Assembly (NCBI RefSeq): GCF_003751945.1
Contig: NZ_RJKL01000001.1
Span: 1,240,001 to 1,304,000 of the forward strand
Source: Couchioplanes caeruleus
GTDB lineage: Bacteria; Actinomycetota; Actinomycetes; Mycobacteriales; Micromonosporaceae
Direction of reading: 5' to 3'
Length of the DNA stretch: 64,000 nt
The position numbers were made by a program, and so were the translations under genes. Below, in pieces: positions 1 through 64,000 of the stretch; within the stretch, counting starts at the first letter, position 1; the number at the start of each line of letters is the position of its first letter. The notes under the pieces are model-generated. The model made no database searches, was not told the DNA's origin, and worked only from the letters and a program-made list of their open reading frames with translations.

Positions 1-1242
1 GCGCGTTGGTGCCGCTGACGCCGAAAGCGGAGACACCGGCGCGGCGCGGTCGTCCGTTCTCGCGCCACTCGCGAGCCTGCTCGACCAGGTCGAGCGTGCC
101 GGACGACCAGTCGACCCGGCTGGACGCGGCGTCCACGTGCAGCGTCTTCGGCATGGTGCCGTGCCGCATGGCGAGGACCACCTTGATGACGCCGGCCATG
201 CCGGCCGCGGCCTGGGCGTGGCCCAGGTTGGACTTGACCGCGCCGAGCATCAGCGGGGCCGGGCGGTCGGGGCCGTACGCCGCGACGAGCGCCCCGGCCT
301 CGACCGGGTCGCCGAGGGTGGTGCCGGTGCCGTGCGCCTCGACCGCGTCCACCTCGCCGGGGGCCAGCCGGGCGGCGGCCAGCGCGGCCCGGATGACCCG
401 CTGCTGAGCGCGCCCGTTCGGGGCGGTCAGGCCGTTGGAGGCGCCGTCCTGGTTGACCGCGGTGCCGCGGACCACGGCAAGGATCTCGTGGCCGTGGCGG
501 ACCGCGTCGGACCGGCGCTCCAGCACGATGATGCCGGCGCCCTCGGACCAGGCGGTGCCGTCGGCGCCCTCGGCGAACGCCTTGCACCGCCCGTCCGGGG
601 CGAGCCCGCCCTGGGCGCTGAACTCGACGAAGGCGTCCGGGCTGGACATCACCGACGCGCCGCCGACCAGGGCGAGGGTGCACTCGCCGGCGCGCAGCGC
701 GCTCGCGGCCAGGTGCAGTGCGACCAGCGATGAGGAGCAGGCGGTGTCCACCGTGACCGCGGGACCCTCCAGGCCGAGCGTGTAGGACAGCCGGCCGGAC
801 ATCACGCTGGCGGTGTTGCCGGTCGCCACGTGTCCCCGCACGTCGGCGGTGCCACGGCGCAGGACGTTGAGGTAGTCCTGGCCGTTGGTGCCGACGAAGA
901 CGCCGGTGGCCGAGCCACGCAGTCCGCTCGGGTCGATGCCGGCCCGTTCCAGAGCCTCCCAGGACGTCTCGAGCAGGAGGCGCTGCTGCGGGTCCATGGC
1001 GAGGGCCTCACGGGGGCTGATCCCGAAGAAGGGCGCGTCGAAGCGGCTGACGCCGTCCAGGAAGCCGCCCTCCAGGGTGGCCGATCCGCCTCGGGCAAGG
1101 GCCTCCAGGTCCCAGCCACGGTCCGCCGGGAAACCGGAGATGGCGTCGGCGCCGTCGTCGAGCAGCCGCCACAAATCCTCGGGGCTCTGCACGCCGCCGG
1201 GGAACCGGCAGCCCATGCCGACGATGACGATAGGATCGTCGG
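1..1242 (-). other. PKS module 5: ketosynthase only (rest off window)
   Basis: KS5 begins [16 protein letters not shown] and contains DTACSSS near 735-750, VEAHGTGT near 321-345 and KSNLGH near 220-240. The window ends inside the SGTNA motif at the KS C-terminus. By analogy with NysI this module corresponds to module 13, whose KR is inactive in nystatin and amphotericin. The KR here is not visible. Confidence 0.93.
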
Positions 1243-4200
1243 ACACGTCGGCGGCGGCGACCGCGGGCAAACAGGTGTCCGTCGGGGCGCCCGTGAGCCG
1301 GGCGAGCAGGTGGTCGGCCAGGTCGGCCGGGGTCGGGTAGTCGAACACCAGGGTGGCGGACAGGGCCAGCCCGGTCGCCGCGGCCAGGCTGTTGCGCAGC
1401 TCGACGATGGTCAACGAGTCGAAGCCGAGGTCGCTGAACGCCTGGTCGGCACCGACGCCGCTGCGGTCGGCGTGGCCCAGCACCGCGGCCGCGCTGGCAC
1501 GGACCACGTCGAGCATGGACTTCGCCCGTGCCGGGCCGGTGAGCCCGGCGAGCTGCTCGCGCAGGCCGGCGCTGCCCGCCGGGGCGGCGGTGGCGGCCCG
1601 GCGTACCTCGGGCAGGTCGGCCAGCAGTGGCCCGGCGAAGATCTGCGCGTACCGCTGCCAGTCGACGCCGGCCACGGTGATCGCCACGTCGCCGCGCTCG
1701 ACGGCCTGCTCCAGGGCGGCGAAGGCCAGGTCGGGAGCCATCGGGGTGAAGCCGCCACGCCTGACGCGCTCCTCCACGAGGGACTGGCCGGCGGCCATAC
1801 CCGCCTCGGCCCACGGGCCCCAGGCGATCGCGGTGGCCGGAAGGCCTTGCGCGCGCCGGACCGCCGCGAACGCGTCCAGCCAGGCATTGGCGGCCGCGTA
1901 GTTGCCCTGCCCGGCGGCCCCCAGCACGCCGGCGGTCGAGGAGAACAGCACGAACGCGCGCGCGTCGGGCGTGAGCTCGTGCAGGCTGCGGGTGGCGTCC
2001 ATCTTGGCCCGTTGCACGGCGGCGAAGCGCTGCGGGGTAAGGGCGTCGATCACGCCGTCGTCGACGATGCCCGCGGTGTGGAAGACGTTCACCACGGTGT
2101 GCCCGTCCAGCGCTGCGGCGAGGGCGTCGCGGTCGGCGGCGTCGCAGGCCACGATGGTGGCCTTGGAGCCGAGCTCCGCGGCCAGTTCGGCGGCGCCGGG
2201 CGCGTCCGGGCCACGGCGGCTCAGCAGCAGCAGGTGCTCGGCGCCGCGCTCGGCCAGTCGCCGGGCCAGGTGCGCGCCGATGCCGCCGGTGCCGCCGGTG
2301 ATCAGGGTGGTGCCGCCGGCCAGGTCCAGCGGGCGGCCGGCGGCGGCACCGGCCGGGGCATGCACCAGGCGGCGGGCGAAGACCCCGGTGGTGCGGACCG
2401 CGAGTTCGCCGCCGGCGAAGCTGAGCCGGGTGGCGGCGGCCGGGTCGAGGTCGATCAGGCCGCCCCAGCGGTCCGGGTGCTCCAGCGCGACGACCCGGCC
2501 GAGGCCCTGGATCGCCGCCTGCTCCGGCGACGGCGCCGGGTCGGTGTCGGTGACCGCGACGGCCCCGGTGGTGATCACCCAGAGCGGCGCGGTGATCCCT
2601 GCGTCGCCGAGTGCCTGCACGGCGGCCGCGGTGGTGACCGCGTCGGGCAGCAGCGACACGACCCCGTCAGCCTCGGCGCCGGCCAGCGCCGCTGCGATCG
2701 CGGCCCGGTCCGGGGCGTCCACGGTGATCGGGGTGGCACCGAGCGCGGCGACCACCTCGCCGGTGTCGCCCGGGGCGACCAGGGCGAGCCAGGGCCCGGG
2801 GCGGGCCTCTGCTCCGGTGACCGGCTGCCAGCTGATCCGGTAGCGCAGACCGTCCAGGGCGGACGCCTCGCTGCGGCGGCGGCGCCACGTGGTGAGGGTC
2901 TGCCGGGCGGTCTCGTCCAGCGGCAGGTCGCCGTTCTCCACGGCGGCCCAGAACTCCGCGTCGACGGTGTCCGCCAGGTCGGCCGGCTCGGGCCAGAACC
3001 GCTGCCGCTGGAACGGGTACGTGGGCAGGTCCACCCGGAGGGCGGCGGTCGGGAAGACGCCCGCCCAGTTCACGGCCGCCCCCCGGGCGTACAACCGGGC
3101 CAGGGCGGTGAACAGGGTGCTCACCTCGTCGCGGTCGCGGCGCAGCGCCGGGACCGTCGTGAGGGTGTCGCCGGCCGCGCTGCTGAGGGTGGCGTCCGGT
3201 CCGATCTCCAGGGCGGTGCCGGTGCCGTTGGCGGCCAGCCAGGCCACCGCGTCGGCGAACCGGACGGTGGCGCGGACCTGGTCCACCCAGTAGTCCGCGG
3301 AGGTCAGGCGCTCGGCCGGGACCGGCCCACCGGCGACCGTGGAGATCAGCGGGATCAGCGGGGGCCGGTAGGTGACCGACCGGGCCACCTCGGCGAAGGC
3401 GTCCAGCATCGGATCCATGCGTGCCGAGTGGAACGCGTGGCTGACGCCGAGCCGCCTGGTCCGGGCGAACCCGGCGGCGGCCGCGGTGACCGGTCCGTCG
3501 TCGCCGGCCAGCACCAGCGAGCGCGGCCCGTTGACCGCGGCGATCGAGACGCCGTCGGTGAGCAGCGGCAGCACCTCGGCCTCGGTGGCCTCGACGGCGA
3601 TCATCACGCCGCCGGCGGGCAGCTCGGCCATCAGCCGGCCACGAGCGGCGACCAGGGTGCAGGCGTCCTCGACGCTGAGCACGCCGGCGACGACAGCGGC
3701 GGCGTACTCGCCGATCGAGTGGCCGGCCACCCGGTCCGGGGTCAGACCCCACGACTCGACCAGGCGGAACAGCGCCATCTCCAGCGCGAACAGGGCCGGC
3801 TGCGTCCACCGGGTGTCGTCCAGCAGGGCGGCGTCGGGGCCGTCCGGCGCGGTGAGCAGCTCGCCGAGGGGCCGGTCGAGAAGCTGGTCGAAGTGCGCCA
3901 GGATCTCGTCCAGGGCCTGCGCGTAGACCGGGAACCGCTGGTACAGCGCATGGCCCATGCGGGCGCGCTGGCTGCCCTGCCCCGTGAACAGGAAGGCCAG
4001 GCCGCCGGGGGCCGGGCCGTCGGTGACCAGTCCCGGATCGAGGGTGCCGTCGCGCAGCGCGTCCAGCGCGCGCAGCACCTCGTCACGATCGTCGCTGATC
4101 ACCGCGGCGCGCTGCGGCAGGTCGGCGCGGGCGGTGGCGAGTGCCGCGGCCACGTCGGTCAGCGCCAGCTCCGGCCGCCGATCCAGATAGGAGCGCAGCC

Positions 4201-7200
4201 GTACGGCCTGGGCACGCAGCGCGGCGGGAGTGCGCGCGGACAGCACGATCGGTCCGCTCTGTCCGGCGCCCGGCGTGACCGGGGCGGCGGCGGGGGCCTG
4301 CTCCAGGACGGTGTGCACGTTGGTGCCGCTGAGCCCGAACGAGGAGACGCCGGCCCGTCGCGGCCGGTCCACCGCCGGCCAGTCGACGGTGGCGGTGGCC
4401 AGTTCGATCGCGCCGGGTACCCAGTCCACGTGCGTGGACGGTTGGTCCACGTGCAGGGTGGCCGGGACCGTGCCGTGCTGCAACGCGAGCACCATCTTGA
4501 TCACGCTGGCCACACCGGAGGCCATCTGGGTGTGGCCGATGTTGGACTTGACCGAGCCGAGCAGCAGTGGACGGGTGCGCTGGCGGCCGTACGTGGCGAG
4601 CAGCGCCTGCGCCTCGATGGGGTCACCCAGTCGGGTGCCGGTCCCGTGCCCGTCGACCACGTCCACCTCGTCGGCGTCGACGCGGGCATTGGCCAGCGCC
4701 TGCCGGATGACGCGCTGCTGCGAGGGGCCGTTCGGGGCGGTCAGGCCGTTCGAGGCGCCGTCGGAGTTGACCGCGGAGCCGCGGACCACCGCGAGGATGT
4801 GGTGGCCGTTGCGCTGCGCGTCCGAGAGGCGCTCGACCAGCACCAGGCCGACGCCCTCGGCGAGGCTCATGCCGTCGGCCGCCTCCGCGTACGCCTTGCA
4901 TCGCCCGTCCACGGCCATCGCGCGCTGGCGGCTGAAGCCGACGAACGCGTCGGGGGTGGCCATCACGCTGACGCCGCCGGCCATCGCCAGGTCGCTCTCG
5001 CCGTTGCGCAGCGACTGGCAGGCCAGGTGCAGCGCGACCAGCGACGAGGAGCAGGCGGTGTCGAGGGTGACCGCCGGGCCCTCGAAGCCGTAGTTGTAGG
5101 ACAGCCGGCCGGACAGCACGCTCGAGATGGTGCCGGTGACCAGGTGACCTTCGGCGCCGTCCTGGACCGCGCTGCCCGCGCTGTAGTCCTGGTAGCTGGC
5201 GCCGATGAAGGTGCCGGTCCGGCTGCCGCGCAGGGTGGCCGGGTCGATCCCGGCCCGCTCCAGGGCCTCCCAGCTGGTCTCCAGGAGCAGCCGCTGCTGC
5301 GGGTCCATGGCGAGCGCCTCGCGGGGGCTGATGCCGAAGAACCCGGCGTCGAAGTCCGCCACGTCGCGAAGGAAGCCGCCGCGCACCGAGTAGGTCTTCC
5401 CGGAGCGGTCCGGGTCCGGGTCGTACAGGCCGTCGGTGTCCCAGCCGCGGTCGGCGGGGAACTCGGTGATCGCGTCGCCGCCGGCCAGGATCAGGTGCCA
5501 CAGGTCCTCGGGCGAGCCGATCCCGCCCGGGTAGCGGCAGGCCATGCCGATGATGGCGATCGGCTCGTCGGTGCCGGCCGCCCCGGGAAGGGTGGCGACC
5601 GCGGTGGCCGCGCCGACGAGTTCTCCGCGCAGGAAGTCGACCAGGGCTCGCGGGTTCGGGTAGTCGAACACGAGCGTGCTGGGCAGCGACAGGCCCGTCC
5701 TGCCCGCCAGACGGTTGCGCAGATCGACGGCGGTCAGTGAGTCGAAGCCGACCTCGCGGAAGGCGTTGTGCTCGGACAGCGTCTCGGAGGAGGCGTGACC
5801 CAGCACGGCGGCGGCCTCGCCGCGGACCAGGTCGAGGACGACACGGTCCTGCTCGGCGGCCGCCAGCGCGCGGATCCGGGCGGCGAACTCGCCGTCGGTG
5901 ACCGGCGCGGCCTGCTCGAGCGCGGCGATGTCGGGCACGTCCTCGAACAGCGTGGTGGGCCGCGACGATGTGAAGACCGGGTGGTACAGGGCCCAGTCGA
6001 CGTCGGCGACGGTGACGACGGTGTCGTCGGACTCGAGAGCCTGCTTGAGGCCGGCCAGGGCGAGCACCGGATCCATGAAGACCAGGCCGCTGCGCCGGAT
6101 CGACGCCGGGTCGACGCGGCCCAGCTTCATGTCGTCGGACCAGATGCCCCAGGAGATCGACGTGGCCCGGGCGCCGCGGGCGCGGCGGGTCTCGGCGAGC
6201 GCGTTGAGGTAGGCGTTGGCGGCCACGTAGGCGGCGTGCTGGCCGCTGCCCCACATGCCGGCGGTGGACGAGTAGAGCACGAAGTCGTCCAGGTCGTCGC
6301 CGAGCAGCTCGTCGAGCAGGCGTGCGCCGGTCACCTTGGCGTGCATCACCCGGTCGAAGGCGTCCAGGCTCGTCGCCTCGATGGAGGCCAGCTCGATGAC
6401 GGCGGCGGTGTGCACGACCGTACGGACCGGGGCGCCCTCGGCAGCGAGCCGGTCGATCAGGGCGCGCAGCGCGTCGCGGTCGGTGACGTCACAGGCGACC
6501 GCCTCGGCGACCCCGCCCAGCTGTGCGATGAGCTCGGCCGCGCCCGGCGCCTCGGGGCCGCGACGACTGATCAGCACGATCTTCTCGGCACCCTGGTCCG
6601 CCAACCAGCGGACCAGGTGCGGGGCGAGGGTTCCGGTGCCGCCGGTGATCAGGATGGTGCCGTTCGGCGTCCACTGCCGCTTTTCGCCGGCCGGGGCGCG
6701 CAGAACGCGCCGGGCCAGGACTCCGGACGAGCGGATCGCCACCTGGTCCTCGCCGGTGCCGCCGGTGAGGACCGCGGCGAGGCGTTCGCCCGCGCGCCGG
6801 TCCAGCTCGGTGGGCAGGTCGATGACGCCGCCGAAGCGCTGGGGGTGTTCCAGGGCGGCGGTCCAGCCGAGGCCGGCGATCTGCGCCTGGCCCGGGTTGG
6901 TGATCCGGTCCGAACGGCCGGCCGCGACCGCTCCGCGGGTGAGGAGCCACAGCGGCGCCTCGTGCCCGGCCTGGATCAGCTCGATGCTGCGGGCCAGGCC
7001 CTCGGTCAGGCCCGGATGGGTGGGGGTCGGCTCCTCCCGGGCGGCCAGCACGGACACGATGCCGGTCAGATCGGCGACGGGCTCGTGCACGACGGTGGCG
7101 CCGTGCGCGGTGAGCGCGGCCTGCACCTGCGGGTCGTCACCCACCAGCAGCCAGGTGCCGGTGAGCGTGGCGGGCGGTAGCTTGGTGACCGGTTTCCAGC

Positions 7201-10200
7201 TCGCCCGGTAGCGCCACCGGTCGATGGTGGAGCGGTCCTTGCGGTGGCGACGCCACTGGGCCAGTGCGGGCAGGACCGGTGTGAGCGTGGCCGCGTCGAG
7301 CTGCAGACTCGCCGCCAGGGCATCGGTGTCCTCGCCCTCGACCGCGGTCCAGAACTCGTCGTCGGCCGGATCGGCGGTGCCGCCGGCCTGCTGCGGCGGT
7401 CGGATGGCCCAGAGAAACTCCTCGGTGAAGGCGTACGTGGGCAGTGGGATCCGCCGCGCGCCGGTGTCCGCGAAGATCGGGCGGAAGTCCACCCGTACCC
7501 CCCGCACGAAGGCTTCGGCCAGCGAGACGAGGAAGCGGTCCAGCCCGCCGGTGTCGCGGCGCAGGGTCCCGACCGCCGTGACCGGCCCGCCCGCCTGCTC
7601 GGCGACGGCCTGCACGCCCATGGTGAGCACCGGGTGCGGGCTGCACTCGATGAAGGTCCGGTGGCCTTGCTCGATCAGGGTGCTTACGGCGGGTCCGAAC
7701 CGGACGGTGTGGCGCAGGTTGCGGAACCAGTATCCGGCGTCCAGCCCGGCGGTGTCCTGCCAGTCGCCGGTGAGGGTGGAGAAGAACGGGATGTCCGAGG
7801 CCCGCGGCCGGATCGGCGCGAGGGTCTCGAGGATCTGCGCGCGCAGCAACTCGACCGAGTCGGAGTGCGAGGCGTAGTCCACCGGGATCCGGCGTACCCG
7901 GATCTCCTCCGTGGTGAGCCGCTCGACCAGGGCGTCCAGGGGCTCGTCCGGGCCGCAGACGACGACCGCGCCGGGTCCGTTGATCGCGGCGACGGACAGA
8001 CCGGTCCCCTCGATGCGGCTCGCGGTGTCCTCGGCGCTCAGTGCCACGGAGATCATCCCGCCGGTGCCGGCGAGGGTGGCGGCGATCGCCCGGCTGCGCA
8101 GCACGACCACGCGGGCGCCGTCGGACAGCGACAGCGCTCCGGCCACCGTGGCCGCGGCGATCTCGCCCTGGGAGTGCCCGAGCACGGCGTCCGGCCGGAC
8201 GCCGTGCGCCTGCCACATCGCGGCGAGCGACACCATCACCGCGAACGACGCGGGCTGCACGACGTCGACCCGGTCCAGTGAGGGCGCGCCGTCGGCCTGG
8301 CGCAGCACGTCGATCAGGTTCCAGTCGCAGAACTCGCTGAGCGCGACCGCGCACTCGCCGAGGCGCTCGGCGAAGACCGGTGACTCGTCGAGCAGCCGGG
8401 CGCCCATGCCCGCCCACTGCGATCCCTGCCCGGGGAAGACGAACACCGTCCGGCCGTCGGTGTCGACGGTGCCGGTGACCACGGTGGGCGCGGATCTCCC
8501 ACGGGCCAGGTCGTCCGCGCCGGCCACGAGCTCGTCCGCGGTGCGGCCGATGATGACGGCCCGCTGCTCGAACAAGGTACGTCCGGTGAGCAGCGAGAAG
8601 CCGACGTCGCCCGGGTCGGCCGCGGCGAGGGCGGCGACATTGGCGGCCTGTCCGGCGAGCGCCGAGGAGGTCCGGGCGGACAGCACCCACGGCACGGGCC
8701 GGTCGTGCGGGAGCCGCGGTGGCTCCGGCGCCGCGGCGGGCGCCTGCTCGATGATGGCGTGTGCGTTCGTGCCACTGATGCCGAACGAGGAGACCGCGCC
8801 ACGGCGGATCCGCTGCGCCGACTCCGTCCATTCGGAGGCCTCGCGCAGCAGGCTGACCGTGCCGGACGTCCAGTCGATGTGCGTGGAAGGCTGGTCGGCG
8901 TGCAGGGTGCGCGGCAATGAGCCGTACCGCAGGGCCAGCACCATCTTGATGACGCCGGCGACGCCGGCCGCCGACTGGGTGTGCCCGATGTTCGACTTGA
9001 CCGAGCCGAGCAGCAGCGGTCGCTGCGGGTCACGGTCTCGACCGTACGTGGCCTGCAGCGCCTGCACCTCGATGGGATCGCCCAGCGCGGTACCGGTGCC
9101 GTGGGCCTCCACCACGTCGACGTCCGCGGCGTCCAGTCCCGCGCCGGCGAGCGCCGCGCGGATGACCCGCTGTTGGGCGGGGCCGTTGGGGGCGGTCAGC
9201 CCGTTGGACGCACCGTCCTGGTTGATGGCGCTCCCCCGGACCACGGCCAGGACGGGGTGGCCGTGGCGCTGGGCGTCGGACAGCCGCTCGACCAGGAGCA
9301 CGCCGACACCCTCGGCGAGGGTCATGCCGTCCGCGCCGTCGGCGAACGCCTTGCATCGCCCGTCGGCGGCGAGGGCACGCTGCCGGCTGAACGCGATGAA
9401 CGGGTTCGGGTTCGTCATCACGGTCGCACCGCCGGCGAGGGCCAGGTCGGTCTCACCGTTGCGCAGCGACTGGCAGGCCAGGTGCAACGCGACCAGCGAC
9501 GACGAGCACGCGGTGTCGACGGTGACCGCGGGCCCTTCCAGCCCGAACACGTACGCGATCCGGCCGGACAGCACGCTGGGGCTCGTGCCGGTGACGGCGT
9601 GCCCGGCCGCGTCGGAGTCGAGGCCGAGCCCGTAGTCCTGGTAGGACGAGCCGATGAACGTGCCGGTGCGGGTGCCGTGAACGGTGGTCGGATCGATGCC
9701 GGCGTCCTCGAACGCCTCCCACGTCGTCTCCAGCAGCAGGCGCTGCTGAGGTTCCATGGACAGCGCCTCGCGCGGCGAGATGCCGAAGAAGCCGGGATCG
9801 AACTGGCCGGCGTCGTGCAGGAAGCCGCCACGCGTCGAGTACGTGGTGCCGGGGTGGTCCGGGTCGGGGTCGTAGAGGCTCGCCACGTCCCAGCCGCGGT
9901 TCACCGGGAACTCGCTCGTCGCGTCGGCGCCCTCGGCGATCATCTGCCAGAACTGCTCGGGGGTGCGGACGCCACCGGGGAATCGGCAGGCGATACCGAC
10001 GATGGCGATCGGCTCGTCGAGGGCAGCGCCGCCACCCGTCGCGCGGTCGATGCCGGTATCCGCGCCGACCAGCTCACCGAGCAGGAAGCCGGCAAGCGCG
10101 ACCGGGGTCGGGTAGTCGAACGCAAGCGTGGCCGGCAGTGCCAGACCGGTGATCGCGACCAGGCGCTTGCGCAGTTCCACCGCGGTGAGCGAGTCGAAAC

Positions 10201-13200
10201 CGGCGTCGCGGAAGGCACGGCGCTCCGCCACGGCCTCACCGGAGGCGTGGCCCAGCACCGCCGCGGCCTCGGTGCGGACCAGCTCGACCAGCAGCCGGGT
10301 GCGCTCGGCGGAGTCCAGGCCGCGCAGCCGGCCGGCGAGTTCCGAGGACGCGCCGGTGCTGGTACCCGTGTCCGCCAGCCGGCGCACTTCGGGCAGCTCG
10401 TCGAACATGCGGCTGGCCCGGGCCGCGCAGAAGACCGGGTGGTAGGTGTTCCAGTCTACGTCGGCGACGGTGACCGTGACATCGCGCTGCACGATCGCGC
10501 GGCGCAGTTCGGCGAGAGCGGTGCCCGGTCGCAGGAACCTCAGACCGCTGCGCTGCAGCGTTTGCGAGAGCGCGTCGTGGGTGGCCATGCCGGCGTCGGC
10601 CCAGGGGCCGAACGCGACCGCGGTGGCCGCGAGGCCGCGCGCTCGACGCCGTTGCGCGAGCGCGTCCAGGTAGGCGTTGGCCGCGCCGTACGCGCTCTGT
10701 CCCGCGCTGCCCCACACCCCGGCGATCGATGACACCAGGACGAGGAAGTCGAGGTCGTGCCCCTCGAGCAGGCTGTCGAGATGGGCCGCGCCGGTCATCT
10801 TGGCGGAGACCGTCGCGGCGACCTCGTCGAGGGTGGCCGCGGTGAGCGGGCCGGCCTGCCCCACTCCGGCGGCGTGCACGACGCCGTTCGGCGGCCACGC
10901 GGCGATGACCTCGGCGAGAGCATCCCGGTCGGCGGTGTCGCAGGCGACCACGGTGACCCGGGTACCCATGGCCTCCAGTTCCGCGGCCAGGTCTGCGATA
11001 CCGGGTGCGTCGGGGCCGCGCCGGCCGGTCAGCACGAGGTGCCGCGTGCCGGCGGCGGCGAGCCATCGGGCGACGGTGGCACCGAGCGCGCCGGTGCCAC
11101 CGGTGATCAGCACGGTCTCGGGAGCCGTCAACGCGTCTGCGTCAGGGACGGAGGCGACCGGCCGGTGGTCGAGCCGGGCCGCGAGCAGCCCGGTGTCGCG
11201 GATAGCTAGCTGGTCCTCGCCGCCGTGCGACGCGAGCACGCCGACCAGCCGTTGCACCGCAGGGGCGTCGAGCGTGCCCGGCAGGTCGATCAGACCGCTC
11301 CACGGCACCGGTCGTTCCAGCGCCGCGGCGCGACCGAAGCCCCAGGCGGCCGCCTGGACGGGGTTGGCGGGCTCGTCGGTGGGACCCGTGGTGACCGCGC
11401 CGCGGGTCAGTGTCCACACCGGCACCCCCCACGTAGCGTCGGCGAGGGCCTGGGCGAACGTGACCACCGCGGCCAGGCCGGCAGGGAGACCTCCGGCCGC
11501 GTCCTCCGGCCGGTCGGCCAGGGCGAGCAGCGACACCACGCCGGCGACGTCGCGGTGCTCCTCGAGCGCGGTGACGAGCGCGGCGCGGTCGAGTCCGGTC
11601 ACGTCCCGCACCTCCAGGCGGGCGCCGTGGCCGCGCAGGGCGTCGGTGATCCCGGTGGCCTCCACCCCGTTGGCGGTGACGACCAGCCAGGTGCCGTCGA
11701 GCACCGGTGCCGCGCCGGCACGTACCGGACGCCACCGCGTGTGATAGCGGATGGCGTCCAGGGCTGCGCTCTCGGCCTGGTGGCGGCGCCATGCGGACAG
11801 CGCGGGCAGCAGCGCGTACAGCGAGGCGTGCTGTTCGTCGCGCAGACCGAGCAGGCCGGCCAGGCCGGTGGCGTCGCCGGCCTCGACGGCCTGCCAGAGC
11901 GCCATGTCCGCGGCGCTGTCGGTGTCCCCCGCGGCGGGCGCGACCGTGTCGGGCCAGTAGCGCTCGTTCTGGAACGCGTACGTGGGCAAATCGACCCGGC
12001 GCGCGGCCGGTTCGGCGACGGCGGCCCAGTCGATGCCCGTCCCGCGTACGTGCATCCGGGAAAGAGCGGCCAGGATCGCGCGGACTTCGTCGCGGTCGTC
12101 GCGCAGGACGGGGAGGCAGTCGGCGGCGTCGCCGAGCGCTCCCTCGGCCATCGCGGTGAGCACGCCACCCGGTCCGGCCTCGACGAAGACGTCGGCGCCG
12201 GTGGCGACGACGCCGTCGGCGAAGCGGACCGTCTCCCGGACGTGCCGCACCCAGTAGGACGGCTCGGTGAGCAGCTCGGTCTCCACCCGGCCGGTGACGG
12301 TCGAGACGATCGGGATGCGCGGAGCGGCGAACGTCAGCCCCGACACCACCTGTGCGAACTCCTCCAGCATCGGATCCATCCGATGCGAATGAAACGCATG
12401 ACTCACCGCCAACCGCTTACTCCGACGACCCGGCAACCGCGACACCACCGCCGCCACAGCACCCTCGTCACCCGACAGCACCACCGACACCGGCCCGTTC
12501 ACCGCCGCCACCGAGACACCCTCACCCAGCAGCGGCACCACCTCACCCTCGCAAGCCTCCAGCGCCACCATCACCCCACCGGCTGGCAACCCCTGCATCA
12601 ACCGACCCCGCGCCGCCACCAGCACACACGCATCCACCAGCGACAACACCCCCGCCACATGCGCCGCCGCGACCTCACCCACCGAATGACCGGCGAGGAC
12701 GTCCGGGCGCACGCCGAAGGATCCCAGGAGCCGGAAGAGCGCCACTTCGAGGGCGAACAGGGCAGGCTGGGTCCAGCGGGTCTCGTCGAGAAGGGCCGGG
12801 TCGTCGCCCCACACCACCTCGCGCAGGCCCTCGAAGTGGCCGCACACCTCGTCGAACGCCTCGGCGAACACCGGGAACCGCGCCGACAGCTCACGCCCCA
12901 TGCCCAGCCGCTGCGAACCCTGACCCGAGAACAACACCGCCAGCCTGCCGCCCGTGCGGGTCTCTCCGGAGACGAGGGCGGCATCGCTTCGCCCGGCGGC
13001 GAGTGCGGCCAGCGCCCTGAGCAGTTCGTCGCGGTCCCCGACCAGGGCGGCGCGGTATTCGAACGCACTGCGCGTGGTCGCCAGCGACAGAGCGACGTCG
13101 GCGGCGCGCTCGCCGGTCAGGAAGGCACCGAGGCGGGCGGCCTGGTCGCGCAGCGCGGCGAGGCTGCATCCGGAGAGCGGCCACGCGACCGGGCCGGTCT

Positions 13201-16200
13201 CCGCGGCCGGCTCGGCGACCGGGGTGTCCGGGGCCTGCTCCAGGATCACGTGCGCGTTGGTACCGGAGATGCCGAACGACGACACGCCGGCACGGCGGGG
13301 CCGGCCGGTCTCGGGCCAGTCGGTCCTGGCGTCGACGAGTCGCACGGCACCGGCCGACCAGTCCACGTGCGAGGACGGCCGGTCGGTGTAGAGGCTGCGT
13401 GGCACGCTGCCGTGGCGCATCGCCATGACCGTCTTGATGATGCCGGCGACACCGGCGGCCGCCTGGGTGTGACCGAGGTTCGACTTCACCGAGCCGAGCA
13501 GCAGCGGCCGATCCTCGGCCCGCTCCTGCCCGTACGTCGCCAGCAGCGCCTGCGCCTCGATCGGGTCACCGAGGATGGTGCCCGTACCGTGCGCCTCCAC
13601 GACGTCGATGTCACCGGTGCCGAGCCCGGCGCCGGCCAGCGCGGCGTGGATCACCCGCTGCTGCGAGGGGCCGTTCGGGGCGGTCAGCCCGTTGGACGCG
13701 CCGTCGGAGTTGACCGCGGACCCGCGGACCACGGCGAGCACGGTGTGGCCGTTGCGGCGGGCGTCGGACAGCCGTTCGAGAACGAGGACGCCGACGCCCT
13801 CGGACCAGCCGACGCCGTCGGCGGCGTCGGAGAACGCCTTGCAGCGTCCGTCCGGTGACAGCCCGCGCTGACGGGAGAACTCGATCAGTGAGGTCGGTGT
13901 GGACATCACCGTGACGCCACCGGCGAGGGCGATCGTGCATTCGCCGGCGCGCAGGGCGTGCATGGCCCAGTGCAGGGCGACCAGCGACGAGGAGCAGGCG
14001 GTGTCGACCGAGACGGCCGGGCCCTCCAGGCCGAGGGCGTACGCGACGCGGCCGGACGCGATGCTGGCCGAGGTGCCGCTGCCCTGGAAACCCTCGAACC
14101 GCGGTCCGGTGAGGAAGGCCGAGTAGTCGTTGTACATGATGCCGGTGAACACACCGGCGCGGGTTCCGCGCAGGGTGACCGGGTCGATGCCGGCCCGCTC
14201 GATCGCCTCCCACGAGGCCTGCAGGAGCAGCCGCTGCTGGGGGTCCGTGGCCAGTGCCTCTCGGGGGCTCATCCCGAAGAACGCGGGGTCGAAGTCGCCG
14301 GCGTCGTGCAGGAAGCCGCCGTAGCGCGCGTAGGTGGTACCCAGGTGGTCGGGATCGGGGTGGTAGAGGTGCTCGAGGTCCCAGCCGCGGTCGACCGGGA
14401 GGCCGGAGATCGCGTCGGCCTCCTCCGCGACGAGCCGCCAGAGGTCCTCGGGCGAGGAGACCCCTCCGGGGAAGCGGCAGCTCATCCCGACGATGACGAT
14501 CGGGTCGTCGGCGGTGGCCGCGAGCGGCGTGGTCCGGGCGGCCGCCGGTGACGCGCCCGTCAGCTCGTCGAGCAGGTGGGCGGCGAGTGCGGTCACCGTG
14601 GGATAGTCGAAGATCATCGTGGCGGTGCTGCGCAGGCCGGTCACGGCGGCGATCCGGTTGCGCAGCTCGACCGCGGTGAGCGAGTCGAAGCCCAGGTCGG
14701 TGAAGGGACGGACGGGGTCGACGTCGTCCGGGCCGGCGTGCCCCAGGACGAGGGCCACCTGCGTGCGCACGAGACCGACGAGGGTGGCGTGGCGCTCGTC
14801 CGTCCCGAGGCCGGTGAGTGTCTGCATCAGACCTGCCGCTGCCTCGGTGCCGGAGACCGCGGCCCGGCGCGGGGCCCGGATCAAGCCCCGCAGGAATGCC
14901 GGCACGTCACCTCGGGCCCGCAGCACCGGCAGGTCGAGGCGGACCGGGAGCACCACGGGGCCATCGTGGGTGAGAGCGGCGTCGAGCAGCGCCAGCCCTT
15001 GCTCCGTGGTGAGAGCCGGCGTGCCCGCCCGGCCGAGGCGGTCGAGATCCGTCGCGGACAGCATGCCGGCCATCCCGGCCTGTTCCCACGGGCCCCAGCC
15101 CAGCGACAGGGCGGCCTTGCCTTCGGTACGCCGCAATTCGGCGACCGCGTCGACGAAGGCGTTCGCGGCGGCGTAGTTGGCCTGCCCGGCGGCTCCGGCG
15201 GTGCCGGAGAAGGACGAGAAGACGACGAAGCCGGCGACGTCACCGGCCGCGCGGTGCAGATTCCACACCGCGTCCGCCTTGGGGCGCAGCACCGTGCTCA
15301 GCCGTTGCGGGGTGAGCGACTCCACGACCCCGTCGTCGAGCACTCCGGCGGCGTGCACCACCGCGGTCAGGTGGTCGATGCCGGCGACGAGAGCGTCGAC
15401 GGCATCGGCGTCGGCGACGTCGCACGCGGTCACCCGGACCCGGGCGCCGGCCTCGGTCAGCTCGTTCACCAGCTCGGTGACGCCGTCGGCGTCCGCGCCT
15501 CGGCGGCTGACCAGCAGCAGGTCGCGCATGCCGCGCGCGACGAGGTGCCGGGCGGTGACCGCGCCGAGACCGCCGGTACCGCCGGTGACGAGCACCGTGC
15601 CGTCCGGATCCCAGGCGAGTGCGTTGCTGGTGGCGGCGACGCGGGCCAGCCGGGCGCACAGGACCCGGCCGCCGCGCAGGGCGAGTTGCGGTTCGTCCGA
15701 GCCCAGGGCGGCGAGCAGGCCGTCGGTGCCGCCGGCCGGGTCCAGGTCGACCAGGCCGAAGCGGCCGGGGTGCTCGGCCTGCGCGGAACGCACCAGGCCG
15801 CGTACCGCGGCCGCGGCAGGGTCGGTGTCCGCGCCGCGGGTGACGAAGACGAGCCGGACGGCGTCCTTCCGGGCCAGGCAAGCTTGGACCGCCGTCAGGG
15901 CGTCGGCCGTCGCGCGGTGCGCCGCGTCGGCAGGTTCACCTGCGGGCGCGACCTGGGTCACGACGATCGGTGCCCGCTCGTCGGTGGGCAGTTCGGCGGC
16001 GAGGCCGAAGGCGTCGGGTCCGGACAGGGCGATCGCCGAGGGTAGCGCCGAGGTGCCTCGCAGGGGCACCCAGTCGAGGTGGTAGAGGGCCGACCGGCCC
16101 GCGGCGGCGTTGCCGTCGGGGGCGCGCAAGGTCAGGGCGCCGATGGAGACGACAGGCTGTCCGGCGGGATCGACCGCGGCGACGGTGACCGTGTCCTCAC

Positions 16201-19200
16201 CGGCCGGGGACAGCCGCACGCGCAGGGTCGTGGCACCCGTGGTGTGCAGGGTGACGTCCCGCCAGGCGAACGGCAGGCCGGCAAGACCCATCAGCGGCGT
16301 GGCGTGCAGCACCGCGTCGAGCAGCGCCGGATGGATGCCGAACGCCTCCGCCTCCACGGTCTCCGGCAGCGCGACGTCGGCGTACACGTCGTCGCCGTCG
16401 CGCCAGGCGGCGCGCAGTCCCTGGAACGCCACGCCGTAGCGGAAACCCGCGTCGGCCATCCGTTCGTAGTGTCCGGTCAGGTCGATCTCGCCGGCTTCCT
16501 CCGGCAGACCGGGCACGACGTCGGCATCGGCGGCGTCCGGGGCCAGCGTTCCCGTGGCGTGCGGTGTCCATGGCGCGTCCTCGGCGCCTTCCGGCCGGGA
16601 GTACACGTCGATCGTGCGGTGACCGGCTTCGTCCGGGCTGCCCACCCAGACCTGCACGTCGACACCGTGCTCAGCGCTCAGCGTCAGAGGGTTGGAGAGG
16701 GCCAGGTCCTCGACGCGGTCGCAGCCGGCCTCGTCGCCGGCGCGGACGGCCAGATCCAGCAGCGCCGTGCCGGGCAGCAGCACGGTTCCCCCGACCTCGT
16801 GGTCGGCGAGCCAGGGGTGCGAATGCACCGAGAGACGGCCGGTGAGCAGCAAGCCGTCCGTGTTCGCCAGGGAGACGGCGGACGCCAGCAGCGGGTGGTG
16901 GGCAGCGCCCGTGCCGGGAACGGCGGCGCGGGTGCCCCGGGGCCAGAACCGGCGGCGCTGGAACACGTACGTGGGCAGGTCGGCGCGTTCACTGCCGGTG
17001 CCGGCGAACCACGCCTCCCAGCGCACCGGCACTCCGCGCACGTGCAGCTCGGCGAGCGCGCCGGTGAAGGTGGCGGCCTCGGGCCGACCCGGTCGCAGCA
17101 CGGCCACGGCGGCGGCGTCCTCGACGTTGCCGCGGGTAGCCGCCGCGAGCGTGCTGTCCGGGCCCAGCTCCAGGTAGGCGGTAACGCCGTGGTCGCGCAA
17201 CCACGTGACGCCGTCGGCATACCGGACCGTGGCACGGACCTGCCGCACCCAGTAGTCGGGGGACGTGAGCTCCTCGGCGGTAGCGAGGCGACCCGTGACG
17301 GTCGAGACGATCGGGATGCGCGGAGCGGCGAACGTCAGCCCCGACACCACCTGCGCGAACTCCTCCAGCATCGGATCCATCCGATGCGAATGAAACGCAT
17401 GACTCACCGCCAACCGCTTACTCCGACGACCCGGCAACCGCGACACCACCGCCGCCACAGCACCCTCGTCACCCGACAGCACCACCGACACCGGCCCGTT
17501 CACCGCCGCCACCGAGACACCCTCACCCAGCAGCGGCACCACCTCACCCTCGCAAGCCTCCAGCGCCACCATCACCCCACCGGCTGGCAACCCCTGCATC
17601 AACCGACCCCGCGCCGCCACCAGCACACACGCATCCACCAGCGACAACACCCCCGCCACATGCGCCGCCGCGACCTCACCCACCGAATGACCGATCAGAT
17701 GGTCGGGGGCGATGCCGTGCTCGGCGGCGAGCCGGTGCAGGGCGACCTCGACGGCGAACAGGGCGGGCTGGGCGCTGCCGGTCAGCTCCAGCGCGGCCGG
17801 GTCGTCACCCCACACGACCTCGCGCAGGCCCTCGAAGTGGCCGCACACCTCGTCGAACGCCTCGGCGAACACCGGGAACCGCGCCGACAGCTCACGCCCC
17901 ATGCCCAGCCGCTGCGAACCCTGACCAGGGAACAACACCGCCAACTTGCCGCGGCCGTGGGTGTTTCCGGTGATCAGGCCGGGTGCGTCCTGATCCGCGG
18001 CGAGCGCGGCAAGGGCGGCGGCCGGGTCCGCGGCGGTGACGGCGGTCCGGTGTTCCAGAGCGGAGCGGGAGATGGCCAGGGCGCGGGCGACCGCCGTCGG
18101 GTCCTCACCGGTGTGCAGGAAGTCGAGCAGGCGGCGGGCCTGGTCGCGCAATGCGTCCGGGGTCCGGGCGGAGATCAGCCACGGCAGCTCGCCGGGTGTG
18201 ATGGTTGCCGGCTCGGCCGCGGGCGGCTCAGGGGCCTCCTCGAAGATGGCGTGCGCGTTGGTGCCGCTGAGGCCGAACGAGGAGACGCCGAAACGACGGG
18301 GCTCCGCGCCCCGCGGCCAGGGCCGCTGCTCGGTGAGGAGCTGTACGGTGCCCGAGCTCCAGTCAACATGGCGGGACGGCACTTCGGCGTGCAGGGTCCG
18401 GGGCAGCATCTCGTGGCGCAGAGCCATGACCATCTTGATGATGCCGGCGACGCCGGCGGCCGCCTGGGTGTGGCTGATGTTCGACTTCACCGAGCCGAGC
18501 AGCAGTGGGTGGTGGGGGTCACGGCCTCGGCCGTACGTGGCGATCAGCGCCTGCGCCTCGACCGGGTCGCCGAGTGTGGTGCCGGTGCCGTGCGCCTCGA
18601 CCACGTCCACCTGGTGCGCCGAGAGCCGGGCGTTGACCAGGGCGGCCTCGAGCACGCGCTGCTGCGACGGGCCACTCGGCGCGGTGAGGCCGTTGGAGGC
18701 GCCGTCGGAGTTGACGGCCGAGCCGCGCAGGACGGCGAGGACGGTCCGGCCCTTGCGGCGCGCCTCCGAGAGGCGCTCGAGGACCAGCACGCCGACGCCC
18801 TCGGACCATCCGGTGCCGTTGGCGGAGTCGGCGAACGAGCGGCAGTGTCCGTCGGCGGCGAGGCCGCCCTGGCGGGCCATCTCGACGAACGTGGTGGGAC
18901 TGGACATGACCGTCACGCCGGCGGCGATCGCCGTTCCACACTCCTGCTGGCGCAGTGAATGCGCGGCCAGGTGCAGGGCGACCAGGGAGGACGAACATGC
19001 GGTGTCGACGGTGACGGTAGGGCCGATCGAGCCGAAGAAGTAGGCGAGGCGTCCGGAGAGGACACTCGTGGCGTTTCCGGTCAGCACGAAGCCCTGCACG
19101 TCGTCCTCGGGACCGACGCGGTAGTCCTGCGGCATGCCGCCGACGAACACACCGGTGCGGCTGCCCCGCAGGGACGCCGGGGGGATACCGGCCCGTTCGA

Positions 19201-19591
19201 AGGCCTCCCAGGTCGTCTCGAGCAGGACCCGCTGCTGGGGATCCATGGACAGCGCCTCGCGCGGCGATATGCCGAAGAAGTCCGCGTCGAAGTCCGGGGC
19301 GTCGTGCAGGAAGCCGCCGGCGGCCGAGGCGTCGGCGAGTTCGCCGCCGAGGTCCCAGCCGCGATCGGACGGGAAGCCCGACAACCCGTGGTCGCCCGCC
19401 AGGACCATCCGCCAGAGCGCCTCGGGGCTGTCCACGCCGCCCGGGAATCGGCAGGCCATGCCGACGACGGCGATCGGCTCCGCGGCCGCAGCCTCGAGCT
19501 CGCTCACCCGCTGGCGGGACCGCTGCAGATCGGCGGTCGCACGCTTGAGGTAGTCCCTGAGCTTCTGTTCCTTGTCCGCAGCGCCCGTCAT
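1..19591 (-). CDS. Modular type I polyketide synthase, NysI/AmphI-type polyene subunit (3' end off window)
   Basis: One uninterrupted minus-strand frame runs from an ATG at 19591 to the window edge, more than 6,530 codons, with no stop. The N-terminus (residues 1-37) is a charged, helix-prone docking segment, so this is a downstream subunit that receives a chain from another PKS. Approximate domains: KS1 38-460, AT1 549-850, DH1 895-1100, KR1 1170-1510, ACP1 1600-1675; KS2 1695-2120, AT2, KR2, ACP2 to 3170; KS3 3190-3615, AT3, KR3, ACP3 to 4650; KS4 4675-5100, AT4, KR4, ACP4 to 6090; KS5 from 6115. All five KS carry DTACSSS. AT1, AT2 and AT4 carry HAFH (malonyl); AT3 carries GHSQGE/YASH (methylmalonyl). 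The domain order equals that of known mycosamine-polyene subunits. Only a weak Shine-Dalgarno precedes the start. The final module(s) are not visible. Confidence 0.97.
1320..5570 (-). other. PKS module 4: KS-AT(malonyl)-KR-ACP
   Basis: KS4 begins [15 protein letters not shown]. Its histidine motif reads VDGHGTGT, whereas the other KS domains have VEAHGTGT; the His itself is retained. AT4 has GHSIGE and HAFH (malonyl). KR4 has a VDDG loop and leucine in place of the A-type Trp ([11 protein letters not shown]), so it is B-type. The ACP motif is LGFDSL. Expected product feature: a polyol hydroxyl equivalent to C15 of nystatin. Confidence 0.9.
5640..10030 (-). other. PKS module 3: KS-AT(methylmalonyl)-KR-ACP
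   Basis: AT3 is the only methylmalonyl-type AT here: GHSQGE near 8175 and YASH near 7880 replace GHSxGE and HAFH. KR3 has WGSGQHAAY (A-type Trp) and no LDD. The ACP motif is VGFDSL. In nystatin, amphotericin and pimaricin the single late methylmalonyl module installs the methyl that a P450 oxidises to the exocyclic carboxylate. The P450 is not in this window. Confidence 0.93.
10075..14510 (-). other. PKS module 2: KS-AT(malonyl)-KR-ACP
   Basis: KS2 begins [18 protein letters not shown]2 carries GHSVGE and HAFH (malonyl) and is almost identical in DNA to AT1 over 399 bp. There is no DH. KR2 lacks the LDD loop and carries Trp eight residues before the catalytic Tyr (WGSAGQSAY), the A-type signature. 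The ACP motif is AGFDSL. Inference: its KR sets the hydroxyl that receives mycosamine (C19 in nystatin numbering). Confidence 0.92.
12294..12692. repeat. Copy 2 of a near-identical 399-bp AT repeat
   Basis: This stretch of AT2 matches 17295-17693 in AT1 (constant offset 5001 bp) with one mismatch seen, at 12353. A second block, 12816-12925 against 17817-17926, is also identical. The DNA between the blocks has diverged. This suggests recent gene conversion between the two malonyl ATs. Confidence 0.9.
14570..19480 (-). other. PKS module 1: KS-AT(malonyl)-DH-KR-ACP
   Basis: KS1 begins [15 protein letters not shown] and its nucleophile Cys is residue 199. AT1 has GHSVGE near 17691 and HAFH near 17390, which predicts malonyl-CoA. 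DH1 has an intact [11 protein letters not shown] motif (HxxxGxxxxP, near 16800) and a downstream DAVLHA aspartate. KR1 has TGGTGGLG, a GVLDDG (LDD-type) loop and NYAAAN, so it is a B-type reductase, as expected for a KR that feeds a dehydratase. There is no ER. The ACP serine is residue 1637 in LGFDSL. Inference: this module makes the alkene nearest the sugar-bearing carbon, equivalent to nystatin module 9. Confidence 0.93.
17295..17693. repeat. Copy 1 of a near-identical 399-bp AT repeat
   Basis: Partner of 12294-12692. It spans the GHSVGE-to-HAFH part of AT1. Confidence 0.9.
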
Positions 19592-19615
19592 GATCCGGAG
19601 TCTTCGCCGTGGCGA

Positions 19616-19665
19616 TCGCGAAAATCCCTAGAGAGTGCGGTCCGCCGCCGACACTAGGAATTCAC
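19616..19665. promoter_or_regulatory. PKS promoter region with candidate PAS-LuxR boxes
   Basis: The 101 bp between the PKS start (19591) and the divergent small ORF (19693) hold CTAGGAATTCAC on the plus strand at 19654-19665 and, on the minus strand, CTAGGGATTT at 19622-19631. The latter is a perfect left half of the published PimM operator CTVGGGAWWTCCCBAG (12 of 16 over the full site 19616-19631). CTAG is rare in DNA this GC-rich. The role is inferred. Confidence 0.5.
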
Positions 19666-19692
19666 CGGACGGCGCGGATCAAGGATCGCAGC

Positions 19693-20001
19693 ATGACGGT
19701 AGACGTCACGACGCTGTCCCTGGACCTGTTCGCACCGGACCTCGAGGAGGATTCCTGCGACCCTCTCGACGACCTGATCGTCACACTGCTCATCGCACGG
19801 ACGGCGCAGGCGCGAAGACACCGGGCGGCCCGCCGTGAGGCGGGGCTACCTGCCCGCACGATGGCCTCGGAGTATGCGATGGTGAAACGGTTCACGGCAC
19901 GGCTCGGCCCTCGCGGCGCGGAGATCGCCCAGGTCGTGCTCGCGCTGACCCATTCCGCGGAGCTGACCCATTCCGCCCAGGAGCCGCCGCGGGCGGGTTA
20001 G
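19693..20001 (+). CDS. Small hypothetical protein inside the cluster
   Basis: This 102-aa product has an acidic N-terminus (LDLFAPDLEEDSCDPLDDL), a basic middle (ARRHRAARREAG) and a short internal duplication at the C-terminus (LTHSAE/LTHSAQ). The start at 19693 is chosen over an upstream in-frame codon at 19609 because the upstream part overlaps the PKS promoter. It lies on the strand opposite to the PKS and the dehydratase and is convergent with the dehydratase. I do not recognise the family; it may be a small regulator or not expressed. Confidence 0.5.
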   Translation: MTVDVTTLSLDLFAPDLEEDSCDPLDDLIVTLLIARTAQARRHRAARREAGLPARTMASEYAMVKRFTARLGPRGAEIAQVVLALTHSAELTHSAQEPPRAG

Positions 20002-20013
20002 GTCCGGCGGTGC

Positions 20014-20053
20014 GCGAGGAGCCGGGACCCTGAACGGGTGCCCGGCTCCTCGC
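20014..20053. terminator. Bidirectional hairpin between the small ORF and the dehydratase
   Basis: A perfect 13-bp inverted repeat (GCGAGGAGCCGGG at 20014-20026, complement at 20041-20053) with a 14-nt loop lies between two convergent genes. There is no clear U-run, as is common in actinomycetes. Confidence 0.65.
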
Positions 20054-20071
20054 ATACCGTCGGGTGGCTGG

Positions 20072-21100
20072 TCACCAAGCCCCGGCGGTCATGAGGTCCG
20101 CGTACTCGTGCTCCCGGGTGACCTGCCGCAGATCGCACTCGACCATCATCCGGATGAGCTCCGGGAAGTCGACCGTGGGCGACCACCCGAGCTTCTCCTT
20201 CGCGATCGCCGGATCGGCGCACAGGATCTCCACCTCGGCCGGACGGACCAGGGCGGGGTCGATGACCACGTAGTCCTCCCAGTTCAGCCCGACGTGCTCG
20301 AACGCGATCCGGACGGCATCGCGCACCGAGTGCATCTGACCGGTGCCGATGACGTAGTCGCCGCATTCCGGCTGCTGCAGCATGAGATGCATGGCGCGCA
20401 CGTAGTCTCCGGCGAATCCCCAGTCGCGTACCGAGTCGAGATTGCCCAGGTGGAGCTTCTCTTGGAGACCGAGCTTGATCCGGGCCACCGCGAGGGAGAT
20501 CTTGCGGGTCACGAACTCGGCGCCGCGGCGCGGCGACTCGTGGTTGAAGAGCATGCCGGAGACCGCGTACATGCCGAAGCTCTCGCGGTAGTTGCGGGTG
20601 ATGAAGTGCCCGTACGCCTTGGCGACGCCGTACGGGCTCCGCGGGTGGAACGGCGTACTCTCGCGCTGCGGCGTCTCGACGGCCTTGCCGAACATCTCCG
20701 ACGAGGATGCCTGGTAGAAGCGGATCTGGGTGCCGCCGTTGCGAGAGTTGCCCAGACCGCTGACCATGCGGATGGCCTCCAGCACGCGGAGCACACCCAT
20801 GCCGTTGATCTCCGTCACCAGCTCCGGCTGCTGCCAGGACATCGGAACGAAGGAGATGGCACCCAGGTTGTACACCTCGTCGGGCTGGACCCTCTCGATG
20901 GCGGAGACGAGGCTGGACTGGTCCATGAGGTCACCGTCCACGAAGGAGAGCTCGACGGCGAGGCGGCTCACCCGCAGCTTGCGCGGATTGGCTTGGCCAC
21001 GGATCAGTCCCCAGACCTGATACCCCTCGTTGAGCAGGTGCTCGGCCAGATATGACCCGTCCTGGCCGGTGACTCCGGTGATTAGCGCACGCCTGGCCAT
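20072..21100 (-). CDS. GDP-mannose 4,6-dehydratase (mycosamine pathway)
   Basis: 342 aa, the family's usual length. It converts GDP-D-mannose to GDP-4-keto-6-deoxy-D-mannose. The N-terminus carries the nucleotide-binding motif GVTGQDGSYLAE. The catalytic residues are visible in SSSEMFG and in YGVAKAY (YxxxK), preceded by the family's TPFHPRSP. In mycosamine polyene clusters this enzyme (NysDIII, AmphDIII, FscMIII) commits GDP-mannose to the aminosugar, and it is often next to the PKS. Here it lies between the PAS-LuxR gene and the PKS on the same strand. The ATG at 21100 follows GAAGGGAAGG. The later steps (ketoisomerase, aminotransferase) and a clear sugar transferase are not seen nearby. 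Confidence 0.93.
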   Translation of the reverse strand: MARRALITGVTGQDGSYLAEHLLNEGYQVWGLIRGQANPRKLRVSRLAVELSFVDGDLMDQSSLVSAIERVQPDEVYNLGAISFVPMSWQQPELVTEINGMGVLRVLEAIRMVSGLGNSRNGGTQIRFYQASSSEMFGKAVETPQRESTPFHPRSPYGVAKAYGHFITRNYRESFGMYAVSGMLFNHESPRRGAEFVTRKISLAVARIKLGLQEKLHLGNLDSVRDWGFAGDYVRAMHLMLQQPECGDYVIGTGQMHSVRDAVRIAFEHVGLNWEDYVVIDPALVRPAEVEILCADPAIAKEKLGWSPTVDFPELIRMMVECDLRQVTREHEYADLMTAGAW

Positions 21101-21153
21101 TGCCTTCCCTTCACCGTCGACCGTCGACTGGGGTCACGCTACGAGGCACGGCA

Positions 21154-21169
21154 CCCGCGAATTCACTAG
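21154..21169 (-). promoter_or_regulatory. Candidate PAS-LuxR box upstream of the dehydratase
   Basis: Minus strand CTAGTGAATTCGCGGG matches the PimM-type operator CTVGGGAWWTCCCBAG at 13 of 16 positions. It ends 54 bp and its CTAG begins 69 bp upstream of the ATG at 21100. Confidence 0.55.
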
Positions 21170-21177
21170 ATCAGTGG

Positions 21178-21843
21178 CTACTTGACGAAATCCTCGACCA
21201 CCTTGGGCGGCCACACGCCGACGATGAGCACGCCCATCGAGTACGCACGCGAGACCAGCGCCGCACGGTTGGGAACCTTGAGCTTTCGCAACAGCCCGCT
21301 GACGTGGTACTCGACGCCCTGCCGACTGAGGAACAGCCGGGAGGCGAGCGGGATGGTGGACAGCCCGGCGGCGATACCCTCGAGGATCTTCGCGTCGATC
21401 TTGCTGAGAAGCGGCTTGCGGCGGACGATCGCCGACTCGTCGACGTCCTCCGCGTGGGGACGCATGAGGACGAGCACACCCGTGGCGTCCGGGGCGCCGC
21501 CCTGCACGGCGACGCCCGTCAGGGTGCCGGTCAGCGGCTCGTCGTCGCCGCGGAGGGCGATGACGCGACTGGCGAAGCGGTGGTGCTTGCCTTCCAGCAG
21601 ATGTGAGAAATTGCGCAGGATCGGCGCCTGCAGGCTCGGGTGGATCAGATCGGCGAAGCGCCGTCCGCACAATGAGGCGGAGGTTTCCCCGAACCGCCGG
21701 AAGAACTCGGGATTGGCGTGCTGTATGGCCAGCGTCCGGTCCAGGTGCGCCATGCACAGACCCGTTTCCGAGTCGAGGGCGGTCTCGCCGGCTACGGGGG
21801 CGGCAGCGATCCGCGGCGGGGGCGTGACGGATCCAGTGAACAT
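21178..21843 (-). CDS. PAS-LuxR pathway regulator (PimM/NysRIV/AmphRIV-like)
   Basis: 221 aa from the ATG at 21843. That start is chosen over one at 21876 because GGAGG lies six bases upstream of it. The middle resembles a PAS fold (LDRTLAIQHANPEFFRRFG... FADLIHPSLQAPILRNF). The C-terminus is a LuxR helix-turn-helix (LSKIDAKILEGIAAGLSTIPLASRLF...GVEYHVSGLLRKLKVPNRAALV). PAS plus LuxR at about 200 aa is the layout of PimM, the positive regulator of pimaricin genes, and of its polyene orthologues. It is monocistronic or the last gene of the regulator block, with a long leader. Likely targets are the CTAG/AATTC boxes found at three promoters here. Confidence 0.88.
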   Translation of the reverse strand: MFTGSVTPPPRIAAAPVAGETALDSETGLCMAHLDRTLAIQHANPEFFRRFGETSASLCGRRFADLIHPSLQAPILRNFSHLLEGKHHRFASRVIALRGDDEPLTGTLTGVAVQGGAPDATGVLVLMRPHAEDVDESAIVRRKPLLSKIDAKILEGIAAGLSTIPLASRLFLSRQGVEYHVSGLLRKLKVPNRAALVSRAYSMGVLIVGVWPPKVVEDFVK

Positions 21844-22425
21844 GGCGAGCCTCCGTTTATCAAAAGCCCGCAGCATCGTTCGTCTCGCGCCGGGGCGACT
21901 TTTTCAGCCCCGGCAATATTCGCAGGCACTGGATGCGAGCGGGGTGAAAGACGGCGCCAGTTTAGGAATCTTTAGAAGTGGGTGTCAAACGTCCGACCAG
22001 GATCCGAGAAAGGTCGTCCGCAGCGGAAGGCAAGGTACGGTGCCAGCACCGCGACGATCACCGTACGGTTCGGTCGGAGTCACTGCCTTGAGGCCGACCG
22101 AAGCACAAAGTCGCAGTTCAGGGCCGCCTTTGTCAGGCGGCAGCCCACCCGAACCCCACCCGAAGCGGCGGCACCGAACCCCGCCGGACACCGCCCTCTT
22201 CCCGCCTTCGGAAACACGGCGATGGCCTGCCGTTTATGCGCCCGAAAGGCTAACGGCACGGATGACCCTGGAAATTCACATCACTCCGGCATGGCCCGCA
22301 GTGCAACTCGCCACAGCGCCGGCAGACCAACCCGTCCGAACACCGAATAAAATGCACGTGAGATAGATATCGGGACTTTTCGATGTCAGATGAAAAGTGG
22401 GTACAGGGGCCCACGAATATCGTGG
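21844..22425. other. Non-coding leader of the PAS-LuxR gene
   Basis: No supported gene is present. The stretch contains a perfect 8-bp hairpin (GCCGGGGC at 21889-21896 with GCCCCGGC at 21907-21914) just upstream of the ribosome binding site, and an AT-rich TTTAGGAATCTTTAG at about 21961. Both are plausible regulatory elements of the regulator gene; the function is unknown. Confidence 0.5.
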
Positions 22426-25113
22426 TCAGGAAATTCTTTGCGGCGGGGTGGAGACCGCGGCCAGCGAGGCGACGAGAGCGGACCTGCCGGCGACGTCGAG
22501 CTTGCGATAGCAGTTCGTGAGGTGCTTCTCCACCGCACGCCGGCTGACCTGCAACGTAGACGCGATCTCCTGATTGGTCAGGCCCCTCACCACAAATGAG
22601 ACCACCAGGCGCTCCGCATTGGTCAATGAACGCTCGCGTGCGGCCCGACGTCCGGCGGCAGCGCTCCCCACCAGGTCGGACGCTCCGCAGACGAGCGCGA
22701 TCGCGCTGCCTTCCTCGGTGGCGGCCCCGCCCTCGGCAGTGTCGGCACACGCTTGGCCGAGCGCCAGCAGCGCGCGGGCGAGTTCCCGCTCGTTCGCGGA
22801 CCGCCGTAACACGACGACCGCTTCGCGCAGCAGTTCCACCCCGTGCTGCCCGCCCTCCAGGTGACCTTTCACGCGCAGGACCCGCCCCAGCTGCGCGGGC
22901 GCACCCCATGCCAGCGCCGCGGCATGCTCCTCGTCGAGCAGCGCCGTCGCCGTCCGCCGATCCCCGGCCCGGTGGTGAAGGACCGCGGTGTACACGCGCC
23001 AGGGCAGCAGTCCGGGGCCGTGCCATCCCGCAGCACCCAGGTCGGTGCCACATGCGAGCAGGACCTGCCGAGCAGCGACGACGCGTCCGGCGTCGGCGTC
23101 GACGCAGGCGCGCGTCATCCGCAGTGCGACCGACAGGCTCAACGAGCTCGGGCGTATCCGGGCGGCGACGCTGCCGGCCAGCGAGGCGTCACCGGTCTCC
23201 ACCGCGACCGCCGCGAGGACGCAGAGTGCCAGCGCCTCGGTCTCCGAGCCGGGTGCGGCCAGGTGCGCGATGCGTTCGGCGCAGGTACGGGCGGCAAAGA
23301 GCCGGCCGCGGCCCACCAGCACGTGTGCCCGCAGCGCCTCCATCTGGATCTCCGTGGCCGGCGGCAGACCGGGCCCGGCCCGGTTCGCGCCGGCGGCCAA
23401 CCAGCGCGCTGCGCCGTCGAGCGCATCCGCGGCGACCAGCGCGAGCACGGTCAGCGGGAGGGTCGCCTGGGTCCGGATGCCGGCCAGCGTCTCCCGCTCG
23501 AGGATCCGCAGGCCCAGATCGGCGACGGTCGCGGCGTTCAGCCGCCCGGTGACCGCGGCGGCGTTCAGCAGCACCGCGACCAGGCTGCGTTCGGCGGCCG
23601 ACTCCAGCGACGTCACCGCGCCCAGCCGCCGCAGCCGGGCGAGGGCACGATCGAGTTCGCCGGGCTCCTCCATCTCGGCGTGCCACAGCCGGGCCTCGAC
23701 ACCGCAAGCCGCATCCAGCGCGGCAGCGTCACCGGCCGCAGGGGCGCCGAGGTCGCGCGCCGCCCGCCGGAAGAGGTCCACCACATCCGGACGCGGCATG
23801 ACGAGCACCGCGGGCGGAATGCGCAAGGCCACGGCAGCCCGGTCCCGGGGATCGTCGAACAGCGACGCCGCTTGATCGACCCAGCGGTCGGCGGCCTGGG
23901 GGTCGTCGTCCCGCACAGCGTCCGCCAGGTCGATCAACAGCCAGGCCCGGTCCTGACCCAGCCCGGAGCTGTCGAGCAGGGCACGATGCAGATATCCGAT
24001 GGCGGCCTCGGCACTCCCCCGACGGTGCGCGGCGAGGGCGGCCGCGCGCAGCACCTCGACCAACCAGGACCGTTGCAGCGTGGGCACCGCGATCAGATGC
24101 CGGGCCACGTCCTCGGCCGGAAATCCGCGGCTGTGGAGCGCGTCGGCGGCGGCCGTGTGCGCGCGCAGCCGCTCGACCATCGGGACGTCGAACTCGATGG
24201 CGCCGCGGACGCCGGGGCGGGTGAACCGCGGGTGTCCGGTGGCCGCCATCAGTCCGAGGTCGCGCAGCGCGCGCAGACTCGTCGCGACCTCCGCCCGGTC
24301 GACCCCGCCGACCTCGGCCAGCAACGAGACCTCGGCATGGTCCCCCAGGACGGTGACAGCCGTGGCGACCGCCCGCACCTCGCTCGGCTGCCGGGCCAGT
24401 ACCCCGAGAATCCGGTCACACAGGCCGACCGGTTCCGCGGCAGCGATCTTCGCGGCGTGCCCGGCGTCCGGCGTCATGCCCGTCGCCAGTGCGTGAGCGG
24501 CCAGCTCCGCCAACACCAGGGGGTTCCCGTCGGCGGCTCGCTGACAGGCGTCCGCGAAGCGGTTGTCCGTGTCGGCGCCGAGCGAGCCCCGCAGGAACTC
24601 GCGCGCGGCGGCCGAGGTCAGCGGGGCGGGCCGCAGCACGGCGTCGGCGGCCTCCGTGATCTGAAGTACCAGCGGATGGCGGCTCTCCACCTCACCGTCC
24701 CGGACGGCGCAGACCATCAGCACCGGCAGGCCGTCGAGGTGCAGGGCGAGTTCCGCCAGCCAGGCCAGGGACGGCTGGTCGGCGTCCTGCAGATCGTCCA
24801 CGATCAGCAGCACCGGTCCGGGGACGGCGAGGCGGCTGACCACCTGCCTCGGATCCCGGCTCCCGCTCGTACCTGATGGCAGGCCATCGAGCAACTGGCG
24901 CACCACACCCCAGGCGACGTCTCGGTCACCGGGAAGCCCGGCGGCGCGCAGCACCCGCGTACCGGCGGCGGACGGAATCGCACGCAGCAGCGCGGACCGC
25001 CCGATGCCGAGCGGCCCGCGGACCACGACCAGCTCGGATCGGCCGGTTCTCGCCCAGCCCAGTCCCGCCTCGATCCGGGTCAGCTCGCCCGAGCGCTCGA
25101 GCAGCATCGTCAC
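22426..25113 (-). CDS. LAL-family LuxR transcriptional regulator 1
   Basis: 895 aa. Layout: N-terminal AAA-type ATPase, long helical middle, C-terminal LuxR helix-turn-helix (LTNAERLVVSFVVRGLTNQEIASTLQ... VEKHLTNCYRKLDV). The Walker A reads GPLGIGRS, with Arg in place of the usual Lys; Walker B is VLLIVDDLQ. The GTG start at 25113 overlaps the stop of the upstream LAL gene (GTGA), so translation is coupled. Size and position match the NysRI-III/AmphRI-III/FscR activators of polyene clusters. ATP hydrolysis may be weak given the Walker A change. Confidence 0.9.
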   Translation of the reverse strand: MTMLLERSGELTRIEAGLGWARTGRSELVVVRGPLGIGRSALLRAIPSAAGTRVLRAAGLPGDRDVAWGVVRQLLDGLPSGTSGSRDPRQVVSRLAVPGPVLLIVDDLQDADQPSLAWLAELALHLDGLPVLMVCAVRDGEVESRHPLVLQITEAADAVLRPAPLTSAAAREFLRGSLGADTDNRFADACQRAADGNPLVLAELAAHALATGMTPDAGHAAKIAAAEPVGLCDRILGVLARQPSEVRAVATAVTVLGDHAEVSLLAEVGGVDRAEVATSLRALRDLGLMAATGHPRFTRPGVRGAIEFDVPMVERLRAHTAAADALHSRGFPAEDVARHLIAVPTLQRSWLVEVLRAAALAAHRRGSAEAAIGYLHRALLDSSGLGQDRAWLLIDLADAVRDDDPQAADRWVDQAASLFDDPRDRAAVALRIPPAVLVMPRPDVVDLFRRAARDLGAPAAGDAAALDAACGVEARLWHAEMEEPGELDRALARLRRLGAVTSLESAAERSLVAVLLNAAAVTGRLNAATVADLGLRILERETLAGIRTQATLPLTVLALVAADALDGAARWLAAGANRAGPGLPPATEIQMEALRAHVLVGRGRLFAARTCAERIAHLAAPGSETEALALCVLAAVAVETGDASLAGSVAARIRPSSLSLSVALRMTRACVDADAGRVVAARQVLLACGTDLGAAGWHGPGLLPWRVYTAVLHHRAGDRRTATALLDEEHAAALAWGAPAQLGRVLRVKGHLEGGQHGVELLREAVVVLRRSANERELARALLALGQACADTAEGGAATEEGSAIALVCGASDLVGSAAAGRRAARERSLTNAERLVVSFVVRGLTNQEIASTLQVSRRAVEKHLTNCYRKLDVAGRSALVASLAAVSTPPQRIS

Positions 25114-27881
25114 CCGCTCTCGGCGGCCCGGACCAAGGACCGCAGGTCGTCACGCCCGCTGAGGCGCATCGCCCGGTAGACCCGGCTGAGCCTCAGCTCG
25201 ACGGCGCGCTGGGAGATCGACAACAGCACGGCGATGTGCCGGTTCAGGTTGCCGCGGCCCGCCAGGACGGCGGTGAGCCGGTCCTTCTCCGACAACGCGG
25301 CCCAGCCCGGATGGAGCATGAGGGCACCCGGCGCCGAAGCGATCGATGGAGGTCCGGGCACCACCGCGGCGGGCTCCGGGCGCAGCGTTTCGCGTATCGG
25401 GCCCAGCCGCCGGGCGAGCCGGCCACAGGGGTATGCGGCAGCCACACTCTCGGCAGTGCTCAGCCAGTGCCGGGCGGCGTCGTGCTCGCCACGGGCCAGG
25501 TGGGTGTCCGCGAGTTCTGCGGTTGTCCAGCCCAGTGTCAGCCGCGCCGGCGAGCGGCGCAGCAATCGCACGGCCTCGTACACCCCGGCGGCGTCCTCCG
25601 GCTTCCCGGAGCCGGAGGCCGCGACTCGCAGCCGGGTTCGGGCGGCCCAGCCGAGCGCGGCGGGCGCGCCCCAGCGGCGCGCGAGGGCCGACTCCTCGGC
25701 GGCGACCTGGCGGGCCCGTCCGAGATCGCCCAGATGTAGCCAGACCTCCGCTGCCAGCGACCGCCATGGCAACAGCGCCGGGTTCATCCAGCCCTGCCGG
25801 GCCAACGCCCGACCGCAGTGATGCAGCAGGTCGGCGGCATCGGCGGGCCGACAGTCCCCCCATGCGGCCAAGGCCCGGGCGAACAGGAGAAACGGCCAGT
25901 ACGGCCCCTCCTCCACCCCGGCCGGCACCGCGGCGCCGGCCAGTTTCTGTACGGTGGCGCGGTCGTCCGCCTCCAGGCTCAGCGCGATCCGGACGGTCAG
26001 CAGCAGGGGCAGTATCAGCGGGTGCCAGCTGGCCGAAGGCAGGACGCGTTCGCCGTCCTGGAGATCTCGGGCGGCCAGATCGAGCCGGCCGCGGCGCATT
26101 TGCAGCTCCGCACGCATTCCCAGGACACGAGCCAACGGCGCGGTTGCGTGCCCGCCACGCAGTTGGCCGGCCAGTCGGTCGAGAGCGAGCCCCGCCTCAT
26201 CCAGCTCGTCGGCCAGGATGAGAGCCCGGCAGGCAGCCAGCTGCGGCATCACCTCGACGGAGTCGCCGCTCAGCGCATGCCGTGCCAGGGCCACGGCAGT
26301 CGCACGGTCGCCGGCGCGAACCGCCAGGCTCCAGGCACGCACGCCCGCCTGGGCCGGGCACCGGGGCCGGTCAGCTAGCGCCGGCATGGCGGGCGCGACC
26401 AGGTCGGCGGGATGTGAACGCAGTTCGTCGGCGAGCGCGCCCAACGCCAGCAGCCGTTCCCGCTCGTCCGGTCCGACCCTGCCCAGCGCCCGAAGGACGG
26501 CGCGGCGGGTCCGGTCGGCGTCGCCCCGGGCAAGGCACAGGTCGACGGCCGCCACCACGGCCCGGCTCGGGTGGTGGCCGTCCGTCCGGGCGATCTCGGC
26601 CAGCCTCCGGTCGCTGGCCTCGGGTCCCGTGGCCGCCTCCATCCCGGCCAGTTCGATCCCGATGCGTCCGCGCAGGACGGGGCTGAGCGGCTCGTCGAGT
26701 ACCCGGGCGAGATGGGCCACGCCGCGCTCGTACCGGCCGGCCCGGCACAGGATGGCGGAGCTACGCCGGAGCCGGTGCACGGCCCACCGGGCGCCCACCG
26801 GACGCGCCGACAGCAACAGATCGGCGACTTCTTCGTCGGCCGCACCGGACCGGTGCGCCAGCTCCGCCGCGCGAGCGTGCAGGTCGGCCCGCTCCTCGAC
26901 GGAGAGCTCGTCCAGCAACCGTTCGGCGACGTGGGGCGAGATCGGCCGTACGCGGTCGCCGTCGCCGACCGTGAGGCCGCAGGCGTCCAGCATCGCGCGC
27001 ATCCGAGGGGCGCTCGAGGTAAGCGGTGGCGCCAGCGTGTAGACCAGCGGCAGATCGAGCAGGCCGTCGCAGACCGCCACAGCGCGCAGCACCGCGATCA
27101 CTTCCGCGGGCACGTCGCGCAATACCCGTAAGGTGAAGTCCACCCAGGCCGAGCCAGCGGCCGCTTCCAGTTCGGCCACGTGAGCGGCGACCGGTCGGTG
27201 CGGTCCGGCACGGAAGAGCCGCAGCGAGTCGCCCAGCACCTCCGGGCTGCCCGCGCTGAGACGGGCGGCGGCCGCCGCGAACGCCGAGTCGGGCTTGGCG
27301 CCGCAGCATGCCTCGACGACACGTGCGACGCCGGACGGTGTCAGCGGCGGCAGCCGAATCTCCGTCACCGGGACCCGGTCCGGGTGCAATGCGGCCCGAT
27401 CCGGCCGGTCCAGCGATCGGCTCCCGGCGAGCAGCACCGCCATAGGCAGCCCGGGAAGGTGCCGCAGGAACGCCCGGAACCAGCGCTGCGAGTGGTCGTC
27501 CCACGCGTGCGCATCGTGGATGACGACCAGGGCGGGTCTGCCGTGCAGGGCCTGGACCGCCGATAGGACAACCGGCATCGCTTCCGCCTCGGCGGCCGCG
27601 GACCGACCGCCGGTGGCACCACCGGCGAATCGGGCGGTGAACCGGCGCACCGCCGCGTACGGGTGGGGCTGCTCATCCCGACCGGCGCGGGCCTGGAGCA
27701 CCAGCATGCCCTGATCCGCGGCATCACGGGCGAGCAGCCGGACGAGTGCCGGCTGACCGTTGCCACGCCGTCCACAGAGAACCGTGACGGACGGCCTGCC
27801 GGCGCGGGCCTCGGAGAGCGCCGCGCCGATGCGCCGCAGATACGTTCGGCGCTCGACGAGGTCCGGGTTCGGATCGGTCAC
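25110..27881 (-). CDS. LAL-family LuxR transcriptional regulator 2
   Basis: 923 aa from a GTG start at 27881 behind GGGAG. The N-terminal ATPase region has a strongly degenerate Walker A (GRRGNGQPAL, with neither the Lys nor the Ser/Thr) and a Walker B-like VVIHDAH. The C-terminal helix-turn-helix is LSEKDRLTAVLAGRGNLNRHIAVLL... VELRLSRVYRAMRL. It heads a two-gene operon with LAL1. By position and size it is a pathway activator of the NysR/AmphR kind, but its ATPase is probably catalytically dead. Confidence 0.88.
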   Translation of the reverse strand: MTDPNPDLVERRTYLRRIGAALSEARAGRPSVTVLCGRRGNGQPALVRLLARDAADQGMLVLQARAGRDEQPHPYAAVRRFTARFAGGATGGRSAAAEAEAMPVVLSAVQALHGRPALVVIHDAHAWDDHSQRWFRAFLRHLPGLPMAVLLAGSRSLDRPDRAALHPDRVPVTEIRLPPLTPSGVARVVEACCGAKPDSAFAAAAARLSAGSPEVLGDSLRLFRAGPHRPVAAHVAELEAAAGSAWVDFTLRVLRDVPAEVIAVLRAVAVCDGLLDLPLVYTLAPPLTSSAPRMRAMLDACGLTVGDGDRVRPISPHVAERLLDELSVEERADLHARAAELAHRSGAADEEVADLLLSARPVGARWAVHRLRRSSAILCRAGRYERGVAHLARVLDEPLSPVLRGRIGIELAGMEAATGPEASDRRLAEIARTDGHHPSRAVVAAVDLCLARGDADRTRRAVLRALGRVGPDERERLLALGALADELRSHPADLVAPAMPALADRPRCPAQAGVRAWSLAVRAGDRATAVALARHALSGDSVEVMPQLAACRALILADELDEAGLALDRLAGQLRGGHATAPLARVLGMRAELQMRRGRLDLAARDLQDGERVLPSASWHPLILPLLLTVRIALSLEADDRATVQKLAGAAVPAGVEEGPYWPFLLFARALAAWGDCRPADAADLLHHCGRALARQGWMNPALLPWRSLAAEVWLHLGDLGRARQVAAEESALARRWGAPAALGWAARTRLRVAASGSGKPEDAAGVYEAVRLLRRSPARLTLGWTTAELADTHLARGEHDAARHWLSTAESVAAAYPCGRLARRLGPIRETLRPEPAAVVPGPPSIASAPGALMLHPGWAALSEKDRLTAVLAGRGNLNRHIAVLLSISQRAVELRLSRVYRAMRLSGRDDLRSLVRAAESG

Positions 27882-27984
27882 GCCACTCCCGAGCTAGGGC
27901 GGCACGCCGGAGTCCGGACCGCCTCGTTCCATACGCTACACATCATGATCAGGGGGTCACGAACGGTAAACCCATATCGCACCC

Positions 27985-28050
27985 GAGATAAAGAGGGGAA
28001 CATCAATCTCTTTAGGGGTTGACATTCCTCTTAAAGAGGGATGTTCCCGT
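27985..28050. promoter_or_regulatory. AT-rich repeat element upstream of LAL regulator 2
   Basis: TAAAGAGGG occurs at 27991-27999 and again at 28032-28040. CTCTTTA (28010-28016) is the inverted partner of the first copy. GGGAACATC (27998-28006) and GATGTTCCC (28040-28048) form another inverted pair. The second half overlaps the last codons of the carboxyltransferase gene. It could be a terminator for that gene or an operator for the LAL operon. Confidence 0.4.
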
Positions 28051-29440
28051 GTACTCCGCGAGCCGGCAGCGCCTGGGCCAGCGCCTCGGCGATCTTCGAT
28101 CGCGTCCGGGCCGGCTCGATCACCTCGTCGATCAGGCCGAGCTCCACGGCCCGATCCACGCCGCCGGCCTCCGCCTCGTGCTCGGCGATCAGCCGAGCCT
28201 CAAGCTCCGGCCGCTCGGCCTCCGAGCACGCCGCCAGCTCCCTCCTCTTGAGAATGCCCACGGCGGCCTTCGCACCCATCACCGCGACCTCGGCACCCGG
28301 CCAGGCCAGCACGCGCGTCGCGCCCAGCGAGCGGGAGTTCATCGCGATGTACGCGCCGCCGTACGACTTGCGCATGTAGAGAGTCACCCGGGGCACCACC
28401 GCCTCCGCGAACGCATGCAGGAGCTTGGCGCCGCGACGTACCACCCCACCCAGCTCCTGATCCACCCCGGGAAGGTAGCCGGGCACGTCGACCAGGACCA
28501 CGAGCGGGATCGCGAAGGCGTCGCACAAGCGGACGAATCGCGAGGCCTTCTCCGCCGACAACGAGTCCAGGCAACCGCCCTTGCGCAACGGGTTGTTGGC
28601 CACCACCCCGACCGTGTGACCGGCCAGCCGGCCGAAACCCGTGACGATGTTCGGCGCCCACTTGGCCTGCAGTTCCTCGAACGAGCCGCCGTCCAGGACA
28701 TCCTTGACCACCGGGCGTACGTCGTACGCGCGCCGCGTATTCTCCGGCAGCCCTTCCACCGCCGTGACGGCGCTGACTGCGCTGAGATCCCAGCGTCCGG
28801 GGCGGGCGAGCAGTACCGCCAGCCGACGGCAGCGCCGGTACGCATCGGCCTCGTCACCGGCGACGATGTGCGCCACCCCTGAGTGCCTGCCGTGCGCCAC
28901 CGGGCCCCCGAGACCCTCTTGGTCGATCTCCTCACCAGTGACCGAGCGCACCACGTCCGGGCCGGTGACGAATATTCGTCCGGCGTCGCTCATGATCACC
29001 ACGTCGGTCAGCGCCGGCCCGTACGCCGCACCGCCGGCGGCAGGTCCGACCACGACCGACAGCTGCGGTACCCGCCCCGAGGCTCGGACCATCGCCGCGA
29101 ACACGTGACCGACTCCGTCCATCGACATCACGCCCTCGGCCAGCCGCGCACCGCCGGAGTGCCAGATACCGATCACCGGCACCCGGTGCTCGACCGCCAG
29201 GTCGATCGCCTCGGCGATGCGGCGGCAGCCGAGCGAACCCATCGCGCCGCCCATCCGGGTGCCGTCGGTGCAGAAGACGACCACGTCCAGGCCGTCGATG
29301 CGGCCGCGCGCGGCGAGCACCCCGAGATCGTCCGGATCGTGCAGCAACGTCTCGGTGTCCACGTCGACCATCTGGCGGATCCGCAGGAGCGGGTCGCGCA
29401 CGTCCACGGATTTCTCGACGGCATTGATAACCGCTGTCAT
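28031..29440 (-). CDS. Acyl-CoA carboxylase carboxyltransferase (beta) subunit, AccD6-like
   Basis: 469 aa, full length for the family. It transfers carboxyl from biotin to an acyl-CoA. The segment GAYIAMNSRSLGAT and the C-terminus ending NIPL match AccD6-type acetyl-CoA carboxylases. The residue that is Asp in propionyl-specific PccB (GAYDVM) is Ile here, which favours acetyl-CoA and hence malonyl-CoA output. Oxyanion-hole glycines (GPAAGGAAYGPAL) are present. No alpha (biotin) or epsilon subunit lies nearby, so it would use a partner from elsewhere. A CTAG/AATTC box 61 bp upstream suggests co-regulation with the PKS. Role: precursor supply. Confidence 0.9.
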   Translation of the reverse strand: MTAVINAVEKSVDVRDPLLRIRQMVDVDTETLLHDPDDLGVLAARGRIDGLDVVVFCTDGTRMGGAMGSLGCRRIAEAIDLAVEHRVPVIGIWHSGGARLAEGVMSMDGVGHVFAAMVRASGRVPQLSVVVGPAAGGAAYGPALTDVVIMSDAGRIFVTGPDVVRSVTGEEIDQEGLGGPVAHGRHSGVAHIVAGDEADAYRRCRRLAVLLARPGRWDLSAVSAVTAVEGLPENTRRAYDVRPVVKDVLDGGSFEELQAKWAPNIVTGFGRLAGHTVGVVANNPLRKGGCLDSLSAEKASRFVRLCDAFAIPLVVLVDVPGYLPGVDQELGGVVRRGAKLLHAFAEAVVPRVTLYMRKSYGGAYIAMNSRSLGATRVLAWPGAEVAVMGAKAAVGILKRRELAACSEAERPELEARLIAEHEAEAGGVDRAVELGLIDEVIEPARTRSKIAEALAQALPARGVHGNIPL

Positions 29441-29492
29441 GAGGGTCCCCTCCTTGGCAACTGTCAGCGCAATACAACGGCACCGGAGGTAA

Positions 29493-29504
29493 GCGAATTG
29501 CTAG
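29493..29504 (-). promoter_or_regulatory. Candidate PAS-LuxR box between accD6-like and lyase-like genes
   Basis: Minus-strand CTAGCAATTCGC has the same CTAG-N-AATTCRC core as the boxes at the PKS and dehydratase. Its CTAG lies 61-64 bp upstream of the carboxyltransferase start, and the box is 64 bp before the divergent lyase gene. Confidence 0.45.
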
Positions 29505-29567
29505 ATTCGATGCTTCCCCGGCGCGCGCCGGGGAACGCGGACGACACGGCGGTGTCAGACTGCCGCC

Positions 29568-30323
29568 ATGACGGCGATCGATAATCTCGCGCTCACCGGG
29601 TACGGGCACTTCACCACGATGCGGGTCGAGCACGGGGCGGTCCGCGGTCTCACGCTGCACCTCGATCGGCTGGTGGCCGACTGCGCCACGGTGTTCGGGA
29701 CCGAGCTGTCCCGTACGTACGTCCGGGAGTGCATCCGGACGGTGCTCCGTGACGCCGCGGGACCGCTGACGGTGCGCGTCACCGTCGCCGACCCCGAGTT
29801 GGCGGTGACCCATCCCGCCGCCCCGTCCCACCCGCAGATCTTCGTCACGACCCGCGCCGCCTCTCCGGTCGGCCTACCGCCGCTGCGGGTCCGTTCCGTG
29901 CGGCACGACCGTGGCGTACCCGCGGTCAAACACACGGGGCTGTTCGGCTCACTGTACGAACGCCGCCGCGCACAGCTGGACGGATACGACGACGCGCTGT
30001 TCGTTGATGGAGACGGATCAGTCAGCGAGGGCGTGACCTGGAACGTGGGCTTCGTCGCGAGTGACAGCACCCTCATCTGGCCGCGGGCTCAGGTGCTGTC
30101 CGGCGTGACCATGCGACTTGTCGCCGGAGCGCACACCGGCCCGCAGCGCACGGAACCGGTTCCACTGGCCCACCTGCCGACGATGGTGGCCGCCTTCGCC
30201 ACCAACTCCGCCGGCGGAATCCGGCCCGTCGCCTCCATCGACACCCTCAGGTTCAGCACCGCCCACGAGGCGCTGGACCTGCTGGCCAGGCAGTACGCAG
30301 GGATCGAGCCGGAATACATCTGA
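29568..30323 (+). CDS. Class-IV aminotransferase / aminodeoxychorismate lyase-like protein
   Basis: 251 aa. A fold-type IV PLP enzyme: the likely Schiff-base Lys is in VKHTGLFGSLYERR, followed by DALFVDGDGSVSEGVTWNVGFV, the family's product-site region. It could release p-aminobenzoate from aminodeoxychorismate (PabC), the starter of aromatic heptaenes such as candicidin/FR-008, or be a general branched-chain/D-amino acid aminotransferase homologue. Divergent from the accD6-like gene with a shared 127-bp promoter. No PabAB is visible in the window. Confidence 0.7.
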   Translation: MTAIDNLALTGYGHFTTMRVEHGAVRGLTLHLDRLVADCATVFGTELSRTYVRECIRTVLRDAAGPLTVRVTVADPELAVTHPAAPSHPQIFVTTRAASPVGLPPLRVRSVRHDRGVPAVKHTGLFGSLYERRRAQLDGYDDALFVDGDGSVSEGVTWNVGFVASDSTLIWPRAQVLSGVTMRLVAGAHTGPQRTEPVPLAHLPTMVAAFATNSAGGIRPVASIDTLRFSTAHEALDLLARQYAGIEPEYI

Positions 30324-30477
30324 CCCGACCGTCGTCCCGGCAGGCCCGTGACACAGCGGTGCTCACCGCAGCGATGTGCCGACGTTTGGGTGCTCCCCCT
30401 CTGCGGTCGGAACCATCCTCGCCCCGGCCTTGCCGCGCTGGGGCGTGCGGCTCCTTGTTGCCTCCACGTAACGGGCA

Positions 30478-30522
30478 ACGAGGAAAGCGCCGCCCGGTGT
30501 GGCCGGGCGGCGCTTTCCTCGT
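30478..30522. terminator. Perfect 20-bp hairpin between convergent genes
   Basis: A 20-bp stem (30478-30497 with 30503-30522) and a 5-nt loop TGTGG separate the lyase-like gene from the GH26 gene. This is a strong bidirectional terminator and a sensible cluster boundary. Confidence 0.85.
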
Positions 30523-30537
30523 CTGTGGAGGCTTGGG

Positions 30538-32103
30538 TCAGCCGAGCTTGACGTTGAAGATCGGGTTGGCGGCCAGCTTCTTGAAGGCGGCCAGGCCGGC
30601 CGGCGTGCTGTCGATGCTGATGTCGCGGTTGCCCTCGTCGTCGGCCTTGGTGTCGAAGTGCACGATGGCCTTGATCGCGGGCCGCTTCACCAGCTCCGGC
30701 AGGACGCTGTGGTAGACGGGTGACTTGTCGGTGGCTTTGCCGATCTGGTGGTAGCCGCCCCATTCCGCGATCATGATCGGCTTGCCGGGGTGCTGGGTGG
30801 TGGCCCACTGGTAGAAGCCGGTGCCGCCGCCGGTCGGGGCGCGGTCGAGCAGGTCGGCGAAGTCACCGTAGTGGTAGTAGCCCTTCTCGACCGAGACGTA
30901 GGAGTCCAGGCCGATCCAGTCGACGATGTCGTCGCCCGGGTACAGGTCCTTCCACCAGGTCTGCGCCATCCACTTCTCGTTGCCCATGTAGGCCATCACG
31001 TTCACCACATTGCTCACGCCCTTGGACCGGAGACGCTCGATGGTGTGGCGGTACATGGCGGCGAAGTCCTTGGCCTGCCAGCCGGAACCGGCCTTGGCGA
31101 CGACGTCGTTCTCGGGCTCGTGGTGCAGCACCAGGAAGGTCTTCTTGCCGTACGCCTTGATCCGGGTGGCGAACGCGTCGATCCGCTTGTCCTGCTCGCC
31201 CTGGGCGACCTTGGCCCAGGTGGAGCCGTAGGCGATCTTCCAGTTGAGCAGCAGGACCCGCGGGTGGGTCGCGTCGTTGGTCATGGCGATCTCGGCCTTG
31301 GTGGGGAACGGTTCGTCGCCCTTGTGGTAGGTGTGGAAGATGGTGGCGGTACGCCCGCTCAGCTTCTCCCAGTTGCGGTGCTCCACGTCGCGGGGCAGGC
31401 TGGTGAAACCGCCGGCGGCGCCGCCCCACAGCACGCCGCAGGAGGGCACCAGCAGTGCCCCGGTGACGCAGTCGTCGTTGCCGGCGCCGACCGGAGTGCT
31501 CGGCGTCGCGGGCACCGGGGTGGCTGCCGGCGCCTTGGCGATAGTGAGGACCAGCTCCGGGCCACCGCGGGCCTTGTTCTCCGCCGACTGGAACCGCACC
31601 GTGCCGTTGGTCAGCGACGACGTCACCGCGAACGAATAGGTGCCCGGGCCGGTCACCGCACGGCTGAGGTTGAACCCGATCCGGGTGTCGCTCGGGCGCG
31701 CAGTCACCGAGGCGACCGCGGAACCCAGCTTCGGGGCGTTGCCGGAGGTCAGCTTCGCCTCGGTCCACGAGGTACCCTCGACCCGTGAGACGGTGACCCT
31801 GCCGGAAGATTTGCCGGACGGGCTGAGGTACAGCCGCGCGGCCTTGACGTCCGCGCCGGCCGGAACCGTGAACTTGAGGTACGCGACCTTGCGGTCCTTG
31901 CCGAGCTTACCGACGGCGAGCTTGTCATTCGAGCCGAAAGTGGTGCTCTTACGGCCGCTGGAGGTGTAGCTGTCGTGGGCGGCCTTGATGGCCACCTGGA
32001 CGGTGGAAGCCGCGGCGGCGGCGTTCGGCACCATGACAGCGGAGCTGCCGGCGATTACGGCGGTCAGAGCTGTCAACGACTTCGGCAGCTTGGCGCGTCG
32101 CAA
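30538..32103 (-). CDS. Secreted GH26 glycoside hydrolase with N-terminal DNRLRE-type domain
   Basis: 521 aa if started at the TTG at 32103, which follows GGGGGAG and gives a signal peptide (RRAKLPKSLTALTAVIAG... NAAAAAS). Longer in-frame starts to 32427 would bury the signal peptide. Residues about 35-185 form a beta-sandwich DNRLRE/CBM96-like domain (KLAVGKLGKDRKVAYLKFTVP), followed by a Pro/Ala linker. The catalytic domain has HHEPE (acid/base Glu) and IAEWGG (nucleophile Glu), the GH26 pair of beta-mannanases and related enzymes. The exact substrate is not determinable. Exported. Confidence 0.85.
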   Translation of the reverse strand: MRRAKLPKSLTALTAVIAGSSAVMVPNAAAAASTVQVAIKAAHDSYTSSGRKSTTFGSNDKLAVGKLGKDRKVAYLKFTVPAGADVKAARLYLSPSGKSSGRVTVSRVEGTSWTEAKLTSGNAPKLGSAVASVTARPSDTRIGFNLSRAVTGPGTYSFAVTSSLTNGTVRFQSAENKARGGPELVLTIAKAPAATPVPATPSTPVGAGNDDCVTGALLVPSCGVLWGGAAGGFTSLPRDVEHRNWEKLSGRTATIFHTYHKGDEPFPTKAEIAMTNDATHPRVLLLNWKIAYGSTWAKVAQGEQDKRIDAFATRIKAYGKKTFLVLHHEPENDVVAKAGSGWQAKDFAAMYRHTIERLRSKGVSNVVNVMAYMGNEKWMAQTWWKDLYPGDDIVDWIGLDSYVSVEKGYYHYGDFADLLDRAPTGGGTGFYQWATTQHPGKPIMIAEWGGYHQIGKATDKSPVYHSVLPELVKRPAIKAIVHFDTKADDEGNRDISIDSTPAGLAAFKKLAANPIFNVKLG

Positions 32104-32525
32104 AATGAAGTCTCCCCCGGTTCGTCCAGCCGCTGTCGGCCGAATACCTGGACGACACTCCGGGGCGAGCGGTGCGCACCGAGAGCGCGACAGGGTGCCA
32201 CCCGGTTGCGGGTTCCGGCACCGATGAACACAATCCGTTCCCACCGGTTTACGGAAACCGGGGAGCCGGAGTGCATACCGCAGCGCTTCCCCATCGCGTC
32301 GCGGTGCGCCGCATCGGGGAGGCGGCGACCCGCCGCGTTCAGAAACTCGCACCCGTACGGCAACCGTCCGCTGACCGCTGCCGTAACCCTCGGACGGCAG
32401 GCACCTGGGCGGCAACTCAGCACTCACGGCAAGGCACCTGAACAGGCATCAGTGAATGCCGCCAGGCCTCCGAAGGGAATGGCGTACCTGGCGAACAAGC
32501 GCCGGGGCGGAGTTCCCGAAAGGTT

Positions 32526-33023
32526 GTGCCCGTGCCGAAGACCCTGGTCCGTCGCCTCGCCACCCTCGCGCTGATCCCCGCCGCCGCGTTCATCGGCCTG
32601 GTCATCGCCGGAGCGCCCGCGCAGGCGGCCGTGGTCTCCACCTCGACGCTGCAGACGCAGGTCGTGAGCCTGTCGAACCAGGCGCGGGTCAAGGCCGGCT
32701 GCAAGGCGCTGAAGGTCAACGCGGCGCTGCTCTGGGCCGCCCGCGGCCACAGCAAGTACATGGCCGCCAGCGGCAGGTTCAGCCACACCGGCGCCCGCAA
32801 CTCCACGTTCGCCGCCCGGGCCCGCGCCGCCGGCTACACCGCCGCGCGCAGCGAGAACATCGCCTGGGGCTACCGCAGCGCCCGCGAGGTCGTCAACGGC
32901 TGGCTGAAGTCGCCGGGCCACCGTCGCAACCTGCTCGACTGCGGCGCCAGGACGTTCGCCGTCGGCGTCGTCTACTCGACCAACGGCACGCCGTACTACA
33001 CGCAGATGTTCGGCAGCCGCTGA
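32526..33023 (+). CDS. Secreted CAP/SCP-domain protein
   Basis: 165 aa from a GTG start (32526 or 32532; GAAAGG lies just upstream). A signal peptide ends near APAQA. The remainder is one CAP (SCP/PR-1) domain: ARGHSKYMAASGRFSHTG, SENIAWGYRS and GWLKSPGHRRNLLDCG are the conserved blocks, with the paired His residues. Two cysteines could form a disulfide. Bacterial members are extracellular; the molecular function is not settled. Confidence 0.88.
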   Translation: MPVPKTLVRRLATLALIPAAAFIGLVIAGAPAQAAVVSTSTLQTQVVSLSNQARVKAGCKALKVNAALLWAARGHSKYMAASGRFSHTGARNSTFAARARAAGYTAARSENIAWGYRSAREVVNGWLKSPGHRRNLLDCGARTFAVGVVYSTNGTPYYTQMFGSR

Positions 33024-33039
33024 CCTTACCCGTGCGCAA

Positions 33040-33167
33040 GACCGGCCCGCATGCCAGCCGATCACATGCAGGTCGATGTCGCGCACGTCGGCGAGCTTGT
33101 CCACGTCGTACCAGCGGTAGGTCGTGCCGCAGGCCGGACACGTCATTCCTGCGGCCAACCGGTCCAT
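33040..33167 (-). pseudogene. Possible zinc-ribbon gene remnant
   Basis: Minus-strand translation gives MTCPACGTTYRWYDVDKLAD followed by VRDIDLHVIGWHAG, which looks like real protein with a CxxC zinc knuckle. No natural C-terminus or ribosome binding site is seen before it runs into the antisense of the CAP gene. It may be a relic or chance. Confidence 0.3.
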
Positions 33168-33346
33168 CGATCCGGATCACGTCGCGACGGCCGTAGGCGT
33201 CGGCCTTCCCACCTCTGTTTCGCGATCACGGGACAGCAGTTGCGGCAACTCGACCGCATCCTTTCGCAGCCGCGCACCGCAACGGCCCGTCGCGACCTTC
33301 GAACAGAGGCCGAAGCACGAAACCCGGCGAAATAAAGGGGACATTG
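33168..33346. other. Intergenic, no gene seen
   Basis: Together with 33024-33167 this forms a 323-bp gap. Apart from the possible zinc-ribbon remnant nothing was found. An AAGGGG ribosome binding site precedes 33347. Confidence 0.5.
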
Positions 33347-34474
33347 ATGCTGCCTACCACTACCCGCCGACTACTGGCACCGCTGCTGCTCATCGCGCTC
33401 GGTGCCGGGCCGGCCGTGGTGCCCGAGGCCGCCAATGCCGCCGGCGTATCCGCCACCGTGAAGGTCGGCAATACACTACGGGTCCGCTCGGCGCCCTCGC
33501 TGACGGCCAAGGTCGTCGGCACCGTGAAGAACAACCAGAGGGTCTCCGTCATCTGCGCGATCACCGGGCAGAAGGTGCGGGGATCGGTGCGCACCACGAC
33601 CGCATGGGACCGCCTCAGTACCGGCCGCTACCTCTCGCACGCGTACGTCAAGACGTCGCGATCCATCCCGCGCTGCGCCACCAAGCCGGCCCGCGTCGCA
33701 CCCCGCAAGACCAAACCGGCGACCGACAAGAAGTACGTCGTCGGCACCGTCAGAAGTCTGGACGGCGCCGTCCACCTCCGCGCCAGCGCAACCACATCCG
33801 CCGCCCGTAGGGATTCCGTCGTCAACGGCACGAAGCTCAACCTGGTCTGCCGGGTCGCCGGGACCCGGGTCGCCGGCACGGTACGCACCACCAACCAATG
33901 GAACCGGACCGCTGCCGGCACCTACATCTCACACGCCTACATGTACTCCGGCCCGTTGCCGGTGTGCGCAGCCTCGCGCACCCCCGCGCCGTCGGTGTCG
34001 CTCACCCCGGAGCAGTTCATCAAGAACTCGGTGCCGGGCGCGCAGCGCGGCTGGCGCGAGTACGGCGTCCCCGCCTCGGTGACGATCGCCCAGGCGATCC
34101 TCGAATCCGGCTGGGGCCGCAGCGGCCTCGCCTCGGTCGACAAGAACTACTTCGGCATCAAGTGCCAGAACGGTTCCTACGGGAAGCTGGCGAACGGCTG
34201 CCACACGTACCGCACCCAGGAGTGCACCAAGGCCGGCAACTGCTTCTCCACCTCGGCCGTCTTCCGGACGTACGCCACGCAGTCGCACTCGTTCCGGGAC
34301 CACGGCAGCTTCCTGCGGGTGAACCCGCGCTACAAGCCGGCGTTCGCCTACACCAAGAACGCCAACAAGTTCATCTGGAAGGTCTGGAAGGCCGGCTACG
34401 CCACGGACCCCAACTACTACACCAAGGTCACCGGCATCATGGCTAAGTACAAGCTGTACCAGTACGACACCTGA
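33347..34474 (+). CDS. Secreted cell-wall hydrolase: two SH3b domains plus GH73-type glucosaminidase
   Basis: 375 aa. The ATG at 33347 is preferred over TTG at 33344 because AAGGGG is well placed. A signal peptide ends near PEAANA. Two bacterial SH3 repeats follow (about residues 35-100 and 125-195; each has GTVR/GTVKNNQ, VCAITG/VCRVAG and TTxWxR). The C-terminal domain has SVTIAQAILESGWGRSGL, with the catalytic Glu of GH73-like N-acetylglucosaminidases, then NYFGIKC and a YxTKVTGIM tail. It would bind and cut peptidoglycan outside the cell. Confidence 0.9.
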   Translation: MLPTTTRRLLAPLLLIALGAGPAVVPEAANAAGVSATVKVGNTLRVRSAPSLTAKVVGTVKNNQRVSVICAITGQKVRGSVRTTTAWDRLSTGRYLSHAYVKTSRSIPRCATKPARVAPRKTKPATDKKYVVGTVRSLDGAVHLRASATTSAARRDSVVNGTKLNLVCRVAGTRVAGTVRTTNQWNRTAAGTYISHAYMYSGPLPVCAASRTPAPSVSLTPEQFIKNSVPGAQRGWREYGVPASVTIAQAILESGWGRSGLASVDKNYFGIKCQNGSYGKLANGCHTYRTQECTKAGNCFSTSAVFRTYATQSHSFRDHGSFLRVNPRYKPAFAYTKNANKFIWKVWKAGYATDPNYYTKVTGIMAKYKLYQYDT

Positions 34475-34907
34475 AAGTAGACCGACGTGCCTTGCCCTCC
34501 GTGGATGGAAGCCGAATCGGGTACTGCGGCGACCTTGCGAGCGGCGGCGTTGAACGGCTGGCCGGTCTCCTCCGTGGCGGTCACGGGCCAGGTCGTTCGG
34601 TGGCTGTCCTGCTGATGGTGTCACTGTGATGCGCCACCGTCATCCGCCGGAGCCGCAATGCTGGGTCTGCTCGGTGATGATCGCTCCGGCGGCACCTCCC
34701 GGTATTCGCCATCGACCGTCCTTCCCGGGAAGGCGGCGAGGAAGGCGCGCCGCCTCAGCGCCTCGGCCGGCTGGTCTCGCGCGAGGACATACGGTGCATA
34801 TGCCAGCGTGCTTCGCGGGGACGGTCAGCCGGTTGGCGGCACAGTCCCTGCGGCCCGCCCGGGTGCCGGTTGCGCAGGGCACAGCGCCGGGTCAGGGTCG
34901 GCCGATG
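34475..34907. other. 433-bp intergenic, no gene seen
   Basis: Lies between two convergent genes. No supported ORF and no strong hairpin was recognised. Confidence 0.5.
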
Positions 34908-36545
34908 TCAGGAAAGCAGATCGCGGCGCCGGTACCCGATCGCCCCGGCAGCAACCAGGATCAGCGTCACCACTGTCATGGCCGCGGTCGCCGGCCAGTT
35001 GGGAGCCGTGTGGGGCACCGCGGCGAGGTGCGCGAACGGCGATACGTCCACTACCCATTGCGGGGCGTTCACGCTCTGTGCGATGACCAGCAGCAGGAAG
35101 CCGCCCACGGTCGGCACCGCGCCGATGGCCGTCACGGCGCGGGGCAGCCAGCCGAACGCGAGGACCGCCGCGCCCACACTGAGCAGGGCGAGGGGCAGGG
35201 TGTTCCAGACGCCGCCCAGAGCCGCCGTAAGCCCCAGGTCTCCTGGCGTGGCCGTGACGCCGAGCCAGGTCGCGAGCCCGGCGACCGTCGTGAGGACGAC
35301 TGCGCCGATCACCGCAGGAATCGTCTCGGCGGCAAGCAGCCGGATGCGCGAGACCGGCTGGGCGGCGAGCAGGGCGAGGTGGCGGCCGGCTTCGGCCTTC
35401 GCGAAGGCGTCCACCCGGCTGGCCGCGAACCCGCCGACCGGCAGAGCGAGCAGGGCGAAGATGGTGGCCGCGTAACCCTCGACCGTGGCCAGGCCGGTGA
35501 AACCGGCCTGCACGGCCGCGTCGGCGAAGGCCGGATTGTCGGTCAGGAACCTTGTCATCGTGTCGGCGATCAGCCCGATGAGCAGGAAGTAGGACGCGAC
35601 GCCCGCGGCCCAGCCGCCCAGCGGAGGCAGCAGGCGGCGCAGCGCGAAACCCTCCACCGAGCCGAGCAGTGCCGTCCGTGAGGCCCGAGTGGCCGCCGGG
35701 GACCGCAGCGCGCCGCCGACGTCGCGACGACCCGCCACTGCGACAGCGGCCGTGGCCAAGAGGATCGCGGCCGCGGCGAGGACGAGCAGCGGCGCCCACC
35801 GGTTCCGGGCGTACGGCTGACTGAGCTCGAGGAGCCCGAACGGCGAGAGCCACCGCAGCCAGGCGACCGTGTCCACGCCGTCGCCCACCATCCGGGCGAG
35901 CAGCGTCACGGCGAGCACCGCGATCGCCGTACCGGTCGCCGCCGACCGCGCGGTATGGATCTGTGCGCTGAGCGCGGCCGTCGCGGCGAAGAACACGCCG
36001 AGCAGAGACAACCCGGCACCGTGGACGACGGCACCGTTCATGTCAGTGCCAGTGGCCGCCAGCGATGCTGAGACCGCCGCGCCGAACGCGACCGGGACCG
36101 CGCCGACGACGAGCAGGTGGGTGGCGAGGGCGGCCTGCAAGGGAACCCGTCCGGCCAGAAGGATGTCCCAGCGCCCCGCGTCTTCCTCGCCGCGGGTGAT
36201 TCTCGTCGTGGTGAGCACACACCACACGCCGATCAGGGCGGCCAGCACGGTGCCGGTGCGCCAGACGGTGAACCCGCCCGGATCGTCCAGGGCCACCGGC
36301 TCACCGAACAGCGTGCGGATCGCGGGATTGGTGGCCAGCGACTGCAGGCCGCCGGCCACGGCGCTGTCAGCCATCAGCTGCTCGTAGGTGGCCGCGACGA
36401 GCGCCGACATGCCGGCGGCGAGAGCAACCACGACGAGCCCGCCGCGCCGGATCAGACGAGCGGCGAGTCCGGCGAGGGCACCCGCCGGCCGTCTCTGAAC
36501 GGCGGCTCCCGGCCGTCGCGCCGCGGTCAGCGCCCGGGTACTCAT
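34908..36545 (-). CDS. ABC transporter permease, putative polyketide-antibiotic exporter type
   Basis: 545 aa. The ATG at 36545 overlaps the ATPase stop (ATGA). The protein is two similar halves, each with about six hydrophobic segments, and carries the RGEEDAGRWDILLAGRV motif typical of the ABC-2-like family annotated as exporters of polyketide antibiotics. Together with the ATPase it forms a complete two-gene exporter. The annotation as an antibiotic exporter is family-wide; transport of the polyene is only a possibility because the gene pair lies beyond the likely cluster boundary. Confidence 0.85.
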   Translation of the reverse strand: MSTRALTAARRPGAAVQRRPAGALAGLAARLIRRGGLVVVALAAGMSALVAATYEQLMADSAVAGGLQSLATNPAIRTLFGEPVALDDPGGFTVWRTGTVLAALIGVWCVLTTTRITRGEEDAGRWDILLAGRVPLQAALATHLLVVGAVPVAFGAAVSASLAATGTDMNGAVVHGAGLSLLGVFFAATAALSAQIHTARSAATGTAIAVLAVTLLARMVGDGVDTVAWLRWLSPFGLLELSQPYARNRWAPLLVLAAAAILLATAAVAVAGRRDVGGALRSPAATRASRTALLGSVEGFALRRLLPPLGGWAAGVASYFLLIGLIADTMTRFLTDNPAFADAAVQAGFTGLATVEGYAATIFALLALPVGGFAASRVDAFAKAEAGRHLALLAAQPVSRIRLLAAETIPAVIGAVVLTTVAGLATWLGVTATPGDLGLTAALGGVWNTLPLALLSVGAAVLAFGWLPRAVTAIGAVPTVGGFLLLVIAQSVNAPQWVVDVSPFAHLAAVPHTAPNWPATAAMTVVTLILVAAGAIGYRRRDLLS

Positions 36546-37432
36546 CGGACCGGCTCGCCGTAGTAGTCGAGGAAGATCTCCTCCAGGGTTGGTTCCCGGA
36601 CGGTGAGCGTGGCCACCTGGCTGGTGGCCAGCGCTTGCAGCGCGGGTCCTGGCGGGCCGGTCAACGCGAAACGCAGCGACCCGGGCGCGGTGTGGACGGA
36701 TTCCACACCCGGCACCGTGTCCATCCGGGGCGGGGCGCCGGTGTACGTCACGGTGATCTCGGCGCGGTGCATCCGGCGCAGATCGGCGACGGTGGCGACC
36801 TCGACCAGGCGCCCGGAGCGCAGGATGCCCACCCGGTCGCACACCGCCTCGACCTCGGTGAGCATGTGCGAGCTCAGGAAGACTGTCTGGCCGCGGCCGC
36901 GGGCCTCGCCGACGGCGCGGCGGAACTCGCGTTCCATCAGCGGATCCAAACCGCTGGTGGGCTCGTCGAACACCAGCAGCGGCGCCCTCGTGGCGAACGC
37001 CGCCACCAGCGCCACCTTCTGCCGGTTGCCCGTCGAGTACGCCCGGCCCGGCTTGGACACGTCCAGCTCGAAGCGCTCCACCAGCTCGTCGCGGTACGCC
37101 ATATCGACGCCGGGCCCGGTGCGGGCCAGCAGCTCCAACGACTCTGTCCCGGTCAGTTGGGGCCACAGGGCCACATCCGCGGGAACGTAGGCCAGGTGGC
37201 GGTGAGCGCGGGCCACGTCGGCCGCGTCGTCGCCGAAGACCGAGGCGTGGCCGGCGGACGGTCGCGCCAGCCCGAGCAGCAGCCGGATGGTGGTGGACTT
37301 GCCGGCGCCGTTGGGTCCGAGGAAACCGAACACCTCTCCGGCCGGGACCTCCAGCGTCAGGTCGTCGAGCGCCAGCACCCGCCGTCCATACCGCTTCGTC
37401 AGACTCTCGGTGCGCAGGGCGATCTTGTTCAT
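36542..37432 (-). CDS. ABC transporter ATP-binding protein
   Basis: 296 aa from the ATG at 37432 (GGAGG upstream). Walker A GPNGAGKST, signature-like STGNRQKVAL (degenerate for LSGGQ), Walker B LLVFDEPTSGLDP, H-loop SSHM. The C-terminal 80 aa form a DrrA/CcmA-type extension. First gene of the exporter operon. A 27-nt leader element (37463-37489) lies 31 nt before the start. Confidence 0.92.
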   Translation of the reverse strand: MNKIALRTESLTKRYGRRVLALDDLTLEVPAGEVFGFLGPNGAGKSTTIRLLLGLARPSAGHASVFGDDAADVARAHRHLAYVPADVALWPQLTGTESLELLARTGPGVDMAYRDELVERFELDVSKPGRAYSTGNRQKVALVAAFATRAPLLVFDEPTSGLDPLMEREFRRAVGEARGRGQTVFLSSHMLTEVEAVCDRVGILRSGRLVEVATVADLRRMHRAEITVTYTGAPPRMDTVPGVESVHTAPGSLRFALTGPPGPALQALATSQVATLTVREPTLEEIFLDYYGEPVR

Positions 37433-37462
37433 CGACGGCCTCCGGTCACATGCGGAAACAGA

Positions 37463-37489
37463 ACCGCCGACCAGGCTTCCCGGCACACC
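37463..37489 (-). promoter_or_regulatory. 27-nt conserved leader element, copy A (ABC exporter)
   Basis: Minus strand contains the core GCYGGGAAGYCTGGTCGGC with flanks GGTGY and RGT. Its 3' end is 31 nt before the ATPase ATG. Copies B and C have the same placement before cation antiporter genes. Confidence 0.65.
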
Positions 37490-37589
37490 TGAACTCACCG
37501 TACTCCTGTCTCGCCGAGACGAGAAGGGCATGGTCCAGGCGATACGTCGGCTCACTCGACCACGTCACATGATCCTTCGTGTCGGCCGA

Positions 37590-37607
37590 TGTCACGAAAC
37601 TGTCATG
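37590..37607 (+). promoter_or_regulatory. Direct-repeat site 1 (TGTCACG-N4-TGTCATG)
   Basis: Two heptamers with an 11-bp period, ending 73 bp before the STAS gene start at 37681. This matches the geometry of OmpR/PhoP-family binding sites. See sites 2-5. Confidence 0.6.
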
Positions 37608-37680
37608 GTTCCGCAGGAGCGCCGCGACAGAGGCGGACGAATCTGGCTCGTGGACCGTCGGAGGATCGAAAGTTGAGAAA

Positions 37681-38001
37681 ATGGTGCGCGCGCAGTCCGG
37701 CAGGGTGCCCGAGATCGTCGTCGAGGTGACCGGCGCACTCGCCGGCTCGACCGTGGAGGCATGGAGCCATACCTTCACCCGCGCCTCGGACTCCCGTCCC
37801 GCCAGGCTGATCATCGACCTGGCGGCGTGCCCGAGCATCGACACGGCGGCCATCGTGATCCTGCTACGGGTGCATCGCCAGATGAAGCGGTCCGGCGGGC
37901 GGCTGTTGCTGCGCCGTCCCGGGCCCGCCGTGTTGCGCCTGTTCTATGTGGCACGAGTCGATCAGGTACTCGAGGTCGAGGGTTCCGGTAGGCCGCAATA
38001 G
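37681..38001 (+). CDS. STAS-domain protein (anti-sigma factor antagonist-like)
   Basis: 106 aa from the ATG at 37681; longer in-frame starts to 37579 would include the direct-repeat site. A single STAS domain: EIVVEVTGAL, LIIDLAACPSIDTAAIVILLRVHRQMK, with Thr in the position phosphorylated in SpoIIAA-type antagonists. Probably binds an anti-sigma kinase encoded elsewhere. Convergent with the GerMN lipoprotein gene. Confidence 0.75.
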   Translation: MVRAQSGRVPEIVVEVTGALAGSTVEAWSHTFTRASDSRPARLIIDLAACPSIDTAAIVILLRVHRQMKRSGGRLLLRRPGPAVLRLFYVARVDQVLEVEGSGRPQ

Positions 38002-38007
38002 GCGAGG

Positions 38008-38577
38008 TCAGGCTGGGCCGATGAGGATGCGGTAGTCCGCGGCGCGCAGCGGTTCGCTGGACAAGGTGCCGTCGCCGCGAGGCACCTGCAGGGGCTGGCC
38101 GTCGCGGTGGAAGGACACGGCGGCGATGTCGGCACGCGAGGTGAGGGTGCAGACGATCTGGCCGTACGCGAGCACCTCGTCGCTGCGCGCCGCGTTGTCG
38201 TCGGCCTCGCTGATCTCCACGGTGGCGACCGCGGCACCGGGCGGCACGGTCACCGTCAACGTGGTGGTGGCCAGCGCGGTGGACAGTCCTTGCGCCTGTT
38301 CGGCCGGGGTGGGACCGGCGATGAGCTGGTCGAGTTGCCGTTGCGGGCCGGGCACGGCACCGACGCGGCGGACGGTCTGCGCCAGCCGGTTGTCGCGGAC
38401 CAAGCAGAGGACCTGAGCCACCTCCCCCGCCGGTTCGCTCGCGGCGGCGGACGGGCTGGCGTTGAGCGGGCGGCGCGGCAGGGTAACCGGATGGGGCTCA
38501 TCCTGGGTGGGCACCCCGCAGGCTGAGGCCAGGAACAGGGTCGCGGTGAGCACGGCGAGACCACGTACGGTGATCAT
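38008..38577 (-). CDS. GerMN-domain lipoprotein
   Basis: 189 aa. A lipobox LASAC at residues 16-20 marks a membrane-anchored lipoprotein. The rest is a GerMN domain (LIAGPTPAEQAQGLSTAL... TVTVPPGAAVATVEIS). The ATG overlaps the kinase stop (ATGA), so it is the third gene of the two-component operon, resembling the MtrAB-LpqB arrangement. It may modulate the sensor kinase from outside the membrane. Confidence 0.88.
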   Translation of the reverse strand: MITVRGLAVLTATLFLASACGVPTQDEPHPVTLPRRPLNASPSAAASEPAGEVAQVLCLVRDNRLAQTVRRVGAVPGPQRQLDQLIAGPTPAEQAQGLSTALATTTLTVTVPPGAAVATVEISEADDNAARSDEVLAYGQIVCTLTSRADIAAVSFHRDGQPLQVPRGDGTLSSEPLRAADYRILIGPA

Positions 38578-39917
38578 GTCTGCTGTCCGGATAGGTCGAT
38601 GCGGAAGCGGGCGCCGCCGCCGGGACGCTCGCCGACGGTGGCCTGGCCGCCGTGTGCGGCGGCGTGCTCGGCGACGATGGCCAGGCCGAGGCCGGTGCCG
38701 TCGTCGTTGCCGCGGGCGCGGGCGGCCGGGCCACGCACGAACCGGTCGAAAATGGTCGTCCGATCTTCGGGAGCGACACCGGGACCGGCGTCGTCGACTT
38801 CCAGGTAGCCGTCGCCGACGCGGACCGCGGTCGGACCGCCGCCGTAGCGGATGGCGTTGTCGATCAGATTGCCGAGCACCTGCTCGATCCGGCGCCGGTC
38901 CACCAGCCAGAACTCCGGCGTATCCGGAGCAATCTCCACCAGATCGGCGGCCAGGCCCCGCGAGCGGCAGACCCGCCGGGCCAGCTCCGCGGCGTCCACC
39001 GGCTCCCGGTGCACCGGCTGGTCGCTGCGGGCCAACTCCAGCAGGTCGTCGACGAGCGTCTGGAAGCGGCCGACCTCCGCGGTGAGCAGTGCCATCGCCG
39101 CCGCGGTCCGCTCGTCGAGACCGGCGCGGCGTTTCTCGATCACGCTGGCCGCGGCCGCCAGGGTCTGCAACGGCGAGCGCAGTTCGTGGCTGACGTCGGC
39201 GGCGAACCGTCGGTCGCGGTCCAACCTGCGGGTGAGCTGGTCGGCCATGTCGTTGAACGCGATCGACAGCGGCGCCAGGTCCGGTTCGGTAGCCGGGTCG
39301 AGGCGGGTGGTCAGATCACCGCCGGCGATACCCCGGGCCGCGCTCGCGACGGCGGTCAGGGGGCGCAGCGCGTGCCGGGTCACGTACCAGCCGACGGCGG
39401 CGCCGCCCGCGGCGACCATGATGGCGACAGCGGTGAGCACCAGCGCGAGGGCTTGCAGCGTCCGGTCCAGCTCGTCCAGCGAGATGATCTCGTAGAAGGC
39501 GGCGGAACCGGCCAGCGGAACGCCCACGATCAGTGCCGGCCGGCCGTCGCGTTCGACGCGTTGCGCCCCGGCTTCGCCGCCCGAGGTCATCTCCTGCAGC
39601 GCCCGTGGGACGGCGGTGTCGGCGGCCAGATCGGCACTACGCGAGTGCCAGCGGCCGCCGTAGTGCAGCAGCACGTACCGGTCGGAGCCGGTGCCCAACG
39701 AGCGGAGCACCTCCAGCACGTCCGGGTCGGCGCCGGTGATGCCGGCGTTGACCACCGCGGCGTCGTAGTAGGTGGAGCGCACCGCGGTGCGCTCGCGCTC
39801 GGCGAACAAAGTGTTGCGGATCGAGGTGTACGACACCAGACTGATACAGGCCGACAGCATCAGCGCCCCGAGGGCGAAGGCCGCGCTCACCCGAGTCCGC
39901 AGGCCGATCGGCTTCAC
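38574..39917 (-). CDS. Sensor histidine kinase
   Basis: 447 aa, GTG start overlapping the response regulator stop (GTGA). Two membrane helices (about 12-34 and 155-178) flank an extracellular sensor of about 120 aa. Then HAMP, HisKA with phospho-acceptor DVSHELRSPL, and HATPase with NLIDNAIRYGG, DDAGPGV and GTGLGLAI. All catalytic motifs are intact. Partner of the OmpR-type regulator encoded just upstream. Confidence 0.95.
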   Translation of the reverse strand: MKPIGLRTRVSAAFALGALMLSACISLVSYTSIRNTLFAERERTAVRSTYYDAAVVNAGITGADPDVLEVLRSLGTGSDRYVLLHYGGRWHSRSADLAADTAVPRALQEMTSGGEAGAQRVERDGRPALIVGVPLAGSAAFYEIISLDELDRTLQALALVLTAVAIMVAAGGAAVGWYVTRHALRPLTAVASAARGIAGGDLTTRLDPATEPDLAPLSIAFNDMADQLTRRLDRDRRFAADVSHELRSPLQTLAAAASVIEKRRAGLDERTAAAMALLTAEVGRFQTLVDDLLELARSDQPVHREPVDAAELARRVCRSRGLAADLVEIAPDTPEFWLVDRRRIEQVLGNLIDNAIRYGGGPTAVRVGDGYLEVDDAGPGVAPEDRTTIFDRFVRGPAARARGNDDGTGLGLAIVAEHAAAHGGQATVGERPGGGARFRIDLSGQQT

Positions 39918-40597
39918 GGCTGCAGCTTGTAACCCAAGCCCCGCACCGTCACCAAGTGCCGAGGGTGGCCGGTATCAGTTTCGATCTTGTGGCGCAGCCG
40001 TCCCACGTGCACGTCGACCACCCGCTCGTCGCCGAACTCGTGACCCCACACCCGCTGCAGCAACTGCTGGCGTGACAACACCAGCCCCGGATGGTCGGCA
40101 AGTTCACACAACAGCCGGAACTCGGTACGGGTGACGGCCACCAGTTCCCCGCCCAGCCGCACCTCCCCCGCCTCCGGGCGTACCTCCAGGTCACCGAAGG
40201 CCAGCACCGAGGTCACCGGCACGACGGCCTGCGGCGCCCGCGCGCGGCGACGCAGGGCGCGCAACCGGGCGGCCAGCTCCTTGACCGCGACGGGTTTGAC
40301 GACGTAGTCGTCCGCGCCGGCCTCCAGCGCGGCGACGATGTCGTGGGTGTCGTCACGGGCGCTGACCACGACGATCGGGACGTCGTCGTCGCGGCGCAGC
40401 TGACGGATGCACTCGTAGCCGTCCATGCCCGGCAGCATGAGGTCCACCAGTACGGTGTCCGCCGGTTGCCGGCGCTGCGCGGCGATGCCTTCCTCCGCGG
40501 TGGCCACCGCGTGCGCGGTGTATCCCTCGTCCTCCAGGGCCATGGCCAGCGACAGGCGGATCCGGTCGTCGTCCTCGATCAGCAGTACGGCACTCAT
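39914..40597 (-). CDS. OmpR-family response regulator
   Basis: 227 aa from the ATG at 40597. The receiver domain has acidic residues EDDD and phospho-Asp in VLVDLMLPG. The winged-helix DNA-binding domain has TRTEFRLLCELADHPGLVLSRQQLLQRVWG and VDVHVGRLRHKIE. First gene of the operon. Direct-repeat site 2 lies 60 bp upstream, which suggests autoregulation, and the same motif precedes the STAS gene at 37681 and the small membrane gene at 40745. Confidence 0.95.
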   Translation of the reverse strand: MSAVLLIEDDDRIRLSLAMALEDEGYTAHAVATAEEGIAAQRRQPADTVLVDLMLPGMDGYECIRQLRRDDDVPIVVVSARDDTHDIVAALEAGADDYVVKPVAVKELAARLRALRRRARAPQAVVPVTSVLAFGDLEVRPEAGEVRLGGELVAVTRTEFRLLCELADHPGLVLSRQQLLQRVWGHEFGDERVVDVHVGRLRHKIETDTGHPRHLVTVRGLGYKLQP

Positions 40598-40656
40598 ATC
40601 CGCATGATGCCCCCTGACCGTGTCATCGGTCGGCGGGGACCGGTGACAGCGCGGTT

Positions 40657-40674
40657 TGTCACGCAACTGTCATG
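40657..40674 (+). promoter_or_regulatory. Direct-repeat site 2 (TGTCACG-N4-TGTCATG)
   Basis: Lies in the divergent region between the response regulator (start 40597) and the membrane protein gene (start 40745); it ends 70 bp before the latter. Same orientation and spacing as site 1. Confidence 0.6.
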
Positions 40675-40744
40675 CGTGCGGGGACATCCCGCAGATCAGG
40701 CGAGGCAGTCTGACCGTTACCGATCCACATCAGGAGGGTCCGCC

Positions 40745-41047
40745 ATGACGGCGCTCAGTCTGATCATCGCCGTGACGGTCGGCCTCGTCGCAGGCGTCAC
40801 CGGTGGGCTACAGGTCCGTCGGAGCCGGCCGGTGCCGCTGTGGGTGCCGGTCGCCGCCGGCGTCGCCGCGGCGATCCTGGCAACCGTCATCGCCCGGATG
40901 GCGGACAGCGACCGGCCCGGTCCCACCCTGGTGGAACTGCTCCTACAGGTGATCTTCGCCGCCGCCGGCGTCGCCGTGGTCGCGGTCACCGCCGACCGGC
41001 CACCGGCCGGTACCCGTTGGGAGCGCAGCGGTAGGGAGGCACCATGA
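40745..41047 (+). CDS. Small membrane protein
   Basis: 100 aa behind AGGAGG. Three hydrophobic stretches (about 3-22, 32-50, 62-81) predict an integral membrane protein. No family recognised. Its stop overlaps the next ATG (ATGA), so it is translated together with the zinc-ribbon/STAS protein. Confidence 0.75.
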   Translation: MTALSLIIAVTVGLVAGVTGGLQVRRSRPVPLWVPVAAGVAAAILATVIARMADSDRPGPTLVELLLQVIFAAAGVAVVAVTADRPPAGTRWERSGREAP

Positions 41048-41643
41048 CGGCGGTTCCCGGGGACGGGCGCGGGGTCGTCACCGTGATCTGCGATGCCTGC
41101 GGCGGGGTGGAGGAGACCGCCGACGTGCTGCGCGACGAGGACGTGGTGTGGCCGTCGCTCACCCTGCTCGGCTGGACCGGCTCGCCGTTCGCAATGGGCA
41201 TGCACCGCTGTCCCGGGTGCGCGCAGAGCGTACGAGCCGAACGCTTCCCCGCCGCAGCGCCGGCGCCGGACGAAGCGGCGGACGCCGCCTGCGACATACG
41301 AGACGTCGCGGAACCTCGCGCCCGGATCGTGCTGCTGCGCGCAGACCTCGACCAGCATCTGGTCGACCGGATCCGGCCTGCCCTGGTGGAGGCCGCAGCC
41401 GCGGGCCGCCACGTGGTCGTCGACATGCGCCACGCCGGCGTCATCGATTCCGCCGGGCTCGGCCTGCTGGTCCGCGCGTACCGGGCGGCGAAGCACCGCG
41501 GGGCGACCGTGTGCCTGGTCGCACCCTCCCGATTCGTTCTCACCGTCCTGCACACCATGCACCTCGACGATGTCTTCCCCACCTACCCGGACACCCGAAC
41601 GGCAATGCGCCACCTCGCACCGCCCGCCGTCACGGCGTGCTGA
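41044..41643 (+). CDS. Zinc-ribbon plus STAS-domain protein
   Basis: 199 aa. The N-terminal 60 residues hold two CxxC pairs (CDAC and CPGC) that could form a zinc ribbon. The C-terminal 110 residues are a STAS domain with VIDSAGLGLL, the phospho-Ser site of anti-sigma antagonists. The combination suggests a redox- or metal-responsive antagonist (inference). Second gene of the operon downstream of direct-repeat site 2. Confidence 0.8.
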   Translation: MTAVPGDGRGVVTVICDACGGVEETADVLRDEDVVWPSLTLLGWTGSPFAMGMHRCPGCAQSVRAERFPAAAPAPDEAADAACDIRDVAEPRARIVLLRADLDQHLVDRIRPALVEAAAAGRHVVVDMRHAGVIDSAGLGLLVRAYRAAKHRGATVCLVAPSRFVLTVLHTMHLDDVFPTYPDTRTAMRHLAPPAVTAC

Positions 41644-41703
41644 GCAGCATTCCCAACCGGCTACGCCAAGCGGGCACCTCCATGTCCGGCGAGCACACTC
41701 ACG

Positions 41704-41880
41704 TCAGCTAGTTCCGACCAAGCTGGAGCCGGCGGTCACATCGAGCGCACCGGTCACCTCAGGGCCCAGCACGAGACCCGCGGCCAGGAACAGCACCGCA
41801 GTCGACAAGATGGTGCGCCCGGCGAGAGTGGACACGAGGACCGCCAGCAGAAGCACACAAGCGAAAGAGATCAGCAACAC
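41704..41880 (-). pseudogene. Truncated CPA1-type Na+/H+ antiporter (N-terminal fragment)
   Basis: 58 codons from a GTG at 41880 (GGAG upstream). The sequence (VLLLAVLVSTLAGRTILSTA then VLFLAAGLVLGPEVTGAL) is the first membrane segments of a NhaP/CPA1 antiporter, but a stop follows the second segment; the family is over 400 aa. The leader element copy B is still in place 35 nt upstream. Confidence 0.65.
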
Positions 41881-41914
41881 GACGAAAGCTCCGGTCGGTG
41901 AAAGACGAGCAACC

Positions 41915-41941
41915 ACTGCCGACCAGACTTCCCAGCACACC
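41915..41941 (-). promoter_or_regulatory. 27-nt conserved leader element, copy B (truncated antiporter)
   Basis: Same core as copies A and C, with one C-to-T change in the left arm (GCTGGGAAG) that still allows a G-U pair with CGGC. It lies 35 nt before the fragment's GTG. Confidence 0.65.
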
Positions 41942-41997
41942 TCGACGTCACGTTACCCGACAGGTCAGCGCACGCCTGGCGAGGCTCGGCGGGGCGG

Positions 41998-42432
41998 TCA
42001 CGAGACGCGGCTCACCTGGAAACCCAGCACCTCCAGCGACCGGACAACGGACACCAGGCAGGCGAAGTCGAGGGGCTTTGTCGCGTACCCCTGCACCGGC
42101 AGGTTCTCCGCGCGCAGGATCCGCTCGGCCTCCGGCGAATCGGTCAGCAGGATCACCGGGACGGCGGCAGTCTCCGGCTTGGCGCGCAGGTGGCGCAGCA
42201 CCGCACGCCCGTCGCGTCCCGGAAGGTTCACGTCGAGCAGCACGACCGCCGGAACCGCGGGCTGGGAGAACGGGGGCTCGCCGTCGAGGTAGGCCAGCGC
42301 GCGCCGCACGTCGTACGCGATCTGTACCCGGTTGATGAGCCGGTGCTCGGCGAACTCCTCACGCATCAGCAAAGCCTCGGCCGGATCGTCCTGGACCACC
42401 AGCAACTCGACGTGCCCGGCCGTGCGATTCAT
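41998..42432 (-). CDS. Stand-alone response-regulator receiver (Rcp1-like)
   Basis: 144 aa, receiver domain only: acidic pair QDD, phospho-Asp in VVLLDVNLPGRDG, Thr in ILLTDS, Lys in ATKPLD. The insert after the second helix (YDVRRALAYLDGEPPF) is typical of phytochrome-linked Rcp1-type regulators. There is no output domain and no adjacent kinase. Confidence 0.88.
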   Translation of the reverse strand: MNRTAGHVELLVVQDDPAEALLMREEFAEHRLINRVQIAYDVRRALAYLDGEPPFSQPAVPAVVLLDVNLPGRDGRAVLRHLRAKPETAAVPVILLTDSPEAERILRAENLPVQGYATKPLDFACLVSVVRSLEVLGFQVSRVS

Positions 42433-42737
42433 CGTCTCTTTGCCACCCGACCCATGACGTCCTGCGTGAGAGTTCGATGGTAGGGACTCGCGGGAAGCGC
42501 GGCTGGGGTCGTGGCGTACCTGCGAGCGGTCCGGGCCTCATTCGGATGAATGTCTTCGCAGCCGCCTGACCAGGAGATATTCGCGCTTCTCGAGAAGTCG
42601 GAGCGGCTGGAACGCCACCCTGGCCGCCTAGGAACTGTCATGTGACTGTCACGAGATCGAACCGTTCTCGTCATAGCGGCTGGGCCTTCGGCAGATCCGG
42701 TCGAGGTCACCCCACGTACGACGTTCCGCGGACGTTC
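42433..42737. other. Intergenic with direct-repeat site 3
   Basis: TGTCATG-N4-TGTCACG at 42636-42653 (11-bp period) lies 204 bp upstream of the receiver gene start. No gene was seen in this stretch. Confidence 0.5.
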
Positions 42738-42929
42738 TCAGGCGGGCTCGGGAACCGCTGGCGGCGGGCTCGGATCCGGCGACGGCTCGCCCGGTACCGG
42801 TTCGATCGGCGGCGGAGGCAACGGATCGGGCGTGTCCGGAGCCAGCTCACCGGGATCGTCGGGTATCGGCGCCCCAGGATTGAGCGGCGGGTACCGATCC
42901 GGATCAGACGGAATGCGTTGAATGGTCAT
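42738..42929 (-). CDS. Small proline-rich protein
   Basis: 63 aa from the ATG at 42929, supported by GAGGAGAACCG immediately upstream. Nearly every third residue is Pro (ends PPPAVPEPA), with many Asp/Glu. No signal peptide and no recognised family; probably disordered. Confidence 0.5.
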   Translation of the reverse strand: MTIQRIPSDPDRYPPLNPGAPIPDDPGELAPDTPDPLPPPPIEPVPGEPSPDPSPPPAVPEPA

Positions 42930-43378
42930 CGGTTCTCCTCTCACGCTGCGATTCCCGCGCGGAGCGGGGCACAGATTTGGCTACCCTGCAGGCGGCGCGG
43001 CAAACGGTATCCGGCGGTTATGCCGCTGCCACTCGGCCTTTCGAAGTCGGCGACGAGGGCGTAGACGGCCGAGCCCGGGTTGGAGACGATCGCCGGAATG
43101 TCATTGAAGCCTGCGGCGATCGAACTCCAACCGAGGAGAACGTCCACGTCAAAGCCGTCACACACTTGTCATGGATTAGTGCGCGTTTCGGCTTACCACC
43201 CAGAAAGCGCTAGGGCGCTTTCAGGCTGTCTTGTCATGCAACCGTCATGCGGCCGCGCCACAACGGTCACGGCAGAATCACATGGTGGGTAGCGGGACCG
43301 AACCCACCCAGAGCCCGTGTGCGGGCGTACCGATGCGGGCGCCCGCACACGAAGCCTGGCCCGTGGTACCGCCCGCAA
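42930..43378. other. 449-bp intergenic with direct-repeat sites 4 and 5
   Basis: CGTCACA-N4-TGTCATG at 43156-43173 and TGTCATG-N4-CGTCATG at 43232-43249 share the 11-bp period of sites 1-3. No gene begins at the distance seen for sites 1 and 2. A 74-aa minus ORF (42941-43165) lacks support. Confidence 0.5.
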
Positions 43379-44695
43379 TCAGTGCCCGCCGCCGGACCCG
43401 GTCTCGTACACGTCGGGAATGCCGTCGCGATCGGCGTCGACCTGCTCGGCGTCGTGGATGCGCCGGTACACCCGGTTGCGCAGCCGCAGCACGACGCCGG
43501 CCAGCAGCACGGCGATCAGCGAGCCGGTCAGCACCGCCACCTTGACATGGTCCTCGCGAGGATTGCCCGTACCGAAGGCAAGCTCGCCGATGAGCAGCGA
43601 GACGGTGAACCCCAGACCGCCGAGCATCGCCAAACCAACCACGTCCGTCCAGCTCAGCCCCTCGTCGAGACTCGCGCGGGTGAACCGGGCCACGAGCCAC
43701 GTCGCCGCGGTGATGCCGAGGGTCTTCCCGACGACCAGCCCGGCGACGATACCGACGGCGACCGGGTCGGTCAGTGAGGTCGCGAGGCCGCTGAGCCCGC
43801 CGATGGTCACCCCTGCGGACAGCAGCGCGAACACCGGCACAGCGAACCCGGACGACAACGGCCGGAACCGGTGCTCGAAGTGCTCGGCCAGCCCCGGCCC
43901 GGCACCCGGGCCACCGACCTTGTCACTGCGCACGACCGGGACGGTGAACGCCAGCAACACCCCCGCGACGGTCGCATGCACACCCGACCCGTGCATCAGC
44001 GCCCACGTCGCGGCGGCCAGCGGCAGCAACAGCCACCAGGCGCGGACCCCTCGCTGGACCAGCAGGCCGAATGCTCCCAGCGGCAGCAGCACACCCAGCA
44101 GCGGCAGCACCGACAGCTCGGCGGTGTAGAACACGGCGATGATGGCGATGGCGAGCAGGTCGTCCACCACCGCCAGCGTCAGCAGGAACGTACGCAGCGC
44201 GGCCGGCAGATGCCGGCCGACCACCGCCAGCACGGCCAGGGCGAAGGCAATGTCGGTCGCGGTCGGGATGGCCCACCCGCGTAGCGCGCCCTCGCCGCTG
44301 CCCAGGTTCAGCACCGTATATATCAGCGCTGGGACGATCACCCCGCCCGCGGCGGCGGCGACCGGGACCACGGCCCGGCGCGGATCGCGCAGATCTCCGG
44401 CGACGAATTCGCGTTTGAGCTCCAGCCCGGCTACGAAGAAGAAGATTGCGAGCAGGCCGTCGGCTGCCCACGTCGCCACGCTCAGGTCGAGGTGCCAGGC
44501 CGCCGGTCCGAGCTTCCACTGCCGCAGGGCCTCATACGCCGGGGCCCACGGCGAGTTCGCCCAGACGAGCGCCACGACCGCCGCGATCAACAGCAGCGCA
44601 CCGCCGATCGTCTCCTGGCGCAGCACCTCGGCGATGCGGCGCGCCTCGAGCCAAGAGCCGCGCCGGAACAGGGGCGCACGGGAGTTGTCGCTCAC
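43379..44695 (-). CDS. nhaA: Na+/H+ antiporter NhaA
   Basis: 438 aa from a GTG at 44695. About eleven membrane helices. The signature segments of NhaA are present: [12 protein letters not shown] near the N-terminus, [16 protein letters not shown], and [11 protein letters not shown] with the paired catalytic Asp. It exchanges cytoplasmic Na+ for external protons. The C-terminal tail has an EF-hand-like stretch ([13 protein letters not shown]), not usual for NhaA. Leader element copy C is 34 nt upstream. Confidence 0.95.
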
Positions 44696-44728
44696 AACGG
44701 GGTGCTCACTTTCGGGGTCGGGCCGGTC

Positions 44729-44755
44729 ACTGCCGACCAGACTTCCCGGCGCACC
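44729..44755 (-). promoter_or_regulatory. 27-nt conserved leader element, copy C (nhaA)
   Basis: Same core as copies A and B. Its 3' end is 34 nt before the nhaA GTG. GCCG and CGGC at the ends of the core can pair around an invariant GGAAGTCTGGT loop. Confidence 0.65.
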
Positions 44756-45251
44756 AGCGCCAACCCTAACGCACCAGTTCGTTCGCGCGTATCCGATCAC
44801 ATCCGTGGTGCCGCCGCGCACCGAAGCCTCGCCCGGCCGACCCTTCACCACAAGCGCGGCGGTTGTCGGCCTAGGCGTCACACCGGGCAGACCCGGTTTG
44901 CCGAAGACGCGCCGGTTGCCCCGGCCGCGTAACGCCGGACCGCACGCGTCGATGACGCGCCCGCGCCGACCTGCGGAACGCGCGTCGCGCACCGCGGATC
45001 GGACGATCAGTCCGCGCAGTCGGCACTGTCCCCAGTGGTGCAGACGGGGCTGAGAGCGTGAGACCCCGCGGACCACCCGACCTGGACGATACGCAGCGCC
45101 GAGGCGACACCCGGAGCCGATCACTGCACCGCACCATGCCGGCTCGTCGACGTCGCGCATGCCCAGACCACAGCATGCTGCCACCCGCCCGTCCGTCTGG
45201 ACGGTGTAGGTGCCGAGGATGGTCTGGCAGCCTCGAGGAAGGTCTCGCGGG

Positions 45252-45424
45252 TCACCCCGCGCGTCTTCTTCGGCTCCGCCATGACGTGTACGGGAAGTCC
45301 ACGCCGGTGGGCGCGGAACTCCTCCCGCGGCAGCACCAGCGGCTGACCGCACGCATCATCGCGTACACCGTCGGCGTGGCGATCTTGTAGCCGTTGAGGT
45401 GCAGCACCGGCACCATGGCCGCTT
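45252..45424 (-). pseudogene. Phosphoketolase remnant
   Basis: The minus strand encodes MVPVLHLNGYKIATPTVYAM, very close to the HLNGYKIANPT motif of xylulose-5-phosphate/fructose-6-phosphate phosphoketolases (about 790 aa). Only this short piece is recognisable; flanking frames are broken. The rest of 44756-45709 shows no gene. Confidence 0.45.
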
Positions 45425-45709
45425 CGGGTCGTGTCTTACGTGAGCTCGCTGGACGGCTCGATGCGCTGGTGTTCACCGGCGAGACCAGGGGAAATCATCC
45501 GAGGGTCGCCACGACATCGGCGTCGGACCCGGCCTGTTCGGCGTACCGTTGGCGGTGATCGGCGACCGCCGGCAGGGCGGCCGGTCAGCTCGGACGGCGC
45601 CGCCGTACCGGTCCTGGTCGTGCGAGTCGGTGAGGACCTCCAGATCGTCCGCGACACCGCCACCGCGCTCGGCCGGTAGCGCGATGCCGCAAGCACAAGG
45701 GGACCCAGA

Positions 45710-46630
45710 ATGAATGACAGCGACGTCGTCGTCGGTGTCGACGGTTCACCGCAAGCCGACGAGGCAGTGCGGTGGGCCGCCGCCCGCGCCCAGCACACCG
45801 GCGCTCGCCTGCGGCTACTGCACGCGTATACCGTGCCGGCACCCACGCCGGCGATGCCCTTGGCGGTCGCGCCCGCCGCCGCTCCGGACGGATACCTCGC
45901 GAAGACCGGCGAAGCCGTCCTGACCGCGGCGGCCGACGTGGCATCCCACCATGCCACCGGCATCGAGGTGACCACCGACCTGCGCGTCGGCGGAGCCGCT
46001 CCGGCGCTTGTCAGCGCCTCCGCCGACGCGGGCTTGATCGTCGTCGGATCGCGGGGGCTCGGCGGGTTCAAAGGCATGCTGCTCGGCTCGGTCGGCGTGC
46101 AGGTCTCCGCCCACGCACACTGCCCCACTGTCGTCGTCCGTGAGCCGGCACCCGCCGCAGGACCGGTTGTCGTGGGCGTCGACGGGTCCGAGCCGGCCCG
46201 CGCCGCTTTGACGTTCGCGTTCGCTGAGGCCCGCCGCCTCGGCACCACTGTCATCGCCGTACACGCCTGGAGTCCGGCCCTGCCGACCGGGCCCGCCGAG
46301 GCCGCCGCGGCCGTACTGGCCGACGACCAGGCTCGGGACCGGTATCAGCAGGCCGCCCGGCAGGTTCTCAGCGACGCGTTGGCCGACTGCCGCAAGCAGT
46401 TCCCCGATGTGCCCGTCGACGAGCGGCTCGTCGAAGCCGGCCCTGTCGGAGCCCTGCTCGAGGCCGCCGCCGAGCCGGCGATGATCGTCGTCGGATCACG
46501 CGGGCACGGCGGCTTCACCGGCCTGCTGCTCGGCTCGACCAGCCAAGCCGTGCTGCACCACACCACCTGTCCCGTCGCCGTCATCCGCGACCCATGGCCG
46601 AAGGCGACGATGCCCGGGAGTGCCGGATAG
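45710..46630 (+). CDS. Universal stress protein, tandem Usp domains
   Basis: 306 aa behind AAGGGGA. Two Usp domains (about 1-143 and 150-298). Each has the ATP-binding GSRGxGGFxGxLLGS motif (GSRGLGGFKGMLLGSV and GSRGHGGFTGLLLGST) and begins VVVGVDGS. Cytoplasmic stress and energy-status protein. Single gene; 297 bp without a gene follow. Confidence 0.93.
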   Translation: MNDSDVVVGVDGSPQADEAVRWAAARAQHTGARLRLLHAYTVPAPTPAMPLAVAPAAAPDGYLAKTGEAVLTAAADVASHHATGIEVTTDLRVGGAAPALVSASADAGLIVVGSRGLGGFKGMLLGSVGVQVSAHAHCPTVVVREPAPAAGPVVVGVDGSEPARAALTFAFAEARRLGTTVIAVHAWSPALPTGPAEAAAAVLADDQARDRYQQAARQVLSDALADCRKQFPDVPVDERLVEAGPVGALLEAAAEPAMIVVGSRGHGGFTGLLLGSTSQAVLHHTTCPVAVIRDPWPKATMPGSAG

Positions 46631-46927
46631 ATCCGGCCGCCACACCGGTGACCGGCTTTCTGCGCCGCGCGGCTTGACCCGTCGTGGACGTTGCCCCGCC
46701 CTCAGACCAACACACGACTGTCCATCCCGCCACCGTCCCCCGTTGGCGTCTCGGCACCCGGCGAACGACCACCGGTAGCCAGACCGCCGGGAACGCGGCG
46801 CCTGCGGACCGCCCTCCGGTCTCATGGGTGTGGTTGTCGTCACTCGCGCGGGATGTCACAGCCGGCTGGTAGACCGTCTCTCATCTTCTGTCACCAGGAC
46901 CGTCCAGGTGACGGGAAGGAGCTGACG

Positions 46928-47233
46928 ATGAGGGCGATGGAACTGGCCCGGTTCACCGTGGACCCGAGCGACGTGGAGGCGATGCTGCAGGCGCGACCGG
47001 CCATGCTGGCCGCACTGCGGGAGCGCTTCGCCGGGTTCGAGTCGCTGCGGCTGGTCCGCCTGGATGAGTGGACCTGGCTGGACGTGGTCGTCTGGGCCAG
47101 CCGGGCGCAGGCCGACGAAGCAGCGGCGAAGATCGGTGAAATTCCGCAGTGTCGGGCGGCGTTCGCGTTCATCAAGGAGATGGTCTCCATGGAACACGCT
47201 GAGATCTTCTTTGCGGGCGACCGTGCCGCCTGA
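46928..47233 (+). CDS. ABM-like small protein
   Basis: 101 aa behind AAGGAG. A dimeric alpha/beta-barrel (antibiotic biosynthesis monooxygenase-like) pattern: LARFTVDPSDVEAMLQARPAMLAAL... LDEWTWLDVVVWASRAQADEA. No catalytic assignment is possible. It overlaps the sigma factor gene by 11 bp, so the two are likely co-translated. Confidence 0.7.
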   Translation: MRAMELARFTVDPSDVEAMLQARPAMLAALRERFAGFESLRLVRLDEWTWLDVVVWASRAQADEAAAKIGEIPQCRAAFAFIKEMVSMEHAEIFFAGDRAA

Positions 47234-48125
47234 GATCCACGCGGCGGGCGGCGGGCCGGACCTGGAGGGTCTGGCCCGCCGGGCGGTCGCCGGCGACGCC
47301 CGCGCCCTGGAGGAGCTGTGTCGCCATCTGCAGGATCTGGTCTACCGGTTGGCGCTGCGGTTCTCCTCCGACCCGGAGGCGGCGGCCGACGCCACCCAGG
47401 AGATCCTGATCCTGGTCATCACGCACCTGGCCGAGTTCGAGGGCAGGTCGAAGTTGACCACCTGGGTGTACACGATTGCCTCCCGGCATCTGCTGCGCAG
47501 TGTGCGGGGCCCGGTGGAGCTCAGCGTCGCCGGCCCGGAGCCGTTCGCGGACTGGCTCGACCGCAACCTCGCCCCTGACAGTCCCGATCACTTCGACGAG
47601 GCGGAGTACCGGCTGCTGGCCGGGGAGGTGCGGTTGGCGTGTACGTACGGCATGCTGCTGGCCCTGTCCCGGCCGCTGCGCCTGGCGTATCTGCTCGGCG
47701 ACCTGGTCGGTCTGTCGGACGTCGACGGGGCGCAGACGTTGGGCATCACCCGTGAGGCGTTCCGGCAACGGTTGGCCCGGGCCCGTACCGTCATGCGCGG
47801 CATCATCGCCGACCGGTGCGGACTCGTCCGCGCCGAGCATCCATGCCGGTGCGACCGGCAGATCGACTCGAGCATCGCCTACGGCATCCTCGACCCGCGC
47901 CGGCCGGTCTTCAGCACGTTGCCCGGCGCCGCCGCGCCGATACCCGCCGGCAGCCTCTCCGCCGCGGCCCGGGAACTCGACCTCGCCACCGCCATCGCGG
48001 AGGCGTACCGGTCCGGCCCTCAGTTTCGTGCACCAGAGCGGGTCTGGCGGAGCCTGCAACGCGCCTGCCCCGCCCTCACCGGCCCGCACGAGCAGGCGGA
48101 CCGGGCCGATCGGAGCGAGACGTGA
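47223..48125 (+). CDS. ECF-type RNA polymerase sigma factor
   Basis: 300 aa from the GTG at 47223, inside the end of the upstream gene. Region 2 is visible (DLVYRLALRFSSDPEAAADATQ... RSKLTTWVYTIASRHLL) and region 4 (LAYLLGDLVGLSDVDGAQTLGITREAFRQRLARAR). A C-terminal extension of about 100 aa has a HPCRCDRQI cysteine pair, as in ECF groups with regulatory tails. No anti-sigma gene is next to it; the ABM-like partner may fill a sensing role (inference). Confidence 0.88.
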   Translation: MPPEIHAAGGGPDLEGLARRAVAGDARALEELCRHLQDLVYRLALRFSSDPEAAADATQEILILVITHLAEFEGRSKLTTWVYTIASRHLLRSVRGPVELSVAGPEPFADWLDRNLAPDSPDHFDEAEYRLLAGEVRLACTYGMLLALSRPLRLAYLLGDLVGLSDVDGAQTLGITREAFRQRLARARTVMRGIIADRCGLVRAEHPCRCDRQIDSSIAYGILDPRRPVFSTLPGAAAPIPAGSLSAAARELDLATAIAEAYRSGPQFRAPERVWRSLQRACPALTGPHEQADRADRSET

Positions 48126-48156
48126 ACGACAAGCGCAGGTCCGTTCACGATCGGGT

Positions 48157-49095
48157 TCAGGTGTGGCCTTGTCGGCGGTAGCGGCCGGGTGGGCAGCCGC
48201 GGACTCGGGTGAAGGCGCGGTTGAAGGCGTATTCGGAGGTGTAGCCGACCTGGTGGGCGATGACGGCGGCGGGCAGGGTGGTGTCATGCAGCTTGCGGGC
48301 TGCAAGTTCGATCCGCCAGCGGGTGAGGTAGCTCAGGGGTGGTTCGCCGACGTGGTGGGTGAAGCGGCGAGCGAGGGTGGCGCGGGAGACGTGCACGGCG
48401 GCGGCGAGGGCGTCGAGGGTCCAGTGATGGCCTGGTCGTGCGTGCAGCAGGGCGAGGGCTTGTGCGGTGAGCGGATCGCGAAGGCCGGTGAGCCAGGACG
48501 CGGCCGTGCCGTCGCCTGTGGGGGGTGCAGTGTTCAGCCAGGCGCGCACGACGTGGATGAGCAGGACGTCGAGCAGGCGGATCGCAGCGGTGCTGGAACC
48601 GGTCGCGGTGTTTGCGCGGGTTTCGTGGGCGAGCAGGTCGAGCAGGGCGCGCAGCCATGGACCGGTGTCCGGCTGTGCGGTCGCCACGTGGAGCACGGGC
48701 GGGAGCAGGCTCAGGACGGGGTGGGCGACGTCGGCGTCGTGGCTGTAGCCGGCGCAGAGGATGCGGGTACGGGCGCCTGGCCCGTCGAGGCCCAGTGTCC
48801 CGTCCGGCTGGATGAGGCTGCGCTTGAGGTCCTCGTCGAACAAGCGCAACGGTATGCCCGGTTCGGTGGCGAGCTCGTGACGTACTCCGGCGGGCAGCAG
48901 GACGAGGTCGCCGGGGGTGAGCTGGCGGGGTGCCGCACCGTCGGTGGTGAACCAGCAGGTGCCGGCGACGACGGCGTGGAACGAGGCACCCTGGCGCGCG
49001 GGCAGCTCGATGCCCCACGGCGCACCAGCATCAAAGGTCGCCATCAGGGCGGCATCGACACGGGCCACCGCAAGCACGTCACCCAGCACGTCCAT
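48157..49095 (-). CDS. AraC-family regulator with cupin N-terminus
   Basis: 312 aa from the ATG at 49095. The cupin half has FHAVVAGTCWFTTDG and LTPGDLVLLPAGVRHEL. The C-terminal double helix-turn-helix has LAAAVHVSRATLARRFTHHVGEPPLSYLTRWRIELAARKL and VGYTSEYAFNRAFTRVRGCPPGRYR. Divergent from the SDR gene with 115 bp between starts, the usual layout for AraC regulators that control a neighbouring oxidoreductase. Confidence 0.92.
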   Translation of the reverse strand: MDVLGDVLAVARVDAALMATFDAGAPWGIELPARQGASFHAVVAGTCWFTTDGAAPRQLTPGDLVLLPAGVRHELATEPGIPLRLFDEDLKRSLIQPDGTLGLDGPGARTRILCAGYSHDADVAHPVLSLLPPVLHVATAQPDTGPWLRALLDLLAHETRANTATGSSTAAIRLLDVLLIHVVRAWLNTAPPTGDGTAASWLTGLRDPLTAQALALLHARPGHHWTLDALAAAVHVSRATLARRFTHHVGEPPLSYLTRWRIELAARKLHDTTLPAAVIAHQVGYTSEYAFNRAFTRVRGCPPGRYRRQGHT

Positions 49096-49210
49096 GCGTC
49101 GACAGTACGCGGCACGCAGATCGCTCTGCGAGCTTGGTGAGACGGCGGGATAAGAACGCGGGTGTATCGAGCATTGTTCGTTGCAGGTGTTGAGCCCCAG
49201 GGTGGTGGTC

Positions 49211-49924
49211 ATGGAAATCACCTCCACCACTGCCCTCGTCACCGGCGCCAACCGCGGTCTGGGCCGCGCACTCGTGGACGCCCTCCTCGACCACGGCGCC
49301 GCCCGCGTGTACGCGGCCGCGCGCGACCCTCGCAGCGTCCGCGTCGACGACCGGATCGTCGCGGTCGCTGTCGACCTGACCGACGCCGAATCCATCGACA
49401 AGCTCGCCGCCGCCGCGACCGACGTCGACCTGTTGATCAACAACGCTGGTGCGGCCGCGTTCGCACCCGCCCTCGACGCCGACATCGACGCGGTCGCCCG
49501 AGAATTCGCGGTGAACTTCACCGGCCTGTACCAGATGATCCGCGCGTTCAGTCCCACTCTGACCGCCCGCCGAGGCGCTCTGGTGAACGTGCTGAGCCTG
49601 CTGTCCTACGCGCCCGCGCCGCCGATGGCGGGCTACTCGGCCTCCAAGGCCGCGGCCCATTCCCTCACCCTCGCGCTGCGCCCGGCCCTGACCCGCGCCG
49701 GCGTCCGCGTGCACGGCGTCTACCCCGCCGGCATCGACACCGACATGCTCGCCGGCCTCGACGAGGACAAGGCCGACCCGCGCGCCGTTGCCGACGCCAT
49801 CCTCGACGGACTCGTCGCCGGTCAGCAAGACATCTATCCCGACCCTCGATCTGCCCAGATGGCTGAACTGTGGAACCGCGACCCCCGGGCCTTCACCGCC
49901 GCATTCGCCGCAATGGGCTCCTGA
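49211..49924 (+). CDS. Short-chain dehydrogenase/reductase
   Basis: 237 aa. Rossmann motif TGANRGLGRAL, NNAG, catalytic Ser in LSLLS and YSASK (YxxxK). NADP preference is plausible from the Arg in the first loop (AARDPRS). Likely target of the divergent AraC regulator. Substrate unknown. Confidence 0.92.
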   Translation: MEITSTTALVTGANRGLGRALVDALLDHGAARVYAAARDPRSVRVDDRIVAVAVDLTDAESIDKLAAAATDVDLLINNAGAAAFAPALDADIDAVAREFAVNFTGLYQMIRAFSPTLTARRGALVNVLSLLSYAPAPPMAGYSASKAAAHSLTLALRPALTRAGVRVHGVYPAGIDTDMLAGLDEDKADPRAVADAILDGLVAGQQDIYPDPRSAQMAELWNRDPRAFTAAFAAMGS

Positions 49925-49933
49925 CCACATCGG

Positions 49934-49979
49934 CCCCCAACCGAGTCACTCACGTTCCGTGAATGGCTTCGGTTGGGGG
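49934..49979 (+). terminator. Hairpin after the SDR gene
   Basis: CCCCCAACCGA (49934-49944) pairs perfectly with TCGGTTGGGGG (49969-49979); a smaller hairpin (TCACG/CGTGA) sits in the loop. Confidence 0.7.
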
Positions 49980-50544
49980 TTCATAGCGGTATCGCGGCTG
50001 AGCCGGGCCGCAGCCCCTCAATCATCAGCTACGAAATCTGGTCGACGGCTCGGGGCGTGAGGAGGTTTGCGGTTCGGCTACGTCGCAGCTCAGTGGCGGC
50101 GTGAAAGCCGTCGCAGTTGGGCGATACGCGCGGTACCGAAGGTTCTGCGGGCGATCTGCACGGCTCGGCGCGCTTGACAGTCTCGACCCAGCCGGCGAGC
50201 CCAGCTCCCCGAAGGGCCCGCGCGCCCCGCGTGCCATCTGTTCGGCGTAGCCGATGCGCCCACCTGATGCAGGTATCACACACATCCGGACCGAGTTGGC
50301 TCCTACCGACCTACTCGTTGTGGGCAACCCGACCGAGGCACACGTCGCGCCGTTGCCGACGTTCGTGGTCGCGTCGAACCATGCCGATCATCCGTCATGA
50401 CCCGAGCGACGCAGGCCCATCTGCGCCGGCGCAACGCCGACGAACCTTCCTGATGCGGGAGGAGGCGTAGCGCTGACGGTGGCGCCGAGGCTGAGCGCAC
50501 CGGCCCTCGTCTTGCGCTTCGCGGGAACAGGTGTTGCACTGGGA
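49980..50544. other. Gap upstream of groEL, no gene seen
   Basis: Only overlapping, unsupported frames occur here. The stretch ends at the CIRCE operator. Confidence 0.5.
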
Positions 50545-52246
<1,702 letters not shown>

Positions 52247-52408
52247 CCGTCACTGTCCGGCCTCGGCCGGCCGACACCATGCCCGCATCGCGGTCCATCT
52301 GTGAGCCTGAGCGGCGGCGATGAAACACAGCGCTGGGTTCAACGCTGTGCTTTGCCAGCGCACTCTCCCTCACCCACAATCCAGCCCGCAAGGGCGAACG
52401 GAGGCGCC

Positions 52409-52618
52409 ATGGCTACAGCAACGTGCGTAAAGAAGACCATCGTGGTGGCGACACTACGATCGCGGGACCTTGCCGGCAGGGCCGACTGGGTCGAGAAGGA
52501 GCTACCCGCGCTCATCGACACGGCGCGGAACGCTTCGCTGCTGCGAACCCTCGGGATCGACGTCCAGGCCCTGACATCTGATGCCTCGCCCGAATACGAC
52601 GCGGTCAATTCAGAGTGA
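52409..52618 (+). CDS. Small hypothetical protein
   Basis: 69 aa behind GGAGG (52401-52405). Acidic and helix-rich, with no membrane segment or recognised motif. It follows groEL by 160 bp and could be co-transcribed. Confidence 0.55.
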   Translation: MATATCVKKTIVVATLRSRDLAGRADWVEKELPALIDTARNASLLRTLGIDVQALTSDASPEYDAVNSE

Positions 52619-52959
52619 GCGAACCGGCCCGGGACCTGACATGACGATCGATCTCCGGCGCAAGCGGACGGTCGGCCGCGCGCCCCGCGGCATGGCGCGC
52701 GGCCGACCGGCGGGTCAAGGTGACGGTCCACGGCACCGGTGCCGACCTGTCCTGGGATCATGGACCCACCACGTCGTCGGCCGCGGCGACGACGGCCGGC
52801 TCGAGCCCATCACGCGACTGCCGGGCGGCGCGCCTAAGACCCTGGTAAATAAGGGGTTGGGATGGCTGCTGTCTCCGGCGGATATCGATAACCATGCTCG
52901 CGTGCGGCGTGGCGAGATGACATGAGGAAGGGCCTTCGATACGAGCAAAGGTGACTAAA
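52619..52959. other. 341-bp intergenic, no gene seen
   Basis: No supported gene. It leads into the truncated transposase. Confidence 0.4.
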
Positions 52960-53390
52960 CCAGCAGCTCGACTCCGAAGGCCACCGTCGCCCGGACCGGC
53001 CGCGGCTCCGACGCCGGCAAACGCGTGAACGGCCGGAAACGCCACATCGCCGTCGACACCCGCGGACTACTACTCGCAGTCTTGATCACCGGGGCGGGCG
53101 TGCAGGACCGCGACGGCGCCCGGCCCCTGCTCTGGGCGCTGCACGCCTGCTTCCCGACCATCCGCCTCGTCTGGGCCGATGCCGGATACGCCGGCAAGCT
53201 CGTCGACTGGGCCACCACGCAGCTCGCCGTGACCGTGCAGATCGTCGCCGAACTTTCCGGGCAGACCACGTTCGTCGTGCTGCACCGCAGGTGGGCGGTC
53301 GAGCGGACATTCTCCTGGATCAACCGCTGCCGACGCACCGTCCGCGACTACGAATGCCTGCCGCAACATCACGCCGCGATGGTCCAATGA
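52960..53390 (+). pseudogene. IS5-family transposase, C-terminal fragment
   Basis: The frame reads VNGRKRHIAVDTRGLLLAVL, VWADAGYAGKL and, at the end, WAVERTFSWINRCRRTVRDYE, the DDE region and YREK-like end of IS5 group transposases. The N-terminal half is missing (homology starts at STPKATVARTGRG near 52970), so it is inactive. Confidence 0.8.
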
Positions 53391-53449
53391 TCATCATCAT
53401 GACCCGACGCTACGCCCCGCCCGGATGCTGGTTGCCGATCACCGGCTGC

Positions 53450-53665
53450 CCTGGCAAAGGCCTCAACCCGCCACCGCGATGACCCCGGGCCGGGTCGCCA
53501 GCGTTTCGGACATCTACTGCCCCAGATCGGCACCCCGGCCATGTGGCCGAAACACACCCGGCCCGGCCCCGGACGCCCGAAAGACTCCGGTCCACGCCCG
53601 CACCCCGCCACCCCGCAGTCAAGAAGTCCCAAGTCAAGACCCCGAAACGGCGAAAACGGCGTTAA
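53450..53665 (+). pseudogene. Tail of a second transposase (IS701-like)
   Basis: The region encodes a Pro/Lys/Arg-rich tail (pieces GRPKDSG, HPAVKKSQVKTPKRRKRR then TAA at 53663-53665) typical of the C-terminus of IS701-type transposases. The pieces are in different frames, so the copy is decayed. Confidence 0.35.
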
Positions 53666-53759
53666 ACGGAAAGCTAAGGAAATTCGGCACCGATCGGTCG
53701 CAGGATCGGTGCGGGTGTCCTTGCAGGGCACCGGCAAACGCCCGAGCGTAGGAGACGAG

Positions 53760-55151
53760 ATGACATCGCATCGTCCCATCCTGTTCTGTTGCACCCACTC
53801 CACCGGACAGGCCACGTCCAGCCTGGTTTTGGCCGGCGAGTTCGCCGCCCGCGGCGTCAAGAACCTGTGGTTTGCGTCCGACGACAACCACCGTGCGGCG
53901 GTCGCCGGGCTGAGCGGGGCGAGCGAGGTCGGCTTCGTCTCGACGGGTCCGGTCAATCCCCGTGTGGCGCCGACCATGTGGGACGACGAGACGTATCGCA
54001 GCATCACCCAGCGGTCCCGGTGGAAAGGCAATCGAGCACGGCTGCGCCAGCTCATGGACCCGGTGCACCACGCCGACCGGTTCCGCCAGCTGGACGCGGC
54101 GGTGCAGCGGATCCAGCCAGCCCTCATGGTGATCAACAACCTCTGTATCCACGGCATCCAGGTGGCGATGAAGCGGGGTGTGCCGTATGTCATCACCGGA
54201 TCGTCGCTGGCCAGCGACATCTGGCAGTTCGATCTGCCGGACGACTACCCGGTGCCGTACTCCGGCCTGCCCCGGCGGATGAACCTGCGGCAGCGGATCG
54301 GCAATCGGCTCTTCCGCCACCGCAACCTGCTGTCCATGCTGGATCCGGCACTGCTCAGGACGGTTGGCGCCATGCTGAAGGCCACCGACGAGCTGGGCCT
54401 GGACCGCCGCCAGCTGCAGCAGCGCGCCTGGATGGAGGAGGCGGAGCTGGTGCTCTGCTTCTCGGTGTTCGGCCTGGACTATCCCTTCCCCCACCCGCCC
54501 AAGTTGCAGATGGTCGGCGCGATGGTCCCGCCGCTGCCGCAGAACCCGGTGCCTGGCGAGACCGACCGGTGGCTGGATGCACATCCGTCGGTGGTCTTCA
54601 TCGCCTTCGGCACTATCACCCGGCTCACCAAGGCGGAGGTGCGGGCGGTGGTCGACGTGGCCCGGCGGCTGGGCGAGCGGCACCACGTGCTGTGGAAGTT
54701 GCCCCGTGAGCAGCAGCGGTTCCTGCCTCCCGCCGCGGAGCTGCCCGCCAACCTTCGCGTGGAGGACTGGTTGCCCTCTCAATACGACGTGCTCGCCCAC
54801 TCGAACGTCCGGGTGTTCTTCGGCCACGGCGGCAACAACAGCTTCCACGAGGGGATCTACTTCGGAAAGCCGTCACTAGTGCGGCCCCTGTGGTTTGACT
54901 GCCTGGACCACGCCGTTCGGGCCGTGGACAGCGGCGTAGGGCTCAGTGTCGCGCCGGGCACCATGGACCCGGCAGAGATCCACAGCAAGCTCACCGCGCT
55001 TCTGGACGACACGTCGTTCCGCGCGCGGGCCGAGCACTTCGCCCAGATTCAGCACGAGGCCGGCGGGGTACGCCGGGCCGCCGACCTCATTCTGCGCTGC
55101 GCGGCGGTGACGAGCGCCGGCCAGGACGAGCAGCCGGCGGTCCAGCGGTGA
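53760..55151 (+). CDS. UGT-type (GT1) glycosyltransferase, polyene mycosaminyltransferase-like
   Basis: 463 aa from the ATG at 53760 (TAGGAG upstream). Two Rossmann-like halves; the donor-site signature is FFGHGGNNSFHEGIYFGKP followed by LVRPLWFDCLDHAVR, a variant of the UGT HGGxNSxxE...DQ motif. The acceptor half has LVLAGEFAARGVKNLWFASDDN and, later, LDYPFPHPPKLQMVGA. These resemble, from memory, GT1 enzymes of polyene clusters (NysDI/AmphDI/PimK, or the extending PegA type); a search is needed to confirm this. The gene stands alone, 30 kb from the PKS start region, between transposase remnants. Confidence 0.75.
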   Translation: MTSHRPILFCCTHSTGQATSSLVLAGEFAARGVKNLWFASDDNHRAAVAGLSGASEVGFVSTGPVNPRVAPTMWDDETYRSITQRSRWKGNRARLRQLMDPVHHADRFRQLDAAVQRIQPALMVINNLCIHGIQVAMKRGVPYVITGSSLASDIWQFDLPDDYPVPYSGLPRRMNLRQRIGNRLFRHRNLLSMLDPALLRTVGAMLKATDELGLDRRQLQQRAWMEEAELVLCFSVFGLDYPFPHPPKLQMVGAMVPPLPQNPVPGETDRWLDAHPSVVFIAFGTITRLTKAEVRAVVDVARRLGERHHVLWKLPREQQRFLPPAAELPANLRVEDWLPSQYDVLAHSNVRVFFGHGGNNSFHEGIYFGKPSLVRPLWFDCLDHAVRAVDSGVGLSVAPGTMDPAEIHSKLTALLDDTSFRARAEHFAQIQHEAGGVRRAADLILRCAAVTSAGQDEQPAVQR

Positions 55152-55218
55152 TCTGCAGCCGGGTGCCGCCGCTCGGCTGACGGCGTCGTCGGCGGCGGCC
55201 TTCCGTCCGGCTGACGTG

Positions 55219-56112
55219 CCTTAGGGATCAGTTCAGAATGAGCGCACATGGTGTGCGTCGATGCCTGCCGCTACAGGTTGGAGCTGCCGGGCATGTCCGA
55301 GCTGATTCTGACGGATGAGTTGCGGGCGCGGCTTGAGCCGTTGATCCCGACGCCGGCGCGGCGGTATCGCTTCCCGGGACGGCGACGGGTCGACAACCGG
55401 GCCGCGTTGGCGGGAATCCTGTTCGTCGTGCGGACCGGGACGCGGTGGAACGACCTGCCTACCGCCATGCTCGGCGCGTCCGGGGCGACGTGCTGGCGAC
55501 GGTTGAAGGAGTGGTACGAGGCCGGGGTGTGGTAGCAGTCGCACGAGGTGCTACTGGCCGAGCTGCGCGCCGCGGGCCTGCTGGACCTGGCTTACGCCGT
55601 GGTCGACTCCTCACACCTGCGCGCTTCAAAGGGAGGACCTCACCGATGCCAGCCCCGGTCGACCGGGGCCGGCTGGGCAGCAAGCACCACCTGATCACCG
55701 ACGCGACCGGCATGCCCGTGGCGGTCATCCTGACCGGCGGCAACCGCAACGACGTCACCCAACTCCTACCGTTGATCGATGCGATCCCACCCATTCGCGG
55801 CCTGCGCGGCCGACCACGGCGGCGTCCGCGCAAGGTCTACGCCGACCGCGGTTACGACCACGATAAGTACCGCCGCCTGCTGCGCCAACGGCGCCTCACC
55901 CCGGTCATCGCCCGTCGCGGCATCCCGCATGGCTCCGGACTCGGCGCCAGACGCTGGGTCGTGGAACGCACCCTCGCCTGGCTGCACGGCTTTCGCCGCC
56001 TGCGGACCCGCTACGAACGCCGCGCCGACATCCACCAAGCCATGATCAGCCTCGCCTGCTCTGTCATCTGCCTTCGGAACCTCCTGACCTCATGCTGAGC
56101 TGATCTCCAAGG
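55219..56112 (+). mobile_element. Degenerate IS5-family insertion sequence
   Basis: Imperfect 24-bp terminal inverted repeats (55219-55242 with 56089-56112; about four mismatches) enclose a transposase in two frames. Element length is 894 bp. Target duplications were not clear. Confidence 0.7.
55248..56098 (+). pseudogene. IS5-family transposase with stop and frameshift
   Basis: Frame 1 (55248-55535) encodes the N-terminus: LILTDELRARLEPLIPTPAR and TGTRWNDLP...CWRRLKEWYEAGVW, then TAG at 55533. The same frame continues after the stop as HEVLLAELRAAGLLDLAYAV and VDSSHLRASKGGP. The rest of the DDE domain is in another frame: VDRGRLGSKHHLITDATGMP, YADRGYDHDKYR, WVVERTLAWLHGFRRLRTRYE. One nonsense codon plus a frameshift near 55635 make it non-functional unless programmed frameshifting and readthrough both occur. 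Confidence 0.85.
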
Positions 56113-56149
56113 GCCGGTGGGACGGCCGCACCCCTGCGACTCCAGGCGG

Positions 56150-56620
56150 TCACAGAGGTCCCAGCACTGCGTACGGATCGGCGTCTAGTGCCAGTGTCTC
56201 CAGGACTGTCAGCAGCTGACGTTCCTCGTACCTGAAGTGCGACTCCATGATCGCTGCCACACCCTCCAGATGCCGGTGCAGCTCTGCAGGCGCGGCGCCA
56301 CGGGCTACGGCAGCCTGCAGCCCGGCCAACAGGTGAGCGATCATCGAATGGTCCTGCCGTAGGTAGTGCAGCGTGTCGCGTAGCTGGGGGTACTGCTCGG
56401 CGATGGCGGGAAACAGGTGACGATCCTCGCCCTCGTGGTGTGCCGTGAGCGCGGCGCAGAACCCGTGACAGAACAGCAGTAGGTCCCGGGTAGCTGGCTC
56501 GGCCGGCTCGCCGTCAGCGAGGGCCTGCCGGGTGACGGCCAGCGCTTGGCGCAGCCTGTCATGGACGCTGCGCAGCTCTCGACTCCAGGCAACCAGCCTG
56601 GTCTTCTCGCCCTCACTCAC
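56150..56620 (-). CDS. Hemerythrin HHE-domain protein
   Basis: 156 aa, GTG start at 56620. Four-helix hemerythrin-like pattern with candidate iron ligands: HDRL, HHEGEDRHLFP, HSMIAHLL and HFRYEERQLL. Likely di-iron O2/NO-related or redox sensing. Monocistronic. Confidence 0.85.
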   Translation of the reverse strand: MSEGEKTRLVAWSRELRSVHDRLRQALAVTRQALADGEPAEPATRDLLLFCHGFCAALTAHHEGEDRHLFPAIAEQYPQLRDTLHYLRQDHSMIAHLLAGLQAAVARGAAPAELHRHLEGVAAIMESHFRYEERQLLTVLETLALDADPYAVLGPL

Positions 56621-56659
56621 GAGTGAAGGGCGAAGGGACGACGATCATCATCGTCGTGC

Positions 56660-57275
56660 TCCCTTCGGTCCGGCGCCTCCATGCCTGACACGGTCTGCCA
56701 CCGGCACGCGACGCTGTAGCCCACCCTAACGCCAAGCCTCCGTCCACGGGGGCAAGGGGTGGTGTCCTTGAACCGGGCATTCTGAGCTGCTGCCGCGCGC
56801 CCGGCGCGAGGACACCGGAATCCGGCGTGACCGAGAGCCAGGGCACGTCGCGGAAGCTCGGCACACCGCTGTCCATGAGGTACGCCGTGCCAGGCGAACC
56901 CGTGGACACGACCCAGAGGTTGCCGCGGGGGTCGACGTCCAGGCCGGCGCCGGTGAATGGTTCCCCGTCCGGCGGGGCGAGGGTGCCAAGCGTCGCGCAG
57001 GTGTCCGGATCGACGGCGTGGATCAGATCGTCCGCGCTGTGGGTGGCGACCCAGAGCAGGCCGAACCCCGGGCTCCAGCCCAGGCCGGAGATGGCCGGGT
57101 CGGCGGGCCTGCACCGGCCGATCACCCGGCCCGGTTCCGGGTGGCCGAGCCCAGGGATGTGGTAGATGACGCCCTGGCCCCACCCTCCGAGGTAGAACGT
57201 GTCGTCGTCGGGCCGGTACGCCAGGCCGCGCTGGGCGACGGCCGACCAGTCGAGGCCGCCGAGGATGCGCGGTCA
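56660..57275 (-). pseudogene. Beta-propeller (NHL/SMP-30-like) gene fragment
   Basis: The minus frame reads LAYRPDDDTFYLGGWGQGVI, then LGWSPGFGLLWVATHSADDLI and GLDVDPRGNLWVVSTGSPGT, repeats of a beta-propeller, and ends with SVTPDSGVLAPGAR, a linker usual in larger secreted proteins. A stop (TGA) interrupts the frame just upstream and the C-terminus is scrambled, so it is a remnant. Confidence 0.55.
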
Positions 57276-57318
57276 CCTGCTCGGACATCGACACAGGCTG
57301 ATGACTTGCTCGCCTGCC

Positions 57319-58152
57319 CTATGCCGGCTCCTGCAGCAGGTCCAGGCTGGCGCGTTGGGCTGGAGCCAGATGGAGTTCCGCGGCAATGAGGTTCTCCTCC
57401 AAGTGGTCAAGCCGGGCGGTGCCGGGGATCGGGAGCATGACCGGCGATCGGCCCAGGAGCCAGGCGAGCGCAACCTGGGTGGCAGTGGCACCGGTCTCGG
57501 ACGCCACGGCGGCAATCTCCGCCTTCGCCCCCGACGTGCCTGCCGCGACAGGCCGCCACGGCATGAACGCGATCCCTGCCCGCTCGCAGGCCACGAGAAC
57601 GGGCTCATGCACGCGGTCAAGCAGGTTGTACCGGTTCTGCACACTGGCCACATCAACGATCTCACGCGCCTGTTGCAACTCGGCGACGGTGACCTCGGAC
57701 AGGCCGATCCGCCCGATCTTGCCTTCGGCCCTCAGCTCCCGCAGCGTGCCGAGCTGGTCGGCGAGCGGCGTCTCCGGATCGATCCGGTGCAGTTGGAGCA
57801 GCTCGATCCGTTCGACACGCAGTCGACGCAGCGCCTGCTCGACCTGCCTGCGCAGGACTGCGGGACGCCCGTCCAGCTTCCACTCGCCACCCGATCGCGC
57901 AACGCCGACCTTGGTCGTGATGACCAACCCGTCCGGATAGGGGTACAGGGCTTCGGCAAGAAGCTCCTCATTGGCTCCCCCGCCATACATGTAGGCGGTG
58001 TCGATCAGTGTGACGCCCAGCTCGACGGCCCGCCGGGCCACCGTCAGAGAGGTCCTCCGGGCAGCGCCCGCCTCGGTCGGCAGCTGCATGGCACCGAACC
58101 CAAGCCGCCGCACCTCCAGGTCTCCACTGATATGGAATGTGGTTGTGGTCAT
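57319..58152 (-). CDS. Aldo/keto reductase
   Basis: 277 aa. Catalytic tetrad visible: Asp/Tyr in LIDTAYMYGGG, Lys in VITTKVG, His in LLQLHRIDPETPL. NADPH-binding end: LPIPGTARLDHLEEN. YajO/YdbC-like size. Substrate not determinable. Confidence 0.93.
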   Translation of the reverse strand: MTTTTFHISGDLEVRRLGFGAMQLPTEAGAARRTSLTVARRAVELGVTLIDTAYMYGGGANEELLAEALYPYPDGLVITTKVGVARSGGEWKLDGRPAVLRRQVEQALRRLRVERIELLQLHRIDPETPLADQLGTLRELRAEGKIGRIGLSEVTVAELQQAREIVDVASVQNRYNLLDRVHEPVLVACERAGIAFMPWRPVAAGTSGAKAEIAAVASETGATATQVALAWLLGRSPVMLPIPGTARLDHLEENLIAAELHLAPAQRASLDLLQEPA

Positions 58153-58693
58153 TCGTCTCCCCCGATCAAGGCAAGCCTAGTAGCGCGCTTCGGCTACATC
58201 TGTCCGTGGTCGAGGATCGGAACCCACGGCACGCGCGGATCCGCGTCCGCGCCGCCGCCGCAGCGACACGCTTCGATCACCGGTCCCGACGTGGACGCTG
58301 ACACCCTCACCTCGGCCAGGTTCCTGACCGACGACGCGAGCTACAAGATGGCCAAGTCCGGCCGCACTGGCACCTCAACGTGCAGATTCCCAGGACATGG
58401 GCGGCAACCACCCAGGTCTTCCGGATCACCCTCGTCGACGACCTCTGGAGCGCTTGCCCGCGTGCGATGAGTTGAGCATCACCGACGGAGACGGCGGCTT
58501 CTACGCGGAGATGAAGGAATAACAGTTCGCAAACCGGCGACGACATCAGGGCGTGTGGGACACCCGGCTACCGGTCCAGTGCCGCCTTGTCGCGATCAGC
58601 GGAGCCACCGAGGCTATTGGCACCGTGCGCGTGGAGCTGCGAGCCTCCTCCCGGCGTCCCGGGACCGGCTGCGGTCCCGAGCTGCGCACGGTG
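58153..58693. other. 541-bp gap, possible decayed coding DNA
   Basis: Plus-strand pieces such as VQIPRTWAATTQVFRITLVDD and, after a frame change, ELSITDGDGGFYAEMKE (ending at 58522) look like parts of one broken gene of unknown family. No intact ORF. Confidence 0.35.
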
Positions 58694-59179
58694 TCAGGAG
58701 ACGACCAGGTCGTCGATCTGATTGATCGCCGATGTGGCGCCCTCCACAACGCCCATGTCCAGCACCTGCTGCAGCGCCTCGGCGGACGCGTACCTGCTGA
58801 CGTAGGTCGCATGCGTGCCGCCGCTGTGGGCGGCGAAGGTGAAGACGTTGTGGGAGACCGGCAGGCCCGGCTTCGGGTTGAAGTCCAGATCGGCGAAGCC
58901 GTCGTCGAACGAGAAACCCGTCGGGCGGTCCACTGTGGTGACGTGCCAGTAGCCGGCATGCTTGTCGCCCTCCGGGCCGGTCATGTAGTAGGTCACGCGA
59001 CCGCCGGGCGTCAAGTCGTGGTCGACCACCGTCGCCGGGTAGGTCGGCGGTCCCCACACCTTCTCCAACTGGCGCGGGTCGGCGTACACCTGCCAGACCC
59101 GCTCGACCGGCGCGGCGAAGTCGGCGGTGATGGTCAGGGTCAGAGTCTCCATGTCGTGCTGGACGTCGGTCACGGGCAT
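58694..59179 (-). CDS. SRPBCC/AHSA1-family protein
   Basis: 161 aa. START-like fold: FAAPVERVWQVYADPRQLEKVWGPPTYPATV, FAFDDGF-type core and C-terminal helix. Translated with the ArsR regulator (3-bp gap). AHSA1/ArsR pairs are common; function is unknown. Confidence 0.9.
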   Translation of the reverse strand: MPVTDVQHDMETLTLTITADFAAPVERVWQVYADPRQLEKVWGPPTYPATVVDHDLTPGGRVTYYMTGPEGDKHAGYWHVTTVDRPTGFSFDDGFADLDFNPKPGLPVSHNVFTFAAHSGGTHATYVSRYASAEALQQVLDMGVVEGATSAINQIDDLVVS

Positions 59180-59182
59180 GGT

Positions 59183-59524
59183 TCAGTCCTCCTGGTCGAG
59201 GTCGGATGCGAGGAGTACGTCGATGCGCGCGATGCGGCCTCGCCAGATCTGTTCGAGCTCGGTGAGCATGGACGCCACCGACCGCACCGCCTCCACGTCG
59301 CCGCTTGCCAACTGCTCGCGACCGCTGCGCCGCTTGGTGAGCAGCCCGGCCTTCTCCAGCACGGCGACGTGCTTCTGCACCGCGGCGAAGCTCATGTCGT
59401 ACTTCGCCGCGAGCGTGGAGACCGAGTGCTCCCCGGCCAGCACACGGCGCAGGATGTCACGCCGGGTGCGGTCGGCGAGCGCGTGGAACATGGCGTCCGC
59501 CCGGTCCACGCTCTCCTCGGTCAT
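59183..59524 (-). CDS. ArsR-family transcriptional regulator
   Basis: 113 aa. Winged HTH: MFHALADRTRRDILRRVLAGEHSVSTLAAKYDMSFAAVQKHVAVLEKAGLL. No Cys metal site. It should repress its own operon with the AHSA1 gene via the palindrome 11 bp upstream. Confidence 0.92.
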   Translation of the reverse strand: MTEESVDRADAMFHALADRTRRDILRRVLAGEHSVSTLAAKYDMSFAAVQKHVAVLEKAGLLTKRRSGREQLASGDVEAVRSVASMLTELEQIWRGRIARIDVLLASDLDQED

Positions 59525-59534
59525 GGACCAAATA

Positions 59535-59552
59535 TACAACCAGTCGGTTGTA
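59535..59552. promoter_or_regulatory. ArsR operator
   Basis: TACAACC-AGTC-GGTTGTA, a perfect 7-bp inverted repeat, 11 bp upstream of the ArsR ATG. Confidence 0.8.
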
Positions 59553-59970
59553 CGTTGTCAAGGCTCCCGCTCCCCGCGGTGCGTTCGGCTGGCGGTGGCA
59601 GTAGCCCGAGCGCGGTTCGCCCTTCCCTTGGTCCCCTTCTGCGCTGCTTCCCCTCGTGGGGTGGCTGTCGTGACCGGCGGCGTTGTCACTCCCCTGGTTC
59701 TGCCGACGGCGCCAATCCGGCTCGGTCACGCCGAGCCGCCGCCGCGACAACCGGGCTCCGGTCACCGTCTACACGATCGGCACCATCACCGTATTTCCAT
59801 CCAATGCCACCACGGGCGCCGTGCTGTGGCGGCCACGGGCCACCGGGCGCGTCGTGACCCGGAGCAGAGTCGAGGCGAGCAGGCGGCAACGGAGGCCATC
59901 GCGAAGCGACCGGAGCGGCGTTGCGTGACATCCATGACAGATCACCGATATCAGTGCCACGGGGCAGTCT
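59553..59970. other. Gap between arsR-like and MFS genes
   Basis: No supported gene between the two operators. Confidence 0.5.
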
Positions 59971-59990
59971 AACCGTACGTCCGTACGGTT
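59971..59990. promoter_or_regulatory. TetR-type palindromic operator before the MFS gene
   Basis: AACCGTACG-TC-CGTACGGTT: 9-bp arms, 2-bp centre, ending 10 bp before the ATG at 60001, so a bound repressor would block the promoter or start. No TetR gene is present in the window. Confidence 0.75.
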
Positions 59991-60000
59991 TAATGTCGGC

Positions 60001-61251
60001 ATGCGCGGCATCCCAGAACCCGGACCAGTGCGGCTCCTCGCAGTGTCCACACTCGTCAACACCTTTGGCAACGGTCTGTGGATGGTGGTGAGCGCGCTGT
60101 ATCTGACCCGGTCGGTGGGGCTGTCCATCGGGCAGACCGGACTGGCGCTGACCATCACCGCACTGGTCAGCCTCGTGGTGAGCACACCGCTGGGCTACTT
60201 GACCGACCGGGTCGGGCCACGCGGCATGCTGGTCGGTGGGCTTGGCGCGATGGCCGTCGGCACAGCGGCGCTCACGCTGGTCGACTCGTTCGTGAGTTTC
60301 CTCCTGGTGGCCGTGCCAACCGCGGTGTTCGAAGCGGCTCAGCGCGCCGCCAAGGGTGCCGTCATCGCCGGAGCGGTTCCCCTCGAGCGGCGGGTGTACA
60401 CCCGCGCCTACCTGCGGTCGCTGACCAATATCGGGATCTCCGGAGGCGCCGCGGTGGCCGGGTTGGGGCTCGCGGTGGACACCCGTGCCGCATACCTGAC
60501 ACTGATTCTCATCGATGCAACGACGTACCTCCTCGCCGCGGGGATCCTGAGCCGCCTGGCGCCGATCCCGGCGGTGCCGGCCCCGGCGACCGGACCGAGA
60601 CTGATCGCTCTGCGTGACCGGCCGTTCCTGGCATTCGTCGTCCTGGACGGATTGATGGCGACCCACTTCGGGCTGTTCGAGGTCGCCCTGCCGCTGTGGG
60701 TGGCCCACCGCACCGATGCGCCACGGTGGGTGATCGCCGCACTTTTCCTCGTCAACACGACCGCCGTGGTGCTCCTGCAGGTCCGGGCCGCACGGGGCAC
60801 CGACGACCTGGCCGGCGCTGCCGCCGCCTCCCGGCGGGCCGGGTTCGCGCTTCTGGCGGGGTGCGGGCTGTTCGCGCTGTCCGGGACTGCCACCGGCGCC
60901 GTCACCGTCGCCCTACTGATGGCGGGAGCGGCATTGCACGTCGGCGGCGAACTGTGGCATGCCGCGGCGGGGTGGAGTATCTCGTTCGGGCTTGCTCCGG
61001 CCGACGCGCATGGTCAGTACCAAGGCGCGTACGCGATGGGTATGCAGCTGGGTCGGATCGTCGCGCCGCTGGTGGTGACGTCGCTGGCCTTGGGTGGGGG
61101 CACACCCGGCTGGCTGCTCCTGGGTGCGGCGTTCGCGACGATAGGCTGCCTCGTGCCGCCCGTGGTGCGATGGGCGCGACGGATGCACCCTCACCGGTCC
61201 GAGCCGGTCGCTCAGCGACAGGAGCAGGCGGAGAGTAAGGCAGCACCCTGA
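60001..61251 (+). CDS. Major facilitator superfamily transporter
   Basis: 416 aa, 12 predicted helices. N-half motif GYLTDRVGPRGMLVGG (MFS motif A variant) and the drug-exporter-like PLALTITALV segments. Probable proton-coupled efflux pump. Controlled by the operator at 59971; likely a short or leaderless 5' UTR, since the operator abuts the ATG. Confidence 0.9.
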   Translation: MRGIPEPGPVRLLAVSTLVNTFGNGLWMVVSALYLTRSVGLSIGQTGLALTITALVSLVVSTPLGYLTDRVGPRGMLVGGLGAMAVGTAALTLVDSFVSFLLVAVPTAVFEAAQRAAKGAVIAGAVPLERRVYTRAYLRSLTNIGISGGAAVAGLGLAVDTRAAYLTLILIDATTYLLAAGILSRLAPIPAVPAPATGPRLIALRDRPFLAFVVLDGLMATHFGLFEVALPLWVAHRTDAPRWVIAALFLVNTTAVVLLQVRAARGTDDLAGAAAASRRAGFALLAGCGLFALSGTATGAVTVALLMAGAALHVGGELWHAAAGWSISFGLAPADAHGQYQGAYAMGMQLGRIVAPLVVTSLALGGGTPGWLLLGAAFATIGCLVPPVVRWARRMHPHRSEPVAQRQEQAESKAAP

Positions 61252-61308
61252 GGCTGGCCAATGCTGGTCACCGGTCAACGCGGCAACAGCGGGGCTCCGG
61301 GAAGCGCG

Positions 61309-62106
61309 TCAAGCGGCCATGCCGTCGGGGCGGCTACGGTCTGGAGGTACGTGCCCGATACGTCGCATCAGGTGGCCGGCGAAGGTGGTCACCTCCCATA
61401 CGTGGGGGACGCCGGTCTCCCGGTGTGGTGCCGAGCCGGGTTGTCGTGGACCAGCTCGTTTCACCACGAGGCCGGCCCGCTCCAGGGTGGTCAGAACGGG
61501 CCTGATCACCGGGCACAGGCTCGCGGAGAAGGCATCGGACAGGTCGTCAGTCGTGGGAGGACCAGCGTGTTCCCCGGTGCGCTCCCAGTCGGCGACGAAC
61601 AGCAGCACCCGAACGTGCGGAGCTTCCAACTCGGCGAAGGCACTGACGTAGAACGTCTCACGATCCACGGCGGCATCGTCGGGGGCCATGTACCCGTTGG
61701 CGATGCATCTGGCGAACCATTCGAGCTTTTCTTCTGCGACGCTGCGTGCGGCGCCTTCAACTGCACGGCCCAACAGAACCGCCCTGGGGCGATGCAACAG
61801 CATCTGGTCCACCAGTACGGATTCGTCCACGCCGGCGGCCTGAGCAGCGCTGGCTACCGTTCGACTTGCACGGAGCGCACTGTCAGCATCGAGCTTGGTC
61901 AGGATGCGATTCACCGCGGCTGACAGCACGGGTGTAGCCGCTTGCGCCAAGCCCGCTCCGAGCGGACCGCCAGCAGATGCACCAAGGGCGGCCAAGGTTC
62001 CACCGACCGCCGTGTTGACTGCGAGATCACGTCGCTCCGCGTGTTCAGTCATACGCTCAGAGTATTCACCCCGTTCCACATCGGCACTGCCGATCTCGAC
62101 TGGCAT
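61309..62106 (-). CDS. Hypothetical protein
   Basis: 265 aa from the ATG at 62106 (GGGGG upstream); longer starts to 62304 run into AT-rich DNA. A Gly/Ala-rich hydrophobic stretch near residues 30-60 (LAALGASAGGPLGAGLAQ) precedes a soluble helical region. The C-terminus (LTTLERAGLVVKRAGP, HVWEVTTFAGHLMRRIG) looks like a winged-helix. Family not recognised. Confidence 0.65.
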   Translation of the reverse strand: MPVEIGSADVERGEYSERMTEHAERRDLAVNTAVGGTLAALGASAGGPLGAGLAQAATPVLSAAVNRILTKLDADSALRASRTVASAAQAAGVDESVLVDQMLLHRPRAVLLGRAVEGAARSVAEEKLEWFARCIANGYMAPDDAAVDRETFYVSAFAELEAPHVRVLLFVADWERTGEHAGPPTTDDLSDAFSASLCPVIRPVLTTLERAGLVVKRAGPRQPGSAPHRETGVPHVWEVTTFAGHLMRRIGHVPPDRSRPDGMAA

Positions 62107-62406
62107 GACACCCCCGCGCTGCCTTCGAGGTGCCATCGAAAGGCCGACTACCCGGGCCAACATTCCAAGGGCGGATCGATCGACTAATTGGCCATTATTC
62201 TTGCTGGACAACGGTTTATGCTTCTCGAACCCGATCTTGCTGCAGATCATCGGTACGTGTAGCGGCTGAGTCACGCTGAGGATGAGCCGAACGGTTCTGC
62301 GCATCGAACCACAGATGCGGGAGAACGTCGAGCGAGTCAGGGGCCTCGGACCGCGCCGCTCCGGGGTGCGCCACTTCCGACGATGCTCGATCGGGGTCGC
62401 CGTCGA
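62107..62406. other. 300-bp intergenic, AT-rich centre
   Basis: No gene. 62165-62250 is clearly more AT-rich than its surroundings. Confidence 0.4.
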
Positions 62407-62775
62407 TCAGGAGGTGCCGCGCTCACGCTTCGGCGCCCGCGGGCGAGGACCGGACGGGGGTCGCGGTGTGCCGCCCGTGAGTGCGTCAAGGACACCCATC
62501 GTCTGCAGGACGTGCAGCACGCGACCGCGTGGGTTGTTCACGACCATCTGGCAACCGAAGCCGGCGGCCGCCTGGCAGGCGCCCACCAGGGCACCCGCGG
62601 AGCGGGAGTCGATGAACTCCAACGCCGACAGGTCCACCTCTACGCGCTCCGGATGTTCACGCAGCGCGTCGGCCAGAGTGTCGCGCAATTTCTCCGCCGC
62701 GGCGAAGTCGGCTTCGCCGGCCATGGTCACGCGTACGAGGCCGCCGGAGCGTTCGATGATGTGACTGAACGCCAT
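62407..62775 (-). CDS. STAS-domain anti-sigma factor antagonist
   Basis: 122 aa from the ATG at 62775 (GAGGGA upstream). VEVDLSALEFIDSRSAGALV contains the phospho-Ser site. The tail is basic and disordered (RPRAPKRERGTS). Third STAS protein of the window. Confidence 0.88.
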   Translation of the reverse strand: MAFSHIIERSGGLVRVTMAGEADFAAAEKLRDTLADALREHPERVEVDLSALEFIDSRSAGALVGACQAAAGFGCQMVVNNPRGRVLHVLQTMGVLDALTGGTPRPPSGPRPRAPKRERGTS

Positions 62776-63224
62776 GATAGGTCCCTCTTCCCGCGCCACG
62801 CTGCTCGGAGCTGATCGTCTCCCTCGACAAGAGCGCCCGACGTGCCGAGGTCGTTACATCTGGCTCGACCAACGTTCGGCGGCGCCAACGGCCGCAGACC
62901 CGACCCACCGGTCACGGAAAGGTTTCCACACTGCTGCTGGTGACGTCGGTGAGCACCCGTCCGATGACCTACGTCGGGCTTTCACAGGGGGACGTTGACG
63001 TTGTGGTGTCACCGCGTAGGGAAGTACATGCGAATCCGGCGGCAGGGTCCGTCAGCCGCAACAACCAGTCCGCCGTCGGCGACGCCGCGCGCACATCTGA
63101 CAGGTCGGGGCGGCAAGCTGGACCTGGTCGCGGCAAGTAGCGGCGGTGCCCACCGCCAGGACGCGAGACCGGACCGGTGAGCCGCTCAGGTCCGGGCCCG
63201 GCAAGACATCCGACGGGGACCTGA
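62776..63224. other. 449-bp intergenic, no gene seen
   Basis: Only unsupported, overlapping frames. Confidence 0.4.
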
Positions 63225-63449
63225 TCACAGAACCGCACCACGTGGCGCCACCTCAAGGGCGGCGATGCCCCGGCTGTACAGCACTACGAGGCGGTCGCCA
63301 TGGCGGCAACGAAGCACACCGGTGTCCTGAGCAAGCGTCGAGATCACATTCTCGATGACCTCCTCTTCGGTGTCCGCCTCAGCTCCCTCGTACCTGACAT
63401 CCATGCGATCGCCGTCCACAAGACGAACGCGCAACACAATCGTCGTCAT
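63225..63449 (-). CDS. Small hypothetical protein
   Basis: 74 aa starting MTTIVLRVRLVDGDRMDVRYE, with a DTEEEVIENVISTLA helix. A start at 63593 would add a low-complexity basic leader. No family recognised. Confidence 0.55.
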   Translation of the reverse strand: MTTIVLRVRLVDGDRMDVRYEGAEADTEEEVIENVISTLAQDTGVLRCRHGDRLVVLYSRGIAALEVAPRGAVL

Positions 63450-63638
63450 AGTCACGGACTCTAGACTCGGCATTCGGGCCATAGGGTAGATCCGGCGACG
63501 AGGACGGTCACCCTCACCTGCCGGGCTCTGCGTGCCGAGGCCCGCACCAGCAGCACGTCCCGCCTTTCCTGGGACGCCGCCCGAGTTCGGCACGGTGCCG
63601 GCGTCGTACGTGGCCCCGGCGGCGCGGTGTACCGGGTC

Positions 63639-64000
63639 CTAACGAGGACGCTCGATGGACTGAGCGGCGGTCAGCCGTGGGCTGTGCGGCGCGGCCGTTT
63701 CAGTCGCGTGGCGACCCAGACGCAGCATCAGGTAGAGGCAGCCGAGCTCGGGTACCGCGCGCCGCAGTGTCTCCCGGGCGCCGGCGTGCTCGATCGGTGC
63801 GCTGAACGGCAGGACCGACGCCCCGAGGCGGGTGGCGACGAGAGAGCCCGCGGACAGAGCCTCGCCGGCGTGCAGCCAGTCGAGGTCCTGATCACGGAGG
63901 CCGTGCAGGACCGCGAAGGTCGCGGCCCGGTCGTGCTCGCCGTATGCGATGGGCAGTGGCAGGACGTCGGCGGCACCCGCGATCCGGCCGCCGCCGGTCC
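63639..64000 (-). CDS. Acg-type nitroreductase family protein (C-terminal part)
   Basis: 120 codons of the 3' end; the start is off the window. YGEHDRAATFAVLHGLRDQDLDWLHAGEAL and VLPFSAPIEHAGARETLRRA match the C-terminal FMN/active-site region of Acg (Rv3131)-like nitroreductases of the dormancy regulon. The stop is at 63639. Confidence 0.85.
   Translation of the reverse strand, partial: TGGGRIAGAADVLPLPIAYGEHDRAATFAVLHGLRDQDLDWLHAGEALSAGSLVATRLGASVLPFSAPIEHAGARETLRRAVPELGCLYLMLRLGRHATETAAPHSPRLTAAQSIERPR

Follow-up and report, generated by a model that had tools for sequence, protein, structure and literature searches.

A 25-nt hairpin in the leaders of actinomycete cation-transporter genes is a candidate ion- or pH-responsive RNA switch

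The 64,000 nucleotides of Couchioplanes caeruleus DNA analysed here (the window) raise the question of why one short sequence is repeated ahead of three ion and solute transporter genes, and whether it acts there as RNA. Exactly three matches to the pattern GCYGGGAAGYCTGGTCGGC occur in the window, at 37466-37484, 41918-41936 and 44732-44750 of the minus strand, and a fourth, similar site with three mismatches lies at 8881 on the plus strand. In 100 shuffles of the window, sites with no more than three mismatches averaged 0.20 (maximum 2); this and the exact count bear out the three repeats of the original prediction. The 16-base core occurs four times in the whole 8.43 Mb genome, and its reversed pattern not once. 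In register, the conserved unit spans 25 nt at 37489-37465 (copy 1), 41941-41917 (copy 2) and 44755-44731 (copy 3); all three were read in the sequence and match the pattern. Since the downstream start codons are ATG 37432, GTG 41880 and GTG 44695, respectively, the predicted element-to-start spacings of 31, 35 and 34 nt are correct to within a few bases.

The three targets that had been named, an ABC exporter, a truncated CPA1 antiporter and NhaA, were confirmed by domain and family matches and by tblastn. Copy 1 precedes a DrrA-like ABC transporter ATPase of 296 residues (36542..37432, minus strand; PF00005, E 2.6e-24, and PF13732). This is followed on the same strand by an open reading frame for a hydrophobic protein (34908..36545, start approximate), which has no Pfam or NCBIfam match and, from its position, is presumed to be the permease of the exporter. 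Copy 2 stands before a CPA1 Na+/H+ antiporter remnant of 58 codons plus stop (41704..41880, minus strand), recognized by tblastn through 56 aligned residues with 77% identity to the CPA1 protein of a relative; the remnant has no Pfam match on its own, and a search of the window at E 1e-3 turned up no further CPA1 piece. Copy 3 precedes an NhaA Na+/H+ antiporter (43379..44695, minus strand; PF06965, E 4.9e-131), which also scores above the NCBIfam equivalog cut-off for TIGR00773.

The element is not peculiar to this locus. Its consensus, 5'-GGNGN GCCGGGAAGYCUGGUCGGC R-3', is actinomycete-wide, and the core is present in 87 of 100 related genomes. It lies in the sense orientation near the start codon, at a median distance of 36 nt from C24 in the 211 called leaders; such a location in the 5' leader, in cis to the downstream gene, is generally expected of a riboswitch, and is here read from sequence only. 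At 208 of 265 sites, a -10 box of the form TANNNT begins 12-15 nt ahead of G1, and because of this placement G1 is probably the transcription start (+1). In the window, -10-like boxes are found on the minus strand 7 nt before G1 of copy 1 (TACGGT, 37497..37502; a placement that is enriched in sets of 164 and 265 sites), 8 nt before that of copy 2 (TAACGT, 41950..41955) and 7 nt before that of copy 3 (TAGGGT, 44763..44768). The likely start therefore coincides with the element's first base, the opposite of a start downstream of it, which the original prediction had regarded as evidence against itself.

Bases 6-9 of the element pair with bases 21-24; U.G or C.A at 5/25 lengthens this stem, and G10.U20 may perhaps be added as well. 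Both bases of one stem pair have changed in nine elements that possess a promoter and a gene, every time to U-A; the pairs concerned are 7:23 (three cases), 8:22 (two) and 6:24 (four, all from one genus), with no doubly changed 9:21 among the matches listed. One real element (L330) carries an uncompensated C7.A23. In a 40-column scan, covariation is strongest between bases 5 and 25 (p 2e-18), where U.G accounts for 130 and C.A for 76 of 265 sites, and C-G, which is avoided, for only two. Copy 1 has U5.G25 and C15; copy 2, the only single-change stem variant with U8, is a U8.G22 wobble with U5-A25; and copy 3 has C5.A25. One further pair count was made on rows already chosen because they pair, and so adds no independent support for covariation. 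A lack of covariation was the other outcome that had been named as adverse to the original prediction; instead, the element has a secondary structure backed by covariation, as is generally looked for in riboswitches. G1, G2, G4 and the nine-base loop are nearly invariant across sites. Pairing of G1G2 with bases 15-16 was considered and set aside because base 15 may be U, C, A or G across the 265 sites while G2, which is fixed by the search pattern, stays constant. Comparative sequence evidence thus gives good support to a structured RNA of 25 nt at the probable 5' end of the mRNA.

Which genes follow the element was assessed with 224 copies gathered before any NhaA-based search. The first gene encodes NhaA in 116 cases, CPA1 in 29, a CBS protein in 11 and a Na+/Ca2+ exchanger in six, and a NhaD/ArsB-like gene comes next after 10 of the 11 CBS genes. 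NhaA is the most frequent first gene, CPA1 comes next, and ABC exporters, CBS/NhaD-like pairs and Na+/Ca2+ exchangers follow; ABC ATPases are preceded by 22 of 265 elements. A minority of elements stand before PPDK-like, glycosyltransferase, hydrolase, SpoIIE or DUF genes having no obvious ion link. In an independent family search, the element was present at 15 of 26 full-length NhaA loci; at the other 11 nothing similar occurs in the 500 nt examined, the best sites having 6-10 mismatches. The tie between a leader RNA and cation antiporters, as originally proposed, stands more firmly than three copies could establish, but its associations are wider, extending to ABC exporters and to a minority of apparently unrelated genes, and one of the three targets in the window is a gene remnant.

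How might such a hairpin influence the downstream gene? Many leaders contain a complement of the element's 3' half (UCUGGUCGG), which either lies directly ahead of the Shine-Dalgarno region or extends into it. The complement of GGUCG in the element, CGACC, is present in 82 of 208 leaders (and missing in 126) compared with 21 of 176 control leaders, and CCGACC in 50 of 208 compared with 4 of 176. The minus-strand leaders of the window follow this general enrichment: GACCGGA, a complement of the 3' half, runs into the Shine-Dalgarno region of copy 1 (37441..37447), CCGACCGGA, a 9-nt complement, overlaps that of copy 2 (41890..41898), and CCGACC is complementary to GGUCGG in copy 3 (44716..44721). 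Predicted folding indicates that opening the ribosome footprint costs 5.53 kcal/mol more without the hairpin, against 2.78 in shuffled leaders (sd 0.19), so that an unfolded element is predicted to obstruct ribosome access. When the Shine-Dalgarno core was scored alone, its predicted accessibility without the hairpin did not fall below that in shuffles; plain sequestration of this motif was accordingly discarded, the positive result coming from the wider footprint. Two of the three window leaders have a fold stability no greater than that of shuffles, and no U run of an intrinsic terminator was noticed by eye after the complement in the leaders viewed.

On balance, we favor, with modest confidence, the reading of the element as a candidate ON switch of very small size that would act on translation and serve Na+/Li+ or pH homeostasis, in which the hairpin would free the ribosome site upon a signal. 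The nine-base loop together with G1, G2 and G4 would probably form the sensing core. With the element unfolded, the leader complement would pair with UCUGGUCGG and obstruct the ribosome landing site; a signal that stabilizes the hairpin would release this site and allow the antiporter to be made. The structure, promoter placement, gene associations and enriched complement emerge from the sequence comparisons, and we infer the ON logic and the translational level of control. We consider an ion or a pH change linked to Na+/H+ exchange the most likely signal. As a guess, Na+ comes first, though we would stop short of calling it probable; something else altogether is less likely, and Li+ and pH, which we rank equally, are less likely again.

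A regulatory protein could bind the same hairpin without any direct sensing by the RNA, either as a translational regulator or by way of a factor, or RNA polymerase itself, touching the 5' end as it emerges. The nearly invariant loop and GGNG end, with a lower stem free to covary, resemble protein-bound hairpins, and the fixed spot at the transcript start fits a polymerase-linked role; we nevertheless consider this unlikely, as the complement before the start codon and the footprint prediction are explained without a protein. That the hairpin merely shields the mRNA from decay is in keeping with its placement, by the -10 box, at the very 5' end, but such a function needs neither an invariant nine-base loop, an avoided C-G at 5/25, a restricted gene set nor a leader complement, and appears improbable. 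Strong sequence conservation and a constant position relative to the -10 box are also what would be seen if +1 to +25 were a DNA operator bound by a repressor that responds to salt or pH; this is rejected as very improbable because the stem and 5/25 covary, compensatory changes and U.G/C.A covariation across 20 bases not being expected of duplex DNA. Scarcely credible is a leader peptide starting at G2, tested by frame counts and codon-phase G+C and not supported: N3 is U, giving GUG, at 216 of 265 sites, 89 of 211 leaders have their start codon in frame +2 where about 70 would be expected, and in copies 1 and 3 the GUG frame ends in a stop that overlaps the start of the gene, but 49 of 265 sites lack GUG, changes at N5 and N15 alter residues, G+C content shows no codon-phase bias in the 211 leaders, and such a stop overlap is seen in 37 of them compared with 22 and 29 for the other two frames.

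Few classes of alkali-ion riboswitch have been described so far. Further Na+ and Li+ sensors are still to be discovered according to PMC9646797 and PMC9337991. We tentatively suggest, while judging it somewhat short of probable, that the switch represents a new ion-sensing riboswitch class of Actinomycetota, its aptamer of about 25 nt taking the first nucleotides of the transcript into its fold and controlling several types of Na+/H+ antiporter (NhaA, NhaD-like, CPA1 and Mrp). The element, which is common in actinomycetes, joins the genes for NhaA, NhaD-like, CPA1, Mrp and Na+/Ca2+ exchanger proteins into one apparent regulon and, if this suggestion is true, would possibly be the smallest natural ion aptamer and a missing Na+/Li+ sensor of the phylum. 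It is small enough for direct tests of binding and structure, and could provide laboratory Streptomyces with a compact regulatory part that responds to salt or pH.

The absence of a named RNA family, already remarked in the original prediction, was upheld by scans with the Rfam library (which we take to include the Li+-II, or nhaA-II, and Na+-I, or DUF1646, families), in which no family reached threshold at the elements. A weak match to Bcj14 (10.9 bits, E 6.1) on the opposite strand across copy 3 was taken as chance. A literature search of open-licence PMC articles did not find a published description of the element. Among known systems, the Na+-I riboswitch (DUF1646 motif) and the Na+-II variants are leader RNAs of Na+-related transporter genes (PMC9337991), a property the element shares; unlike Na+-I, which is built from two extended stems, P1 and P2, and is described there from Firmicutes, Proteobacteria, Acidobacteria and Verrucomicrobia (the main text does not contain the word Actinobacteria), the element has no extended P1 and P2 and no Rfam match. 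The Li+-II riboswitch is likewise an nhaA leader RNA, reported, in the account of PMC9646797, only from some Gammaproteobacteria, and differs in that no Rfam match occurs at the elements. Expression of nhaA and other cation transporters is switched on by the Li+-I riboswitch (nhaA-I motif, RF03057), most members of which are believed to do so through the ribosome binding site; this RNA has two stems, measures about 55-73 nt and is reported from Proteobacteria (PMC9646797). The RF03057 model matched none of the elements; in 60 class genomes it gave no hit above cut-off and three weaker matches, and no second conserved helix was seen beside the hairpin in the position table. Like Li+-I, the element is a leader RNA associated with nhaA, preceding it in more than half of the gene count given above; unlike that two-stem (P1, P2) RNA, it is a single 25-nt hairpin at the probable start of the transcript.

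The original prediction of three exact repeats in the window was borne out, well above chance (37465–37489, 41917–41941 and 44731–44755, all on the minus strand, before a DrrA-like ABC ATPase, a CPA1 remnant and NhaA, respectively), and a search of the 8.43 Mb genome revealed a fourth copy at C1:2066237, again upstream of an NhaA gene. The aligned copies and their flanks share the form 5′-G1 G2 N3 G4 N5 G6 C7 C8 G9 G10 G11 A12 A13 G14 Y15 C16 U17 G18 G19 U20 C21 G22 G23 C24 R25-3′. Of the first 164 sites, collected with patterns restricted to bases 9–24 or 6–24, 163 carry G1, G2 and G4 although these lie outside the fixed pattern, and the sole exception (L030) is probably a chance match.

The core was found in 87 of 100 genomes selected as relatives, the window's own included; across these 100 a reversed-pattern control gave three matches in total. 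Phylum-wide, the full form occurs in 41 of 149 genomes (62 matches) and the reversed pattern in none. A scan of named genomes returned at least 119 stretches with the element, the genera among the matches listed including Streptomyces, Arthrobacter, Amycolatopsis, Nocardia, Mycolicibacterium, Micromonospora, Microbacterium and Frankia. Exact elements also lie on two MAG contigs labelled as non-Actinomycetota (L041, Chloroflexi; L120, Ktedonobacteraceae), reflecting either transfer or binning error. At two loci (L052 and L105) two elements stand back to back, 130–160 nt apart, each with its own gene downstream.

A TANNNT hexamer begins 12–15 nt 5′ of G1 in 208 of 265 sites. Since the usual actinobacterial spacing between −10 box and start would put +1 at G1, the element probably forms the 5′-end of the mRNA. 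The hexamer is missing before several Streptomyces copies. Five loci from Amycolatopsis, Nocardia and Lentzea (L046, L054, L096, L123 and L142) possess no plain TANNNT box and share a stretch like TTACGGCATCTTTAC 5′ of the element, which suggests another promoter or a regulator.

The stem was examined with patterns that tolerated changes at any two of bases 7, 8, 22 and 23 (296 genomes) or of bases 6, 9, 21 and 24 (246 genomes). Among the matches listed, nine otherwise intact elements have one stem pair altered on both sides, every time to U-A: 7:23 in three families (L198, L211, L263), 8:22 in two (L207, L264) and 6:24 in one genus (L265–L268), the last perhaps a single event. All nine possess a correctly placed −10 box and precede NhaA (four), ABC ATPase (four) or MrpA-like (one) genes; the only listed match whose two changes fall at positions that do not pair (L223) has neither the box nor such a gene. 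A pair-by-pair search (three pairs, 197 genomes) listed 18 matches: seven of these double changes, three single changes and eight with an extra change elsewhere, the −10 box being missing at all three of the latter inspected (L329, L332, L333). The single changes are window copy 2 (U8.G22), a real element upstream of CPA1 (C7.A23; L330) and a site without promoter (L343). Copy 2 stands upstream of a 58-codon CPA1 remnant (window 41704–41880) and is perhaps decaying alongside its gene. A separate pair count agrees with the stem pairing, its 53 rows coming from stem-preserving patterns and thus not being independent.

The top covarying pair in a 40-column scan of 163 sites is 5/25. Its states across 265 sites, counted without regard to kinship, are U.G 130, C.A 76, U-A 15, A.G 13, A.A 12, C-G 2 and others 17. 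As wobbles, U.G and protonated C.A are isosteric, so the position seems to call for a wobble and to shun a strong C-G pair. Both states coexist within single genomes (G116, G152, G153, G155, G415) and therefore do not represent one old split.

Downstream genes were typed through their similarity to representative genes whose family had been set with Pfam or by eye. The 224 elements gathered before any NhaA-based search precede NhaA (116), CPA1 (29), ABC ATPases (18), CBS proteins (11), Na+/Ca2+ exchangers (6), APC-like permeases (4), TrkH (1), TrkA (1), others (16) and untyped genes (22). The 265-element set, tilted toward NhaA by a later family search, comprises NhaA 141, CPA1 33, ABC 22, CBS 11, CaCA 6, NhaD-like 5, APC 4, hydrolase 4, MrpA 3, PPDK 3, glycosyltransferase 2, DUF6653 2, eight singles, 18 untyped and three too short. 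An NhaD/ArsB-like gene follows 10 of the 11 CBS genes, and one otherwise untyped gene encodes a P-type cation ATPase. Seven of the 96 matching plasmid records were inspected: nhaA adjoins the element on Streptomyces pFRL5 and Glutamicibacter pQL1, an ArsB/NhaD transporter follows it on an M. branderi plasmid, and a hydrolase then nhaA on a Rhodococcus plasmid; of the other three, one has a hydrolase, one no gene listed nearby and one no annotation. In reverse, the element lies upstream of 16 of 30 fetched NhaA loci (41 matches in the family search); for full-length NhaA the figure is 15 of 26, nothing element-like occurring within the 500 nt examined at the other 11. The proposed placement in leaders of cation-antiporter genes holds for the NhaA and CPA1 majority, and does not account for the elements before ABC, PPDK-like, glycosyltransferase, SpoIIE and DUF genes.

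PPDK-like (PEP-synthase-like) genes follow the element three times (L070, L094, L105) and GT28 glycosyltransferases twice (L031, L137); their best NCBIfam neighbours, far under cut-off, include rifamycin-inactivating enzymes, and ion transport is no explanation for these targets. Beside copies 1 and 2, plus-strand ORFs at 37579–38001 and 41044–41643 appear STAS-domain-like by eye, and the element precedes a STAS protein at L119 and a SpoIIE phosphatase at L133, a hint that the element may be connected with stress control by partner switching.

A rule-based call gave start codons for 211 of the 265 sites. The most over-represented leader 5-mer, ahead of Shine-Dalgarno words, is CGACC (71 of 163, versus 29 in shuffles), the complement of the element's GGUCG(G). 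It occurs in 82 of 208 leaders versus 21 of 176 leaders of other genes at the collected loci, and CCGACC in 50 versus 4; the control stretches, at 45 nt, exceed the element leaders, which average 34 nt. CGACC mostly lies 11 nt 3′ of C24, ending usually 11–22 nt upstream of the start codon; in copy 2 the complement spans nine bases and extends to the Shine-Dalgarno region, and the predicted fold shows it paired. When 208 leaders were folded, the ribosome footprint (−20 to +12) was 5.53 kcal/mol costlier to open in the free ensemble than in the presence of the hairpin (shuffles 2.78, SD 0.19); for −14 to −5 the difference was 2.28 kcal/mol (shuffles 1.19, SD 0.16). Relative to the free ensemble, the hairpin state is higher by 9.0 kcal/mol, against 5.7 in shuffles; natural leaders therefore favour a competitor of the hairpin. 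The Shine-Dalgarno core scored alone did not differ from shuffles, and predicted folds of two of the three window leaders were no better than shuffles. We interpret the element as a predicted translational ON-switch, in which the leader complement would compete with the hairpin. CGACC is missing from 126 of 208 leaders; with these weighed in, we consider the overall reading, a 5′-end hairpin that would free the ribosome site when a signal stabilises it, somewhat likelier to be right than wrong.

No Rfam family reached threshold at the window copies or at 20 loci, in keeping with the original view that no named RNA family could be assigned, and searches of the open-licence PMC literature turned up no recognised description of the motif. 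Three window stretches (8996–9070, 13484–13558 and 18485–18559) match the antisense RNA family ASpks; they are probably not RNAs but conserved coding sequence of polyketide synthases. Judged from sequence, this actinomycete leader RNA has real structure and is tightly linked to Na+/H+ antiport. It is a strong candidate for a riboswitch class that would be new and very small, with a putative ligand. RF03057 (Li+-I) exceeded its cut-off in none of 60 class genomes, with three weaker matches; at least 32 of the same genomes carry the exact element. By use, the closest known systems are the Li+ and Na+ riboswitches, from which the element differs in architecture and reported hosts (PMC9646797, PMC9337991).
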